Origin: Paraphaeosphaeria minitans
Lineage: Eukaryota > Ascomycota > Dothideomycetes > Pleosporales > Didymosphaeriaceae
Assembly (NCBI GenBank): GCA_015832175.1
Contig: WJXW01000006.1
Coordinates: forward strand, 372,001-436,000
DNA: 64,000 nucleotides
Direction: 5' to 3'
The notes below the pieces were generated by a model that was not told the DNA's origin, made no database searches, and was given only the letters and a program-made list of their open reading frames with translations. Made by a program: the position numbers and the translations under genes. Shown in pieces: positions 1 to 64,000 of this stretch. Every line of letters begins with the position of its first letter. Within the stretch, counting starts at the first letter, position 1.

Positions 1-3000
1 AATTAATAATTCTAGGTAGTTAATAGATTATTTCTCTACTTACTTACTTTTATTCTGTAATTATTATGCTTATATTTTATAGATTTAATAGCCTTTTAAA
101 TCTATTAAACTACTAATAAGTAAGAGCCTTTATAAGGCTATTTACTAGCATTTTGCTAGTTAGAAAATATTCTACTTAAAATAATCCTTTTGTATACTCT
201 TACTGCAACTATATATTCTAAATATCTATATAGCGCAGTTAAGTAGTGATTCTTTTGTTCTTTCTAATTACTAAACAAATAGTTTAAAGATTGTTATAAT
301 AGACCTTTTATAAAGGTTCTAGATTTAGAGTAAGCTTAGTAAAGAATCTCTTAATCACTATAGCTTCTTTACTTATATATTTAAGTGCTAGAAGCTCTGC
401 TTCTATTATTAAAGTAGTAATTATATTCTATTAAGCTGCTTTCTATAGGATAGCTCCTCTAAATAATAGGATTGTAGGTTTGGCTCAATCTGCAATTAAG
501 CATTTGAGGGTTGATAGTATACTATCGTGCAAAGGGTAAGAAGTAGGTTCAATTGATTACGTCTGGTCTATCGTACAAAGGGGCACTGAGGGCTTTATGA
601 AGTCTCTGCCTCTTAGCGCTGACCTAAGTAGTGGGTCCTTGTGCGGGTCCCTATAGGTAGGCAGGCCCCCACTTCACCCAGTGCTACTTGTACGATAAAC
701 TGTACGGACAAGGATAATATATCTATAGGAAGATCGCCGTGATATTAGATTATTAGCAAAAGAGGCATCTCTATATATTAGTAGATTAGGTCTATTATAG
801 CCACTAAAGACTATAGCCTGCTATCTAGTTTAATAGAGGTAAAAGATCACATAATTAATAGCAGCAAAGTGTTCTTTACTTAGATTTATTAGAAAGTGTA
901 ATAGCTTTAACACTATAAAGGCTATATTTAGGCGTAGTATAATTACTATATAGAGAGCTAATTCCACTTCTTCTTAAAAGAGTTTTATTTATTAAGGAGT
1001 GGCTTCTCCTGTGCTTAGAATAAGATCTTCTACTAATAGAGGTGTAGGAGGGAAGCTCCTAGAGTTTAAAAGGTTAAACTTTTTTGTAATCTTATTAATA
1101 TAGGTATTATAAACTAGAGAAATTAATCTTACTTCTCTGTCCCTAATTATTTAAACACCTAGGAACTACTCTACTAGTTCTTTTAATTTAATCTTATATT
1201 TATTCGCAATCTTCTTTTCAAAATCTAGGGCTTCTTTCTCTTTACTCTTGTAATAGAGAAGAAGAATGTTATTAATATAAAATAGAATAATAATACTTTA
1301 ATCACTATTAAAGAAAAGGTATAGCTCTTCTAGCAAAGCTAAGAGTCTATAAGATTAAAGTAATTCTGTAAATTCCTTATACTAAAGAAGTAGTGAATCT
1401 CTTAAGCTATATAAAGCTTAATTTAATCTTACACACTTTCTTAGCTTTTTAAAACTATTAGGTAATTCATAAGTTACTAGATTAGCGGCTGTAAGAAGAG
1501 TATTTAGAAACGCTCCTACTATATTAAATTATAAGATTTCTAGATTAAATTCTACTACTAGAGCTACAGCTAATTAAAAAGATCTTACTGCTAGGGTAGT
1601 AGTATAGGTAGAGTAGAGAGTATTCTTTTTCTAAAAATCTCCTCTTATAATAATTTAAGCTTTGCACTTTTCAAAGTATCTATTTTAATTAAACTTATAG
1701 GTAAACACCTACTTTAAAAGGAGCAGTTACTTTAACACCTCTAATTATTTAATCTCTATCTAGGTACCTTTATCTTATAAAGTTAAGATCTCCTTATAAG
1801 CAGTAAGGAGGAATAGCTTCCTATATAGATAATTATAAAGGTGTTTCTATAGGGTTAGTTCTAGTGTAAGCTTGTCTCTATAAGTCTAAGCTATATAAGA
1901 CGCTCTAAGCGCCTTTCTAAGCATAGAAGCAAATACTATCGTATTTAGTATAATATATTCTTCTTGCTTAGACTAGGCCTCTACTACTCCTACTATAAAC
2001 GTGTGCTCTAATATTATATTAAAATTACTTTAAAGATAATTAGTAATTAGTGCATAAGCACCTAGCTTCTACCTACCCCCTAGCTAATTATCCTAATTAT
2101 TTTGCTTCTTTAATCTTCGTAATAGCAGATAGCGATTTATTAGTTAGTTAATTTCTAGTACTTTACTATAATTTCGCCTACTTATTCTACTTACCTCTAG
2201 ATAAATCTGCCTTCGTCTTTAGTACACTAGTAGGTTATCTGCTTTGTCTAGCGTAATTAAGTTATCTACGCTAGGTTAATTAGTAACCTAATTAGTTTCT
2301 ACTAATAAATAAGATATTAAATCCCTAGATTCTAGCGGGCTAGCTCTCTTAGTAGTGTTCTAGTGGCTACTAGATATATCTTAATTACTTAATAGATTAC
2401 CCCTAAGATTACCTAGCTCTAGTGTCTAATTAGGGGTTATAAGTCCTATACTTCCTTTCCTACTTAAGCAAATTCTTAGCTGCTAGCTAGCTAAGCCTAC
2501 AGCTTGCTTAGTAGTAAGTACTTTAGGTTTCTAATTACTTAGCTAGCCTACTTCGCTTTTAATTACCTAAGGGTTACCTATAAGTCTAGTAGTAGTTCTT
2601 ATATACTTATTTGTTTTAGGAAGAATATTAAGCGCGTTTTTATACGCTTCTTCTAGATTATTTAGCTCTCCTTTTTAGAGGCTTTCTACTATTTTTAACA
2701 CTTCTATCTTTAGAATAGATTATTCCTCTAATTCTTTATAGAATAAGGACTTATTAAACCTTACGTTTTATGTAGTAATTACCTAATTAAGCTAGGAAAT
2801 CTATATTTAGTAGATATTAGAAGCTTTATAGCCTATTAGGTATCTAATATAGCCCCTAGGATTTACTTTAAATCCTCTTTTGTTTTACCTAGCTACACGC
2901 TCTTAATCTAAAGGGTAAGCTTAGTAGCTATAGGCGTAGACAGCACTCTAGTTTAGACAAAGATTAGCTGTCCTATATTATATTTTTACTAGTTTAAAAT

Positions 3001-5496
3001 AATAAAAATATTGTCTAAACTAAGTATCTAACGTTTTATTAGGTAATTAATAGCCTAATACTAGGCTAGGAATTATTCCTTAGAGCTAGCATGCCGCTTA
3101 TATAATCTTAGGCTAGAGATTTAATAGTAGATTTACACTTATTTATATTTTAATTACTTTTATTATAAGCTCCTAGCCTGCTTTTTCTGCAGCGCTATTA
3201 GGCTTATGCGTATAGGGCGGTGGTCTACTAATTATTATCCCTTCCTAATTAGCCTAAAATTTATACTAGGATTTCCCTCTCTATAGAAGTGTTGCTATAT
3301 TATTATCCTAGTAGATTTTTATAATTTAAAGCTTATATTTTGTATTAATAAGAGCTAAGAAATCCTGCTACACTCTTATTATCTTAGAAAGCGTCTTTGT
3401 TTTAAGATTAAAAATATAAGGTTTCTTACTAAAATCTTCTTTAATTAGTAAAACCTAGTTTTCTCTATTTTAAGTAGTGGGCATATTAAATAGATCCTAG
3501 AATAATAAGTGAAATAGCCTAAGTAATTATTCTCTAGGTCTCCTAGAGATTACCTAGGTTACGTGTACAGTAGCATAGTGCTTGTAATCCTTTTTTAATA
3601 TTCTAGTAATCTTTACACCTTAGGCTGTAGTTACTAGAGCTTATAGGGCTCTACTTCCTATATACCCTACTTAAAGGTGCTAGAGGTCCTTAGAATCTAA
3701 TCTCTTAATATTAACCTAGGATAATCCTTTAGTAGTTACACTTATAACAGTTAGACAAGAGTAGATTAGCTTATATTATAGAAAAGTAAAGTTATATTCG
3801 CATTTTAGGTCTACTAAGACAACGCTTTATTCTAGGCTTTTAATCCTAAGAGTGTAATCTAAATTAAAGTACTAAATCTTTACCTTCTTTAAAAGAGCTT
3901 CTAATATAATATTTATATAAAAGCCTTCTACTACTCTTACTCCTTAGAGTAGTAGATCTTCTATAAATCTCCTATTTTTTCTATACAAAGCGTTCTTAAT
4001 TAGTCTATTACTAATTCCTAAGATTAGGAGGCTTTGTGTACCTACCTCTACACTCTTGTTTAATAATTAAAACGTTCTAGGAATAAGTCTTTTGTAATTA
4101 TTAACTAGGTAAACTGCTGTAGCACTGTCTAGTATTATACATTCTAACAAAGGATAAGCGTTAGAATATAGAGTAGAGTAGACACCTAATGCTCTATTAT
4201 CTATAGGCAGATTAAATAGGTTTAGTAGAGTAGTAGTAATACTACTAGGATACTTAATAGTCTTAGTAGAGGATTATTTCTTGTTCTATCCTGCCTTTAT
4301 AATCGCATTACAAAGGTTCGACCACTTAGGCTACTTAAGTTAATTAAGAATCTCTAATTTTTCTTTATTAGTAAGATTAAATAATAATATTCTATCCTAG
4401 GGTAATCTAGCTATTGTGGTTTAAAGTCTTTAGCACTCTATTAGTTTTTACCTATAAGTATAGGGCTTATAAGGATAGTTTGGTTGTTTCTTTATCTAAT
4501 TAGATAAACTAGAACTATTAGAGTTAGTAGATTGTCTTAATAATCTATTAAAAGTGGCGAATACTCTACTTATTTTATTAGAACTAGATTAGATTAAATA
4601 CTCTTAAACAAGCGCCAAAAATACCTTCCTTAGATTATCTAGCGTAATCTAATTCCGTCCTAGTGTCTTATCCTAGATTAGCTGTTAGTTTATTAATTAG
4701 GCCTAATCTAGTGCTATACGCGCAGTAATTATATCTAGGAAATCTTAGGTAGTAAGCGGTCTGCTAATTTCGCTAATTAAGTAGGTCTTTACTTTTTAAT
4801 AGAGAAGCTACCACTCTTTAAACTAGGTCTTAGGACTTTATCTTACCTACTTAGCCTTCTTAAGATAAGCGCGGTATAAAGCTTAAACATTATTCTGTGT
4901 AGCTCTTTTATTTAGTGTAAGATCTTCCTTTAAGAGTTAAATTAAGGACTAAAGCGTAGTTTAGCGTGTATTAACTAGAGTGATTATGGCAGGATTAAGC
5001 AGATTAGGCGATACTGTAGCGTTTACTTAAGTCTAGAGATTCTGTATCTTAGTATAGTCTACTTACTAGTCTAAAACTACTGCTCTATATTTTACTATTT
5101 ATAAAGGAAAGCTCTTCTTATCTATTTTATACTTAGTAAGCTCTGCTTTGTATAATTAAATACTCGCTATAGAGGCTGTATCCGCAATTAGTAATAGTTT
5201 CTATAAGAGTAGAGGTTATTCTAGCTTTACGTAATTAATTACTAGAGCGTTAATCGCCTCTAGGTTAATTTAGTTCTAGATTCCTTTTAAGTTTACTTAG
5301 AATTAAAGCTAGACAAACTAGTAAGGCTAGCTAGCGCAATTAACAAGCTGTACTTCTACTATTTTAATAATTTTTATAATTAGAAATAGAGGGGTTGTAT
5401 TGTAGAGAAGTTCTAAATAGAGTATTGTATAATAATTTAAGCGTTACTAAGTAAGCAGGGAGAATTGTTCTACGTTCTAAGCGCTAGGCTTATAAC
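1..5496 (-). mobile_element. Copia-1: RIP-degraded Ty1/Copia retrotransposon, left end outside window
   Basis: Conceptual minus-strand translation shows Copia domains in the order PR-IN-RT-RH. A protease-like segment (LDSAT, in place of DSGAT) lies near 4,100-4,140. An integrase segment containing DLFN lies near 3,400-3,560. The reverse transcriptase palm reads YINN at 1,268-1,273, in place of the family's VDD. RNase H reads DASFANN and RRSSYRYI just right of 711, then EAELLALK left of 473. This RNase H is split by a solo LTR at 474-710. Stop codons are frequent in every frame and the DNA is TpA-rich, so the copy is dead. The right boundary is taken as the next LTR and is not defined by a terminal repeat. 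Confidence 0.85.
474..710. mobile_element. Solo LTR of family A (237 bp), nested in Copia-1 RNase H
   Basis: The sequence starts TGTAGG and ends GTACGGACA, and is flanked by a perfect 5-bp duplication AGGAT (469-473 and 711-715). It aligns with the 312-bp LTRs of the larger family A copies but has only one copy of their internal 75-bp unit. It is less RIP-mutated than the surrounding Copia-1, which fits a later insertion followed by LTR-LTR recombination. Confidence 0.9.
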
Positions 5497-5691
5497 TGTT
5501 GTGGTAAAAAAGGCTTAAACTATTATAGGATATTTAGGAGTAGAGTTGTAAAGAATATAAAGAGCTAATTGTAGGAAAGGATGCTGAAAGGGTAGACTAT
5601 ATACAAAAGAAACGAGCCTCTTAGCAAGAATCCTGTGATATGAATTAGTGGATCTAGAAAGAATCACGGAAGTGAGTGTTTTACTTCAACA
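5497..5691 (+). mobile_element. Solo LTR of family B (195 bp)
   Basis: It begins TGTTGTGGTAAAAAAGG and ends ACTTCAACA. Flanks are ATAAC (5,492-5,496) and ATAGC (5,692-5,696), a 5-bp target duplication with one G-to-A difference of RIP type. An inverted near-copy lies at 11,931-12,125. No internal region of this family was recognised. Strand is arbitrary. Confidence 0.8.
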
Positions 5692-8600
5692 ATAGCGGTT
5701 AAGGAGAAGAATATTAAAGAGGCTAAATTTTGTAAGGCTGTTAATCTAGTAGTTAATAAGACTTCCTTAGGTCCCTTCTTATCCTCTGTAACATAGAGCG
5801 CTTTTAAGGATTTCCTATTAGAATTCTAGGATAATCTAGTGCCTTTACTATCTTAGGTACAAATATTATTGTGCTGTGTAGGTTATTAGTAGAATTCTTT
5901 AATCTTTTATTAATAGTTTCCTAAGTAGTTCTCTAGTTCTTAAGTGTTTTCGCTGTGTAAGTAACTTTTCTACTTAATAAGGTATGCGTTGCTATGCTAA
6001 TTATATTCTAGAATTTTTTTAACCTTAAATTTATTTTCTTCTTTAGTTCTGTAGTAGAAGGCGGTTCCAACTAGTGTATTAGGGTCTACTAGTTCTAGTA
6101 GTGATATGTTGAATACTAGATATATTTTTGTATCTAGTGGTAGTTCCAACTTATAATTTACTAGTAATATTTACTTAGAAATGTAAAATAGTCTAACTTT
6201 AATATAATCTAGTTTCTTGTGTTTTTTCTTCTAAGTTTAAAGGTTCTTTATAAGCAGATATGCTTTATCCCCCTTCTTTAGCTAAGGTGCTATTTTTTAT
6301 TTTTAATTTTAGTATAAAATTAATTGCTGCTAAGCTTTTTTAAGATTTTCTTAGAGTTGTTAGTGTATTTTCTTTATATTTTCTACTATATCTATGGCTT
6401 CTTTTGCTTTGATTATCGTAGGAAATTATTGGTTAAAGAGATGTGGGTGTCTTCTATAGTTTATATAGAATAGTGTATGTCCTAATACTACTAATACTTT
6501 GTTATTATAGGCTAACTGTGCTATAGGTAGTAATAAAATCTAGTTATTCTTCTAACTGTTGTAGTAGATGCGCAGGTACGTTTCTATAGTTTAGTTTATA
6601 CGTTCTATTTATCTGTTAGTTTGTGGATAGTAAGCTGTTAATAGTTTTTGTTTTGTTCTAAGTAGTGCTATAAGCGTTATCTAATAATTTAACGTAAAGA
6701 GCTTGTCTCTATTACTAATAATTATTTTTAGGATTCTGTAGTATCTAATTAGTTAGTCTAAGATAAGAAAAGCAAGTTCCTTTGCTATTATTCTTTTAAG
6801 GCATAGAATAAGCTTAATATACTTAGTTAGTTAGCAGACTATTACTAGTATACTATTGTATTTAATTCCTGTTATTAAATCCTTAGAGTTTAGAATTCCT
6901 GTAATAAAATCTATAGCGATGTCTTCTTATAGTGTTATTAGTATTCTAATTGCTTGCATCTCTCTATATTTAAAATATATACTATATTTGTTTTTCTAGT
7001 ATTCTACACATTTATAGATATAAGTTATTACAGTTTCCTTAATTCCTTTAAAGGTGTAATTGCTTTAGATAAGTTTTATTATTTTTGTAATGCCTAGGTG
7101 TCTGTACATAGGGTTATTATAGTATTATTGGATAATCTTAGTCTGTAGATGTTCTAGAACTTCTTGGTTAATTACTAAAAGTTAATTTAGTTTTACTGTT
7201 AGTTCTAGAGATCTATCTTTGGCTTTGCGAAGGATTATAGAGAAGGTTTTTACTTTTTCTCCTACTAGATTACTTTATTAGCTAAGAGCGTCTGCTCTGC
7301 TATTTTCTTTCCTAGCTATATAGATAATTTTAAACTTATACTGCCCTATAGTTTATAACTATCTTTATTATTATGGCGTAAGTTCTTTTATTGTTGTGAA
7401 CCTTAGAAAGTTCTTATAATTTATGTAGATTTCTAGTGTTAAGTAACTAAGCCCGTAAATCCTCTAGTATTTTAAGGCTTTAATAATAGTGTAGAGTTCT
7501 TTGTCGTATATATTGTATTGTGTTTTGGCGTTATTAAATTTGCATAAGTAATAGGTAATTAGGTGCTATTTACTGTTACGTTCTTATTTAGCGTAGGCGC
7601 CTAGTGCAAGATCGCTAGCATCTGTTTTAAAGCGTAGTAGTTTATCGCTTCTAAAATAAATAAGGATAGGTTCTATAATATATACTATCTTAAGGAGTTA
7701 GAATAATATTCTGCACTTATCTATCTATTTAAAGGGTACGTCCTTCTTTGTAAGATTTATTAAGGGTATTGTAACCTTTATATAATTTTAGATAAATTGT
7801 CGATTAAATCTATAGAATTTTAAGAATTTTTAGATGTTCTTAGCTATCTTTAGTATTAGCTAGTTCCTAATATATTTAACTTTACTTAGTGCCATCTTAA
7901 TTCCTTTTATAGTAATAATGTGTTCTAGGAATTTAAGTTATTGAACGTTAAACTTATATTTCTTAAGTTTAATGTAAAGGTATGCTTTGTCTTTCTAGTA
8001 CTATCTATACATGCTTAGTGTAGTCTAATTCGTTTTTAGAAAAAACAAGGATATTATCTATATACGTAATAATAAATATATCTAGATGTTTATAAAGTAC
8101 GTTATTAATAAGTGCTATAAAAGCTGCTAGTGTATTTGTAAGTCTAAATAGTATAACCTTATACTTAAATAGTGTGTAGCGTAATTAAAACGCTGTTTTC
8201 TATTCTTTACTTTTTTTAATTTATATAAAGTGGTAACTGTCTCTTAGATCTATTATTGTGAATATCTTGGCTTAAGATAGTTAATCTCGTAACTCTATAA
8301 TATTTAGTAGTAGATATTGGTTCTTTATTATTATATTGTTAAGTTGTTAGTAGTTAACGTATAGTCTGTCTAATCTATCCTTTTTCTTAATAAATATAAA
8401 AGGGCTTACTGCTAGTAACTTTAATAGTTATATATATCCTTTCTTAAGGTTTATCTTAATAAAATTACGTTCTTTAAGAAGTTCTTCTCCTATCTTACTA
8501 TATAGTAGTTTAAAGGGTGGCGTCTTCCCTTCTTCTAGGTCTATTATAAGATCCTAGAGTTAATGTTTAGGTAGGTTCGCTTTCCCTTCCTTTTCTATAA

Positions 8601-11488
8601 ATATATGTGTTTATTTCCTATACTCTCTTAGTAAGGTAAGGGGTAAACTATTATCCTCCTTCTTGCGCTTCTTAACCTAGTAGTTCCTGCTAGGGTCTGC
8701 TAAGGTATGCTTCTGTTTTTTAACTATCTATTGCGATATTATATTATTAATAACTCCCTTATCTACTATCTTTTTTAGTTAATGCGTAGGCTTTACTTAT
8801 AATATATAATTACAGCGTTTAAATAATATTTTCTTTATACCCTAGTTAATCTGCGGGTTGTATATTATTAACTAAGGTAATTCTAAGACTAACTTATGCT
8901 TAGATCCTAGTAAGACATCTAAGGTAAGTTCCTTTCTATGTTCTTAGACTATTATTATAGTAGTAACCTCCTAGTATATTTAAGGTGTCTTAGGCATTAG
9001 GGATCTATTTGCGATATAAATAATATAGGGTACTTCTTTCTCTAATATTATAAGTCCTGCTTATCTTGCTGTCTAATAAAATATAAAGTCCTTTTCTACT
9101 CCTAAGTCTATAAGAGCTTAAGCCTGTATTCCTTTAAGCTGTACTAGTAGCTTAACTAATACTATGCTTACTATAGTATTTAATTTAATAAAGGCGTTTT
9201 CTTGTCTAAGTTTAGGCCTAAAAAAGACATCTGTTTATATAGGTTGTAGTTAAGTTCTAGTGCCTAGTATGCGTTTCTAAGCATCTGCTTCTATTATTAT
9301 TCTTAAGTATATAGCTTATGTAGATTGTCTTCTTCTTCTTTTAATAAGGATATTCTTCTATTGTTTCTCCTGTAGTCTTTACTATTCCTATGTACTAGTT
9401 AAATTAGTAGCTCTATTATTACTTCTTATATAGGGTAGTTTATAAAGCTGTCTAAACGTTTAGCTATATAGTAGTATTTGTAGTCTTAGTTTAGACACGT
9501 GTACTAGTATAGTTATATATAGTCTCTATTAATAAGTATATTACAGCATTTGTTGCCCTTTAGCGTAAGGTAAGGAAAGTATTTTACTTATTATTTATTC
9601 TAGAGGTGTTTGTTATAAGCTGTGATAGAGTAGTCTATCTATATCTATTTATAGTGTAGTTTTCTTCTAAGTTATTTCTTATTCTCTTTTTTCTCTGCCT
9701 TATGTTGTGCGCATGTTGGTTCTTTACAATATATCTATATATAGAATTAGTGTATAGGATTTTAGTAGTCTAGGTAGTACTTTAGTACGTAGTCTAACTT
9801 CTTATTTTTGTAGGGTTGTATTCCTTTTAGTGCCTAGTAGGGTTCTATATAGTCCTAAACATTTAGTTTATACTTAGGTGACATAGGGTTGTCTTCTTCC
9901 TGCCTACTTTATAGGTGAGGAGTAGGAGATCTTAGTATCTCTTCTACGTTTTCTATATTATAGTATACGTTAGAGTTATCTTTTGGATCTTTGTATAGTT
10001 ATAAGTTAGGTAAATCTAATCACTTACTTTATTCTAGCGTAACGCGTTAGTAACTAAATAGTGTTATAATAACTTCCTATTCCTTATTAGGTTCTTAGTC
10101 CTTAATAGTTAGTATATTTAACTTAGTTTAATAGACTTTATTCTTTAATCTATAGTTTCTAGCTATGTAGCCTAGTTTGCCACATGTAAAGCATTTATGG
10201 GTCTTAGTTATTAGTTGTTAACTTTTATTAAAAACGCGTTTATTAGGCTGCTTAGGGCCTATCTTTCCTTCTTTTCTTTTATCTATGTAGTTAAACTAGA
10301 CATTTTCTATTAGTTTATATCTCTAGTAGTTCCTTAGCTATTGCTTTTAGATAATTCTAATAAGGTTCTTATAAACTACTTTTACTAGTTATCTAAAGCT
10401 TATCGCTCTAGAGTTTTAGTAGAGCTCTTATTATAATAAAAACCACTCTCTGTTAATCCTAATAGTTTCTTTGTATAGTTCTTTAAGGTTAGTAATTTAT
10501 GCACTACTACGTAAGAGTTCCTCACGTAGTTTCTATTTAAGTCCTTATTTATATATATCCTAAAGAGATTTATTGTCCTAGTTAAGTTGCACAGCGTATC
10601 TATAAAACTTAGCTATATACTTAGCTACTAATTATTTCTAAATTATAGTCTAAATCTTTGCCTTTATAATAGAGTTCTTATTAGTAATCCTAAAGAGTTG
10701 TTTAAGGCATTTCTTAAAGTTGTTATAATCTTTAATAATATTAACTGTATTAGCGTGCTTGTTTGCGTAATTATCGTTATTATTGTTATAGTCTATTTCT
10801 AGGTACTTTTTAAGGTAGGGATGGATCTATAATCCTGCATCTCCTTACATATATATTACTATAAAAATAACCTTCTTTTTATCTTTAAGTAGTTTGTCTA
10901 AGTTAAAGAAGTAGAGGTCTAACTAGAGAATCTAGACGTTAGTTTAAGATTATTTACTAAAGTAGAGATTAGGTTTATGCGCCTTACTGCCATCCTTTAT
11001 AGAAGTAATCTTGGCGGCACCTAAAGCTATAGAAGAGGTAGGAGTTTGTAAAGTACTTATATTAAGGCTGTTTAAGATGTTAAATCTAAGAGGGTAGCTA
11101 GTCCTAAAGGGTTAAGGTTAGTTCTTAGGTAGAAGTACTTACAGAAGGTAAAAGGTCTTATTAATACAATAGTATCTTGCGAAGTGTAATAAGTTAATAA
11201 TTTAGTCTGCTAGAATCCAAACGATAGATTAATTAATAGATTAAACATAAGTATAGAGAGCCTATCCTTACGTTCCTATATACTTTAAGCGATTAGTGGA
11301 CTAATCGCTCTAATTAAACTAATTAAGCACTAATTAGTTACTTAGTATATTAAGTGCTTAGTCTAATTAGCTGTCTTGGCGCTCTGATTACACTAATTAG
11401 GTCACGTGACCTTTTGTGCTGTGCCACTCGAACAACAAATGTAGATACATATGAAGATCCTGGGAGGCCTAGCCTTCGGATCTTAACA
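5692..11488 (-). mobile_element. Gypsy-1: RIP-degraded Ty3/Gypsy retrotransposon
   Basis: Minus-strand conceptual translation gives a full Gypsy domain order. The gag zinc knuckle is at 10,152-10,193, with two ligands changed to Tyr. The RT region is about 7,880-8,520 and includes KKKDRLDRLYVNYQQLN-like text and a palm YIDN at 8,053-8,058. RNase H is about 7,380-7,660 (TDASDLALGAYAK). The integrase core is about 6,540-7,010 (DFITGILNSKD, then TAYYPQTN and IERIN). Right-end sequence starting TGTTAAGATCCG on the minus strand (ending at 11,488) probably belongs to the 5' LTR and recurs at 19,856. I found no matching 3' LTR at the left, so the copy is probably truncated there. Many stops. Confidence 0.88.
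11200..11488 (-). repeat. Probable 5' LTR and leader of Gypsy-1
   Basis: The end at 11,488 reads TGTTAAGATCCG on the minus strand. The segment is repeated at the right end of the Gypsy-3 fragment (about 19,560-19,856). It carries a 12-bp palindrome GGTCACGTGACC at 11,400-11,411. The inner boundary is not resolved because no second LTR of this copy is present. Confidence 0.55.
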
Positions 11489-11930
11489 ACTACTTATTTC
11501 TCTTACTACTACTCCTTTCTAATTAAAACGCGCCTACCTATTATACTTACTAGCTAGTAAGAGCGGGGAAATTACCTTATAGTTAATAGGAAGTGAGTGA
11601 AAAGAGTAGTAGAATAAAAGCGTTTACGCTCTAGGCCTTTGTGCCACGCTTATAAGCTCCTAACCTACTAGAAGAAGAGATTCTAGACATAATTTATAAT
11701 AGGATTTGTAATTTAAAAGATAAATAGTGATTGTTTTGCTATTATAATAAGTAGGGGGTGATAGAATTGCTGTTCTTAAAATAAGGAGATTTAGAAGAAT
11801 AATTCTTAATAGTTTTTTAATTTTTAAACAGCTTTTAGATAGTTTTTTAAAAATCTTTAGGAAGGATTTAGATAATTATAAATTACTTCTTAAGATAGGT
11901 GATCCGCTTTAAGCGATCACCTAGAGGGTG
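11489..11930. other. Unassigned AT-rich spacer
   Basis: This lies between the Gypsy-1 right end and the inverted family B LTR. No reading frame or recognised domain was seen. A near-perfect inverted repeat sits at 11,897-11,922 (AGGTGATCCGCTT against AAGCGATCACCT), directly beside the LTR. Confidence 0.5.
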
Positions 11931-12125
11931 TGTTAAAGTAAAACACTTACTTCTGTGATTCTTTCTAGATCCACTAATTTATATTACAGGATTCTTGCTA
12001 AGAGGCTTGTTTCTTTTGTATATAGTCTGCCCTTTTGGCATCCTTTCCTATAATTAGCTATTTGTATTCTTTATAACTCTGCTCCTGAATATCCTGTGAT
12101 AGTTCGAGCCCTTTTTACTACAACA
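11931..12125 (-). mobile_element. LTR of family B, inverted copy
   Basis: This is the reverse complement of 5,497-5,691 with scattered transitions; it begins TGTTAAAGTAAAACAC and ends ACTACAACA. Flanks are GGGTG and AGTTG, which do not match, so it is not a simple solo insertion. The right flank is Gypsy-2 sequence equivalent to about 8,345 of Gypsy-1, whereas the left flank is not Gypsy. This suggests a deletion or rearrangement at its left edge. Confidence 0.75.
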
Positions 12126-12733
12126 AGTTGTTAGTAGTTAACGTATAGTCTATCTAATCTATCCTTTTTCTTAATAAATATAAAAGGGCTTACTGCTAGT
12201 AACTTTAATAGTTATATATATCGTTTCTTAAGATTTATCTTAATAAAATTACGTTCTTTAAGGAGTTCTTCTCCTATCTTACTATATAGTAGTCTAAAGG
12301 GTAGTGTCTTCCATTCTTCTAGGTCTATTATAAGGTCCTAAGGTTAATGTTTAGGTAGGTTTGCTTTTCCTTCTTTTTCTATAAACATATATATCTATTT
12401 CCTATACTCTCTTAGTAAGGTAAGGGGTGTACTATTGTCCTCTTTCTCGCGCTTCTTAATCTAGTAGTTCCTACTAGCGTCTACTAAGGTGTGCTTCTGT
12501 TTTTTAACTATCTATCGCGGTATTATGTTGTTAATAACTCCCTTATCTACTATTATTTTTAGTTAATGCATAGGCTTTGCTTATAATGCACAATTATAGC
12601 ATTTAAACAATATTTTCTTTGTACTCTAGTTAATCTGCGGGTTGTGTATTATTAACTAAAGTAATCTTAAAACTAACTTATACTTAGATCCTAGTAAGAC
12701 ATTTAAAGTAAGTTCCTCTCTATATTCTTAGAC

Positions 12734-13045
12734 TATCTATACAGTTTATTGTACAAATAGCACTAAGTAAAATAGGGGCCTACCTACCTATAGGGACCCG
12801 CACAAGGACCCACTACTTAGGTTAGCGCTAAGAGGCAGAGACTTTATAAGGCCCTACCTACCTATAAGGACCCGCACAAGGACCCCCTACTTAGGTTAGC
12901 GCCAAGAGGCAGAGACTTTATAAGGTCCTTAGTGCCCCTTTATATAATAGACTAGATATAATTAATTAAACCTACTTCTTACCCTTTACATAATAGTATA
13001 CTATTAACCCTTAAATACTTAATTATAGATTAAGCTAAACTAACA
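12734..13045 (+). repeat. 5' LTR of element A1 (312 bp)
   Basis: It starts TATCTATACAG (a RIP form of TGTCTGTACAG) and ends CTAAACTAACA. It contains two tandem copies of an approximately 75-bp GC-richer unit that includes TTAGCGC and AGGCAGAGACTTTATAAGG. Confidence 0.9.
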
Positions 13046-13269
13046 CTAATTAGTAGTTAATTCTAATTAACTATAAACTAGTAAGGTCTAAAGACAAAGC
13101 GCCCTATAAGCTAGATACATAGGCTTTGTATTATTACCTTTACTAGAGATCAAATTTTAGATTATATAATAAGTAGAAACAAAGCGCGCATATTTGTAAA
13201 GAGTCGCATAATCTAGTCTAAGCTATCCTATAGAAAAGAAAGGAGATAGTAAGCACATTTATAATCCTA

Positions 13270-13380
13270 AAAAATACGTCGCATAATTAAACTAGCAATA
13301 ACTAAACGTAAACACGTCGTATAATTAAACTAGCAATAACTAAACGTAAACACGTCGCATAATTAAACTAGTAATATACT
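13270..13380 (+). repeat. 38-bp tandem repeat inside element A1
   Basis: About two and a half copies of a 38-bp unit containing ACGTCGCATAATTAAACTAG and CTAAACGTAAAC lie just inside the 5' LTR, upstream of the gag-like region. The same array, with about three units, occurs in element A2 at about 21,970-22,100. Confidence 0.8.
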
Positions 13381-15484
13381 AATACAGTCTAGTCGCACGA
13401 TTTAATAAGACAACAACATAGCACTAGAACTAGGAGACTTCCTAGAGGAATCTGTATAAGAAGGAATTACACAATAAGCTACCTAGGAGGATAACTTAGA
13501 ATAGCTTTAATAAGTAGAGGAAGTAACAAATATTAAGGCTATTACCTTAAGAGGAGAGATTGCACAAAAGTACTAAGTAGATAGAGTAAATCTACACAGC
13601 CACCTACCCCCTTCTCTAAAACAGCTAAACACTTATATAGTGTATATAATTACATAATATTACGTAAGTAGCCTTAAAGGTAAAAAGGTAATCTCTTCTT
13701 TTGCTAAAGATTTTAATAACTAGAAAGAAAGAAACTTTAATAAAATTAGTTATATAGTAAGAAGAGAGCTTATCGCTTTTCTTATAAAAGAAGGCTTTAT
13801 TACTACTAATATTATAATAAAAGACACCTATATAAAGAAACTCTTTAGACTATTACAGCTTAACTATAAGCTACAGACCCTTTATATAATAACGCTGTAA
13901 CTATAACCTAAACCACTTCGCACGATCCTAATAATGTAACCTACACTATCTATAGGCAATACATATATATATAGAGCACAGCTAGGGCCTATCCCTATAC
14001 GTGCGAGGACAGAGACACTATATATAGAGCCACACTAGTAGTAGTAGCCTAAAACCTAGACTACTTTTACCTAATAAACTATATTATATAAAGAGGCTAG
14101 ACACTTCTAGTCTCTTTAATAACTAGGAGATTATGCTTATATCTAGCTAGATAAGATTATTCTCTTTTAGAAGGCTTAGAGTAAAGAGAATAACTACACT
14201 AGTAGGCTATATAATATTTTAATAGATAAGGTAAAAGTCTTTAGAGAACTATACTACAGGCTAGGTATACTATAGGACTAGTATGTAAATATCTTTCTAG
14301 GAATCCTTTCTAATCGTGTAAGCACCTACTACCTATATAATATTAGACTAGGACTTCTATAGGATAAATTGTACAACAGACTAAATAGGCACTTTAACAC
14401 TAGTGTTAATTACAATTAGTACTAGATAGACTAGACTACTCTTACTTTTAAACACTATAAAAGGGATAATCTAGCTACTATATCGCACAAGGCCCTAGAA
14501 GTAATAATTAATAAGCTTACTTTAGCCTAAAGAGCTCTTAAATAAGGCTTTAGTAGTAAACTATAACTACACACTACTATTATATAAGCATGCTGCGGCT
14601 ATCCTAACCTTAAATAAGCTATGTTTAACCCTAAAAATATAGTAGAAGGCTTACTTAGCGACCTTTATACGTTACTTTAAGTTACTAAAGATAGGAAGAA
14701 GTTATAGTTCCTTTAAAATAGTGAAGAGGTATACTACACTAATTAATAATATAATAATTCTAATCGCATAAGATAATCTAGCCCCTCTAGAGGCAGGTTA
14801 ACCTTTAGACTAAAAAGAAGGGGCAACTTTAGAAGTTTAAGCTTTTATATAAAGTAGAAATGCTTTATATATTATAAAAAAGGATGCTAGTCTACTAACT
14901 ATTTACTAAGGGATACCTAGTGAGCTAGAAGGTAATATATGTTATTGTATACTAACTTCTATAAATATAAACCCTCTACTATAGATGTATAAGTATATAT
15001 CTTTAACTTTAAAGAAGAGCTAGAGGATAAAGACCATTACACAAAAGAAAAGGAAGATAAACAAGACTAATAAAGTAATAAAGAAGAAGCACAGAAGGCT
15101 ACCTTATACCTCACTTCTACTATATACCTTTATTACATAACTAGGAGCGATCCTTCTATACCTACTTACTAAGACCTAGCGCTAAGTATTGTATTACTTA
15201 ATACTCTACCTTTTATTTACGCATAGGATATATGCCTAGAAAGAGCCTTATTATATAATATAACTCTACTACTATACAAAGGGGTAGAGTAAGAACTAAG
15301 TAGGTTAGCTATTACTGCCTATTTATATAAAAGTAGGTGCAAATAGGACCTCTACTATATAGTAACACTGCACCTACCTTATAACCTATTCTAATAGGGG
15401 AAGGCTAACTATATAGATAGAGAAGGATAGGAAAGAGAAAACGTATAATAGATATAAGCTATTGCACAAAAGAAAAGTTACTAG

Positions 15485-15796
15485 TATCTATATAGTTTAT
15501 TGTATAAATAGCACTAAGTAAAATAGGGGCCTACCTACTTATAGGGACCTGCATAAGGACCTACTACTTAGGTTAGCGCTAAGAGGTAGAGACTTTATAA
15601 GGCCCTGCCTACTTATAAGGACCTGCATAAGGACCCCCTACTTAGGTTAGCGCTAAGAGGCAGAGACTTTATAAGGTCCTTAGTGCCCCTTTGTACGATA
15701 GACTAGACGTAATTAATTAAACCTACTTCTCACCTTTTGTATAATAGTATACTATTAACCCTTAAATGCTTAATTACAGATTAAGCCAAACCAATA
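15485..15796 (+). repeat. 3' LTR of element A1 (312 bp)
   Basis: It starts TATCTATATAG and ends CCAAACCAATA, in direct orientation relative to 12,734-13,045, with dispersed transitions between the two copies. A purine-rich run (about 15,466-15,477) lies shortly before it and could be a remnant polypurine tract. Confidence 0.9.
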
Positions 15797-18139
15797 TAGA
15801 CTGTTATTATAGTACTGACCTCCTAGTATATTTAAGGTGTTTTAGACATTAGGGATCTATTCGCGATATAGATAATATAGGGTACTTCTTTCTCTAATAT
15901 TATAAGTCCTGCTTATCTTACTGTCTAGTAAAATATAGAGTTCTTTCCTACTTCTAAGTCTATAAGAGCTTAAGCCTATATTCCTTTAAGCTATACTAGT
16001 AGCTTAACTAATACTATACTTACTATAGCATTTAATTTAATAAAAGTGTTTTCTTATCTAAGTTTAGGCCTAAAAAAAACATCTATTTATATAGGTTATA
16101 GTTAAGTTCTAGTGCCTAGTATACATTTCTAAGCATCTGCTTCTATTATTATTCTTAAGTACGTGGCTTATATAGATTGTCTTTTTCTTCTTCTTATAAG
16201 GATATTCTTCTATTTTTCTTCCTACAGTTTTTACTATTCCTGTGTACTAGTTAAATTAATAGTTCTATTATTACTTCTTACGTGGGGCAGTTTACAAAGC
16301 TATCTAATTATTTAGCTATATAGTGGTATTTATAGTCTTGGTTTAGATATATATACTAGTATAGTTATATATAGTCTCTGTTAATAAGCATATTATAGTA
16401 TTTATTACCCTTTAGCGTAAACTAAGGAAAGTATTTTACTTATTACTTATTCTAGAGGTGTTTGTTACAGGCTGTAATAAGGCAGTCTATCTATATCTAT
16501 CTATAGCGTAGTTTCTTTCTAGGTTATTCTTTATTCTCCTCTTTTTCTACCTTATATTATGCGTATATTAGTTCTTCGCAATGCGTCCACATATAGAATT
16601 AGTATGTAGGATTTTAGTAGTCTAGATAGTACTTTAGTACATAGTCTAACTTCTTATTTTTATAGAGTTGCATTCCTTTTAGTGCCTAGTAGGGTTCTAT
16701 ATAGTCCTAAACATTTAGTTTATACTTAGGTGACATAAGGTTATCTTCTTCCTACCTACTTTATAAGTAAGGAGTAGGAGATCTTAGTATCTCTTTTATA
16801 TCTTCTGTGTTATAGTATATATTAGAGTTGTCTTCTAGATCTTTATATAGTTATAAGTTAAGTAAATCTAATCGCTTACTTTACTCTAGTGTAACGCGTT
16901 AGTAACTAAATAGCGTTATAATAACTTCCTATTCCTTATTAGGTTCTTAGTCCTTAATAGTTAGTATATTTAACTTAGTTTAATAGACTTTGTTCTTTAA
17001 TCTACAGTTCCTAGCTATGTAGCCTAGTTTGCTATATATAAAGCATTTATAGGTCTTAGTTATTAGTTGTTAACTTTTATTAGAGACGCGTTTATTAGGC
17101 TACTTAGGGCCTATCTTTCCTTCTTTTCTTTTACCTATGTAGTTAAACTAGACATCTTCTATTAGTTTGTATCTCTAGTAGTTCCTTAGCTGTTACTTTT
17201 AGACAATTCTAATAGGGTTCTTATAAACCACTTTTACTAGTTGTCTAAAGCTTATTACTCTAGGGTTTTAGTAGAGCTCTTATTGCAGTAAAAACTATTC
17301 TTTATTAATCCTAATAGTTTCTTTATATAGTTCTTTAAGGTTAGTAATTTGCGCACTACTACGTAAAAGTTCCTTATATAGTTTCTATTTAATTCCTTAT
17401 TTATATATAGCCTAAAGAGATTTATTATCCTAGTTAAGCTGCACAGCGTACTTATAAAACTTAGCTATATACTTAGCTACTAATTATTTCTAAGTTATAG
17501 TTTAAATCTTTACTTTTATAATAAAGTCCTTATTAGTAATTCTAAAAAGTTATTTAAGGTATTTCTTAAAGTTATTATAATCCTTAGTAATATTAACTGC
17601 ATTAGCGTGTTTATTTACGTAATCATTATTATTATTATTATAGTCTATTCCTAGATACTTTTTAAGGTAGAGATAGATTTATAATCCTATATCTCTTTAC
17701 ATGTATATTACTACAAAGATAACTTTTTTCTTATCTTTAAGAGGTTTGTTTAAGTTAAAGAAGTAAAGGTCTAACTAGAGAATCTAGACGTTAGTTTAAG
17801 ATTATTTACTAAAGTAAAGATTAGGTTTATACGCCTTACTACTATCTTTTATAGAAGTAATTTTAGCAGCACCTAAAGCTGTAGAAGAGGTAGGAGTTTA
17901 TAAAGTACTTATATTAAAAGTGTTTAAGATATTAAATCTAAGAGGATAGCTAGTTCTAAAGGGTTAAAGTTAGTTCTTAAGTAGAAGTATTTATAAAAGG
18001 TAGAAAGTTTTATTAATATAATAGTATCTTGTAAAGTGTAATAAATTAATAATTTAGTCTACTAGAATCTAAATAATAGATTAATAAATAGATTAAATAT
18101 AAGTATAAGAAGCTTATTCTTGTGTTCCTATATACTAAG

Positions 18140-18382
18140 TAATCTTACACATTCTAGAATCCTATATATCCTAGAGTCCTATATGTCCTAGAGTTCTATA
18201 CGTCCTAGAGTCCTGTGTGGGCGAGTCCCACGCGTTCTAGAGTTCCTGTACAGGCGAGGCCTGTGCGGTCTTTAGGATCCTTAGGACTTATAACCTATTA
18301 TCTAACTACTTAGTTAGCTAACTCTAGCGGACTAGTAGTCTAATAAGCTTGTGCCCTACCGCTTACGCGCGGCCGGATCCTA
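18140..18382. repeat. GC-richer short tandem repeats and small hairpins at Gypsy-2/Gypsy-3 junction
   Basis: Around 18,150-18,240, units of about 17 bp (TCCTAGAGTCCTATATG and variants) repeat four to five times. They are followed by two small hairpins, TGGGCGAGTCCCA and CAGGCGAGGCCTG, sharing a CGAG loop. The stretch is GC-richer than its surroundings and ends with GGCCGGATCC next to the Gypsy-3 fragment. No gene seen. Confidence 0.65.
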
Positions 18383-19856
18383 ATAACTACTTACTTTATC
18401 CTAGTGTAATACGTTAGTAACTAAATAGCGTTATAATAACTTCCTATTCCTTATTAGGTTCTTAGTCCTTAACAGTTAGTACATTTAACTTAGTTTAATA
18501 GACTTTGTTCTTTAATCTACAGTTCCTAGCTATATAGCCTAGTTTGCCATATATAAAGCATTTATAGGTCTTAGTTATTAGTTATTAACTTCTATTAGAG
18601 ACATATTTATTAGGCTGCTTAGAACCTATCCTTCCTTCTTTTCCTTTACTTATATAGTTAAACTAGATATCTTCTATTAGTTTATATCTCTAGTAGTTCC
18701 TTAGTTATTACTTTTAGATAACTCTAATTAGGTTCTTATAAACCACTTTTACTAGTTACCTAGAGCTTATTACCCTAGGGTTTTAGTAAAACTCCTATTA
18801 TAGTAAGAACTATTCTTTGTTAATTCTAATAGTTTTTTTATATAGTTCTTTAAGGTTAGTAATTCGCGCACTACTACGTAAAGGTTCCTTATATAGTTTC
18901 TATTTAAGTTCTTGTTTATATATATCCTAAAGAGATTTATTATCCTAGTTAAGTTACACAGCGTATCTATAAAACTTAGCTATATACTTAGCTACTAACT
19001 ACTTCTAAGCTATAGTCTAAATCTTTACTTTTGTAATAGAGTTCTTATTAGTAATTCTAAAGAGTCATTTAAGGTATTTCTTAAAGTTATTATAATTCTT
19101 AATAATATTAACTATATTAGCGTGCTTATTTACATAATTATTGTTATTATTATTATAGTCTATTCCTAGGTACTTTTTAAGGTAGGGATAGATTTACAAT
19201 CCTATATCTCCTTATATATATATTACTATAAAGATAACCTTTTTCTTATTATTAAGAGATTTGTCTAAGTTAAAGAAGTAGAGGTGTAACTAGAGAATCT
19301 AAACGTTAGTTTAAAATTATTTACTAAAGTAGAGATTAAGTTTATACGCCTTACTACTATTCTTTATAAGAGTAATTTTAGCGGCACCTAAAGCTATAAA
19401 AGAAGTAGGAGTTTATAAAGTACTTATGTTAAGGGTATTTAAGATGTTAAATCTGAGAGGGTAGCTAGTCCTAAAGGGTTAAGGTTAGTTCTTAGGCAGG
19501 AGTACTTATAGAAGGTAGAAGGTCTTGTTAATACGTTAGTATCTTAACTAAGTGTAATAAGTTTACAATTTAGTTTACTAGAATCTAAACAATAGATTAA
19601 TAAATAGATTAAATACAAGTATAAGAAGCTTATTCTTACGTTTCTATATACTTTAAGTAATTAGTAGACTAATTACTCTAATTAAACTAATTAAGCACTA
19701 ATTAGTTACTTAGTATATTAAGTACTTAGTCTAATTAGTTGTCTTGGCGCTCTAATTACACTAATTAGGTTACGTAACCTCTTGTGCTGTGCCACTCGAA
19801 TAACGAATATAGATATATATAAAGATCCTAGGAGGCCTAGCCTTTAGATCTTAATA
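18383..19856 (-). mobile_element. Gypsy-3: third fragment of the Gypsy-1 family
   Basis: This aligns with Gypsy-1 from about 10,026 to 11,488 in the same orientation, covering gag and the 5' LTR region. The terminal GATCTTAATA matches the Gypsy-1 end with one transition. A palindrome GGTTACGTAACC at 19,768-19,779 corresponds to the Gypsy-1 palindrome. The fragment lacks pol. Confidence 0.85.
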
Positions 19857-20404
19857 GGCAAATATAGGTATACCTAAACTAGACGTTAGATAGGTAATTT
19901 AAGGATTAAAAAGTGTTAGAAAAGTAGTAGTAGTGGCTTTATATATATAGTGCCTATAAGATAAGAGTAATAGTAAGAGATTGTAAGTAAAAACTAGCGC
20001 CTATAGGCAATTCTTATAAGCAAAGCTTAACTATCTAAACAGCTTATATTAAAATAAAGCTACTACTACTATAGTATAAGGTATTAGGCGGGTATTAGCT
20101 TTCCTAAAAAGCTATAGTTATAGTGAATAATACTAGCCACGTATAGCTAGAGACAAAGCGTTGTGTAATAAATAGTATTAGTTTTAAATAGTAATAAGGG
20201 ACCGCGCTAAGCTTAAGTAAAGATTATACTAATAGTAAGCTAAAGGCGTACACTAGGCTATAACTAGAGCGTGTAACTAAAAATAAAACAACGCTTTTAG
20301 CAATGGCTTCTACTTACCTCTATACACACTTTCTATAATATCCTACCTAATATATTCTGCCCAATACTATCCTAATACCTATAATAATAGATAATAGCAA
20401 AAGC
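19857..20404. other. Unassigned AT-rich repeat DNA, left flank of element A2
   Basis: No reading frame or recognised domain. Continuity with 22,758 onward is implied by the shared AAAGC target duplication around element A2, so this is the left part of an older host sequence of unknown nature. Confidence 0.5.
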
Positions 20405-20716
20405 TATTAGTTTGGCTTAATCTACAATTAAGCATTTAAGGGTTAATAGTATACTATTGTACAAAGGGTAAGAAGTAGGTTTAATTAATTACGTCTAGTC
20501 TATTGTATAAAGGGGCACTAAGAACCTTATAAAGTCTCTGCCTCTTGGCGCTAACCTAAGCACGGGGTCCTTATGCAGGTCCTTATAGGTAGGCAGGGCC
20601 TTATAAAGTCTCTACCTCTTAGCGCTAACCTAAGTAGTAGGTCCTGATATAGGTCCTTACAGATAGGTAGGCCCCTATTTCACTTAGTGCTATTTATACA
20701 ATAAACTATATAGACA
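20405..20716 (-). repeat. Left LTR of element A2
   Basis: It starts TATTAGTTTGG and ends ACTATATAGACA, is 312 bp long, and carries two copies of the internal 75-bp unit. Confidence 0.9.
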
Positions 20717-22126
20717 CTAGTAACTTTTCTTTTGTGTAATAGCTTATATCTATTATACGCTTTCCCTTTCTTATCCTTCTCTATCTATATAGTTAGCCTT
20801 CCCCTATTAGAATAGGTTATAAGGTAGGTGCAGTGTTACTATATAGTAGAGGTTCTATTTACACCTCTTTTTATATAAATAGGTAGTAATAGCTAACCTA
20901 CTTAGTTCTTACTCTACCCCTTTGTATAGTAGTAGAGTTATATTATATAATAAGGCTCTTTCTAGGCATATATCCTATGCGTAAATAAAAGGTAGAGTAT
21001 TAAGTAATACAATACTTAGCGCTAGGTCTTAGTAAGTAGGTATAGAAGGATCGCTCCTAGTTATGTAATAAAGGTATATAGTAGAAGTAAAGTATAAGGT
21101 AGCCTTCTATACTTCTTCTTTATTACCCTATTAGTCTTATTTATCTTCCTTCTCTTTTATATAATAGTCTTTATCCTCCAGCTCTTCTTTAAAGTTAAGG
21201 ATAATATTATCTAGCTAAATAGAAGTATAATCTTCTAGTTATTAAAGAGACTAGGAGTGTCTAGCCTCTTTGTACAATATAGTTTAGTAGGCAAAAGCAG
21301 TCTAGGTTTTAAGCTATTGCTACTAGTATAGCTCTACATATAGTGTCTCTGTCCTCGCACGTATAGGGATAGGCCCCAGCTATACTCTATATATATATAT
21401 ATTACCTGCAGATAGTGTAGGTTACATTATTAGGATTGTGCGAAGTAGTTTAGGTTATAGTTATAGCATTATTATGCAAAGGGTCTATAGCTTATAGTTA
21501 AGCTATAACAGTCTAAAGAGTTTCTTTACATAGGTGTCCTTTATTATAATATTAGTAGCAATAAAGCCTTCTTTTATAAGAAAAGCAATAAGCTCTCTTC
21601 TTACTATATAACTAATCTTATTAAAGGTTTTCTCCTTCTAGTTATTAAAATCTTTAGTAAAAGAAAAGATTACTTCTTTACCTTTAAGGCTGCTTACGCG
21701 ATATTACGTAATTATATACACTATATAAGTGTTTAGCTGTTTTAGAGAAGGGGGTAGGTGGCTATATAGATCTACTCTATCTATCTAGTACTTTTATACA
21801 ATCTCTCTTCTTAAAGTAATAGCCTTAATGTTTATTACTTCCTCTACTTATTAAAGCCATATTACTTTATCTTCTTACTAAGAAGGCAGTATTAATTATT
21901 GCGCAACATCTTTAGGTTATAGTTTCTCTAGAAAGTCTTCTAGTCTTAAGGCCATATTATTATTATCTTTCTTAGTTAAGCGACGTGTCTACGTTTAGTT
22001 GTTGCTAGTTTAATTATGCAACGTGTTTACGTTTAGTTGTTACTAGTTTAATTGTGCGATGTGTTTACGTTTAGTTATTACTAGTTTAATCGTGCGATAT
22101 GTTTTTTAGGGTTGTAAATGTGCTTA

Positions 22127-22356
22127 CTATCTCCTTTCTTTTCTATAGAATAGGTTAGACTAGATTATGCGACTCTTTACAAATATGTGTGCTTTATTTC
22201 TACTTATTATATAATCTAAAATTTAATCTCTAGTAAAGGTACTATCTCCTTTCTTTTCTGTAGAATAGCTTAGACTAAATTATACGACTCTTTATAAATA
22301 TGCGCGCTTTATTTCTGCTTATTATATAATCTAAAATTTAATCTCTAGTAAAGGTA
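22127..22356. repeat. 115-bp tandem duplication within element A2
   Basis: Units 22,127-22,241 and 22,242-22,356 both start CTATCTCCTTTCTTTTCT and end CTCTAGTAAAGGTA. They differ by scattered transitions only. Element A1 has a single copy (about 13,125-13,250). Confidence 0.85.
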
Positions 22357-22445
22357 ACAATATAAAGCCTACGCATCTAGCTTATAGGGCGCTTTATCTT
22401 TAGACCTTGCTAGTTTACAGTTAATTAGAATTAACTACTAATTAG

Positions 22446-22757
22446 TGTAGGTTTAGCTTAATCTATAATTAAGTATTTAAGGGTTAATAGTATACTATCG
22501 TGCAAAGGGTAAGAAGTAGGTTTAATTAATTACGTCTAGTCTATTGTACAAAGGGGCACTAAAGACCTTATAAAGTCTCTACCTCTTAGCGCTAACCTAA
22601 GCAGGGGGTCCTTGTGCAGGTCCTTATAGGTAGGCAGGGCCTTATAAAGTTTCTGCCTCTTAGCGCTAACCTAAGTAGTGGGTCCTTATGCAGGTCCCTA
22701 TAGGTAGGCAGGCCCCTATTTCACTCAGTGCTATTTGTACAATAAACTGTACAGACA
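22446..22757 (-). repeat. Right LTR of element A2
   Basis: It starts TGTAGGTTTAGC and ends ACTGTACAGACA, 312 bp. This end keeps more of the unmutated sequence than the left LTR. Confidence 0.9.
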
Positions 22758-24250
22758 AAAGCCCTTATAAGAGATATAAGTAAGATTACGAATATTTAAC
22801 TAATGTAAATATAAAAAAGAATATAGCTCTTTACAATAAAATAGGTCTAGAGCAGCATAAATAAGCTAATATAAAAAATATAGATAATAAGATAAAGTTA
22901 ACATTCTAGAATATAAAGTGTAAACCAGCCTATTAGTATTTAATTAATACTGCTAAAGAAGATTACAAGGAGACTCTAATAAAGTAATTACGTATCTAAT
23001 TTAATAATATTATTACTATATTTTAGTAAGTATATACCCTAAGGTATTAGTAAGTATTAGTCCCTAATACTAATACAGGTTTAAGGAAGGAAAGCTTTAG
23101 CAGTAACTAGTAATTAAGAATAGGGCTTATATTCCTTCTAAGACACTAGAGGAAGAACTCGTTTACTAAGAAGTTTCTTACTTTATCCCTAGCTTCCTAC
23201 CTATTAAAGTGTCTACTACCTAGCCTTAGTTATCTTTAGCTATAGTACCTATTTCTAGTAGTAACAAAGAAGATTAGAAAGATGTAAAAATCTTTTAAAA
23301 GGTATTATTACTTATAATAAAAGACGAACGTAGTAAGGAGAGAAGAATAAGCTTTTTATAGTAGAACTTTATACACTAGAGAGAACTTAGGGCTTATTTA
23401 GGACGGAAATACAGCGTTGTAATTAGGCTAGAAGCCTACTTTTACGAGCGCTAATTAGCTCCTAAAACCTAACGTAACAATATTTTGCTAATTCTAAAGT
23501 AGATATACCTAATTACACTACGACGTACCCCCCTTTCTTTTGCACGCACAGGTAGGCTTAACTATTACTACCTAGTACTAAGAAAACTCTACCACCCTTC
23601 CCTTTCTACTACTTTTAACAAAATATACTTCTACCTTAATAATGCTACCTTCTTTACTAGCACCTATAGCTTACATTCTATTTTTATAATTATTATCTTC
23701 TTTATCTATTACTAGTAACACAGATAATGCCTCTATAACACCTATAAACACTATTATAACAGTTTAATACAGTAATACCCCCCCTAGCACTAAGGCACCT
23801 ATTATACACGATATAGAATTACTTATAAGTAAAGACGTAGCTGCTATATTTATAAGAATAAAGTTAGTGTCTATAAATCGCGTCGCCTTATAGTGCTAAT
23901 ACTATATAGAGATCTCTAGGCATCCCTTCTACCTACCTTTACCTTGCTTAACGTATTTAAACTGCCTTTATATACACTATTAAATCTCCTACTTTAGCAC
24001 GTAATTATAGTACCTATATAAATAAATACTAAGATAGTAGGAGATAGTACTTTACTCCCTCTAGTGTTAAGGTCCTAGTAGCTTATATTTATTAAATACT
24101 ATTTAATTATTATTATATAGTATTAATAGTTTCTGTGATAGGCTAGGGTATAGCCCCAGCCTTTAGAAGGATCTTAAGGAAAGGAACTGCCCTAAAAAAG
24201 TGGACCTACTAAGGAAAACTCTTCTTATAAGCAGCACACCCCCCTATAAA
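22758..24250. other. Unassigned AT-rich repeat DNA
   Basis: This is the right flank of element A2. Conceptual translations are broken by stops and I recognise no domain. It may include the 5' LTR and leader of the downstream Gypsy-4, but no matching repeat was found at the other end. Confidence 0.45.
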
Positions 24251-27200
24251 GACTTAATACCTAGAATTTATTCTTTATATTTAGCACTTATAGTTCTGTT
24301 TACTCTCTAAGGCTAGCCTATAATATTAAATTCTAGGTCTTCTAAAAAAGAGTTATTTAAAGGAATAGAGAAACGTAATAGAGTCTAGAATAACTTACTA
24401 ATAGATACCTTTAATATTACTAAGTTAGTAGAATAACTGCAGAACTTAATTACTACTAGAGACAAAGACCACTCTACTATATAAATATTATAACTCTAGA
24501 ATAAAGAGCTGCGCGAGCTCTTTATACGCTAATAGGCCTACGCTAGTACTACCTTAGGCCTGTCCACCTCTACTATAGGGGGCGGATCCCTATTTACTAG
24601 TATAGACTAGCTAATTTTATAGCGTAAACTGCTTCTAAGCCTAATTAAGTTTAGGGGCTTAAAAACATAGTTTAGGGCCTAAAAGGTTATAATAGATTAT
24701 AAGCTCTAGGCTAATAAGTAGTTTATTAGCTCCTCTTAAGAGGAATAGGCGCTAATATAGGACTGCCTAGATAATAGTCTTTAGGACATAGTAGTAGCCT
24801 TCTACTAAACTAGGGAGGTAGATAGCTAGTTTAACCTATAGACGTTTATATAGTACTTTACCTTTATATACACTAATAAACACGCCTAGTAAAAGGCTAA
24901 AGTACGCCTTAATATAATTAGGTGGGGCCTTAAAGAGAGTTTCTCTAACTTTTACATTCGCTTTAAATAGACCTTAGTAGAGGTAGGTAGTAGCTAGTAA
25001 GGTAACACTAAGAAACTACGTAAGTTACGCTGTGTAATCTAGTATAATATCTATATAGTTGCCCTTAACTGCGACGTTCCTAAAGGGGACTATAACGCAG
25101 CTATTACTAGGTTTTTATAGATTACAGCAGATCTTAAAATAGAGGCCTTAGAAAATAAGCTTACTACTTAAGCTACCTCTTATAAAGGTAGCTAGCCCCC
25201 TTTTAAGGATAGTAATAGTAATATCTATATAACTTCTATAGTAGCTTTAACCTTAACCTAGCCCTAAGCTAGTAGAGAAACAGGTAAGTAGCGCCTAAAC
25301 TAGATACCTAAATATATCTTCTAGTAACACTAGAACGTAGGCGTGTGCACTTACTATAGTAAGCCTAACTATATAGCTAGAGCCTACTTTAATGCGATTT
25401 TACTCTAGGCGATTATAACCTAACCTTAGTATAATAAGACAAGTATCTAGTTAGGAAAAGAATAGCCCTTAGTCTAGCGCTAATATAGGGGCTAAGCGTA
25501 ATAGTATTAATAGAGGTATAATTAGGGTAAGCTGCGATAGTTAGAGTAGCTAGGGCTAGAGTAGATATAAATAGGCCTACCTCTACTCTTTACGTCTTTT
25601 TTAATAGTATATAGTATGTAGAGGCCCTAATTAATATAGGGTGTAAATACTTTATAGTAATTAGCCCTAGGCTAGTAGATTTGCTTTTACTATAGTATAT
25701 TATAATTTTAGCCTAGGAGCTAGAATAGGCTGCTAGGTTACTACTATAGACTCTTATTATAGAGATAGTAGTAGTGCCTTATAATATATTTAGGTAGTAA
25801 TAGACCCTTTATACTTATATAATCCCTAACCTCTACTAGGATATAATTTTAGAGGCCCTCTAGCTAGCTAAGTCTAAGATAGTAGTAAATATGTATAGTA
25901 GTAAAATTATAATTAGCGTAGCTAGGGGTCTTATCGCTCTTAACACCTAGGTAGTAGAGAGGTAGGGCCTCCTTACTACGCTAGTAAATAAAGAGGATAA
26001 CGTAATACCTTTTAATACTCTAGATAAAAACTAGAAAAGGGTGTTCCTAACTTTACTCTAAAATATTACCTAGATACTTATAATAACGCTTTCTTATATA
26101 GTAGGACCTCTACTCTTTTATAATATAGTAGGACTAGGCCTTACTAAAGATAGTAGGACTCTCCCCCTAGAACTAGCAGAGTACGCCGCTATCTTTAATA
26201 AGACTAAGGTGTCTAGCCTCTTACTATACTAGGGCACGTTAGACTACTATATTTATCTAAAGTAGACCTTAAGTAGCTTTTTTCTAAAACTACTTTAAGG
26301 CCTACTATATAGTATATTTAGAGATTAGTTAGCAGAACTCTAGCACTAACTTATAGAACTTATAGATAAGGGCTAGATATAAGCTAGCTCCTCTTTAGTA
26401 AGTGCTCTAGTCCTTCTAGCCCTAAAACCTAGGAGGAAATAGTGCCTATATATTAACTATTAGGAGATTAATATAATCTCTAAACTAGATTAGTACTTTC
26501 TCTTATTTATTAAAGAGACACTGCGCACCCTCTCCTAGACTACTTAGTTTATAAAAGTAGATATCTACGCTGCCTTCTATAAGCTATAAGTTATAGAGGG
26601 GAAAGAACACTGCACTATATTTTATACCTAGTTTAGCCTTTTTAAGTAGTTAGTAGTCCTATTTAGACTAACTAAGGCACCTACTATATTCTAGCGCTAT
26701 ATTAATAGCGCTCTAAAGAATACTCTAGGCGATATATATATAGTTTACCTAGATAATATCTTTATCTATATAATAGGGCCCCTACGCTAACACTAGGACT
26801 ATGTGCGATAAGTGCTAGGACTCCTATAAGAAGCTAGACTATATATAAACCTAGGGAAATATAAATTCGCAATAATAGAGGTTAGGTACCTAGGGTATTT
26901 TATTATAGTAGGTAAAGCTATTCGCCCTAATCTAGTAAAGATATAAGTAATTAATTAATAGGACGCCCTTTTTATAGTATGTATAGTCTACTACTTTATT
27001 AGCTTTACTAACTTCTATTATAACTTTCTCCCCTAATTCTCTAAGTAGACTGTACCCCTACATGCCCTTACTAAGAAAGGGGTCCTATTTTAATAGGGCC
27101 CTAGGGAATAAGAGGCCTTCTAGGCCCTAAAGGACATATTTATACAAGGCCCTATCCTAGCGCTCTAGGACCTAGAGCGTAATACGCTAGTAGAGGTAAA

Positions 27201-29300
27201 CTGCTTAGGCAGCGCTACTAGGGCCTACCTTTCCTAACGTATTAAGGGGATCTAGCACTCTATAGCCTACTACTCTATAGCCCTAACACTAGTCTAGCAG
27301 AACTACACTATTTATAATAAAGAGCTACTTATAATTATGTAGGCCCTATAAGTATAGAGACTAGAGCTAATAAAAGTAGCGCGCCTCTTTAAGATTCTAA
27401 TAGACTATAAGAACTTTAAATACTTTATAAAAATCTAAAAATTAAGTAAGCGCTAGTACTAGTAGTTAGAGTTACTCTTTACTTTTTACTTTTACCTCTA
27501 CTACTAGTCTAGATCCTAGGTGGCTAGACTAGACGCACGAAGCTAGTGTAAGTAGGATATAGCCTAGTAGATAAAGATAAACGCCCTACTAATAGTGCTT
27601 AGAACTGTTTAGGCTGCCCTAGTATAGACGTAATCTTTAATAGCGCTAGTAGGGGCTTAGATCTTTACTAATACATATTTATAGGCACTCTAGGATGTAG
27701 CTATAGCAGAGTTCCCCCTCTACTATATTAGGCTTAAGGTAGTGCGCTATAGTAACTGTATATTCTCTATAGTAGCTACTACTTTTTAATAAATTAGGGA
27801 TTATATAATTAGTATATATAAATCCCTCTTATAGTAAGGAGTCCTTTAGGTCCTAGCTTAGAAACCTTTTACCACTACTATTATACAGCGCGTATATAAG
27901 TCTCTAGTTATAGGCTATTCTAAAAAGAACTCTACGTTTAAGATTATCTACTAGGACTACTACTAGGATAATATATCTAAAAATATTACCTAATTTGTAC
28001 GTAATTGCCACTGCGCAAGAGTATATATAGACTAGTAGAAGTAGTAAGGTCTTCTATAGCTACTTCTAATTATAGACTAGTACTAGGCGTAACTCTTAAT
28101 AGATTTTATAGTAGACCTTTTCTAGGCCTCTATAGTAGCACTGCGATACCTGCTTATAATTACTAATAGGCTGTTAAAGTATATATAACTAGAAGCTATA
28201 ACTTCTATAATAGTAGAGCACTATATAGCCTACTTCTATAATATATAGTAGTAGTTCTATAGCTTCTCTACCTTACTAATTATAGATAGAAGCTTAGACT
28301 AGCTAGAGAAGTTCTAGACTACACTGTGTAAATTAACTAGAATAAAATAACTCCTCTCTATAGTATACTACCCCTAGACTAATAGCAGCACAGAGAGGGT
28401 AAACTAGGAGGTACTCTTAGTCCTCTATATTATAGTTAACTTTAAATAGATAGACTAGCTAGACTACCTCCTAGCCTACTAGCTTATATTAAATAATAAA
28501 GCATCTACTACTATAGGCCTAAGCCTAAACCTTCTACTAAATAAATATTACGTTAATCTCCTTAAGAGAACCCCCTTACTAGTAAAGTCTACCTACACTT
28601 CTACTAAGAGGGCAAAGCACTTCCTAGACTACTTTAAAAGAGGGATAGCTTTAGCTTAAACTACTATTACTTATAGATAGTAGTATACTATAGAAGCTAT
28701 AAACTACACCTACTACCTTATAGAGCAATTCTAAGTTAGAGATAAAATATAGTTCTTACTATATAACGTAAAAACTAACTAGCTAAAGAAGAAACTTAAC
28801 TAGCTTAAAATTAAGTATACTATAATAGCTATACTATCCCTACTTATAGTAATACTAGACTTGTCTAGTAATCTCTATAAGACTGTCTATATTAACCTTT
28901 TTAAGTAAGCAGCGGACAATCCCCTATCTAGTTAGATCTAGGCTAACGTTTAGCTAGGCCTAGCTTTAGAGCTAGAAAAAGCAGACCTAGACCTACGCGA
29001 ATAGGAAGTAGAGGAGGTCCTATATATTAAAAACACTTAAGGAAAATAATAATAGGCGCTAGTAAAGTAGACTAGATAGGTATTACTAACTTAGGTGCTA
29101 GTTAAAAACATTATAAATACTATAGCTCTAGACTGCTTTAAGGCCGCCTAAGGGGACTATAAGTATAATAATAGTCTTATTTAGCCTATAGGGAAGAATA
29201 TATAAATATTATAAAAGAAGCTATAATAGGTATTTAAGAATTTATTCCTTTACTAACCTAGTAGAGGCGCTATTTATCTAAAAACTACTAAAGGCTATTA
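24250..29300 (+). mobile_element. Gypsy-4: RIP-degraded Gypsy chromovirus
   Basis: Plus-strand domains are in Gypsy order. Gag is about 24,350-25,400, with a knuckle at 25,346-25,387 reading CTYYSKPNYIARAY (three of four ligands now Tyr). A protease-like region is about 25,590-25,860. RT is about 26,390-26,900, including IKVDIYAAFYKL, FRLTKAPTIF and YLDN at 26,752-26,757. RNase H is near 27,080-27,400. Integrase is about 27,930-28,650 (DFIVDLF, ITNRLLKYI, YYPXTNSSTERVN). A chromodomain is about 29,000-29,150 (EEVLYIKNT, LVKWTR, VKNIINTIALDCFKA). The family differs from Gypsy-1 to -3. LTRs were not identified, so the ends are approximate. Confidence 0.87.
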
Positions 29301-30239
29301 GCCCTAGGGTTATAATAACTAAAGTGGCACTAAAGTAACACTAAATAGGAATAAAGGGGGGCTATAATAACTATATTACTCTTTACACTAGTAGTAGCGG
29401 CACCTAAAAAAGTGCACTAAGCTAGTCCTAAATAAAGGCTTAGGTAGAGTTACTCTATAAGACTCTTAATATAGGTTAAAAGGTATACGCTATTAGACTA
29501 GAGCTGCTAAAAGGGTAGAGTAGCGTTAGCTAAGAGCTATCCTAAGTCGCTTTATAATAGTAGTAAGTAAGTTAGTAGTTTATACTTAAGTCTAAGTTAT
29601 TTTATTTAGGCGCTAGCCTATGCTTTTCTTAGATCACTAGATATAATTTTTTATATTATTTATTTACCCTACTATATTATTAGCTAGCGCTACTAGATTC
29701 TAATTATAGTTACTACTACGCTAGGCTAGAGTTATCTAGAGTAAAGGTGCTACTAGGGCTATGTCTATACTAGGGGGGGCAACTACTATTCTATTACTAC
29801 GCTAAGGTGGGGGTATAGTAGAGGAGTCTAGCTTCTAGATTAGGCTAGAGTTCTTAAGCGCTAAGTTTAGGTACTACTTATACTACTAGGCTAAGCGGTA
29901 GAACTCTACTATAAAGGTAGGCAGCGTTCTAGTTATAGGCTTCTAGGGGTTAGTGCTATATATTTTAGGATTATAGATGTGTAAATTGCTATTAATCTGG
30001 CCTTACTTTACGTATTTAATCTAGAGGCGTAGAGCCCGCCTTAGGCCTAGGTTATTAGCGAAGGGGGCGGAATTGTACTAGTAGGTGGCCTTAGTGTAAT
30101 AGTAGGCGCTATAGGAGTGGCCCTAGAATAGTTAATAGCTATATAAATATTAATAATAGTCTAGAATATAAGGCTATAGACTTACTCTACGCGCTTAAGC
30201 TACTTAAAGGTCCTCTAGTCTATCGCTCTTACTACCTAA

Positions 30240-30545
30240 TAGCTATTTAAAAGTCTATTAGTCTATTGTTATTTTATTCCTAGGTAACTAATAACTACTT
30301 AAAAGTCTATATAGTTTATACTAGCACTAGATAGCTACTTAAAAGTCTATTAGTGTGTCGTTTTATTTCTAGGTAATTAGTAACTACTTAAAAGTCTATT
30401 AATCTATCTATCTAGGCAACTAATAACTACTAAAAAGACTATACAGTCTATTTATCTATATACCCTATAGCTGTTTAAAAGTCTATTAGTCTTATTACTC
30501 TATTCCTAGCTATTTAGTAGCTACTTAAAAGTCTACTAAATAGCT
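30240..30545. repeat. Degenerate minisatellite-like array
   Basis: A core motif close to CTACTTAAAAGTCTATTAG occurs about seven times, spaced roughly 40-55 bp apart, with variable filler containing TATTCCTAGG. Units are diverged by transitions. Confidence 0.7.
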
Positions 30546-30639
30546 TTTATTAGTTCTCCAATTACTTATTACTATACTTCTCTACATCCTTTTAAAAGTA
30601 GCCCTATATCCCTTACTAAATATAGTGTTATAGGTGCGT

Positions 30640-31150
30640 TTGCCTTAAGTAAGGAATATAAAAAAATAAGTTAAGTTATTCTATCTAAAATCTATTATAT
30701 AAATCTAACTACTCTAATTATCTATTAGGTCTCTTCGTGTCTTATCTAGTTAGGTTCCTTCCTTCTATCTATTCCCTAATTAGCTATCTTAAACGATAGC
30801 TAATTGGTCCTATGTTTCTCCGACTCTCTATCGTAGGCCAACCTTTACACTACACTACCCTATTAGATTTAATAACTAACTACGCCGCACGCGCTACTAT
30901 ATAAAATAGTTATATATATTATTATGTTTATAGTATGCCTTACGTGAGGAGTATAAAAGAATAAGTTAAGTTATTCTATCTAAAATTTATTATATAAATC
31001 TAACTACTCTAATTGTCTATTAGGTCTCACCTTCGTGTTTTATCTAGTAGTAGTGTATGTCTCCCTTTTTGTCTCTTCCCTAATTAGCTATTAAAATAAT
31101 AACTAATCGGCCCTATATTTCTCTAACTTTCTATTATAGGTTAATTTTTA
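30640..31150. repeat. Pair of ~215-bp direct repeats
   Basis: The copy at about 30,640-30,860 and the copy at about 30,940-31,150 share GTTATTCTATCTAAAAT, ATCTAACTACTCTAATT and CCCTAATTAGCTAT, in the same order and orientation. They could be decayed LTRs of a small element or a local duplication. Termini are not resolved. Confidence 0.65.
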
Positions 31151-31745
31151 TACTATAGTGTAGTCTAAGTAATTATATACTTCGAATCTTAACACTACCT
31201 TACTACCTTACTCTAGTATAGAGGCCTATTAAATATTCTTACTAATTAGGTAATAATACTAAGCAGGAAGCCTTTCTTATTTATATTATAGGTATACCAC
31301 GCCTCTATTAAGTACTACTAGATTTTCTACTATAGGAGGTTAAAGTGGAGCTAATATTTATATAGGGAATTAGCTTTATAGTAATTACTATTAATACTAA
31401 CTATCTACTTAGATATTAAAAAGTTAGTGTTACACTATATAAAGTAATTAACTTACATAATTAAAATCTTTTTCTAGGTAATAGTGGACGTAAAGCTCTA
31501 TATTATCTACTATATAAGTAGAATGCCCTACTAAGTAAGGCGCCTAATATAGTATAAAAGCTCTACTTCTTATTAGCCACTAAGATTTTATTATTTTATA
31601 TAATTATTTTTACGTAACTATATAACGTGTTAGTGCCTACAACTTAGCGTAGATAAATTAACGCTATATTTTATAGTAGTATTTAACATGTAAAACATTT
31701 TCCTAGTTTTTATAAAAGGATTACTGTAATCGCCTTATTAATTAG

Positions 31746-32360
31746 GTCTATATTATTTGATCTGCGACGCGTTGAAGTTGGTGTGGTGTATTGGGGCGCG
31801 TGCGCGAAGTGATGGCGTGCACGAGCCGCCAAGTCACGGTACGGTAGCGTCTCTGCTCCATCGGACGTCTGAGCACAGCCGCACCCGTACGGGCTCCCTT
31901 CGTCAGGATTTTAGCTCTCCACGCACATTATGCCTATAGGCGAAAGGTGAAACCGTCTCACATAAGCGTGTAAGAGGGTCGGAATCCTCTGCCGCTGAGT
32001 CGCACGTCACCTCGTGCACAATACGGCAACGGATCCGTTAGCCTCCTTCGCAAGGATCCTCCCTCTCTGATATGAGCATATGGGAGCGATCGCTCGAGAA
32101 AACAAAGCTCCTATTGCTTGACCAGACGATGAATGGGTGGAAAGTAGCACGTAAGCTGGATCGGACGCGCAGTCGATGCTGACCGACATGAGTGCAAAGG
32201 TAGGTACTCCGCTAGGTATACAACTTGGCAATCCAGGCCCTCCACTTGTATATAACTTCATGTATACAGCTTCAATACCTCAGCCCATGCTGCCTTGAGC
32301 TTCTCACTTTGACACTGCACGCTGAAATTTCGTTACAACAGCGGAACCGACAAACCCATC
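31746..32360. other. Intergenic region, start of gene compartment
   Basis: Base composition is normal. No convincing gene; short reading frames here lack family features. It probably includes the promoter of the glycosyltransferase gene. Confidence 0.5.
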
Positions 32361-33563
32361 ATGACTGGCCCGGAGATACCCATTCCGGCAGAGTTCGCCT
32401 CTAAGCTTCGTTTTATACCGGCCAAAGATACACGCACTGATGCCGAAATCATTTCCGCCCTCAACGAACATGTACCCGTTACTTCCGAGAAAAACATTTG
32501 GACGTATTGGCATGCAGGCGTTGATGCCATGCCTTCGTGGAACAAACGTACTATATGCGACTGGGTCCGTCTGCACGACTCTGAGTGGACTGTTCGCGTC
32601 CTCAACACCATCTCAGGTCATCCGAACCATGCACTGAATTGGGTTGAACCCGATCAGCTACCGGAGACCTTAGTGAAAGGTACCATGACCGGACCCTACG
32701 TAGGCCCTCACTCCGCCGACTTCCTTCGTGGCGCTGCGATATACAGGTACGGAGGTGCATGGCTGGATGTCAGCTGTATTCTCTTCCGAAGCCTTGACAA
32801 GATTTGTTGGGATCAACTTGCCGACGGGAACTCGCCTTTCACAATCAGCGCGGCAATCCAATTCAAAACAATTATGGCTAACGCTTTCGTGGCCGCACGA
32901 AAAGGCGATCCTTTCATCAAGGCATGGCACGAGCTTTTCATGCACCTCTGGAAGGACCAGAATGACTGGACTGGCATCGTCAAATCGCCACTGATCATGT
33001 CTTTCTTGCAACATATGGATTTCAGTGAATCCGAGGCTGCTGGATATCATTGGAAATTCACGGTCGATCCGGTCACTGTCCTAGGTTATATCGGCCAAGT
33101 CCTGTCATGGTGCCGTGTGGCCAGCCTCCAAGAACCCGACGGTGGATTCGACGGCGTGGACTACTACACAAAGCACGTCCTGTGCTTTAGTGCGCTCAAC
33201 GAGATCTGGGCTGCCGAGAAAACGGTGGGGTTTGATGGTAACGACCTCCACAAGGTGTTCACCACACGACTCGACGCAGACCCAGAGAGCAAGGAATACA
33301 AGAAGGCTTACGAAACAACCTGGAGGCTGTTGACAGATAGCAGCCTGCAGAAGATTACACATGGCAAGAATCTTACCGCTGATATCCACTGTGGCGTGTT
33401 GTTAGACCAGCAAGAGGGCAGTGATTGCGCGCCAGGTACCTTTGGGGAGCTGTTGAGGTATGGCAGGGTGCATTTTGAGCAGACGCGCGAAAAGATCGAC
33501 TATCGGGATGCTCATAAAGTGGAAGGCGAAAAGGTAATCCACAAGGGGCTGCTGGAAGCATGA
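32361..33563 (+). CDS. Capsular polysaccharide synthesis-type glycosyltransferase
   Basis: This is an intronless frame of 400 codons. The N-terminal part has IWTYWHAG (residues 47-53), typical of the Caps_synth / glycosyltransferase-32-like family, which transfers sugars from nucleotide donors. The family core follows: PHSADFLRGAAIYRYGGAWL, then DVS at residues 136-138. Asp136 lies where the family's DXD-like metal and sugar-nucleotide motif sits, and the second acidic residue is absent. I see no clear signal peptide or membrane segment, so a cytosolic location or a missed N-terminal exon are both possible. The substrate is unknown. The gene lies about 0.6 kb from the RIP block, and its frame is free of RIP damage. 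Start choice: first ATG of the open frame, followed by family-like sequence. Confidence 0.88.
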   Translation: MTGPEIPIPAEFASKLRFIPAKDTRTDAEIISALNEHVPVTSEKNIWTYWHAGVDAMPSWNKRTICDWVRLHDSEWTVRVLNTISGHPNHALNWVEPDQLPETLVKGTMTGPYVGPHSADFLRGAAIYRYGGAWLDVSCILFRSLDKICWDQLADGNSPFTISAAIQFKTIMANAFVAARKGDPFIKAWHELFMHLWKDQNDWTGIVKSPLIMSFLQHMDFSESEAAGYHWKFTVDPVTVLGYIGQVLSWCRVASLQEPDGGFDGVDYYTKHVLCFSALNEIWAAEKTVGFDGNDLHKVFTTRLDADPESKEYKKAYETTWRLLTDSSLQKITHGKNLTADIHCGVLLDQQEGSDCAPGTFGELLRYGRVHFEQTREKIDYRDAHKVEGEKVIHKGLLEA

Positions 33564-34662
33564 ACAGGCACATGAGTATCTATCGCGTACGTGTGATGGA
33601 GTTCTCTTTTGCATCTGCGCCTGTACGCAACAAATAGGTATATAATACATTGAAAGTAGTCTATATCTGCTATATGTAGCGCCTAGACGCTTAACTTGTG
33701 CTTCCTGCTAGTTAGGATAATGATAGCTATGTTATAGTAAAGTCTAGTCCTACATTAATTGCTCAAACTAGCTTTTAAACAATAATGTACTCGCCGTACT
33801 ACGTACTGTTGCGAGCGCCGCCAGCACCCTCGCAATCCTCTTCTTTCTTCTTGACCAGTCCAATCCTTGTATCACCCTCCATGACCTCCTTCCTCCCATT
33901 TGCACTGCGCGAAGTGTTTCTGTCAACCTGAATTCAATCAACAACCTATTTTATTACAAGAGACCATCTTTTGTACTTCTGAAAATCTTGTAGACCTCTT
34001 GCTTAGCTCGGAAATTCCTGGCTCTTCTTCTCCGACTCGGCTTGGGCCTCGCACGCCTTTTTTTGCGCATGCTTGACCTTCTTATTGTAAGACGAGACCA
34101 GTTACTTATAGTCACTCTCTTGAACGGCCTCTGACTGGTATTAGTTCGGCCTCGAGCTCGTCGGCCTATGGACTCTGCTGGTCCTCCAGCTCGGGCTTTC
34201 TCTTCTCGTATCCTCGAATCGCGAATTGAAGGCAGCTTTTCCAAGTCCCGATTACCATTCTTCAGCTTAACAAAACAAGGTCTAAATCCTTGTAGCAGGC
34301 CGGCATTGGATTTCTAAGATACGTCACTGGGGAAGAATTTCACGTGCTTGGTATAGATCGAGTTACCGCAGGATCAACTAGAGTATGCGGTCTACGCCTA
34401 CGATGAATTTACGCGACAAGTGTTAAATTACATAGTAATAATCATCTATATACTCCTGGGATGGCTGCTGTTAACTCAGATTTCCCTGTCATTGACTTTC
34501 GAATGTTCGAAGGTCCCCTCGCAGCGCACGTTGGGAGTGCAGAACATCATATACTGTACAAAAAGCCTCTTCGGGAGAGCGAACTGGCGTATCTTGCATC
34601 TCACAATTGAAATTCAAGCAATGATGCTTGGCGAACCTTGCAATTATGAGCAAGCTCCCATC
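33564..34662. other. Intergenic region with small AT-rich island
   Basis: Bases about 33,640-33,790 are AT-rich and RIP-like, possibly a tiny repeat remnant. Minus-strand frames around 33,830-33,930 and 33,954-34,244 give charged, protein-like text but no recognised family. They are left unannotated as possible gene remnants. Confidence 0.4.
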
Positions 34663-36257
34663 TCACCATCTTTCTCGCAGATCCCAACTATGCAGGACCC
34701 TCGCTGCAAACAACACTAGTGATCCGACCAACATGGCTGAGCCCTACGAATGTCAGTGGAAAGAAGCCACGATGGAGTTCGAAGCAGCTTACCGAGAAAG
34801 CTATAAGGCCACGATAGTCCTCCCTGGTAGTTGGATTCTTGCCTATAATCGTCGTGCCAATCGGAGCTCCAGTCAACGTCGCAATAGCTATGACACTGTA
34901 GAAGGCCCCTATTCTTGCGCCGACTTTGTCATCTGGGACAATCTGACTGACAACTGATGGCAGCAACGAAAGAACAGCGCCAGAGGCAAACCCAAAGAGT
35001 GAGGCAAATAGAGCGAGCACTGGGAGCGACGATGCACGAAGCCAGATAGACAAACAGAGAAATCCGGAGAAGAATGTTATGGGGAGGATGATGTTAAGCC
35101 TACCAAAACAATCCCCAAGGAGGCCTCCGCTGATACGCTGTCAGTTATGACTCTGTAAAAGAAAAATAACTTACAAAATCATCCCAGGTACGCTTGAGCC
35201 ACTCATAAGGGATATCAAGTACTTTCCGATCGACTGACCTGGGTAGACCTTGATAGCATATGACTCTGACTAAGATCAGTCGCGGCTGTATTGAGAAGAT
35301 GAGGCACCTACTGATGTGGAACCCTGGGACCCAGAGGCCGAAATTGGCAAAGCACCCTCCTAGAGCCAATACGGCATATTTGGCATCTCTAAAACCATTA
35401 AAATCTAACAGGGAACGGAGACTGATCTTAGCACCGCTTGGTCTATCTTTGGATATCAATAGGGCAGCTGAGTAACAAGCACTGCGGCGATCAGATAGAA
35501 CTTTTGAGTTTTGGGGTATATAACTTACAGAACTTTGATAGCTGCAATGCGCATCGTCCATGGAAATCCCACCAAAGGTTGCAGTTGCGTAAACATAAGT
35601 TGGTAGCATACACCGCCCATTGCACCACCCGAACTGACAAGGCTCATAGCCATCGCACGTCTCTTTTCGAAATGCTGGGCTACGACTGTGCAAGCTGGTT
35701 GGATACCAGATCCAGCAGTGACTCCCAAGAGCAGCCCTTGCGTTACAAAAATATGCCATAGTCCACCCTGGGGACAGAATGAAAGCGCCGAGAGGGCGAC
35801 GGATGTGCCCAAGCCAGAGAAGAGATAGAGAATCTGGTCACATATGAGTAGGCAGCTTCTGGTAGTTGGTGTGTCTGCATACCTTAATACCGTGAGCATC
35901 GCATATACCTCCAGATACTGTAGACAGCAAGTTCATCAGCGCGAGTTGAAGGGTTCCAATGAACGCAATCGTGGATGGAGATATCGTTCTGAGATAATCA
36001 TTCTGGTAGTAATCTTGGAAGAAGCCAAAACTATTCAGAAGCCCAAAGGATGAATAATAGACGAGAAATGAGCCAACGACCGTTAGCCATGCTTGCTTGC
36101 CTCCTTCATGGTGCGTTTTCTCGTGTTTGAGTACACTTCTGGAGGTGCTTTCGGTATCTGTCATACTCGCGGTATCCACACAAGGGATGCGAGGAACTTT
36201 CCGCTCCATCTTGCTTCGATGATTGAGGAATGATCTGTCGTCTGCATCACTAACCAT
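34663..36257 (-). CDS. Major facilitator transporter, monocarboxylate (MCH/MCT) type, six exons
   Basis: Splicing by GT-AG introns gives one open frame. With the start at 36,209 the exons are 36,209-35,883, 35,833-35,529, 35,481-35,312, 35,265-35,175, 35,129-34,793 and 34,743-34,663, for 436 residues. An upstream in-frame ATG at 36,257 is possible. The first transmembrane region follows GGKQAWLTVVGSFLVYY, with NSFGFFQDYYQ as in fungal MCH proteins. Later segments include GSGIQPACTVVAQHFEKRRA, typical of the loop before TM5, and SLLPSVVSQIVPDDKVGARIG. The family moves monocarboxylates, riboflavin or related solutes across membranes; the substrate cannot be read here. Introns are 45-49 nt. All junctions keep frame and no lesion was seen, so the gene looks functional. 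Confidence 0.85.
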
Positions 36258-37709
36258 GGAAACAAGGCCTTGATATACATGAGTTAGAACGTGGCAGGCC
36301 GTTGCCAGCAAGACACCCCACAAATGTTATCCTTCCCCTGGCGTCATATCCGGTCAACATTGTGACGCTAAGATGTCATTTCCGTCTGGTGCAAACGGAA
36401 CCACCAAAGCTTCGTACCCAGATCTTAACGATGAATGTGGTATGAGGATACATGACTGCCTTAGGAAGTTGGTTTGGAAAGGCTGAGCATTCTGGAACTA
36501 TCATAAGACATGAATTGAGATTGCATGGTTTTCCGTGTTTCAGTGGCACTCGGGATAGCGGCTTACGGTAGATGTACCCGGGTGTGTGGATTTATTCGAA
36601 CTTCGCAGTACGCGCTGTATGATGACGGTGGCCACAAATACATCATTGAGATACCTCATGAAGCGAATGCTCTCACATTTAATTGTGGGTCTTGTGGTGT
36701 CAGCCGAGCGGGAACAACCCGTTCGTACAACTCATGCATACAGCAACAAATCATGGAGCAACTCTTACACGCAACGCGCAAATAATCTGGAGGATGTGTC
36801 ATTAATCACGATCTATACTTCACCTCCGATCGGTGGTCTCGGTATTCAAATGCGGGAGGTTAGGATAAGGAAGTCGAGGTGCATATGGTAGTGCGCATCC
36901 GTACCCTGGTATCTTTGTGTTCAGCATAAGAAGAATATGGCCAGTTTGGCTTCATATTCCACAGTGTAGCTTGTGTTGGGAGTTACGTGCACAACTGCCT
37001 ACCTGAGGTAGGTAAGCCACGCCACGCAGCGTGGCGAGAAGAAGTCTTAACGAAAGGTCAAGTGGAGACCAACCTGCCAGCTGTCAGTCAGGATCGCATG
37101 ACCTTGTGCACATTCTAGACATTGCTGAGGAGCAGGCAGGTACCACCACGGAAGCATGCATGATGCCGAGCGGTGGGAACGTTGAAGTGCCAAGACACGC
37201 CGATCGCATGTCGCGCACCGTGAAAGGGCTCTTGTATGAACGTGAACACCCGCGATGCAATATCGCGTGCGGATACTGAGCTCGTATAGTAGCCTAAGCC
37301 GCTCCATGATTGACGTCTAGGTGCCTGACTAGCGAAGGCCTCAGCGTGTACCTACCGGTATCCACATGTTCATGCAGGGGAGGGCCATGCTACGGTACCG
37401 GTAGGTAAACGCCAGCCCAACGAAATGACGCGAATCGAAACCTGCGCCAGCAACGAGATGAAGTCGAATGCCACGAAAAAGGTCCTTAGTTCAATTTCAG
37501 GGGAATGGAGGTCCTACAGGCACCGAGGAGGTGTTGCGAACGCCCTTCTGTGGATCGGGTAGCTACATGACGCAATCCAGGTCACGAGCAGTTCAGATAG
37601 GTACGCGAGAATCGACATCTGTAAAATGGGGACCACATCATCTCCGCACAGCATCTTCCATTGCTTAACCATTTGGGATCTTCATCGCTTGGTCTTGCGC
37701 TTGTCAAGG
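36258..37709. other. Intergenic region, 1.45 kb
   Basis: No convincing gene. Two small inverted repeats are present: CGCCACGCAGCGTGGCG near 37,020-37,040 and CTACCGGTA with TACCGGTAG near 37,350-37,410. It includes the upstream regions of the divergent transporter and methyltransferase loci. Confidence 0.5.
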
Positions 37710-38541
37710 ATGAGTTCCACGGAATTACAAAACCGGAACGTGGCGTGGTTCACCGAACGCCCAGACAACTCCCAGCTATCGACCGATGCACGCCATCTGC
37801 TTGAGGGTTACAACATTATCCCAGCTGAAGATGTTGTCGATCATGTCATCAAGATACGCAGCGAGGCTTGGAAGATCTTTCCATATCAGTGCATTGGCCA
37901 GTTCCACTTCTTGGATATGGCGATGAAGCAGACAAAAGAATAGCCAGAGCTTTTGGAGCGCCTCGGAAAAGGTCAACGCTTCTTGGACATGGCTTGTTGT
38001 TTTGGACAAGGAATCCGACAACTTGTGGCAGACGGTGCGCCACCGGAGAACATCTTCGGGTGCGACCTTCGGAAAGAATACGTAGAGCTTGGCTACCAGT
38101 TGTTCCGCGACCACGGCCGTCTACATGGTCAACTTTTGACCGCCGATATATTCGAAAAAATCGTCTCCGCTTGTAGACCTGCAAGGTATCTTCGATGTTG
38201 TTGTATAAGCTGGATCCTTCTTTCACCTGTTTGATTATGAAAACCAGATCAAGGTTTACAAGGCAGTTGCGAAGTTACTTCGATCTGAGAAGGGGTCGAT
38301 AATCCTTGGTCGACAAATAGGTGCAGTGTACGCCGGAACTCACGATCACAAGACGAATCCAACGGGGTAAATGTATCGACATAGCCCTGAAAACCTGCAA
38401 GAAATGTGGAAGAAGATTGGGAACGACCTGTGCGTGTCGTTCTCCGTGGGTGCAAGTGTTCAAGTGCTGACTACAGACCACTTCCGCTTCCATACCGATG
38501 ATACGAGGCGCATCCATTTTGGCATTCGTCAAGACCCGTAG
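37710..38541 (+). pseudogene. SAM-dependent methyltransferase pseudogene
   Basis: The frame starts MSSTELQNRNVAWFTERPDN and matches fungal class I methyltransferases often found in secondary metabolite clusters. A conserved CIGQFHFLDMAM segment and motif I, FLDMACCFGQ (normally DLGCCFGQ), precede IFGCDLRKEYVELGY. Lesions: an in-frame TAG near 37,940-37,942 before the motif I exon segment; a +1 shift in the A-run near 38,154-38,160, after which the family sequence resumes as SSPLVDLQGIFDVV; and TAA codons near 38,203 and 38,367. After the shift it continues FFHLFDYENQIKVYKAVAKL and ILGRQIGAVYAG. Two of the stops could come from CAG/CAA by C-to-T change. The gene cannot make a full protein as it stands. 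Confidence 0.82.
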
Positions 38542-39457
38542 AATGTAAGGGTCGCATCTGATGGGCATGCATTCGAGGTTGACTTATTGTGGGGCCTCCA
38601 GGCTGCCTCTAGTCTAAAAAACTATAACAAGACCCTCACGAGCCAAGCACTCCGGCATATATGTAGACGTAAGCCCTATGTGTTCGGTGCGGACGCACAG
38701 ACATTGCCTCATCCTTAGAAAATGTTGCCTGGCGGCCATCTATGTAACATTTTCACATGCAACAAGACCCAGCGCGACTATAAACCTGCAGAAAGCTTCA
38801 GTCTTTGAAGTATTGAAGTAGATCTTGCATCCTAAAATCTTCTTCGCCTCCGTACAATATTCTAGCCGATGCCCGTGAACTTATTTTTAGGATCTCTGGA
38901 TAATGTCATCTCAACACGCGATTTGCCGGGTTCGGGACCGGGGTAGCTCCAGCCACCCACCGTGTTCTAGATTGCTTGTACTTTGGGTATATTTCGTTTA
39001 TAACCTTCAGCATGTTCTCTTTGGCGGACCTCAAACCGATATTCTAGGCCAGCTGCACGTTACCGCGGCTTCGGAGCGCCCACTGCCTGGTTAGGATGGT
39101 GAAGCCCTCCCTTTTAGCGAAAATGCGACCGCAGATACGATGCGAACAGGGCTAATTGAATCTATAACGGGGACGCAGGCAGTTTAATCAGGACTGGAAC
39201 GTCGGTCTACGGACAGGCCTGGCCAGCCACAATGGGACAAAGTATCGAATGTGCTCGAATGGACACCTCTCATTTACTCACAAATGAAATATTCTACATC
39301 ACGAGCGATTCGCACGAACCGGGCGCTCATTGCGGGATGTGCCGCAGACCATACCTACCTATAAAAAGAATAGATTCGCCCATCTGATTGTCGCAGCTTG
39401 TCAAATACGTACGAATTTCGAGTTGGATCTTGGAAGCATCGGGTTTCCACCGCAGAA
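38542..39457. other. Intergenic region with core promoter of the PAN-like gene
   Basis: No supported gene. Some plus-strand coding-like text continues to about 38,715 downstream of the methyltransferase pseudogene, with stops. A TATA-like element lies near 39,358. Confidence 0.45.
39358..39368 (+). promoter_or_regulatory. TATA-like element upstream of PAN-like gene
   Basis: CCTATAAAAAG lies about 95 bp before the ATG at 39,458, a plausible core promoter position. Confidence 0.5.
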
Positions 39458-40561
39458 ATGAAGAAATCTCTTTTTCTCGGTGCGGCACTAGCTGCGGGTG
39501 TCAATGCATTGGCAATTGAGGCCAGACAGCGTCCACAGCCTACGAGCACGCACGCCGGGATTCCAGATGGTGAGCGCAACGTCCTGGTTCATGGAGCCCT
39601 TCGATTTTGATGACCGAGGGTCAGAATTCTAAAGGCGTCGTCGCTAATACACCACAGTCTCGCAGTGTGGGTTGGACTCCTTCGTAGGACACACTTCCGA
39701 AGCGCTTCTACTCTGCAGCAGCCTGCTCAAAGGTGGGACTGCTACACAAACAGCCACTGTTACGGCCGGCACCACCACCACCATCAAGACAACAGTCATT
39801 ATTACATTGTATCCGCCTACCACTTCGAGCAGCGGACCGGGTAGGGTAAGTAGCCGTTTCCGAGAGGGTATCCAGTGTTAACCAATGTCAAAGCCTACGA
39901 CCACTCCAAAACCGCCGACGTCTACGCCGAAGCCACCCACATCGACTCCGAAACCACCGACGACGTCCACCAAGCCGACAACAACCGTACCAACCGCATC
40001 CCCAACCCCAACACCGTATGATATCGCATGGAAAACGTATTCGGAGGATTCTGGCTAACAAAGAATAGGCCGGCGGGTTGCGGACTAGTTGGATACACCA
40101 AGGACACAGCAGCATACTATTTTGATAGCTCCGGGACGAAGAGCACCTTTGCCGCTTGCAGCGCTGCCTGCAAGGCTGACTCTCAATGCAAGAGCTTTGG
40201 ATATGGAGAGGCCAACTGCATGCTGTTCACCGTTGACGCGTAAGTTGTTGACTGCCTCAATCTCATCGATCAGCTTCTGACCTGTCCCAGTACTTCCAAC
40301 ACGAACTACAACCCCATGTCCCCGTACACCTTCTACGATGTCAGCTGCCCCTCTGAGCTGCCTGTCAGGAAGCGACAGGTTCAAATATCAGTCGGTCTTG
40401 GCATCTCGTCGCTTTCTTCGGCTTGCTCGTGCTTGATCACCGCGGGTCCGGGTGCTATCACTAAAACAACTTCGGTCACGGTAACATCGAAGTTTACGGC
40501 CACACAGACTCTGACTAGGACTGTGAGCTTGCTGCCTGGTGATGACGGGCGTTTTGACTAA
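39458..40561 (+). CDS. Secreted PAN/apple-like protein with Pro/Thr linker, five exons
   Basis: Exons are 39,458-39,569, 39,658-39,845, 39,894-40,015, 40,069-40,239 and 40,291-40,561, giving 287 residues in one frame. The N-terminus MKKSLFLGAALAAGVNALA is a signal peptide. After a short Thr-rich region comes a linker with three TPKPPTS-like repeats. The cysteine-rich module CGLVGYTKDTAAYYFDSSG continues through AACSAACKADSQCKSFGYG, the pattern of PAN/apple domains that bind glycans or proteins. The C-terminal part keeps RKRQVQISVGLGISSLSSAC, seen in related fungal secreted proteins. Introns have good branch sites (CTAAT, CTAAC). Likely extracellular or wall-associated; ligand unknown. The linker DNA is a short minisatellite and may vary between strains. 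Confidence 0.82.
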
Positions 40562-40833
40562 AAGAAGACGAGGAAGAGGGGGCGGAATTGTCTTTAGGAC
40601 TCCTCAAGCGCTAGCGTACGGTAGAACTGCATGATGGATTTCAATCTCAAAGTTCGATATTTCGCAAACGGATCGTCAAAATATTGCTGACGTGTAAAGC
40701 GATGTTTCGTGCCTTGTGGCAATTGGCTGCGATTGGCTAGCCTATCTGCCTCCCGCGTCCGTCCCAGTACATCGCAGATCTTCACGCCCTCCCACTCTTT
40801 CAACACTCGAGCATGGGCAAAAAGAAAGTATGC
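40562..40833. other. Short intergenic region with an unrecognised minus-strand frame
   Basis: A minus-strand frame (40,594 to about 40,830) gives protein-like text such as FLFAHARVLKEWEGVK. It runs into the tRNA gene and has no recognised family. It may be a gene fragment. Confidence 0.3.
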
Positions 40834-40930
40834 TTCCGACACCGGGAATCGAACCCGGGCCACATCGGCACATGCTCTAATGACTTAGAGATGTGAGAGC
40901 GATGTATCCTAGCCACTAGACCATATCGGA
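40834..40930 (-). tRNA. tRNA-Glu (CTC) with 25-nt intron
   Basis: The minus strand folds as a tRNA. The acceptor stem TCCGATA pairs with TGTCGGA, with discriminator A. The A box lies around TGGTCTAGTGGCT and the B box is GGTTCGATTCC. The anticodon stem CATCG/CGATG encloses loop CTCTCAC with anticodon CTC at 34-36. A 25-nt intron (40,893-40,869) lies after position 37, the standard place for nuclear tRNA introns. The mature length is 72 nt before CCA addition. No damage seen. Confidence 0.93.
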
Positions 40931-41958
40931 TTGTTGTAAATTTGATAACGTAAATTTCTGAGTTTGATTATATATATCAGCTGTACTTGCTCACAGCGGG
41001 AGGACGCCATGGCGATAATGCTCAACTTGATCTGTCTCGGTGCTTTCACGTTGTGCGAGTCATTTCGGACTTTGTGGGACTGTTACAGATTTTTCCATTA
41101 GCGCGGTCGTGTCCGGTACCTAGCCCTTGCAACGCCTTATCCCATATGAATATTTCGACTTATCTCGTGTGAAAATTGCATTGGATACCTGCAGTCTCCA
41201 CATCACAGATTGCACACAAGCCTTGTCATAAAATGAACACTTTGCCTGGTTCCCCTGCAAAATATCTCAGATTACTCTATGCTGGAGCGATGTCATCTGC
41301 TATTTTCACCAACACCACTCTTGTTACTCACATCGGAAATGTAAAGGTCACGCAACTCTCCTAGATCTGCAGCTATTCGGATGAGTGTATCAGTGGGATC
41401 CACCTAAAGCCCCCATTTTTACTCTATCTGCATTGGAACAGTGCTCAAGCCCTCCTAATGGGTTGTATTACTGTTCTAGTTCAACAGACTCTCTTGTTCA
41501 ATTTCTTCAGACTCTCATGAAGCGAATTCAGATGTCCATTTTGTCATCGGTCAATCAAAACTGCTGCATTGATCCTACAGCCAGGTTATGTTGGTGGAGA
41601 GTGCCTCACATCTGCTGATCAAACTTAAACCACCATTGTCTTAGTGTCAATACCGACAGTTGACCTTGACTCGCCATGTGCGCACCTAAGAATGAACCAC
41701 ACCGCTTGGTCAGGTGGTCACACTCTTCTTGGGTCATGTTCTTCAGGCTCTAATGACCCAATTATATGCACAAAGCTTGCAACATATGGAGATTTTACTG
41801 TCTACGTCCGGTCACGCTGCAATTGTTGTGCCACTTTGCGGAAGAATTGTGAACGGTTGGGATAGAGGGTCCCACACAGAAGGAAGATATAGAGAGCTTC
41901 GTTTCACTGGTGCCAAACTATCATCAACAGACAGCTCAGCGTTTGGAGACAAGACGCG
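40931..41958. other. Intergenic region, 1 kb
   Basis: No supported gene. Short plus-strand frames have no family features. Confidence 0.5.
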
Positions 41959-43808
41959 ATGTCTAAAGAATTTCTTGCACGAATCCTCCGGCAGCAGAGG
42001 GAGTTGACACGATTAGCCAATCAGCAGCAAGATGACCTCGAGCGCTATCTCATCGACCGTGGGGACACTGGCACGACGCATCACAGCGAAACGAGGCAGA
42101 TACTTGATGCTATTCAGAATTTGGGGAGGCTCATGGGGGAAAGCAATGAGAACGTGCTAGATGCTCTTGAAGCAAACAATGCGAAAGAGTGTGTTATCAA
42201 TGAGAACGAGGATAGGAAAGATACAGCTCGAAATTCGGATCTGGTATACAAAATAACACAGGGAGTTGGTCAAAATAAGAGCAAGAACACGAAGGGACAC
42301 AACGAGCATGACATTAGCCAGCAAGACATCCAACATCCACCCGATGTGAAACCACCTTTCGCTCTTGCACCACCTTCTCTGATTCCGGAACCTTTTCTTA
42401 CCCTGGCCCCAGCATCGCTTCCTACCTCGGCGTCTCCAACTTTACCGACAACATATGCCCCCTTACCATCTCCTACTTCCTTGGGTCTACCTAGATATTA
42501 CCAACCCAGAGGATTAAAGCGGACCGACCAGACTAAAACTTGCTACATCAATGTAGTTATGCAGGTCCTGGCAATAATTAATCCCTTCTAATTGAAACAT
42601 GATCTGGGGAATCGTGTTGGGGCAGAACCCGAAATACGGCGAGAAGGAAAGAATGAACCGGGTCAATACAAGACGATGATGATGTATGGCTATTATAAAG
42701 GTCTCAACCTTGGCTGGGAGTTCTTGGATCTACTCAAACGTCTTCGCAGCAAAGGAGAAGACTCCCTTCATCCGTACGCCCTTCAGTTTACCCTCGCCAG
42801 GGCCGTGCTTCGACCAGGACAGGACCCAGCTAAGCAATCTTTCAAACTCGACGGGAGACGCGAAGAGGATGCAGCAGACTTCTGTCGCACATTGATCAAT
42901 TACCTGAGGGAAATATGGTACCATAAAGACGAATTCGAACCCCTCGCGAAACTGTTTCATTTTGCAATTTCTGATGTTTTCACTAATACAGAGACCAGAG
43001 TGGAAATAGCTATAAAGCCCGTAGGAGGATGGGATCTGTTGCTGTACCTGCACGATAGCTTGGGGACTACTGTAGCAGACGCAATGACTGAGGCAGCGGA
43101 AATATCGATACTTACAGTGATAGATCTACTGGAACACAACTCCACTTACTACGCAGGAGGCTTCGCAGAGGGTATTGAGACTGGTAAACAGCAGAAGCGG
43201 TGGCGTTTCACGGCAACTCCTGATTTTCTTATGCTCACATTCTGTCGCCAGGAAGTCGTTGAAGGCAAGTCGAAAGAAACGGCCGGAAATTCAAGTCGAC
43301 TAAAGCTCGCCTAATCCAACGCAACAATTACATGTTAGATCTATCCGAGATAGAAGAAAACATTGATGAGCTCAATGGTATGTACAAGTTACGCTCCGTG
43401 GTATATCATCACGGCAAAACCTTCGCATTCGGTCACTATACCATGATTACAAGGATAGAAAGACGTGGGCGCGAGCTTTGGTATCACTGCAACGACCAAA
43501 CCATTAGCGAGTTATCGGAGGGCCCGTATCCTACAAGGGGACAATCTCATTATCAGGCCTACATGGCGCTTTACGAAAAGATTTCCCTCGAAGAGGCCAT
43601 AAAAGGGATGGTAGATGAAGATTGGGATTTTAACCATCAGACATTAAGAGGGGAATGGACCCGGAGTTTTGCTACACGTTCATTTTGGAAGATTAGGTAC
43701 ACATTAAGAGCGTTACTTCAAAAGTTCGTCGTATCGTCGCATCTCGTGTATTTCATAGAGTTTTGCTGTGCCTATAACGTTTCTAGAACGTGCTACGCTT
43801 ACCTTTAA
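41959..43808 (+). pseudogene. Ubiquitin carboxyl-terminal hydrolase (USP, C19-like) pseudogene
   Basis: The first 210 codons hold a charged N-terminal segment, a Pro/Ser-rich linker and a Cys box KTCYINVVMQVL, with the catalytic Cys near residue 195. They end at an in-frame TAA (42,589-42,591), after which the same frame stays open to 43,314 with USP-like text (LDGRREEDAADFCRTLINYL). The frame then changes: family sequence continues as RNGRKFKSTKARLIQRNNYM, one base out of register near 43,265-43,290. The His box FGHYTMITRI and WYHCNDQTISEL, the Asp/Asn region, follow, then a typical AYMALYEK end. The catalytic residues survive, but one stop and one shift block a full enzyme, which would remove ubiquitin from substrates. 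Sequence errors would be the alternative explanation. Confidence 0.8.
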
Positions 43809-44285
43809 GTAATTGATGTGTGGGAGTCTCGAAGGCTATATGGCTACCAAACTGGCACAATGACTGTAGTGCTCGAATAGATATCACAACTACAAAGCGT
43901 AATCTGTGATCAATCCGTCACTTGGACGGTACAGTCCACTTCAAGCTCATCTAAGGTGCTATTTAATATTTGCTCGCTGCTATAGAACGCCACCTTATCT
44001 TGAACCACGATTTGTCAATAGCTATAGATTTCATCTTAGCGAGGGGCATCAAGTTCCGCCAAGCTCTGCCCGCCCATCCAAATCATGGGGCTGCTGCATG
44101 AGGAGAAGCCATGTCTGCTGTGCTAAGACGAGGTACAGAAGGTGGACAATCCGACAAAAACGTGACGCCAGATTTCATAGCAATGCGGCGTGGGTCAATT
44201 CAGGCAAGCTGTGCAAGTGAAATTCATGAATCTAATATGTTCATCAGTCTCAATCAATATTTGCCTACCATGAGAATTTTCTAGT
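43809..44285. other. Convergent intergenic region
   Basis: This lies between the 3' ends of the USP pseudogene and the Mss51-type gene. No gene seen. Confidence 0.5.
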
Positions 44286-45817
44286 CTACTCTGTCCCGTG
44301 AATGATATACCTGTACGCATTGTTGAACCACATACCATTCTCCTCCTCGATAAACTTGGGCGTGGGCACCAATCCCCTCCACTTGTTTTCCCCAACCTCA
44401 GTCACAAATCTCGCTCCTAGATCTTCCAAACGCTTCTGCTCATGCTGAGCCCCCTTGGAATTGTATGTCGTGTAAAGCGCTGGCACGTTTTCTTCAACTA
44501 AAGCCTTGATGGTCGGCTCCCAGTGTGACTTCGCGTAATCGCCATCAACCCATCCACTGTTGAACAGCACGACCAGATCTGGCTTTTCAAACGTGGGTCC
44601 CAGAACAAATTCGTGGTACACGCCCTTGTGCAGCGATATAGAACGCTGACGGTCATCCAACTTGCAAGGCGGGCAGCAGTCGAGATTTTGCTTGGTAAGA
44701 ACAGTACCATCTACCGGACCTGGTATGTCAGGGCCAATGGCCGTGATGTGTAGACTTTTTACACTTGGCATCAGATGTAGCAGTTCCTCGAAGTTCGCTA
44801 ACGCAGTAAGTTCGCGATCTGTAGCGCCCAACATGTGTATTGTGAGTTGAGGTTTCTTCCAGCTGAGGTCTTCGAGAGCTGATACGATTGTCAGCGGCAT
44901 GGTGAGGCTGTCGGTGGAATACAAAAGGAACATGAGCATTCGCTCTGCTTCGTCTTTCTCGTTATCAGATCCACTTCTGGCAATGTCATCCTCGATACTG
45001 CTGAAATCGCGCTTGAATCGCCCTTCTATCTGTTGTTTATCGGATATTTTTGTATAGTAATCGAACCATCCGGTAGCATTTGCGAGAGGCTTGTGGGTTT
45101 CACGCGGGAACTGAGTGCATGTGATCGGAGTTGCTTTGCCGGTATCTTCGAAGAAATTGATACGGAAGTTTTCGATGCGACGGAAATTCTGCCAGGCTGC
45201 ACATACGGAGGCCGAATGTTCAGGCGTAGGCGAGCAGTCACCGCACGAGAAGACCAGACGACAGTCTTCGCAACGATTAAGATTAATCTTGCGGCTTGCG
45301 AGTTGTACCGCACTCCGGCGGCAGGTAGCACAATAAGCTTGCGCTCTACCTAAGTTAAAAATGTGTCTGCGTAAATTTGATGGACTTTACTGACTGGACA
45401 ATGTAACGCAAATCCTCATCTCTGGGTGCTGCATTTCGGATCACGCGAACCATCATCAACTGCAATCTATCAGCTATCGATATGACGGAGATCTCGCGTT
45501 TCGGCTCTTCGTAATTCACTCACTAGATATTCACGATATTCATCCCATGTTCTGGTTGTCTGGTATTGCTCTTCCTCGACATTGTTGATGGTTTTGAAGA
45601 TCGTGCAATGATTCTTGTGCTTGAGCCTCCAATCAAGCTTCTGGCACTTTGCGGAGCAATAATATGCACGCTTGCAACCCGAGCACTTCAAAATATCATC
45701 AGAAGGGCTGAAGCAGCGAAAGCAAAGGTTGCCTCGGATTGCGCCGACAGGGAGAGCAGGTATGTCCACCACGCCCGAGGCCGCAACACGCTCGCGGTCC
45801 CTGCACTTGGCTGGCAT
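44286..45817 (-). CDS. MYND zinc finger / Mss51-type protein, three exons
   Basis: Exons 45,817-45,487, 45,428-45,395 and 45,345-44,286 join in frame to 474 residues. The MYND finger has ligands C32, C35, C45, C48, C54, C58, H67 and C71. A second cysteine module, YCATCRR then CEDCRLVFSCGDC, matches the Mss51 zinc-finger region. The C-terminal half includes SLHITAIGPDIPGP, LVVLFNSGWVDGDYAKSHWEPTI and VPALYTTYNSKG, the conserved C-terminal domain of fungal Mss51-like proteins. In yeast, MSS51 activates COX1 translation in mitochondria; many filamentous fungal relatives are unassigned, so mitochondrial action is only a suggestion. The first intron is 58 nt and the second 49 nt; exon 2 is only 34 nt, which makes its exact borders the least certain point. 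No lesion seen. Confidence 0.83.
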
Positions 45818-46055
45818 AATGTTATAGATATTGTAAGTCCTTGAAGATGTCTATCTCTTGCAATGTGAGCTGTTGGCTAAGTGGAGGGGCTCGCAGTTCA
45901 CAGAAGTTTCACTACGTGTTATGTAATCGCACTAGCCTAGAATGCCATACCTAGGTAGCGCTAGCGCTAACACACGTGCTCATGCATCGGCCCAGACTCA
46001 TTCCTCCTCCCTTCTAACATTCCATCTGATTCGTCTCAAAGAGTTCGCATACTCT
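45818..46055. other. Short intergenic region
   Basis: Promoter side of the Mss51-type gene and 3' side of the cutinase. It contains small palindromes (TACCTAGGTA, AGCGCTAGCGCT) near 45,950-45,970. No gene seen. Confidence 0.45.
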
Positions 46056-47014
46056 TTAAGATAGGCCAGCTACCTTAATAATCCAGTCTGCAGCCTCCTC
46101 GCCCACGCTCCCGTAGCTAATATGGCTACCCTGTGGATTGTCTCCAGTGCCGCAGATGCTATCCGCCGTCGCGCAAAACTCCTTCACCTTATCCGTGCTC
46201 AGACCGCTGATGCTCTGAGTCTTCAGTGGATCACCAAACATCAATGCCCCGGTGACATCTGAAGTGGAGATCCCCTGCTTGAACGTATTGTGGACGACCA
46301 TTGCACCTTGTGAATAGCCGAAGACGAAAATCTTGCTGTTGGGGCACTGCGACTTGGCCGTCTTGACGAGCTTCGCCATCTCAGGGCCGCCTGAGGCACC
46401 CAAGTTTGCATTTTGCTGTTTCGAGTGTTAGTCATATGCAGTAGCATGGTAAGATAGCTTCGCAAACTTACGGTAGCGTCGGCAGGATAGTCAACACCCT
46501 GTATTGTCACTTTACCGTCTCCCAACTTCGACCTCAAGCTCTTAAACATCGGTGGCACGCTCACAGTTCCGACATTACCTCCCTCAGTTGTTCCGCGCGC
46601 GAAAATGACGGTCAAGCCCGTGCAGCAGTTCTTATCCGCAACACCGTTCTCACTACTACCGAGGCCGCCACTGCTGCCTACTTAAAGGGTGCAATCGCGT
46701 CCTACTGTCCCGATTCCCCCGGTTGATCCAGTCAAAGTGGGTTCGACTGTAGCACTGGTCGGTGTCGCAGTGTCCTGTACACCAGAGGCAGCGCTCGTTG
46801 CCCCAGGAAGACTGCCAGATAACGACAGGGGGGATCCAGCTCCAGAGCCAGCACCGCCTGATCCATAACCCAAGCCAAAACCTCCAGTCGGCAGGGTCCA
46901 GCCCGAGGGCAGAGTGAAAGAAGGCACGTTGAAACCGGGAATGTTGATCTGGGGCCTGGGTCGAGCATCGCTCAAACCCGCCAAAAGAAGCACAGTCACA
47001 GGCGCGTACTTCAT
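46056..47014 (-). pseudogene. Cutinase with premature in-frame stop
   Basis: The start at 47,014 gives signal peptide MKYAPVTVLLLAGLSDA, then a Gly/Ser/Thr-rich linker. An in-frame TAA at 46,684-46,682 (codon 111) interrupts the frame before the catalytic domain. The same frame resumes with ENGVADKNCCTGLTVIFARG, the cutinase (alpha/beta hydrolase) start. An intron at 46,471-46,416 (GTAAGT, CTAAC, CAG) joins in frame to NANLGASGGPEM. The nucleophile motif GYSQG, an Asp in TADSICGTGD and the His in SHISYG complete the triad, and the protein ends WIIKVAGLS. Cutinases are secreted esterases acting on plant cutin. I found no frame-keeping intron that removes the stop, so loss of function is likely. 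An unusual splice or a point error remains possible. Confidence 0.75.
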
Positions 47015-47864
47015 CTTCAAAAATGTGGTCAAGAGAGCGTGTTGTAGTGAATGTAGAGTGCACAGCACAACGAGTGGCAATGGTCAGAAGAGAGAATAGG
47101 AGCGTAGAAGCGAAACACTGCGATGCTGGCGTCGATAAGTTCAATGGGTATGGGCGCTATTTGTACATGCCTTACTTTAGCTCCAGATCTCGGAGCGGTA
47201 CAGGCAAGGGGCCAGCGTACAGTTGTCCAACGCCACAACTACGTTCGAAACAAACACTAAATCCATCCAGTAGCATAGTTGTATTATGTTCAGGTTTGTA
47301 CCAAACCTTCTTAGCAGATCTATGCCTCTTTGGATGTTTTCTCATTGTTTCTAGGCCTCCCAGCCTTCTAGACGCAGCAAATTGCTTTTTAGTGAAGTTA
47401 AGAAATGAGTCTATGCAGACAGATGCCCAGATCAGTAAGAGGAGCGTTTTACATACATTAAAACGTAGGAAGTGGGCGTAGACGAGCGCGGGGCTGGCAG
47501 TGGAATAGCCTCGGGAGGTGGCAGCTGGCTTGTTTCACCAGGCGTGGTGGCGGAACATTGAGGGAAATCACGCGCTACGACCATAAAGCAACGAAGAACA
47601 CCAATGAGCTTACAGAAGCGTAGGAAACATCCGAGGTTGGCTACAGTCCAAGCTCTCGGAGAATCCACAGCATCGCACGCTACCACACATAGTGGGCAAG
47701 TTTCTATGTGCCTGCGGCTTCATCCATTTGCAAACAGCGAAAACCCTTCATTCCTTCTGATACACGCTCCGTTCCTATGAAAAAATGTCACGGTGCATAT
47801 AAGGCACAGTCAGACATTGTTGCCAAGGTTGATCCCAAATGCATTCGAACTTCCTCGGCACCTG
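47015..47864. other. Intergenic region, 0.85 kb
   Basis: No supported gene. Short frames on both strands have no family features. Confidence 0.5.
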
Positions 47865-50800
47865 TCATGTATCGCAAATTACCAAACCCCTTGAGAACAT
47901 CCTTCGACCTCTATTCATGGCGCTACGCACACCGCTTCCCATATCCCCTCGTCCAAGTTGTCCACCAACTACGATTCGGCCTTCTCCCCACTCAGATTTT
48001 GCTCCCATATTTTCTTCCTCGTCGGCGAGCTTCTCCTTGAGGTACACAACAACAATTGCTGTGCTTAAAGCAGCCTCTGTCTTTCCTCAATCCAGAGAGT
48101 ACTCAGATTTCACAAGGTTGTTGACCGCCTTGCTGTAAACATCCAAATCGATGCCAATCTTTTTCCGCAGTGACATGCTAATGGGGGTCCAGGAGCCCTC
48201 AAAAGATTGCTCAGCAATGAAGCCCTCGAGCAACATGCCCTTGTCAAGCGAAGCTGAATCAGCCCCAGTTTCGCCTCCAGAAGATGAGTCGTTGCGCTTG
48301 AAGAATCGACTTGGAGCGTTGTTCCAGCTGTCAGCTGACGCGGGGCTGTTTAAGCAAAGCGCTCCGCGGCCATAACATGCGTCTGAAGCAGGCGGGGTCC
48401 CGCTGTCGAAAATACCGAAGTCCATATCTTTATCTGAATCATCACATTGCTCCTCTTCTTCCACCTCGGCCTCTAGTTCCACATGACTAGAACGTAAGCC
48501 ACGTACTCCAACGGATTGGAAGTCGCCCTCCTCCTCGGGCGTCTTGTCGGACCCTGCAGATACGTTAGACTTTTTCTTTCCTGTAGACGACGCCCCCCGC
48601 AAAACCCAGCTTGGGATCAATAGCTTCGGGACTTGCAGGGCTATTGGCCGATCCAGTAAGACGAGCATCGGAGGTGAGACTTTGCTGTGGGGGTGCTCTT
48701 ACTCGACGCCCGCCCCCTGGCGATGCAGTGCGTGCCATCTGCGTGGGGAAACTACCGCGACCACGATGAAGTCCGACCAACTTGCACAGGGTTTCGTCAC
48801 TGAAGAGCCACTAAGCTGGACCGATTGAAAGCGATGAGCAGAGGTGGTGCCATGTGGCAGGGTATGGCCAGGAGGAAACGATCTAGGATCCTGTAGAGTT
48901 GCCTCGAGGCCCGCCCGGTCCACTTGCGTGCAGGACGAATTATCATTGAATCTGCCATCGCGGGGGCCACCATGCTTTGCCTCGAAGCTATTCTCGCTCC
49001 CCGTTGGGTTATGGCCCTGTTCATAGCGGCAGTGCGCAACTTCATGAGAGGGTTGAATTCTGATAGCATCGTGCTAGTACTTCTCCATCCACGAGATCCA
49101 TAGCCCCGAGTTTGTGCCGAGCCCATAGGGATAGGGATTGGGATCTGTATACCTGGGAAAGAAATGAAGTTAGCCGAGTGGAGTACCGAAGTGCAGAAAC
49201 TGGTGCAGATGTACCTTCACTAGTTGGACACTGGCTTTTAAAGGCATCAAAATGGTTACCAACAATATCCCAATCGCGGTCTTCTTCATCAAAGCCGCTA
49301 CGCACACAGCGATCGGTGGCTCTCCGCCGCTTCTCCGCCATCTCAGCCTCTTTAGATTCTACCGCGACAAAAGAACAGAGCTTCCCGCCGACTTGAAACT
49401 CAACACCAAGTCGGACGGCTTCGCGTCGCTGTAGCAGAGCAGTCTTCGCAGGATATTTCTCTCCGATTGAAATCGTCTCGCCAGGCTTCTCTCCCTCTGT
49501 GATAACCTCTGTGATCCAACCTCGGCCTTCTTTAAGCTCCTGAATTGCTTTTCGTGCAGCTAGTTGATGGATCATCTGATCAAGTGCTGTGGGTGCCTCG
49601 ACAGTAATCTCTAGTTCAAGAGGTCCTTGCGGCGATGTGCCTTTTGGCACAACACTCTTCGGCGTCCCGCTAACTGTAGTAGGCGACATCAGTAAGTAAA
49701 GACAGGTACGATTGAAGGGGAAGAGCGGAGATATCTCATGAGGGGTTTGCAGAATCTTATGTTCGATCAATTTTCGGAAGACCAGTGAAGATGTCTGTAG
49801 ACTCGTTGGATTTGGGGTGTGCCTCACGGCCTCAGTGTCGTACAACGAGACAGGCTTCACATCGGTCTTATCGCTTATTTTATCTTCGAAACGAACAGTG
49901 ACGTGGCGACTATCTGTAACAGATTCGACACTGTCATCATCATATGTCACTTCCAAGCGATAGTCCTTGATGTGCGGTGTAAGAGCACCCTTGAGCTGCA
50001 GCTTTGGTCAGGATACTCTTCCTCGAAATTGCCTAATGTCCTAGGGTTCAGCGAGGTCTTACCGTTCGAACAATCTTGCGGTCAAGCTTCTCATTTTCTG
50101 CCACCATCTGTGAAAATCCACGCCCAGATCTAGCGATACCCTCGATGAGAGAACTAGACACGCCTCCGCCTATACCAATGGGAAAGACGCGAACATCGCA
50201 CGCCTCGGTTTGCTCGTTGACGTAATCGAACACCTGCTGTTGAGGACCAGATATCGCCATCTGTGAGCAGCATAATCTCTGTCGGCATCTCTGTCAGGCG
50301 AGCTTTGAAGCAAGCCTTCACTGCGCTTAATGTCTCCATTCCTCCGAAATCAGCGTCGAAGGTATTTACATGCCTATGCATGTGTTAGCGTAAGCTTCAC
50401 TGATTTTCATGACCTTACTTTATTGATCCTACTTTATTGTTTCCGCAAACGTATCCTGATTGTATAACTGACTTTTTGGTCAGAGAAATGGATGGTCACT
50501 ACCAAAGGAGCAGATATTGAACATACGTCCAACAGGTATTGATTTTAAAAAGACATTCATAGCAGATATCAGAGTGGGGATGTTATCGTCCATACTACCG
50601 GAGCGATCAGCCAGGAAGATGATCTCCGGCTTATGTGGCTTCAGATTGTTGAACATCGGAACCTTAAGAAAGTGTTAGTACCAGTTGGATTATACCCAAA
50701 CCCGGCAAAAGAATTTAGAGCGTTGTAATCACTGCCCGTTGGTTAAGAAGCATTGGGTGGATCTCTAAGGTGGCTTGAGGAATGCCGACATCCTTCGCCA

Positions 50801-51608
50801 CAGCCTGAAGCACGAAGTCCTTCTCCAACTGTGCGGTGTTAATGGCGAGGTGGCTGAAACTTTGGATACCGAAGGATATTCATCATTGGTGCTTCCGGAA
50901 AGACAGCCCAGTGATACTTCGTTTGGATGTGAAGGCGACATAATTTTCTTGATCGGGAAACCCTCGACCATGCGGACGTAGATTGTCAACGACATACCCT
51001 CCGTGTTATCTACAGCCGATTGCTCCATAAGTTCCCCAGGGCATAAGCCATACTGGGGAGAAATAGATGTGGGCACTGTCAATCGCACACCGTCCACTTC
51101 TGCATCGTGCTTCAGCTCTTGGATGTAGGTGATAGACACCTCGACAATGGAGCTTTTCGGTATATTGCTGACAGAAGTGGTGAAAACATCTGCACCATTT
51201 GGTAGCTGCTCTAGAAGCGCGGCTTCCGCGCCTCAGCTTTCTCTTTCACGAGGCCGTAGATGGTGCGATTCCCGACTTTACAAACAACGTCGACCACACT
51301 TAACGCCGTCGAACAATGGAAATGCGTATATGTAAGTATAGATCAGCCACCAACCCATTGTAACGAGCTTTTGCACAATCATGGGTAAAAGCGAAAGAAA
51401 TAGGAATGTGGCATTCTGTACTCTGTACACCCATTTACCAGACTTCTTCAAGTTCATCTTTCGATATGTTGATAAACTTCTGCTTCAAGACTGTTCTCCA
51501 TCCAGTTGAAATGATAGTAGTATGGGCGTCAAGTTTTACCTGAGGCAAATACTGCCGCTGTCGTACGGCTGGAAGGACATAATAACAGCCACAAACGTGG
51601 CGAGACAT
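47865..51608 (-). pseudogene. VIT and von Willebrand factor A domain protein, pseudogene
   Basis: The start is near 51,608 (MSRHVCGCYYVLP). The VIT domain (QYLPQVKLDAHTTIISTGWR and GNRTIYGLVKEKAEA) is followed by VSITYIQELKHDAEVDGVRL. The VWA domain shows LADRSGSM (a MIDAS motif), TEIMLLTDGDIW and RVFPIGIGGGVSSSLIEGIA. The C-terminal part has FPFNRTCLYLL and PQGPLELEITVEA. Lesions: shifts near 51,300 (a base too many in DGV) and 51,230 (about a dozen residues missing), near 50,840, and after DGDIW near 50,245; TGA replacing the expected Trp near 50,490; and a TGA near 48,087. One acceptor before YAFPLFDGV lacks AG. Fungal relatives of about 1,000 residues have unknown roles; this copy cannot be translated whole. 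Confidence 0.82.
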
Positions 51609-52154
51609 TTTTGCGATGCGCCAGCACTCCTCCAAAGAGGCGGGTGGTCGATATTTGAGTGTTTTCTGAAAGGTCTTCAAGCATGATTTGCAACAGCACA
51701 AAAGGCGGAGTCAGTACTACTTATGATGTGATGGAGATGGTTGCGTGAATGTGTCACGTTCCGCCATGGCAAAATGCGCAACCCCAAAAGCCAATCGAGA
51801 AATTTGTGAGTCACAGTTCGATATTGCGCAAACCATTAGATTCTTTCACTTGGCTACCGGATAAACTTTTTTGTCGTGGTTATATGGTGTCCCACTGTTT
51901 TTCCATTGAACCTTGAAGATGCCATGATTGAGATGGTGGGAACAACGCCATCCCAGAACCTTAGAACCACCGTCCACGCGTATTTTCTTATCACCTTGAG
52001 GGGCTTTCCACCCCAGAAATCAAAATTAATACAATACCTGAACCAGTTGCACATACCATTTTACGGTATAACTGGATATTGACTGCTTGTAATCTCGACC
52101 TCGTATGCTGTCCGTGACCAACTTCCACCTATCTTTCGTGGCCCATTGAGTTCT
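51609..52154. other. Intergenic region between VWA pseudogene and M20 locus
   Basis: The frame upstream of 51,608 extends open to 51,701 but the extra residues do not look like the family. No other gene seen. Confidence 0.45.
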
Positions 52155-53419
52155 TCACGGTTGGCTGAGGAAGTCCCACACAGCCAATGTATGAGTCTTC
52201 ACCACTGCCATGAATTCATCGATGGACACCGTTTCGTGGCTGCCGCCCATGCCCTTTGGGGAAGGGCCGTAGACGTAAGTTGGGATACCACGATAACGAT
52301 AGAACTTGCAATCCGTTCCTCCCAATCCGGCTAACATGACTGGTTTGATGCTCGTGACTTCTTCGGCACACTTCGCAATTATTCCCGCAAACGGATGGTC
52401 TGCCGTGCAAAAGTTTGCGGGATTGCTGGCTGCTTGCTGCACCTTGTAAGAAGCCGTAGGAAAATCTTCCATATGTTGATCAATGAGGCCAAGGATCGTA
52501 GAAGCCTCCATTCCGATAGGGATGCGGATGTCGGTTTCGAAAACGCACTCTTCAGGAATAGTATTGACCTTGACGCCTCCATGGATGGTCCCTACATTAA
52601 CAGTAGGCTTCAAAAGTACTCGCGATGCTCCTTCGCCCATGATTTCGTCGGCTATCTTGCGGGTTCGCGAGTCAAAATGCTTTCGAATCTCTTCCGGAAG
52701 GTGAGGTTCGAGACTCTCTATCTCTAGGAGCTTGTTAATGAGTCTAGAAGCAATGATGACGGCACCGCGGCTAAGAAAAGTATAGGCGCCATTTAGACCT
52801 TGCGCCTCAACCGTGAATGTGATCCGCAATGTGCCCTTTTCGCCAAACCGGATCGATTGAAAGCCACCAGGTTCTCCGTTCAAGACAACGTCGCCAAGCC
52901 AGCGCGATGGATTGCTGCAATTCTCCAAGAGATACCGGGTGCCCCATTTTCCCGCCATCTCTTCATCTGATACAGCCATGAGGCCCACGCTACCTTTCAG
53001 GCTCTCAGCTCTGCTTCGCAGGATGGTGTACGCGATGACGGAAGCTGCGATCCCGGCTTCCATGTCGACCCCACCTCGGCCATGGATCAGGCTCCCATCG
53101 TTGTAGCCTGAGTATGGCCCCCTCTTCCACTTTTCTGGCTTCTCCACTGGATACTGTCGATACGTCCGTTGAGTATCACGCGTTGCCCGGCTCCTCCCCC
53201 GCCGCGGAAATCGGCAACAACATTAGGCGCATGTGGTAAAAGGGCGACAGACTCGAAGTCCGCCCCATGATCTTTTAGATAATTCTTGATGACTCTTGCG
53301 GCTTCGGTAGTGTCTCCCGGTGGGTTGGGGGATGCCCCTTGGATCAGCTCCTCAAGGAACGTGACGTAGCTCTCGCAATTTGCATGGAGCTCTGCGACGA
53401 TTGCCTCGCGTACAGACAT
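52155..53419 (-). pseudogene. M20-family metallopeptidase (ArgE/DapE type), frameshifted
   Basis: The first part (from 53,419) reads MSVREAIVAELHANCESYVT and reaches QRVILNGRID, where the family has NGHID. The first metal-ligand His is therefore Arg (codon at 53,162-53,164). Just after it, near 53,151-53,156, the frame shifts by one. The rest continues as EKPEKWKRGPYSGYNDGSLI with HGRGGVDMEAG (second metal Asp), SDEEMAGKWGTRYLLE (catalytic Glu pair), VLNGEPGGF, the dimerisation region and a C-terminal HETVSIDEF His. Length summed over both parts matches the family (about 420 residues). M20 enzymes cleave amino-acid amide bonds with two metal ions. Two independent hits at the active site argue for a dead gene rather than one error. 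Confidence 0.8.
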
Positions 53420-54735
53420 GATAAAGCGGTATATAACTTCGACTCACAGCTTCAGGAAGCAAGGACCTTGTTCCTACGCTCGTAGGAGCAATGGCGATTT
53501 TGTTGAGGTTGAGTCACAATTCGACCTTATTATAGTGCTGGATGCAGGGCAATCCGCTCAAGAAGCGTTTGGTAAGTATTGAACATGGCGACCATACGTC
53601 TGGAGAATTTATACTCGACTTGCATAACCGCTCTGTGCGGAAAGATGGTCAAAAATGGTTCATTGTCGGAGTGAAGTTGAGGTCGTTGCTGTCCGAGATG
53701 GAGGCTCCGAGGTCCGTGCGAAAACGAGCTAGCCCGTTTTGGCGGGTTGTCAAGCTTCTTTCCCGTATACGCTCTCTTCGTTTTGCTCTACACATGTAAA
53801 CGTCGGCTCATCATGAGCCCGCCCCACGGAATTCGCATTCTGCTTCGGACTTAAACGGTCTTCGAACCTACTCCACGATCGACGCTGTGCACGAATGCCG
53901 GAGGCCTTGGACTTAGTAGCTGATGTCCGAAAGGCAAACTCTAGAATGGAACATACAAGTATCCGTTTATTTCCAGCTGTCCAGTGGTGACTTAGCGAAG
54001 GGCGTCGTGAATTGTGATGACGAGCGGTGTGTATTGCAGAGGACATGGTGAATGAGAGTGGGCGAGCAACTATCACAGCAGGCAATGTGTTGCAGTCCCA
54101 TCCGTCTTCTCACGGACGATACAGCGAGCATGACCCGACAAAAAATCCTATCTTTTGAGTTTTTGTTTAGTTTGGCGTCTTTCGCCTGCAGCCAAACAAA
54201 TCCAAGCAGGGGTCTTCCGCTGATTTAACTGACACAGTTGAAAACACCGTCTAGAAGGTCATCGTCAGAGGTACTGATGTCTCTTCGGGCCTGGCACCTC
54301 GATTCTGTCCAGCTCGCGTATGTTCCTAGGGGTTGCGCTTTGGGGCTTCTGTGAAGCTACCATGTGCTCCAAGTTTTCACCATGGCAAATGTAGACTTTG
54401 TTGTTTGGTAAGTAAAGGATCTGCGACTCTCTTGATTCCGGAAAAGCTCTATACAGCAAGCTCTTCTGAAAATCCACGCGCAAAGGTTGGTTATGCCGTG
54501 CCAGGCGGCGCATCGTTGAAAGAACGTCATCTCTACTTTGGTCAGCTTGATCACCTAGACCCAAACAGGACACCGCACCACGAGCTTGCACACGGCGCGT
54601 TGTTGACCAGACTACGAAGTGAAGGTACCGCTTCACCAAGAAAGAGCGACGGGCAACACGGTATGACTCGATCTACCGACCCCAACAAACATCACCTGCT
54701 CAGTTGTACCATTATCAGCACCCAAATTCTTAACT
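53420..54735. other. Intergenic region, 1.3 kb
   Basis: Overlapping frames on opposite strands at 54,265-54,639 and 54,333-54,788 are both open. The minus one has coding-like text (RLARHNQPLRVDF) but no recognised family, so neither is called. Confidence 0.4.
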
Positions 54736-55924
54736 ATGGCGCGTTGCCGCGGATCCTCTCGAAAAGCGCCATCTCTGCGATCAGGTAAAAAGCGCGTTAC
54801 CCGATCAATGAGCGGTATTGATAAATCCACCACATTCAATATGGACGGCAAACATCGCAAGAAATACTTCGACGAAAGCGACAACGAGCACGACAACGAG
54901 CACGACAGCGAGCACGACAACGCTGTGTCCGAACGAAGCCGCCCCGAAGAGATACGACGCATCACGGCTATTCCGACACCCGATGTCTCCCCGCGCCAGG
55001 ATGAAGACGTCATAAATACAGGGAGCGGTACGAAAAGCGCGTCTGTCTCTAATCACCTTGGAGTACAGCACGCGGCCGCACGCGACCACAGTCTCAATGC
55101 AAGGCCACAGGAATTCATAGTCCGCACCGGAACATCAGTCTCAAGGCCGAACTCTGGGACAAGACGCGACAACATCGGGAACCGGGATTGGAGAGACGAG
55201 TCGTCACGGGGAGGCCTTTCCCCAGCTGCTTTCGAAGCGAACGAACTGCGTCGGACTGAGAATTACAAGAGAGAGAACACGCGATTCGACAAGGTACACG
55301 ACGGTGCCCTGACCCGCAGCTTCACTGAAGGGAGACCTCTGCTCAAGTACTGGGAGGATTCCAGGCTGGAACGTCCAATGAAGAAGCAACGTACCCAAAC
55401 CGTTTGCGAGGTTCCAGAGACAGCCGCGACTCTCAAGAACGGGCGCAATCAGGCACAGTTGGAGAGACAACGCAGTAAGCTATCTCTATCGCCAGTGCTT
55501 CCAATCAGACCTCCTGCTCCGGAGGATGAGGCTGATTCGTTGGATCTGCATGGAACTGGGCTTTGGCCAATTGGTAAGTTTGTCGCTTTTGCACAGCACC
55601 GGGGCAGAGATCTGAGTGATGTGTGTTATCTGTTAGGCAATATGTCGGCCATCGGATCTAAAACCTACATATGTAAATATATACTCACTAACATTCGGTT
55701 TAGATCTACCCGAGCCCCGCACAGGCAAACCTCCACTTGCTCATGTTGCCTGGCCGCCCACAATTTTTCCCCAAACTGTACGTCGTTCAACATCGCATCT
55801 GCCCGAGGGCGAGAGGCCTCAGGCACTCCGTGAGCGCTATCTAACCCGTCAATATCATGCCGAACGTCGGAAGATGGAGGGGAAGATGTCCGAGGAAGAA
55901 TTGTCTGTTTTCTTTGAATTCTGA
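54736..55924 (+). CDS. Unrecognised basic/acidic low-complexity protein, two exons
   Basis: Exon 1 (54,736-55,573) and exon 2 (55,704-55,924) join in frame to 352 residues. The N-terminus MARCRGSSRKAPSLRSGKKR is strongly basic, like a nuclear or nucleolar signal. An acidic repeat DNEHDNEHDSEHDN follows at about residues 50-63. The middle is rich in Arg, Ser and Asn and looks disordered. The second exon ends with ALRERYLTRQYHAERRKMEG and EEELSVFFEF, a charged helix. I do not recognise the family and assign no function. The 130-nt intron (GTAAGT to CTAAC...TTTAG) is longer than others here, so a small exon could be missed. A stop inside the unspliced frame at 55,831-55,833 supports splicing. 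Confidence 0.65.
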
Positions 55925-56404
55925 TCCAACGCAATGATTGTACGATTCAGGGTTTCTCCCTTGGGTAAATATTTCCACCAGGTCCGTGACGTTTTGCATA
56001 CCCTGGGTTGGGGTTTGACTGCGGTCGGCGTGTACGATAACCGGGTTGTAGGTAAATCATCTGTACGATATTTCGTTACAGCGCATCGGATACGGTAGAA
56101 TTTTGGCTGGGACCATCACGCGAATACTCTTCCCATTGGCCAATTCATTCACCCCATTCCCGGGGAAAGCTTGGGTGTCGATCTTAGTTTGCTTGGCAGC
56201 GAGGCCTCTTATCTGGCTTGGCTCCTTCCCGTTGCAGGATTCCTCCGCTTCCTCAGCCTCTCTCCAAGACAGACCAGTTCCAGACAACATAATGGCGAAG
56301 TCGGTCGGTTTTCTAGGCGTTGTGGCTCCTCGTAAATATTTGGCCCTATCTCGTGCCTTCGTTTTGTGCTGACGCACCAGTCAATGTTTGCTGCCCCTCA
56401 TTTT
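55925..56404. other. Intergenic region left of Copia-2
   Basis: No supported gene. The last bases include the ATTTT target duplication (56,400-56,404). Confidence 0.5.
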
Positions 56405-56535
56405 TGTTGAATGGTAAAGTAGAGAGTATAAGTAATGGATTGATCTAGCTAGTGGGTGACGTATATATCAATAGAGGACTAGCTCCTTCCATGGGCGCTA
56501 GGCACCTTCCGGCTGCACCGGAAGTTCCTTCAACA
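56405..56535 (-). repeat. 3' LTR of Copia-2 (131 bp)
   Basis: It starts TGTTGAATGG and ends CCTTCAACA. It differs from the other LTR at only two positions, both transitions in RIP context. Confidence 0.95.
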
Positions 56536-56548
56536 GTCCTCCCAGGCG
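56536..56548 (-). promoter_or_regulatory. Probable polypurine tract of Copia-2
   Basis: On the minus strand the bases just before the 3' LTR read CGCCTGGGAGGAC. The purine run GGGAGGA is a fitting plus-strand primer site. Confidence 0.55.
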
Positions 56549-59500
56549 GAGGTGCCTGTATACCGTAATTTAATACCCAAATATCTCAATCGTAAGGTCC
56601 TTTTCAGAGTCGTCGGATCATGTCCATTAGCCTCATTAGGGTAGGTAATGGGAGCGCCTTAGTACACAGATCTGCCAGATTGTCAATCAATAGCACATGC
56701 TCAACTATGAATTCGCTATCTAGGTATCTCTCTCGAACAAAGTGGTAATGTATACTAATATATTTAGATTTGGCTGTTAGCTTCTAATCCTAAACCAGGG
56801 TAATGGCAGCTTCATTGTCAACCAAGAGTTAATAGGCAACTTAGGTATTAATTATCTCAGACATAGCTTGTCGCACCCAGATGAGGTGGGTAGTAGTAAG
56901 TAATGCTGCCATGTATTTAGCTTCTATAGTACTGCGAGCAACACAACCTTATCGCTTGCAACTCTATATAATAGTAGTAGATAACGCCTGAAGTATAAAA
57001 CCTGAAAATGACTTTGCATTATTTAGGTCTGTTCTAAATAACGCATCTGAGTACATGTCCATAGTGATAACACAAGAGTTAGGGTTGACAGGGGAGATCC
57101 TTAATTGTTGTTCTGCACCACAGAGATATCTCAACACCTAGAACGCCAGCGCAAGATAAGTGGTTAACAGATTTGAATTATATAATCCCATCATGCTGAC
57201 CAGATAGGATAGGTCTGGTCTTGAGACAAGAGCGATGAAATTTACTAACCTGACAATTAACTAATATAATTGTTGTTGTTTAGGATCCGCCAGTATATTA
57301 GGTAATGATCTTGGGGGGAACGTGTTTAGATCTAGTAGAGTTTTCCTTGGATTGTATTTATCTATACCATACCTTTGCAGGACGGCAAGGATATAGGTGG
57401 TTTGGTGAATGAATATACCGCCGTTTTTATTATAATTAATTTCAAGGCTGAGGAGAAGTTTCGGTCGACCTAGATCTTTGTAGGAAAACTGTTGTCTAGC
57501 AGAATGCATGAATAAGTTAATGCCATGTTTTGTACTAGCTATTAGCACGTTATTAACGTATATCCCTAGTATTAATTCTAGGCTAATGAACACACATAGG
57601 TCGAAGTCCGCCTGTTTAAATTAAAGTCTAATAAGAAAGGTGCGTAACACTTCATACCACTCTTGTCCTAATTGCTTAAGGCTATAAAGCGTTTTTAGGA
57701 ACTGAATAACTAATTAAGGATTGCCCACACCTTCTAGGCATTAACTGTAGATGAGGTTTGGTAGAAGGCCATTTAGGTATACTGCATTAAAGTCCAGTTA
57801 CTATAGTCCCTAATGTTGTATTAACACTATAAATAATATTATCCTTAATAATTCATATCGTGCCACTAGTGAGTATGTTTCCAGGTAGTCCAGTCCTAGT
57901 TGTTGTGAAAAGCCTTAGGCGACCAACCTTGTCTTGCGCTTCACCACCTCACCTTGTTCGTTCCTCTTGGTGTTAAATACCCATCTTGTACCCACTAGCT
58001 TTGCATTAGTAGGTATTTCGTCTTAATGTATAATCTCCTAAGTATGGTTTTTGGCATGTGCTCGCAATTCATGTTAGATAGGTTCTCGCCATATTAGGCT
58101 GTGGGCCTAGGCATCTGAATAGGATAGTAGTGTTTCCTTATTAGTGTATGCTGATGTTCTATATGCAGCTATCTTATAGACCTGGATGTCTTCATTTGTT
58201 AAGGATGTTAAGGGTTAGAATTCCAAGGTTGTATCACGAACAGTTAGACTATATTAGTTTAATAGTAGTTCGCTAGGCCAACGCAGTGGTCTTACTACCC
58301 TATCTAATTATGTTGTCTATTCCTTAGGTGTGGTAGAAGAACTCATTCGCGGGTTTGTGGTTGTCACTAATTGTCTTAGCAGTAAAGACAGCGGGTGTAT
58401 TGTGAGTCGCGTTAGCGAGGGTGGGGGATGTATCGTAAGTCGCGTTATTTATAGGGAGGTGGATAATATTTCTTGTTATAATATATTTATTCGCGTGATC
58501 GCATCTTAATCCTGTGTTAGTCGTGGTTGTTAGGACGAATTTGGTGATCTAATTATATTAGGTATCTCTTTAGTGTGTCCTCTAACCTTTAGGGCCTCTA
58601 GTTTCAGAGGTTCTAGGAGAGGGTGTTAATAGGAGACTGTTTCGCGAACAGTGTTTTAGATAGAGGCATTAAAAAGTGGCTTGTCTAATAGCACTGCGAA
58701 GGGTTAGTACTGAATATTACAGGACTTAATAATCTGTTGTCGCGACAGGATGAAGATTCAGGCAGTTTTGGTGCTACTGCCGTATTCTACGAATATACTA
58801 GTCTTAGCGTGGTATAGGAATTTTGACCCTGGTGCGCGTGTCTCCTTTAGTATATAGACGAAAGCCTTTGTGCTAAAAAAGTGGAGGTGTTTAATGGCTA
58901 GTTTTTCTTTATAGAGCCGCTCGTGTGGTGTTCACTTGAGGGTGTTAGATGACGTTAGTAGGACGCTTATTAGAAAACAAGCTGTCGCAATAGCCTTACC
59001 CTACAGTGGGAGAAGATTATTAGAATAGATTATAGAGCGGGCTATCTAGGTAATAGTGCGATTGAAACGCTCTGCCGTGCTGTTAAGCTCATAATAGTAT
59101 AGTAGTACTGTGTTATAGTGTATACCTTAGTTGCGCAAAAAGGTTTGAAGTAATGTAGACATATACTCGCCTCTGTTGTTAGTCTTAAAATGTTGAAAAA
59201 CTTGTGTTAGGATAATGTTGGACACCTTATGTCCTAAGAACTAACACTTAAGATAGGCTATAAAGTCTATAATAGCCTAAGGTGTATTTGACTTCTTCTC
59301 TAGGAACCTAACCCACGGGTAGCGGGTAGCACTGTTAATAAAAGAGATGTAGTATCTTTTACTACTAAGGCTCTTTGTGCTAAACTGTCCTAATAAGTCT
59401 AAATATATAACCTCTAGTAGTTTGGGTGGATGTATCATTTACGTGGTTTCTAGTACAGGTGTTTTGTAGATAGACTTGGACAGGACGTATGTGTTATAAT

Positions 59501-61352
59501 AAAAGTTAGACAGTCTTAAGGGTATAAGGTAAGCGTCTTAATATAGTCTTTAAGGGTTAATAATATTATAGTGTCTAACAGCAGTATACTATTCTTTAAA
59601 GGAACTAAAGCACGCTGTTACTGTCTTACTACGTCTTAATATCCTGTCTTTATTTAGGGCGTCTGGCGCAGAGACAGGGACAGTGTTATAGGGGACAGCG
59701 TTGTTGTTAGTCTAAATTTAGACAACTCTATCTAAGTAACGTGCCTATAAGACACAGTTATTGTTGCGAAGGAGGTAGAGGTTGTTCTTAGAAGCCTATA
59801 GTTTAAATCTCACGTAAATGTAACTCTATAAGAAGAGTCTTGTTGTGAATAGGTCTCTACTATAGAGTGCATTAGTAAGTTCAGCGATTTTTGTTAAACT
59901 ATTAAAGAGACAACAACGAAGTCTAATTATTCTAACACCTTAAATAGGGAGGCGTATGCCTCTAGCAATAGTAATTGTTCCAGAGCCTAGAGATAGGCTT
60001 AAGAAGTTATCTATGCATCTAGACATGTGCTGTAAGGCGCTAGTGTCGAATAACTAGACTGGGGTAGATGTTAACAGATAAGAAAGGGACACAGCTTAGG
60101 CACTTATTTTATCGCGGGACTGTTTCCTGTGCACATTAACAACTAGTATAGCGTTGGCAACAAAGGCGTTAATATTAGTGTTGCTGTTATTATTGTTATT
60201 ATTGTTAATAATAATGGCTTTGTTAGCTTTCTAACGCTTTGTTCTATATCTATCTGTCTTTTGTCTAGTCTACTTCGCTTTCGCGTAGGCCTATGCCTAG
60301 GTCTTCTCCTGTTTATCCTTATGCTTCCTTAGTTAGTTACAGTTAGTATACATATAACTAATAAATATTATATTGTGTTTTTAGCACCAGGTGCACTCTA
60401 TAGGTGGTAGTTTCGACCTAGTGTATGCTGTTTAGGTCTAGGCGGCATAGGCGGTGTTCTTAGAGTTAGCAGTATTAAGGGAAAACTTCTCTAATATATC
60501 CAGGATTTTAGGTTTAATGTCCTAGAATGCTGTGACACTGTAGGTGGCTAGATTGTCGATGACATTGTCTATAACCTCTGAAAGGGTTGCAAGAAAGAAG
60601 GAACCCTTAACCTTATTGCTTTTAAACATAGTTCTCATGGCGACAGTAACAGGTTAGGTGGATGCCATAGTTCTCTTAGATATTCTCGTCTAATAGGCAT
60701 GAAACTTGTTAAGGTGGCCGCGAAGGTTATCCCCGTCGCAGTAGTAAAGGTTAGTTAGACTGCGAAAGAGGAGGATTAATGAATTACTAGTATCTTAATC
60801 AAATCTGTTTGTTAGGTATTCCTATGCCTGCGGTAAGGTTTCGCAGTTCGCCACTGCTATAGTGAGGTTATTGTGTATTAACAATAGGATTATTACTATT
60901 GCCTTATTATTGTTAGCTTCCTATATCTCAACAGTTTCGCTGTGGATGATTAGGGCCGCAGGGTTAGCGTTAGCTAGTAGTGCTAGGCGTGGTTTCTTTT
61001 TTAAGATAATGGGCTAGAGGCCCGCATATTGAAATGCGATCATCCAGGCTGATCGGTACTTTAGGAAGTTGTCACTACGGGCGTTTAATCGCGGCAGCGA
61101 TGACAGATCTAGCTTAAAGCTAAAAGACGATGTCATGATAGTAATAGTTAGTAGTTATAACAGCGGTTATAGTCACCGCAAGTGTATTACGGCCTGTAAG
61201 GGTTGCGGCTAGTGTAGTGCGAGGTGTCCTTTTTGTTAGGATCTCAGAACGCAGCGGCAGTGGCCTCAAAAGGTATCGCGATAGTACAGGATCTATGAAA
61301 GAAATCTATCACTGTAGGTGATCGCGATGATAGAGTATCGGCAGCGGGAGCG

Positions 61353-61366
61353 CCGGGCTCATAACC
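61353..61366 (-). promoter_or_regulatory. Primer binding site of Copia-2, half-tRNA-iMet type
   Basis: The bases directly inside the 5' LTR read CGGGCTCATAACC on the plus strand. This equals the anticodon arm of initiator tRNA-Met (CAT anticodon), so the minus-strand RNA is complementary to it. Drosophila copia and yeast Ty5 prime from the same tRNA region. Confidence 0.75.
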
Positions 61367-61497
61367 TGTTGAATGGTAAAGTAGAGAGTATAAGTAATAG
61401 ATTGATCTAGCTAGTGGGTGACGTATATATCAATAGAGGACTAGCTCCTTCCATGGGCGCTAGGCACCTTCCGGCTGCACCGGAAGTTCCTTTAACA
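61367..61497 (-). repeat. 5' LTR of Copia-2 (131 bp)
   Basis: It starts TGTTGAATGG and ends CCTTTAACA. It carries the mutated base at both positions where the LTRs differ (G to A, C to T). Confidence 0.95.
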
Positions 61498-61732
61498 ATT
61501 TTGACCGTTCTTTCCGAGCTTCTTGCATGTTCATCAGTTTCCAGGCACCAACAGTATACAACCCGTTCATTGCCGGCCCATTAGAAATGACAATGTGATG
61601 ACAGAGACCTGTGCCAAGGCTCCCCGCATCAAATGAACATACCGCTTTATCCCATCGACAATCATTCACCAAGGCCGCCCAGACCTGCAGTCGAATGTGG
61701 CAATGTAATCCACGAGGTATTAAGACTTCCAG
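61498..61732 (-). pseudogene. Minus-strand reading frame cut by Copia-2 insertion
   Basis: An open frame from the stop at 61,733-61,735 gives coding-like text including LPRG-free segments such as LQVWAALVNDCRW, SLGTGLCHHIVISNGPAMNG and LYTVGAWKLM, then runs into the LTR. Removing the element and one duplication would let it reach a stop at 56,381-56,383 within a few codons. I do not recognise the family. It may be the 3' end of an unannotated gene or a remnant; no start is clear. Confidence 0.4.
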
Positions 61733-61843
61733 CTACCTAAGTTAGGAAGGTAGGGGGTTCTGTCGATATCTCACAAGGCCATGGCCTGCATGGCAACGAT
61801 GCCGCGGAAGGACGCTGGGAAGAAGATGGCCGAGGTGGAGAGT

Positions 61844-61852
61844 AATATAAAT
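61844..61852 (+). promoter_or_regulatory. TATA-like element of LVIVD gene
   Basis: AATATAAAT lies about 60 bp upstream of the ATG at 61,910, a plausible core promoter position. Only about 350 bp separate the start codon from the Copia-2 insertion. Confidence 0.5.
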
Positions 61853-61909
61853 GCGGGGGCTGCTTGCAATACGTGACAGAATGGTTAAGCTTCTCTGCAG
61901 TTTCTCAAC

Positions 61910-63458
61910 ATGAAGTTTTCCACGGTCGCCGCTACAGTATTGCTGCCTCTCGCATACGGCTTCACTAAAGATGACTACGACTCTGGTCGTGTCATGGCTA
62001 AAATGATGGAAGCCAAAGAGGTCCGTTCACAACTTGAACGATGTATTCAAGATTCCTACTTATCTTTTCTAGTCAGCATGGGCTAAGCACAAAGCTGCCG
62101 GCGAATATGACAACAAGAAGTGGAACGGGTTCGATAAGAAGCGTCACAACAAAGATGTCATCAAGTGCAAGAACGGGAAGGCCGAGGCCGTGAAAGGTGA
62201 CGCCGACCAAACGTACAAGTGCAAGGACATTGACATGTACGACTTCAAGACGCATGAAGAGCTGGGAAGCGTCGACGGTGAGGGATCGGGTTCTTGGGGG
62301 TGGACTCACAAAGGTCGCGACTTCATTGCCATCGGACAAACCGACGGCGCCGCTTTTGCTGAAGTCACCAAGAACGGAAAGCTCGTCTATCTCGGACGCT
62401 TGCCTGCGCAAGCAAGCCCTGTTATCTGGCGTGAGATCAAGGTCAGCGGCGATTACCTAGTTGTGGGCTCAGAGGGTGTAAACCACGGGGTTCAAATCTT
62501 CGACATGAAGAAGCTACTCAAGATTGACCCTAAGAAGCCCAAGACTTTCAACACGTCGACCGATCTCACCGGTCTCTTCACCGACTACCTCGAAGTCGGC
62601 CGCTCGCACAATGTGGTTGTCAACTTCGAGAACGGAAATACCTTTGCGGTCGGAGCTCAACCTCGCAACTCAACCTGTGCCTCGGGAATTATCTTCATCG
62701 ATATGAAGAACCCCGCGAAGCCTACCTCTCCTGGATGCGCCTCCTCTGATGGCTACGTCCACGACGCACAGTGCGTAATCTACCGCGGCCCTCACAGGAA
62801 GTACTGGGGCAAGGAGATATGCTACGGCTACAACGAGGACACACTCACCATCTACGACGTGACCAACAAGAAAGGTACCAACGCCGGCAAAGTCATCTCC
62901 CGCACCCCCTACAAGGGTGCATCCTACACGCACCAGGGCTGGGTGCTTGATACGAACTGGCAAACCCACCTCATCATGGACGACGAGCTCGACGAGGGCG
63001 AAATCGACCCCGCGCGCACCGACCCGGAGTCCCCCGCCATCGACGGCTTCCCCGTGACCTACATCTTCGACATCTCCAACCTCGAAAAGCCCGTCAACAC
63101 CGGCTACTACAAGTCCTCCGTGCGCTCCGTCGACCACAACCAGTTCGTCCACGACGGCCTCGCGTACCAGTCCAACTACCAAGCTGGCCTGCGCGTGCTC
63201 GACGTCTCCGGCATCCCGCGAGACCCCACCGGCGGCAACGTCAGGGAGATTGCCTACTTCGATGTGTACCCCGGTGACGATGATCTGCCGGGCGGTGGCC
63301 AGGCGCTCTGGGATTTCGGCACCTGGAGCCACTACAGTTTCCAGAGTGGGTGGATTGTGGTGAACACTATTGACAGGGGTGCGTTTGTTGTGAAGTTGAG
63401 CAAGTTCAAGGGACGGGGATATGGTAAGAGGTGGGTGAAGCCAAGGACGATTAGGTAG
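61910..63458 (+). CDS. Secreted LVIVD-repeat protein, choice-of-anchor-B type
   Basis: Exon 1 (61,910-62,020) and exon 2 (62,073-63,458) give 498 residues. The N-terminus MKFSTVAATVLLPLAYG is a signal peptide. The mature part has beta-propeller-like LVIVD units: WGWTHKGRDFIAIGQTDGAA, YLVVGSEGVNHGVQIFDMKK, SHNVVVNFENGNTFAVG, GYVHDAQCVIYRGP, YGYNEDTLTIYDVT, YTHQGWVLDTNWQTHLIMDD, then DHNQFVHDGLAYQSNYQAGL and VLDVSGIPRDP. The HDAQ and HDG steps are typical of choice-of-anchor-B proteins, sometimes called regulatory P domain proteins in fungi. It is likely extracellular; enzymatic activity is unknown. The intron is 52 nt and keeps frame. No damage despite the nearby retrotransposon. Confidence 0.87.
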
Positions 63459-64000
63459 ATGGCTTCCCCTGCTTCAAAACTTGATTGTACTGTACAATTA
63501 CGGTTTTCAATCATGTACAATTTGTGCACGAAAGAAGTATTTATCTGGCTTACACTTGGTGTTGTGAGGTTTCTTGACGATCGTGATGAACGAAACGTAT
63601 CTTTGTAGTGGTTTGCTTGCTTGTGCAGAGTAATCCCACGAACAGCAGTTGACAATTCAATGAAAGGCGAATTCCAAGTCGTGATGTTTCGTATGCAGAC
63701 TTGAAACACTTGTTCAAGGGTAGACAGCACATGGACATGAGGCATGTCGATTCAATACACCTACATAGGGGCGGAGCCTTCCGGGGTATCGAAGATCCAT
63801 GCTTTGAAACTGGCTCGCCCCCGCTGTCAAGCTTTACATCAGGATAAACAACCAAATCCGGTAGATTCGACCATAGATACGCCAGTAGTCACTGAACAGG
63901 AGAAGCCTGTTCAGAAATGCGTCTATAGTCCTGGGTTACATAAGAAAGTAGTAAGCTGAGTGGGAAGCTCGTCTCAGTCATGTGATCACCTCTTGGGTGA
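63459..64000. other. Intergenic region at window end
   Basis: No supported gene. Frames here lack family features and overlap the 3' flank of the LVIVD gene. Confidence 0.5.

What the first reader, a model, noticed from the sequence alone, without database searches (positions are those of the whole stretch)
12734..15796. A gag-only, TR-GAG-like LTR retrotransposon in a fungus
Element A1 has 312-bp LTRs and a perfect TAGAC duplication (seen). Its 2.4-kb interior shows a gag-like frame with a CX2C...GCW-type knuckle remnant, and I found no RT, RNase H or integrase. Such gag-bearing non-autonomous elements are described mainly in plants. A fungal family with three copies here would be notable. 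Function and mobilising partner are inferred.
Basis: partly seen in the sequence, partly recalled or inferred. Interest (0 to 1): 0.75.

Follow-up and report, generated by a model that had tools for sequence, protein, structure and literature searches.

The report
Gag-only satellite of fungal Copia retrotransposon
This is a cut-down jumping gene in a fungus that kept only its coat-protein gene and probably spread by borrowing the enzymes of a longer relative; such gag-only satellites are known mainly from plants, and here the longer relative and a further cut-down version can be seen beside it.

Summary
A1 (12734-15796) has 312-bp LTRs, a TAGAC duplication, an empty site in the same window and a gag frame without pol. 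It belongs to a high-copy family: 39 near-complete interiors among 40 scored of 515 candidates. The gag is real: the frame equals a Paraphaeosphaeria minitans protein at 449 of 451 residues if only C>T/G>A changes are allowed, and the modelled core resembles Arc/Ty3/retroviral capsids. Yet A1 is no one-off deletion copy: one ~4.2-kb deletion, from the gag/protease border into the 3' UTR, was propagated as its own family. A2 carries the same deletion plus 834 bp removing capsid and zinc knuckle. Two open 648-aa gag frames survive; no intact pol copy was seen in the scored lists. Best reading: a gag-only (TR-GAG-like) non-autonomous derivative mobilised in trans by its Copia parent. New are the fungal host and the three-step series; Gag supply to the parent is inferred.

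The parts
12729..12733 (.). left target-site duplication TAGAC
   Evidence: empty site at 8890-9009
12734..13045 (+). 5' LTR of A1 (312 bp), TA..CA ends (TG at the start in most fetched copies)
12772..12929 (+). 74-bp tandem duplication inside the 5' LTR
   Evidence: also at 15523-15680 in the 3' LTR
13046..13085 (+). leader next to the 5' LTR (primer-binding-site position); identical to that of one pol-bearing member apart from two transitions
   Evidence: priming tRNA not identified
13272..13382 (+). 38-bp x 2.9 tandem array in the leader
13418..15361 (+). gag frame, RIP-damaged (many TAA/TAG); equivalent to the open 648-aa frame on contigs C15 and C19 (end estimated from the 648 aa)
14132..14716 (+). 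capsid-like core (P0002 residues 67-261), all helical
14858..14902 (+). zinc-knuckle remnant; C-X2-C-X4-C-X4-H in the relatives
15134..15170 (+). pol-deletion junction: gag homology of pol-bearing members ends at about 15151; 3'-UTR sequence of the same members begins by 15170
15152..15484 (+). tail derived from the parent's 3' UTR, partly translated as the C-terminus of the gag frame
15468..15477 (+). polypurine stretch AAAAGAAAAG upstream of the 3' LTR
   Evidence: role inferred
15485..15796 (+). 3' LTR of A1
15797..15801 (.). right target-site duplication TAGAC
8890..9009 (+). empty site of A1 in the second copy of the host repeat
   Evidence: 91.7% over 120 bp
20405..22757 (-). A2: same family and same pol deletion, plus an 834-bp deletion removing capsid and knuckle (junction about 21198); TSD GCTTT at 20400-20404 and 22758-22762
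473..710 (-). solo LTR (one 74-bp unit), TSD ATCCT at 468-472 and 711-715, little RIP
   Evidence: (printed sequence)

Best explanation
A1 is one copy of a non-autonomous, gag-only LTR-retrotransposon family derived from a one-frame Ty1/copia element (about 7.3 kb) that still lies, RIP-killed, in the same genome. A single deletion of about 4.2 kb, from the gag/protease border into the 3' UTR, removed protease, integrase, RT and RNase H but kept LTRs, leader, gag and the 3' end (shown by coordinates). The shortened RNA kept the signals for packaging and reverse transcription and was copied and integrated in trans by the parent's enzymes, giving many insertions with different 5-bp duplications (propagation shown; trans-mobilisation inferred from shared LTR and leader). 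A second deletion of 834 bp within gag gave a still smaller class (A2) that also spread, so Gag in cis is probably not needed (inferred). RIP later hit nearly all scored copies; two open gag frames remain, on contigs C15 and C19.
For: Uniform family: 39 near-complete interiors among 40 scored of 515 candidates; the junction runs through all 30 fetched copies; 22 of 30 have exact 5-bp TSDs, 4 of 30 differ by one base, 4 of 30 do not match. Pol-bearing members: 61 scored of 354 candidates run gag-PR-IN in one frame; 39 scored of 220 candidates carry PR-IN and RT-RH (78 matches). Same LTRs: A1 5' LTR versus one long member's 5' LTR, 298 identical, 14 transitions, 0 transversions, 0 gaps. Among gag matches 75 of 93 scored include the 3'-UTR-derived tail and 18 of 93 stop at residue 405-407, where the long members enter pol. 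The tail 33-mer sits about 1 kb after RNase H in long members and before their 3' LTR. LTR pairs found by LTR motif alone: 13 at 2.6-3.0 kb, 7 at 6.9-7.1 kb, 3 at 1.75-2.1 kb, 11 other. Gag identity: 449 of 451 residues with RIP allowed, against 15-18% in five shifted registers; capsid-like fold. Open 648-aa frame in 2 of 93 scored, on C19 with LTR motifs on both sides. A2 nested on the same deletion.
Against: No transposition, transcription or protein was observed. No intact pol-bearing copy was seen (0 of 61 scored; 0 of 39 scored), so no present driver is shown. The 30 fetched copies are the best matches to A1, so their shared junction is partly by selection. LTR and leader identity between long and short members rests on one long member (L003). 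PPT identity was not tested, and the priming tRNA not identified. For the C15 gag copy only one LTR motif was found. Two RT pieces of presumed long members gave no Pfam match by themselves and are recognised through a relative. An ungapped comparison of A1 with the N-terminal part of P0011 failed (22 of 195 identical, 23% with RIP allowed) and its C-terminal part reached 83%; a gapped search matches the N-terminal part at 59%.
Confidence: 0.88

Rival explanations
1. Simple deletion copies: A1 and A2 are individually decayed remains of the autonomous element and never moved in their short form.
For: Pol-bearing members with the same LTRs exist, and A2 differs from A1 by a deletion.
Against: The same pol junction runs through all 30 fetched copies, with mostly different target duplications (22 of 30 exact). 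The A2 deletion recurs in L004, L005, L007 and L008 at the same place to within a few bases. A1 has an empty site with one TAGAC, so it inserted as the short form or was deleted there identically to all others.
Confidence: 0.04
2. The gag-only element is a frozen retrocopy of a spliced, gag-only subgenomic mRNA of the one-frame Copia parent (as made by BARE1 and by EVD in plants), not the product of a random deletion.
For: The deletion starts just after the gag homology and ends in the 3' UTR, so all gag and no pol is kept. The parent reads gag-PR-IN in one frame in 61 of 61 scored copies, so a separate gag transcript would be useful. Spliced gag-only RNAs are described for BARE (PMC3735527, abstract) and EVD (PMC8892269, passages).
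Against: The intron ends could not be read. In BARE the RNA destined for packaging is a separate, uncapped class (abstract). A template-switch deletion explains the same junction.
Confidence: 0.25
3. The gag frame is a fortuitous open frame or a host gene captured between LTRs.
For: No Pfam or NCBIfam gag model matches P0002, and the database name shown is only 'CCHC-type'.
Against: P0002 is 37-58% identical to 13 aligned relatives (fungal or unnamed), several of which (P0005, P0012, P0017, P0020) run on into protease and integrase in one chain. The ten best Foldseek matches are Arc, dArc1, SIV, HIV and MLV capsids. The same gag is followed by pol in long members.
Confidence: 0.01

Closest known systems
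[quoted passage not shown] Chaparro et al. 2015, recalled and cited in PlantLTRdb, PMC10025401, passages read)
   Same: LTRs, gag present, no pol domains, multi-copy; the 3.1-kb length is a little below the plant first quartile of 3,608 bp given there.
   Different: Fungal host, RIP-mutated, and the pol-bearing parent shares the LTRs. None of the 12 papers listed for TR-GAG with retrotransposon has a fungal title (listing); for TR-GAG with 'fungal' one plant review came up (listing).
RLG_Quinta / RLG_Cereba pair of Einkorn wheat (PMC11302176, passages read)
   Same: Gag-only element derived from a full element by loss of RT and IN, with shared LTR termini and primer site; the authors propose that it supplies GAG.
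   Different: That pair is Gypsy (RLG) and plant-centromeric, with strongly diverged gag lineages and an extra domain; here Copia, gag close to the parent's, no extra domain seen.
RLG_Sabrina_SA 'semi-autonomous' elements of wheat (PMC9744471, passages read)
   Same: Gag kept, RT and IN lost, with further reduced variants beside it, as A2 beside A1.
   Different: Sabrina_SA keeps protease and is proposed to be driven by a separate family (RLG_Wilma); here protease is also lost and the driver is the direct parent.
BARE1/BARE2 of barley (PMC3735527, abstract read)
   Same: Copia (recalled), and one class uses the particles of another.
   Different: The opposite gene is missing: BARE2 cannot make Gag.
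TRIM elements of Cochliobolus heterostrophus (PMC4112212, passages read) and LARD/TRIM screening in Pseudocercospora (PMC13041039, passages read)
   Same: Non-autonomous LTR elements in Dothideomycetes (class recalled for Pseudocercospora).
   Different: Nine elements annotated as TRIMs in the first; in the second LARDs and TRIMs are screened by length and the word gag does not occur in the main text. No gag-only family is described in the passages read.

Membership tests
TR-GAG (gag-only non-autonomous LTR retrotransposon) | two LTRs with target-site duplication | tested here: met
   22 of 30 fetched copies with exact 5-bp TSD
TR-GAG (gag-only non-autonomous LTR retrotransposon) | gag coding region with capsid and zinc knuckle | tested here: met
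   A1 frame is RIP-broken but homologous; an open 648-aa frame exists in 2 of 93 scored copies
TR-GAG (gag-only non-autonomous LTR retrotransposon) | no protease, RT, RNase H or integrase in the element | tested here: met
   the deletion junction runs through all 30 fetched copies. Members with pol exist as a separate, longer class
[quoted passage not shown]
   conserved leader next to the LTR and AAAAGAAAAG before the 3' LTR in most fetched copies; no tRNA identified
Ty1/copia (for the parent) | pol order protease-integrase-RT-RNase H | tested here: met
   rve before RVT_2 in relatives P0017, P0018, P0020, P0022; PR-IN before RT-RH along the genome at the 39 scored places. The rve scores and three of four RVT_2 scores lie below the curated cut-offs
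Ty1/copia (for the parent) | 5-bp TSD and TG..CA LTR ends | tested here: inconclusive
   met for the short class; for the long class only one 5' LTR with TG start was read, its duplication was not checked at the other end
autonomous/non-autonomous pair (criteria as in PMC11302176) | identical primer-binding site and LTR termini | tested here: met
   one long member, L003: 40-bp leader and whole LTR equal apart from transitions
autonomous/non-autonomous pair (criteria as in PMC11302176) | identical polypurine tract | not tested
   no long-member 3' end could be fetched
TRIM | very short interior without coding sequence | tested here: not met
   2.4-kb interior with gag
LARD | large non-coding interior | tested here: not met
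   the interior codes for gag

The most novel reading that the evidence does not exclude
A three-tier system in a filamentous fungus: a one-frame Copia parent, a gag-only class fixed in the genome like the spliced gag-only mRNA of plant Copia elements and supplying the Gag excess that a single Gag-Pol frame cannot give, and a third class lacking capsid and knuckle that lives on both. Gag is thus a shared good, with a cheater class visible beside the supplier.
Probability: 0.27. Interest if true: 0.66.

Novelty: new member of a known kind. Interest (0 to 1): 0.47.

Why it matters
Gag-only LTR elements are known mainly from plants, and their driver usually has to be guessed. Here the parent, the gag-only class and a gag-deleted class lie in one 47-Mb fungal genome with matching LTRs, and two gag frames escaped RIP. 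That makes a question testable by RNA and insertion data: is a gag-only element a parasite or a Gag supplier, and can Gag be dispensed with in cis?

Full report
What was claimed.

The observation. It is right. The LTRs are 12734-13045 and 15485-15796, 92% identical, and all 26 differences are transitions. TAGAC flanks both ends. The element sits in a repeat whose second copy in the window (8890-9009) is the empty site with a single TAGAC, 91.7% identical over 120 bp. The left part of the window is AT-rich (GC 0.31 for 1-31000 against 0.50 for 32001-56000) with a strong RIP signature (TpA/ApT 1.9 against 0.72).

The genome. The held genome (47.45 Mb, 30 contigs, no name) holds P0002 at 100% in an open 648-aa frame on C15 and at 98% in another open 648-aa frame on C19; the other 91 of 93 scored matches carry many stops (536 candidates). 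The host is therefore P. minitans or a very close relative (inference).

A family, not a copy. The LTR motif occurs at 775 places at up to 2 mismatches (reversed control 0). Among 40 scored of 515 candidates, 39 interiors, A1 included, are near-complete. Of the 30 fetched (A1 and the next 29 by score), 22 have exact 5-bp duplications, 4 differ by one base (one of these, L029, with a truncated 3' LTR) and 4 do not match (L010 and L021 have partial LTRs; L015 and L031 have full ones). All 30 align across the pol-deletion point, L014 with several substitutions and L034 with one missing base. They were chosen as the best matches to A1, so this sharing is partly by selection; the LTR spacings below are not.

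The refuter is met. With P0005 (gag-PR-IN) 61 scored matches of 354 candidates run through gag, protease and integrase in one frame. With P0018 (PR-IN-RT-RH) 78 matches at 39 scored places of 220 candidates show both halves of pol. Among the 100 listed LTR places (of 775; C1 and part of C2) there are 13 same-strand neighbours 2.6-3.0 kb apart, 7 at 6.9-7.1 kb, 3 at 1.75-2.1 kb and 11 others under 9 kb. All 7 of the 7-kb pairs contain a P0005 match on the same strand, and none of the 13 short pairs contains a listed P0005 or P0018 match (compared by me). Locus L003 holds the 5' end of one 7-kb member (C1:3040860-3047847): its LTR differs from A1's 5' LTR by 14 transitions and from A1's 3' LTR by 24, with 0 transversions and 0 gaps in both, and the 40-bp leader differs by transitions only. 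All long members listed are RIP-broken. RT identity rests on homology to P0018, whose RVT_2 match lies just below Pfam's cut-off (28.0 against 31.6 bits; P0017 reaches 31.7), and on two RT pieces in the flanks of L005 and L027 (47-48% identical to P0018), which by themselves match no Pfam model.

The deletion. Gag matches fall into two groups: 75 of 93 scored reach residue 447 or beyond of P0002 and 18 of 93 stop at residue 405-407, at the gag/protease border. The sequence that follows in A1 (15152-15484) is not foreign: a 33-mer starting 19 bases downstream occurs at 301 places (reversed control 0). In long members it lies about 1 kb beyond the end of RNase H and 429 bp before the 3' LTR motif (6 of 6 measurable long members; 5 further long members had no listed LTR motif in range). 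So one deletion of about 4.2 kb explains the gag-only class, which agrees with the difference between the spacings (6.96-7.07 kb against about 2.8 kb).

A second step. A2 (20405-22757, minus strand, TSD GCTTT) lacks interior bases 1119-1952, 834 bp and a multiple of three; L004, L005, L007 and L008 carry the same deletion to within a few bases. The lost part covers P0002 residues 77-355, that is the capsid core and the knuckle. A2 matches A1 at 95% over 1953-2439, which includes the pol-deletion junction, so this class descends from the gag-only class. It too has inserted, with its own duplication, which argues that Gag in cis is dispensable.

Mechanism. Shown: shared LTR and leader with one long member, one junction, independent insertions, nested second deletion, gag homology, RIP. 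Inferred: the parent's protease, integrase and RT acted in trans; Gag came from parent or satellite. The parent reads gag and pol in one frame. Plant Copia elements with one frame make a spliced gag-only RNA to obtain excess Gag (PMC3735527, abstract; PMC8892269, passages). A gag-only element with exactly gag kept is what reverse transcription of such an RNA would leave, or what selection for Gag supply would keep; that is the novel reading, which my data neither show nor exclude. Against present activity: no intact pol-bearing copy was seen, so the copies with open gag on C15/C19 may be stranded.

Comparison. Gag-only or gag-protease elements with a proposed driver are described in wheat (PMC11302176, passages; PMC9744471, passages), and TR-GAG is a class in PlantLTRdb (PMC10025401, passages). 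[quoted passage not shown] PMC4112212 (passages) reports TRIMs, and PMC13041039 (passages) screens Pseudocercospora for LARDs and TRIMs. My searches (titles and abstract openings in listings, without a hit) brought up no fungal gag-only family, but the library lacks most subscription journals, and LARD-type sets may hide such elements. I therefore file it as a new member of a known kind.

Noticed in passing
G000 contigs C8, C15, C19 and C20: Of 40 stop-free RVT_1 rows in the capped list, 28 lie on these four contigs, and both open gag frames lie on C15 and C19, while most other rows are RIP-broken: perhaps an un-RIPped compartment. One intact 1280-aa family is also spread over other contigs.
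   Followed up: partly
window 57342-58019 (-): Lightly mutated Copia RT (RVT_2, 132.5 bits) at the border between GC-balanced and AT-richer DNA; not matched by this lineage's P0018.
   Followed up: no
window 8341-11486, 12125-12740 + 15797-18136, 18389-19854: A high-identity (about 89-91%) AT-rich repeat in several copies hosts A1; its own identity was not determined.
   Followed up: partly
window 473-710 (-): A solo LTR of the same family looks much less mutated than the LTRs of full copies, as expected if short repeats escape RIP (the length limit of RIP is recalled).
   Followed up: partly
window 56405-56535 and 61367-61497: Direct repeat of 131 bp, 98.5% identical, on both sides of a region of lower GC.
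   Followed up: no
window 30217-31134: Local degenerate repeats (78-84% identical) close to the AT/GC border.
   Followed up: no
C7:1149676-1150320 (L006): Two family LTRs in tandem about 25 bases apart, preceded by only the last ~156 bases of an interior.
   Followed up: no
P0011 (PMIN01_13425, P. minitans): The annotated 323-aa protein joins the gag N-terminus to the tail, skipping capsid and knuckle, close to but not at the A2 deletion; no open frame of that form was listed in this genome. It may be a gene-model intron or another deletion.
   Followed up: partly
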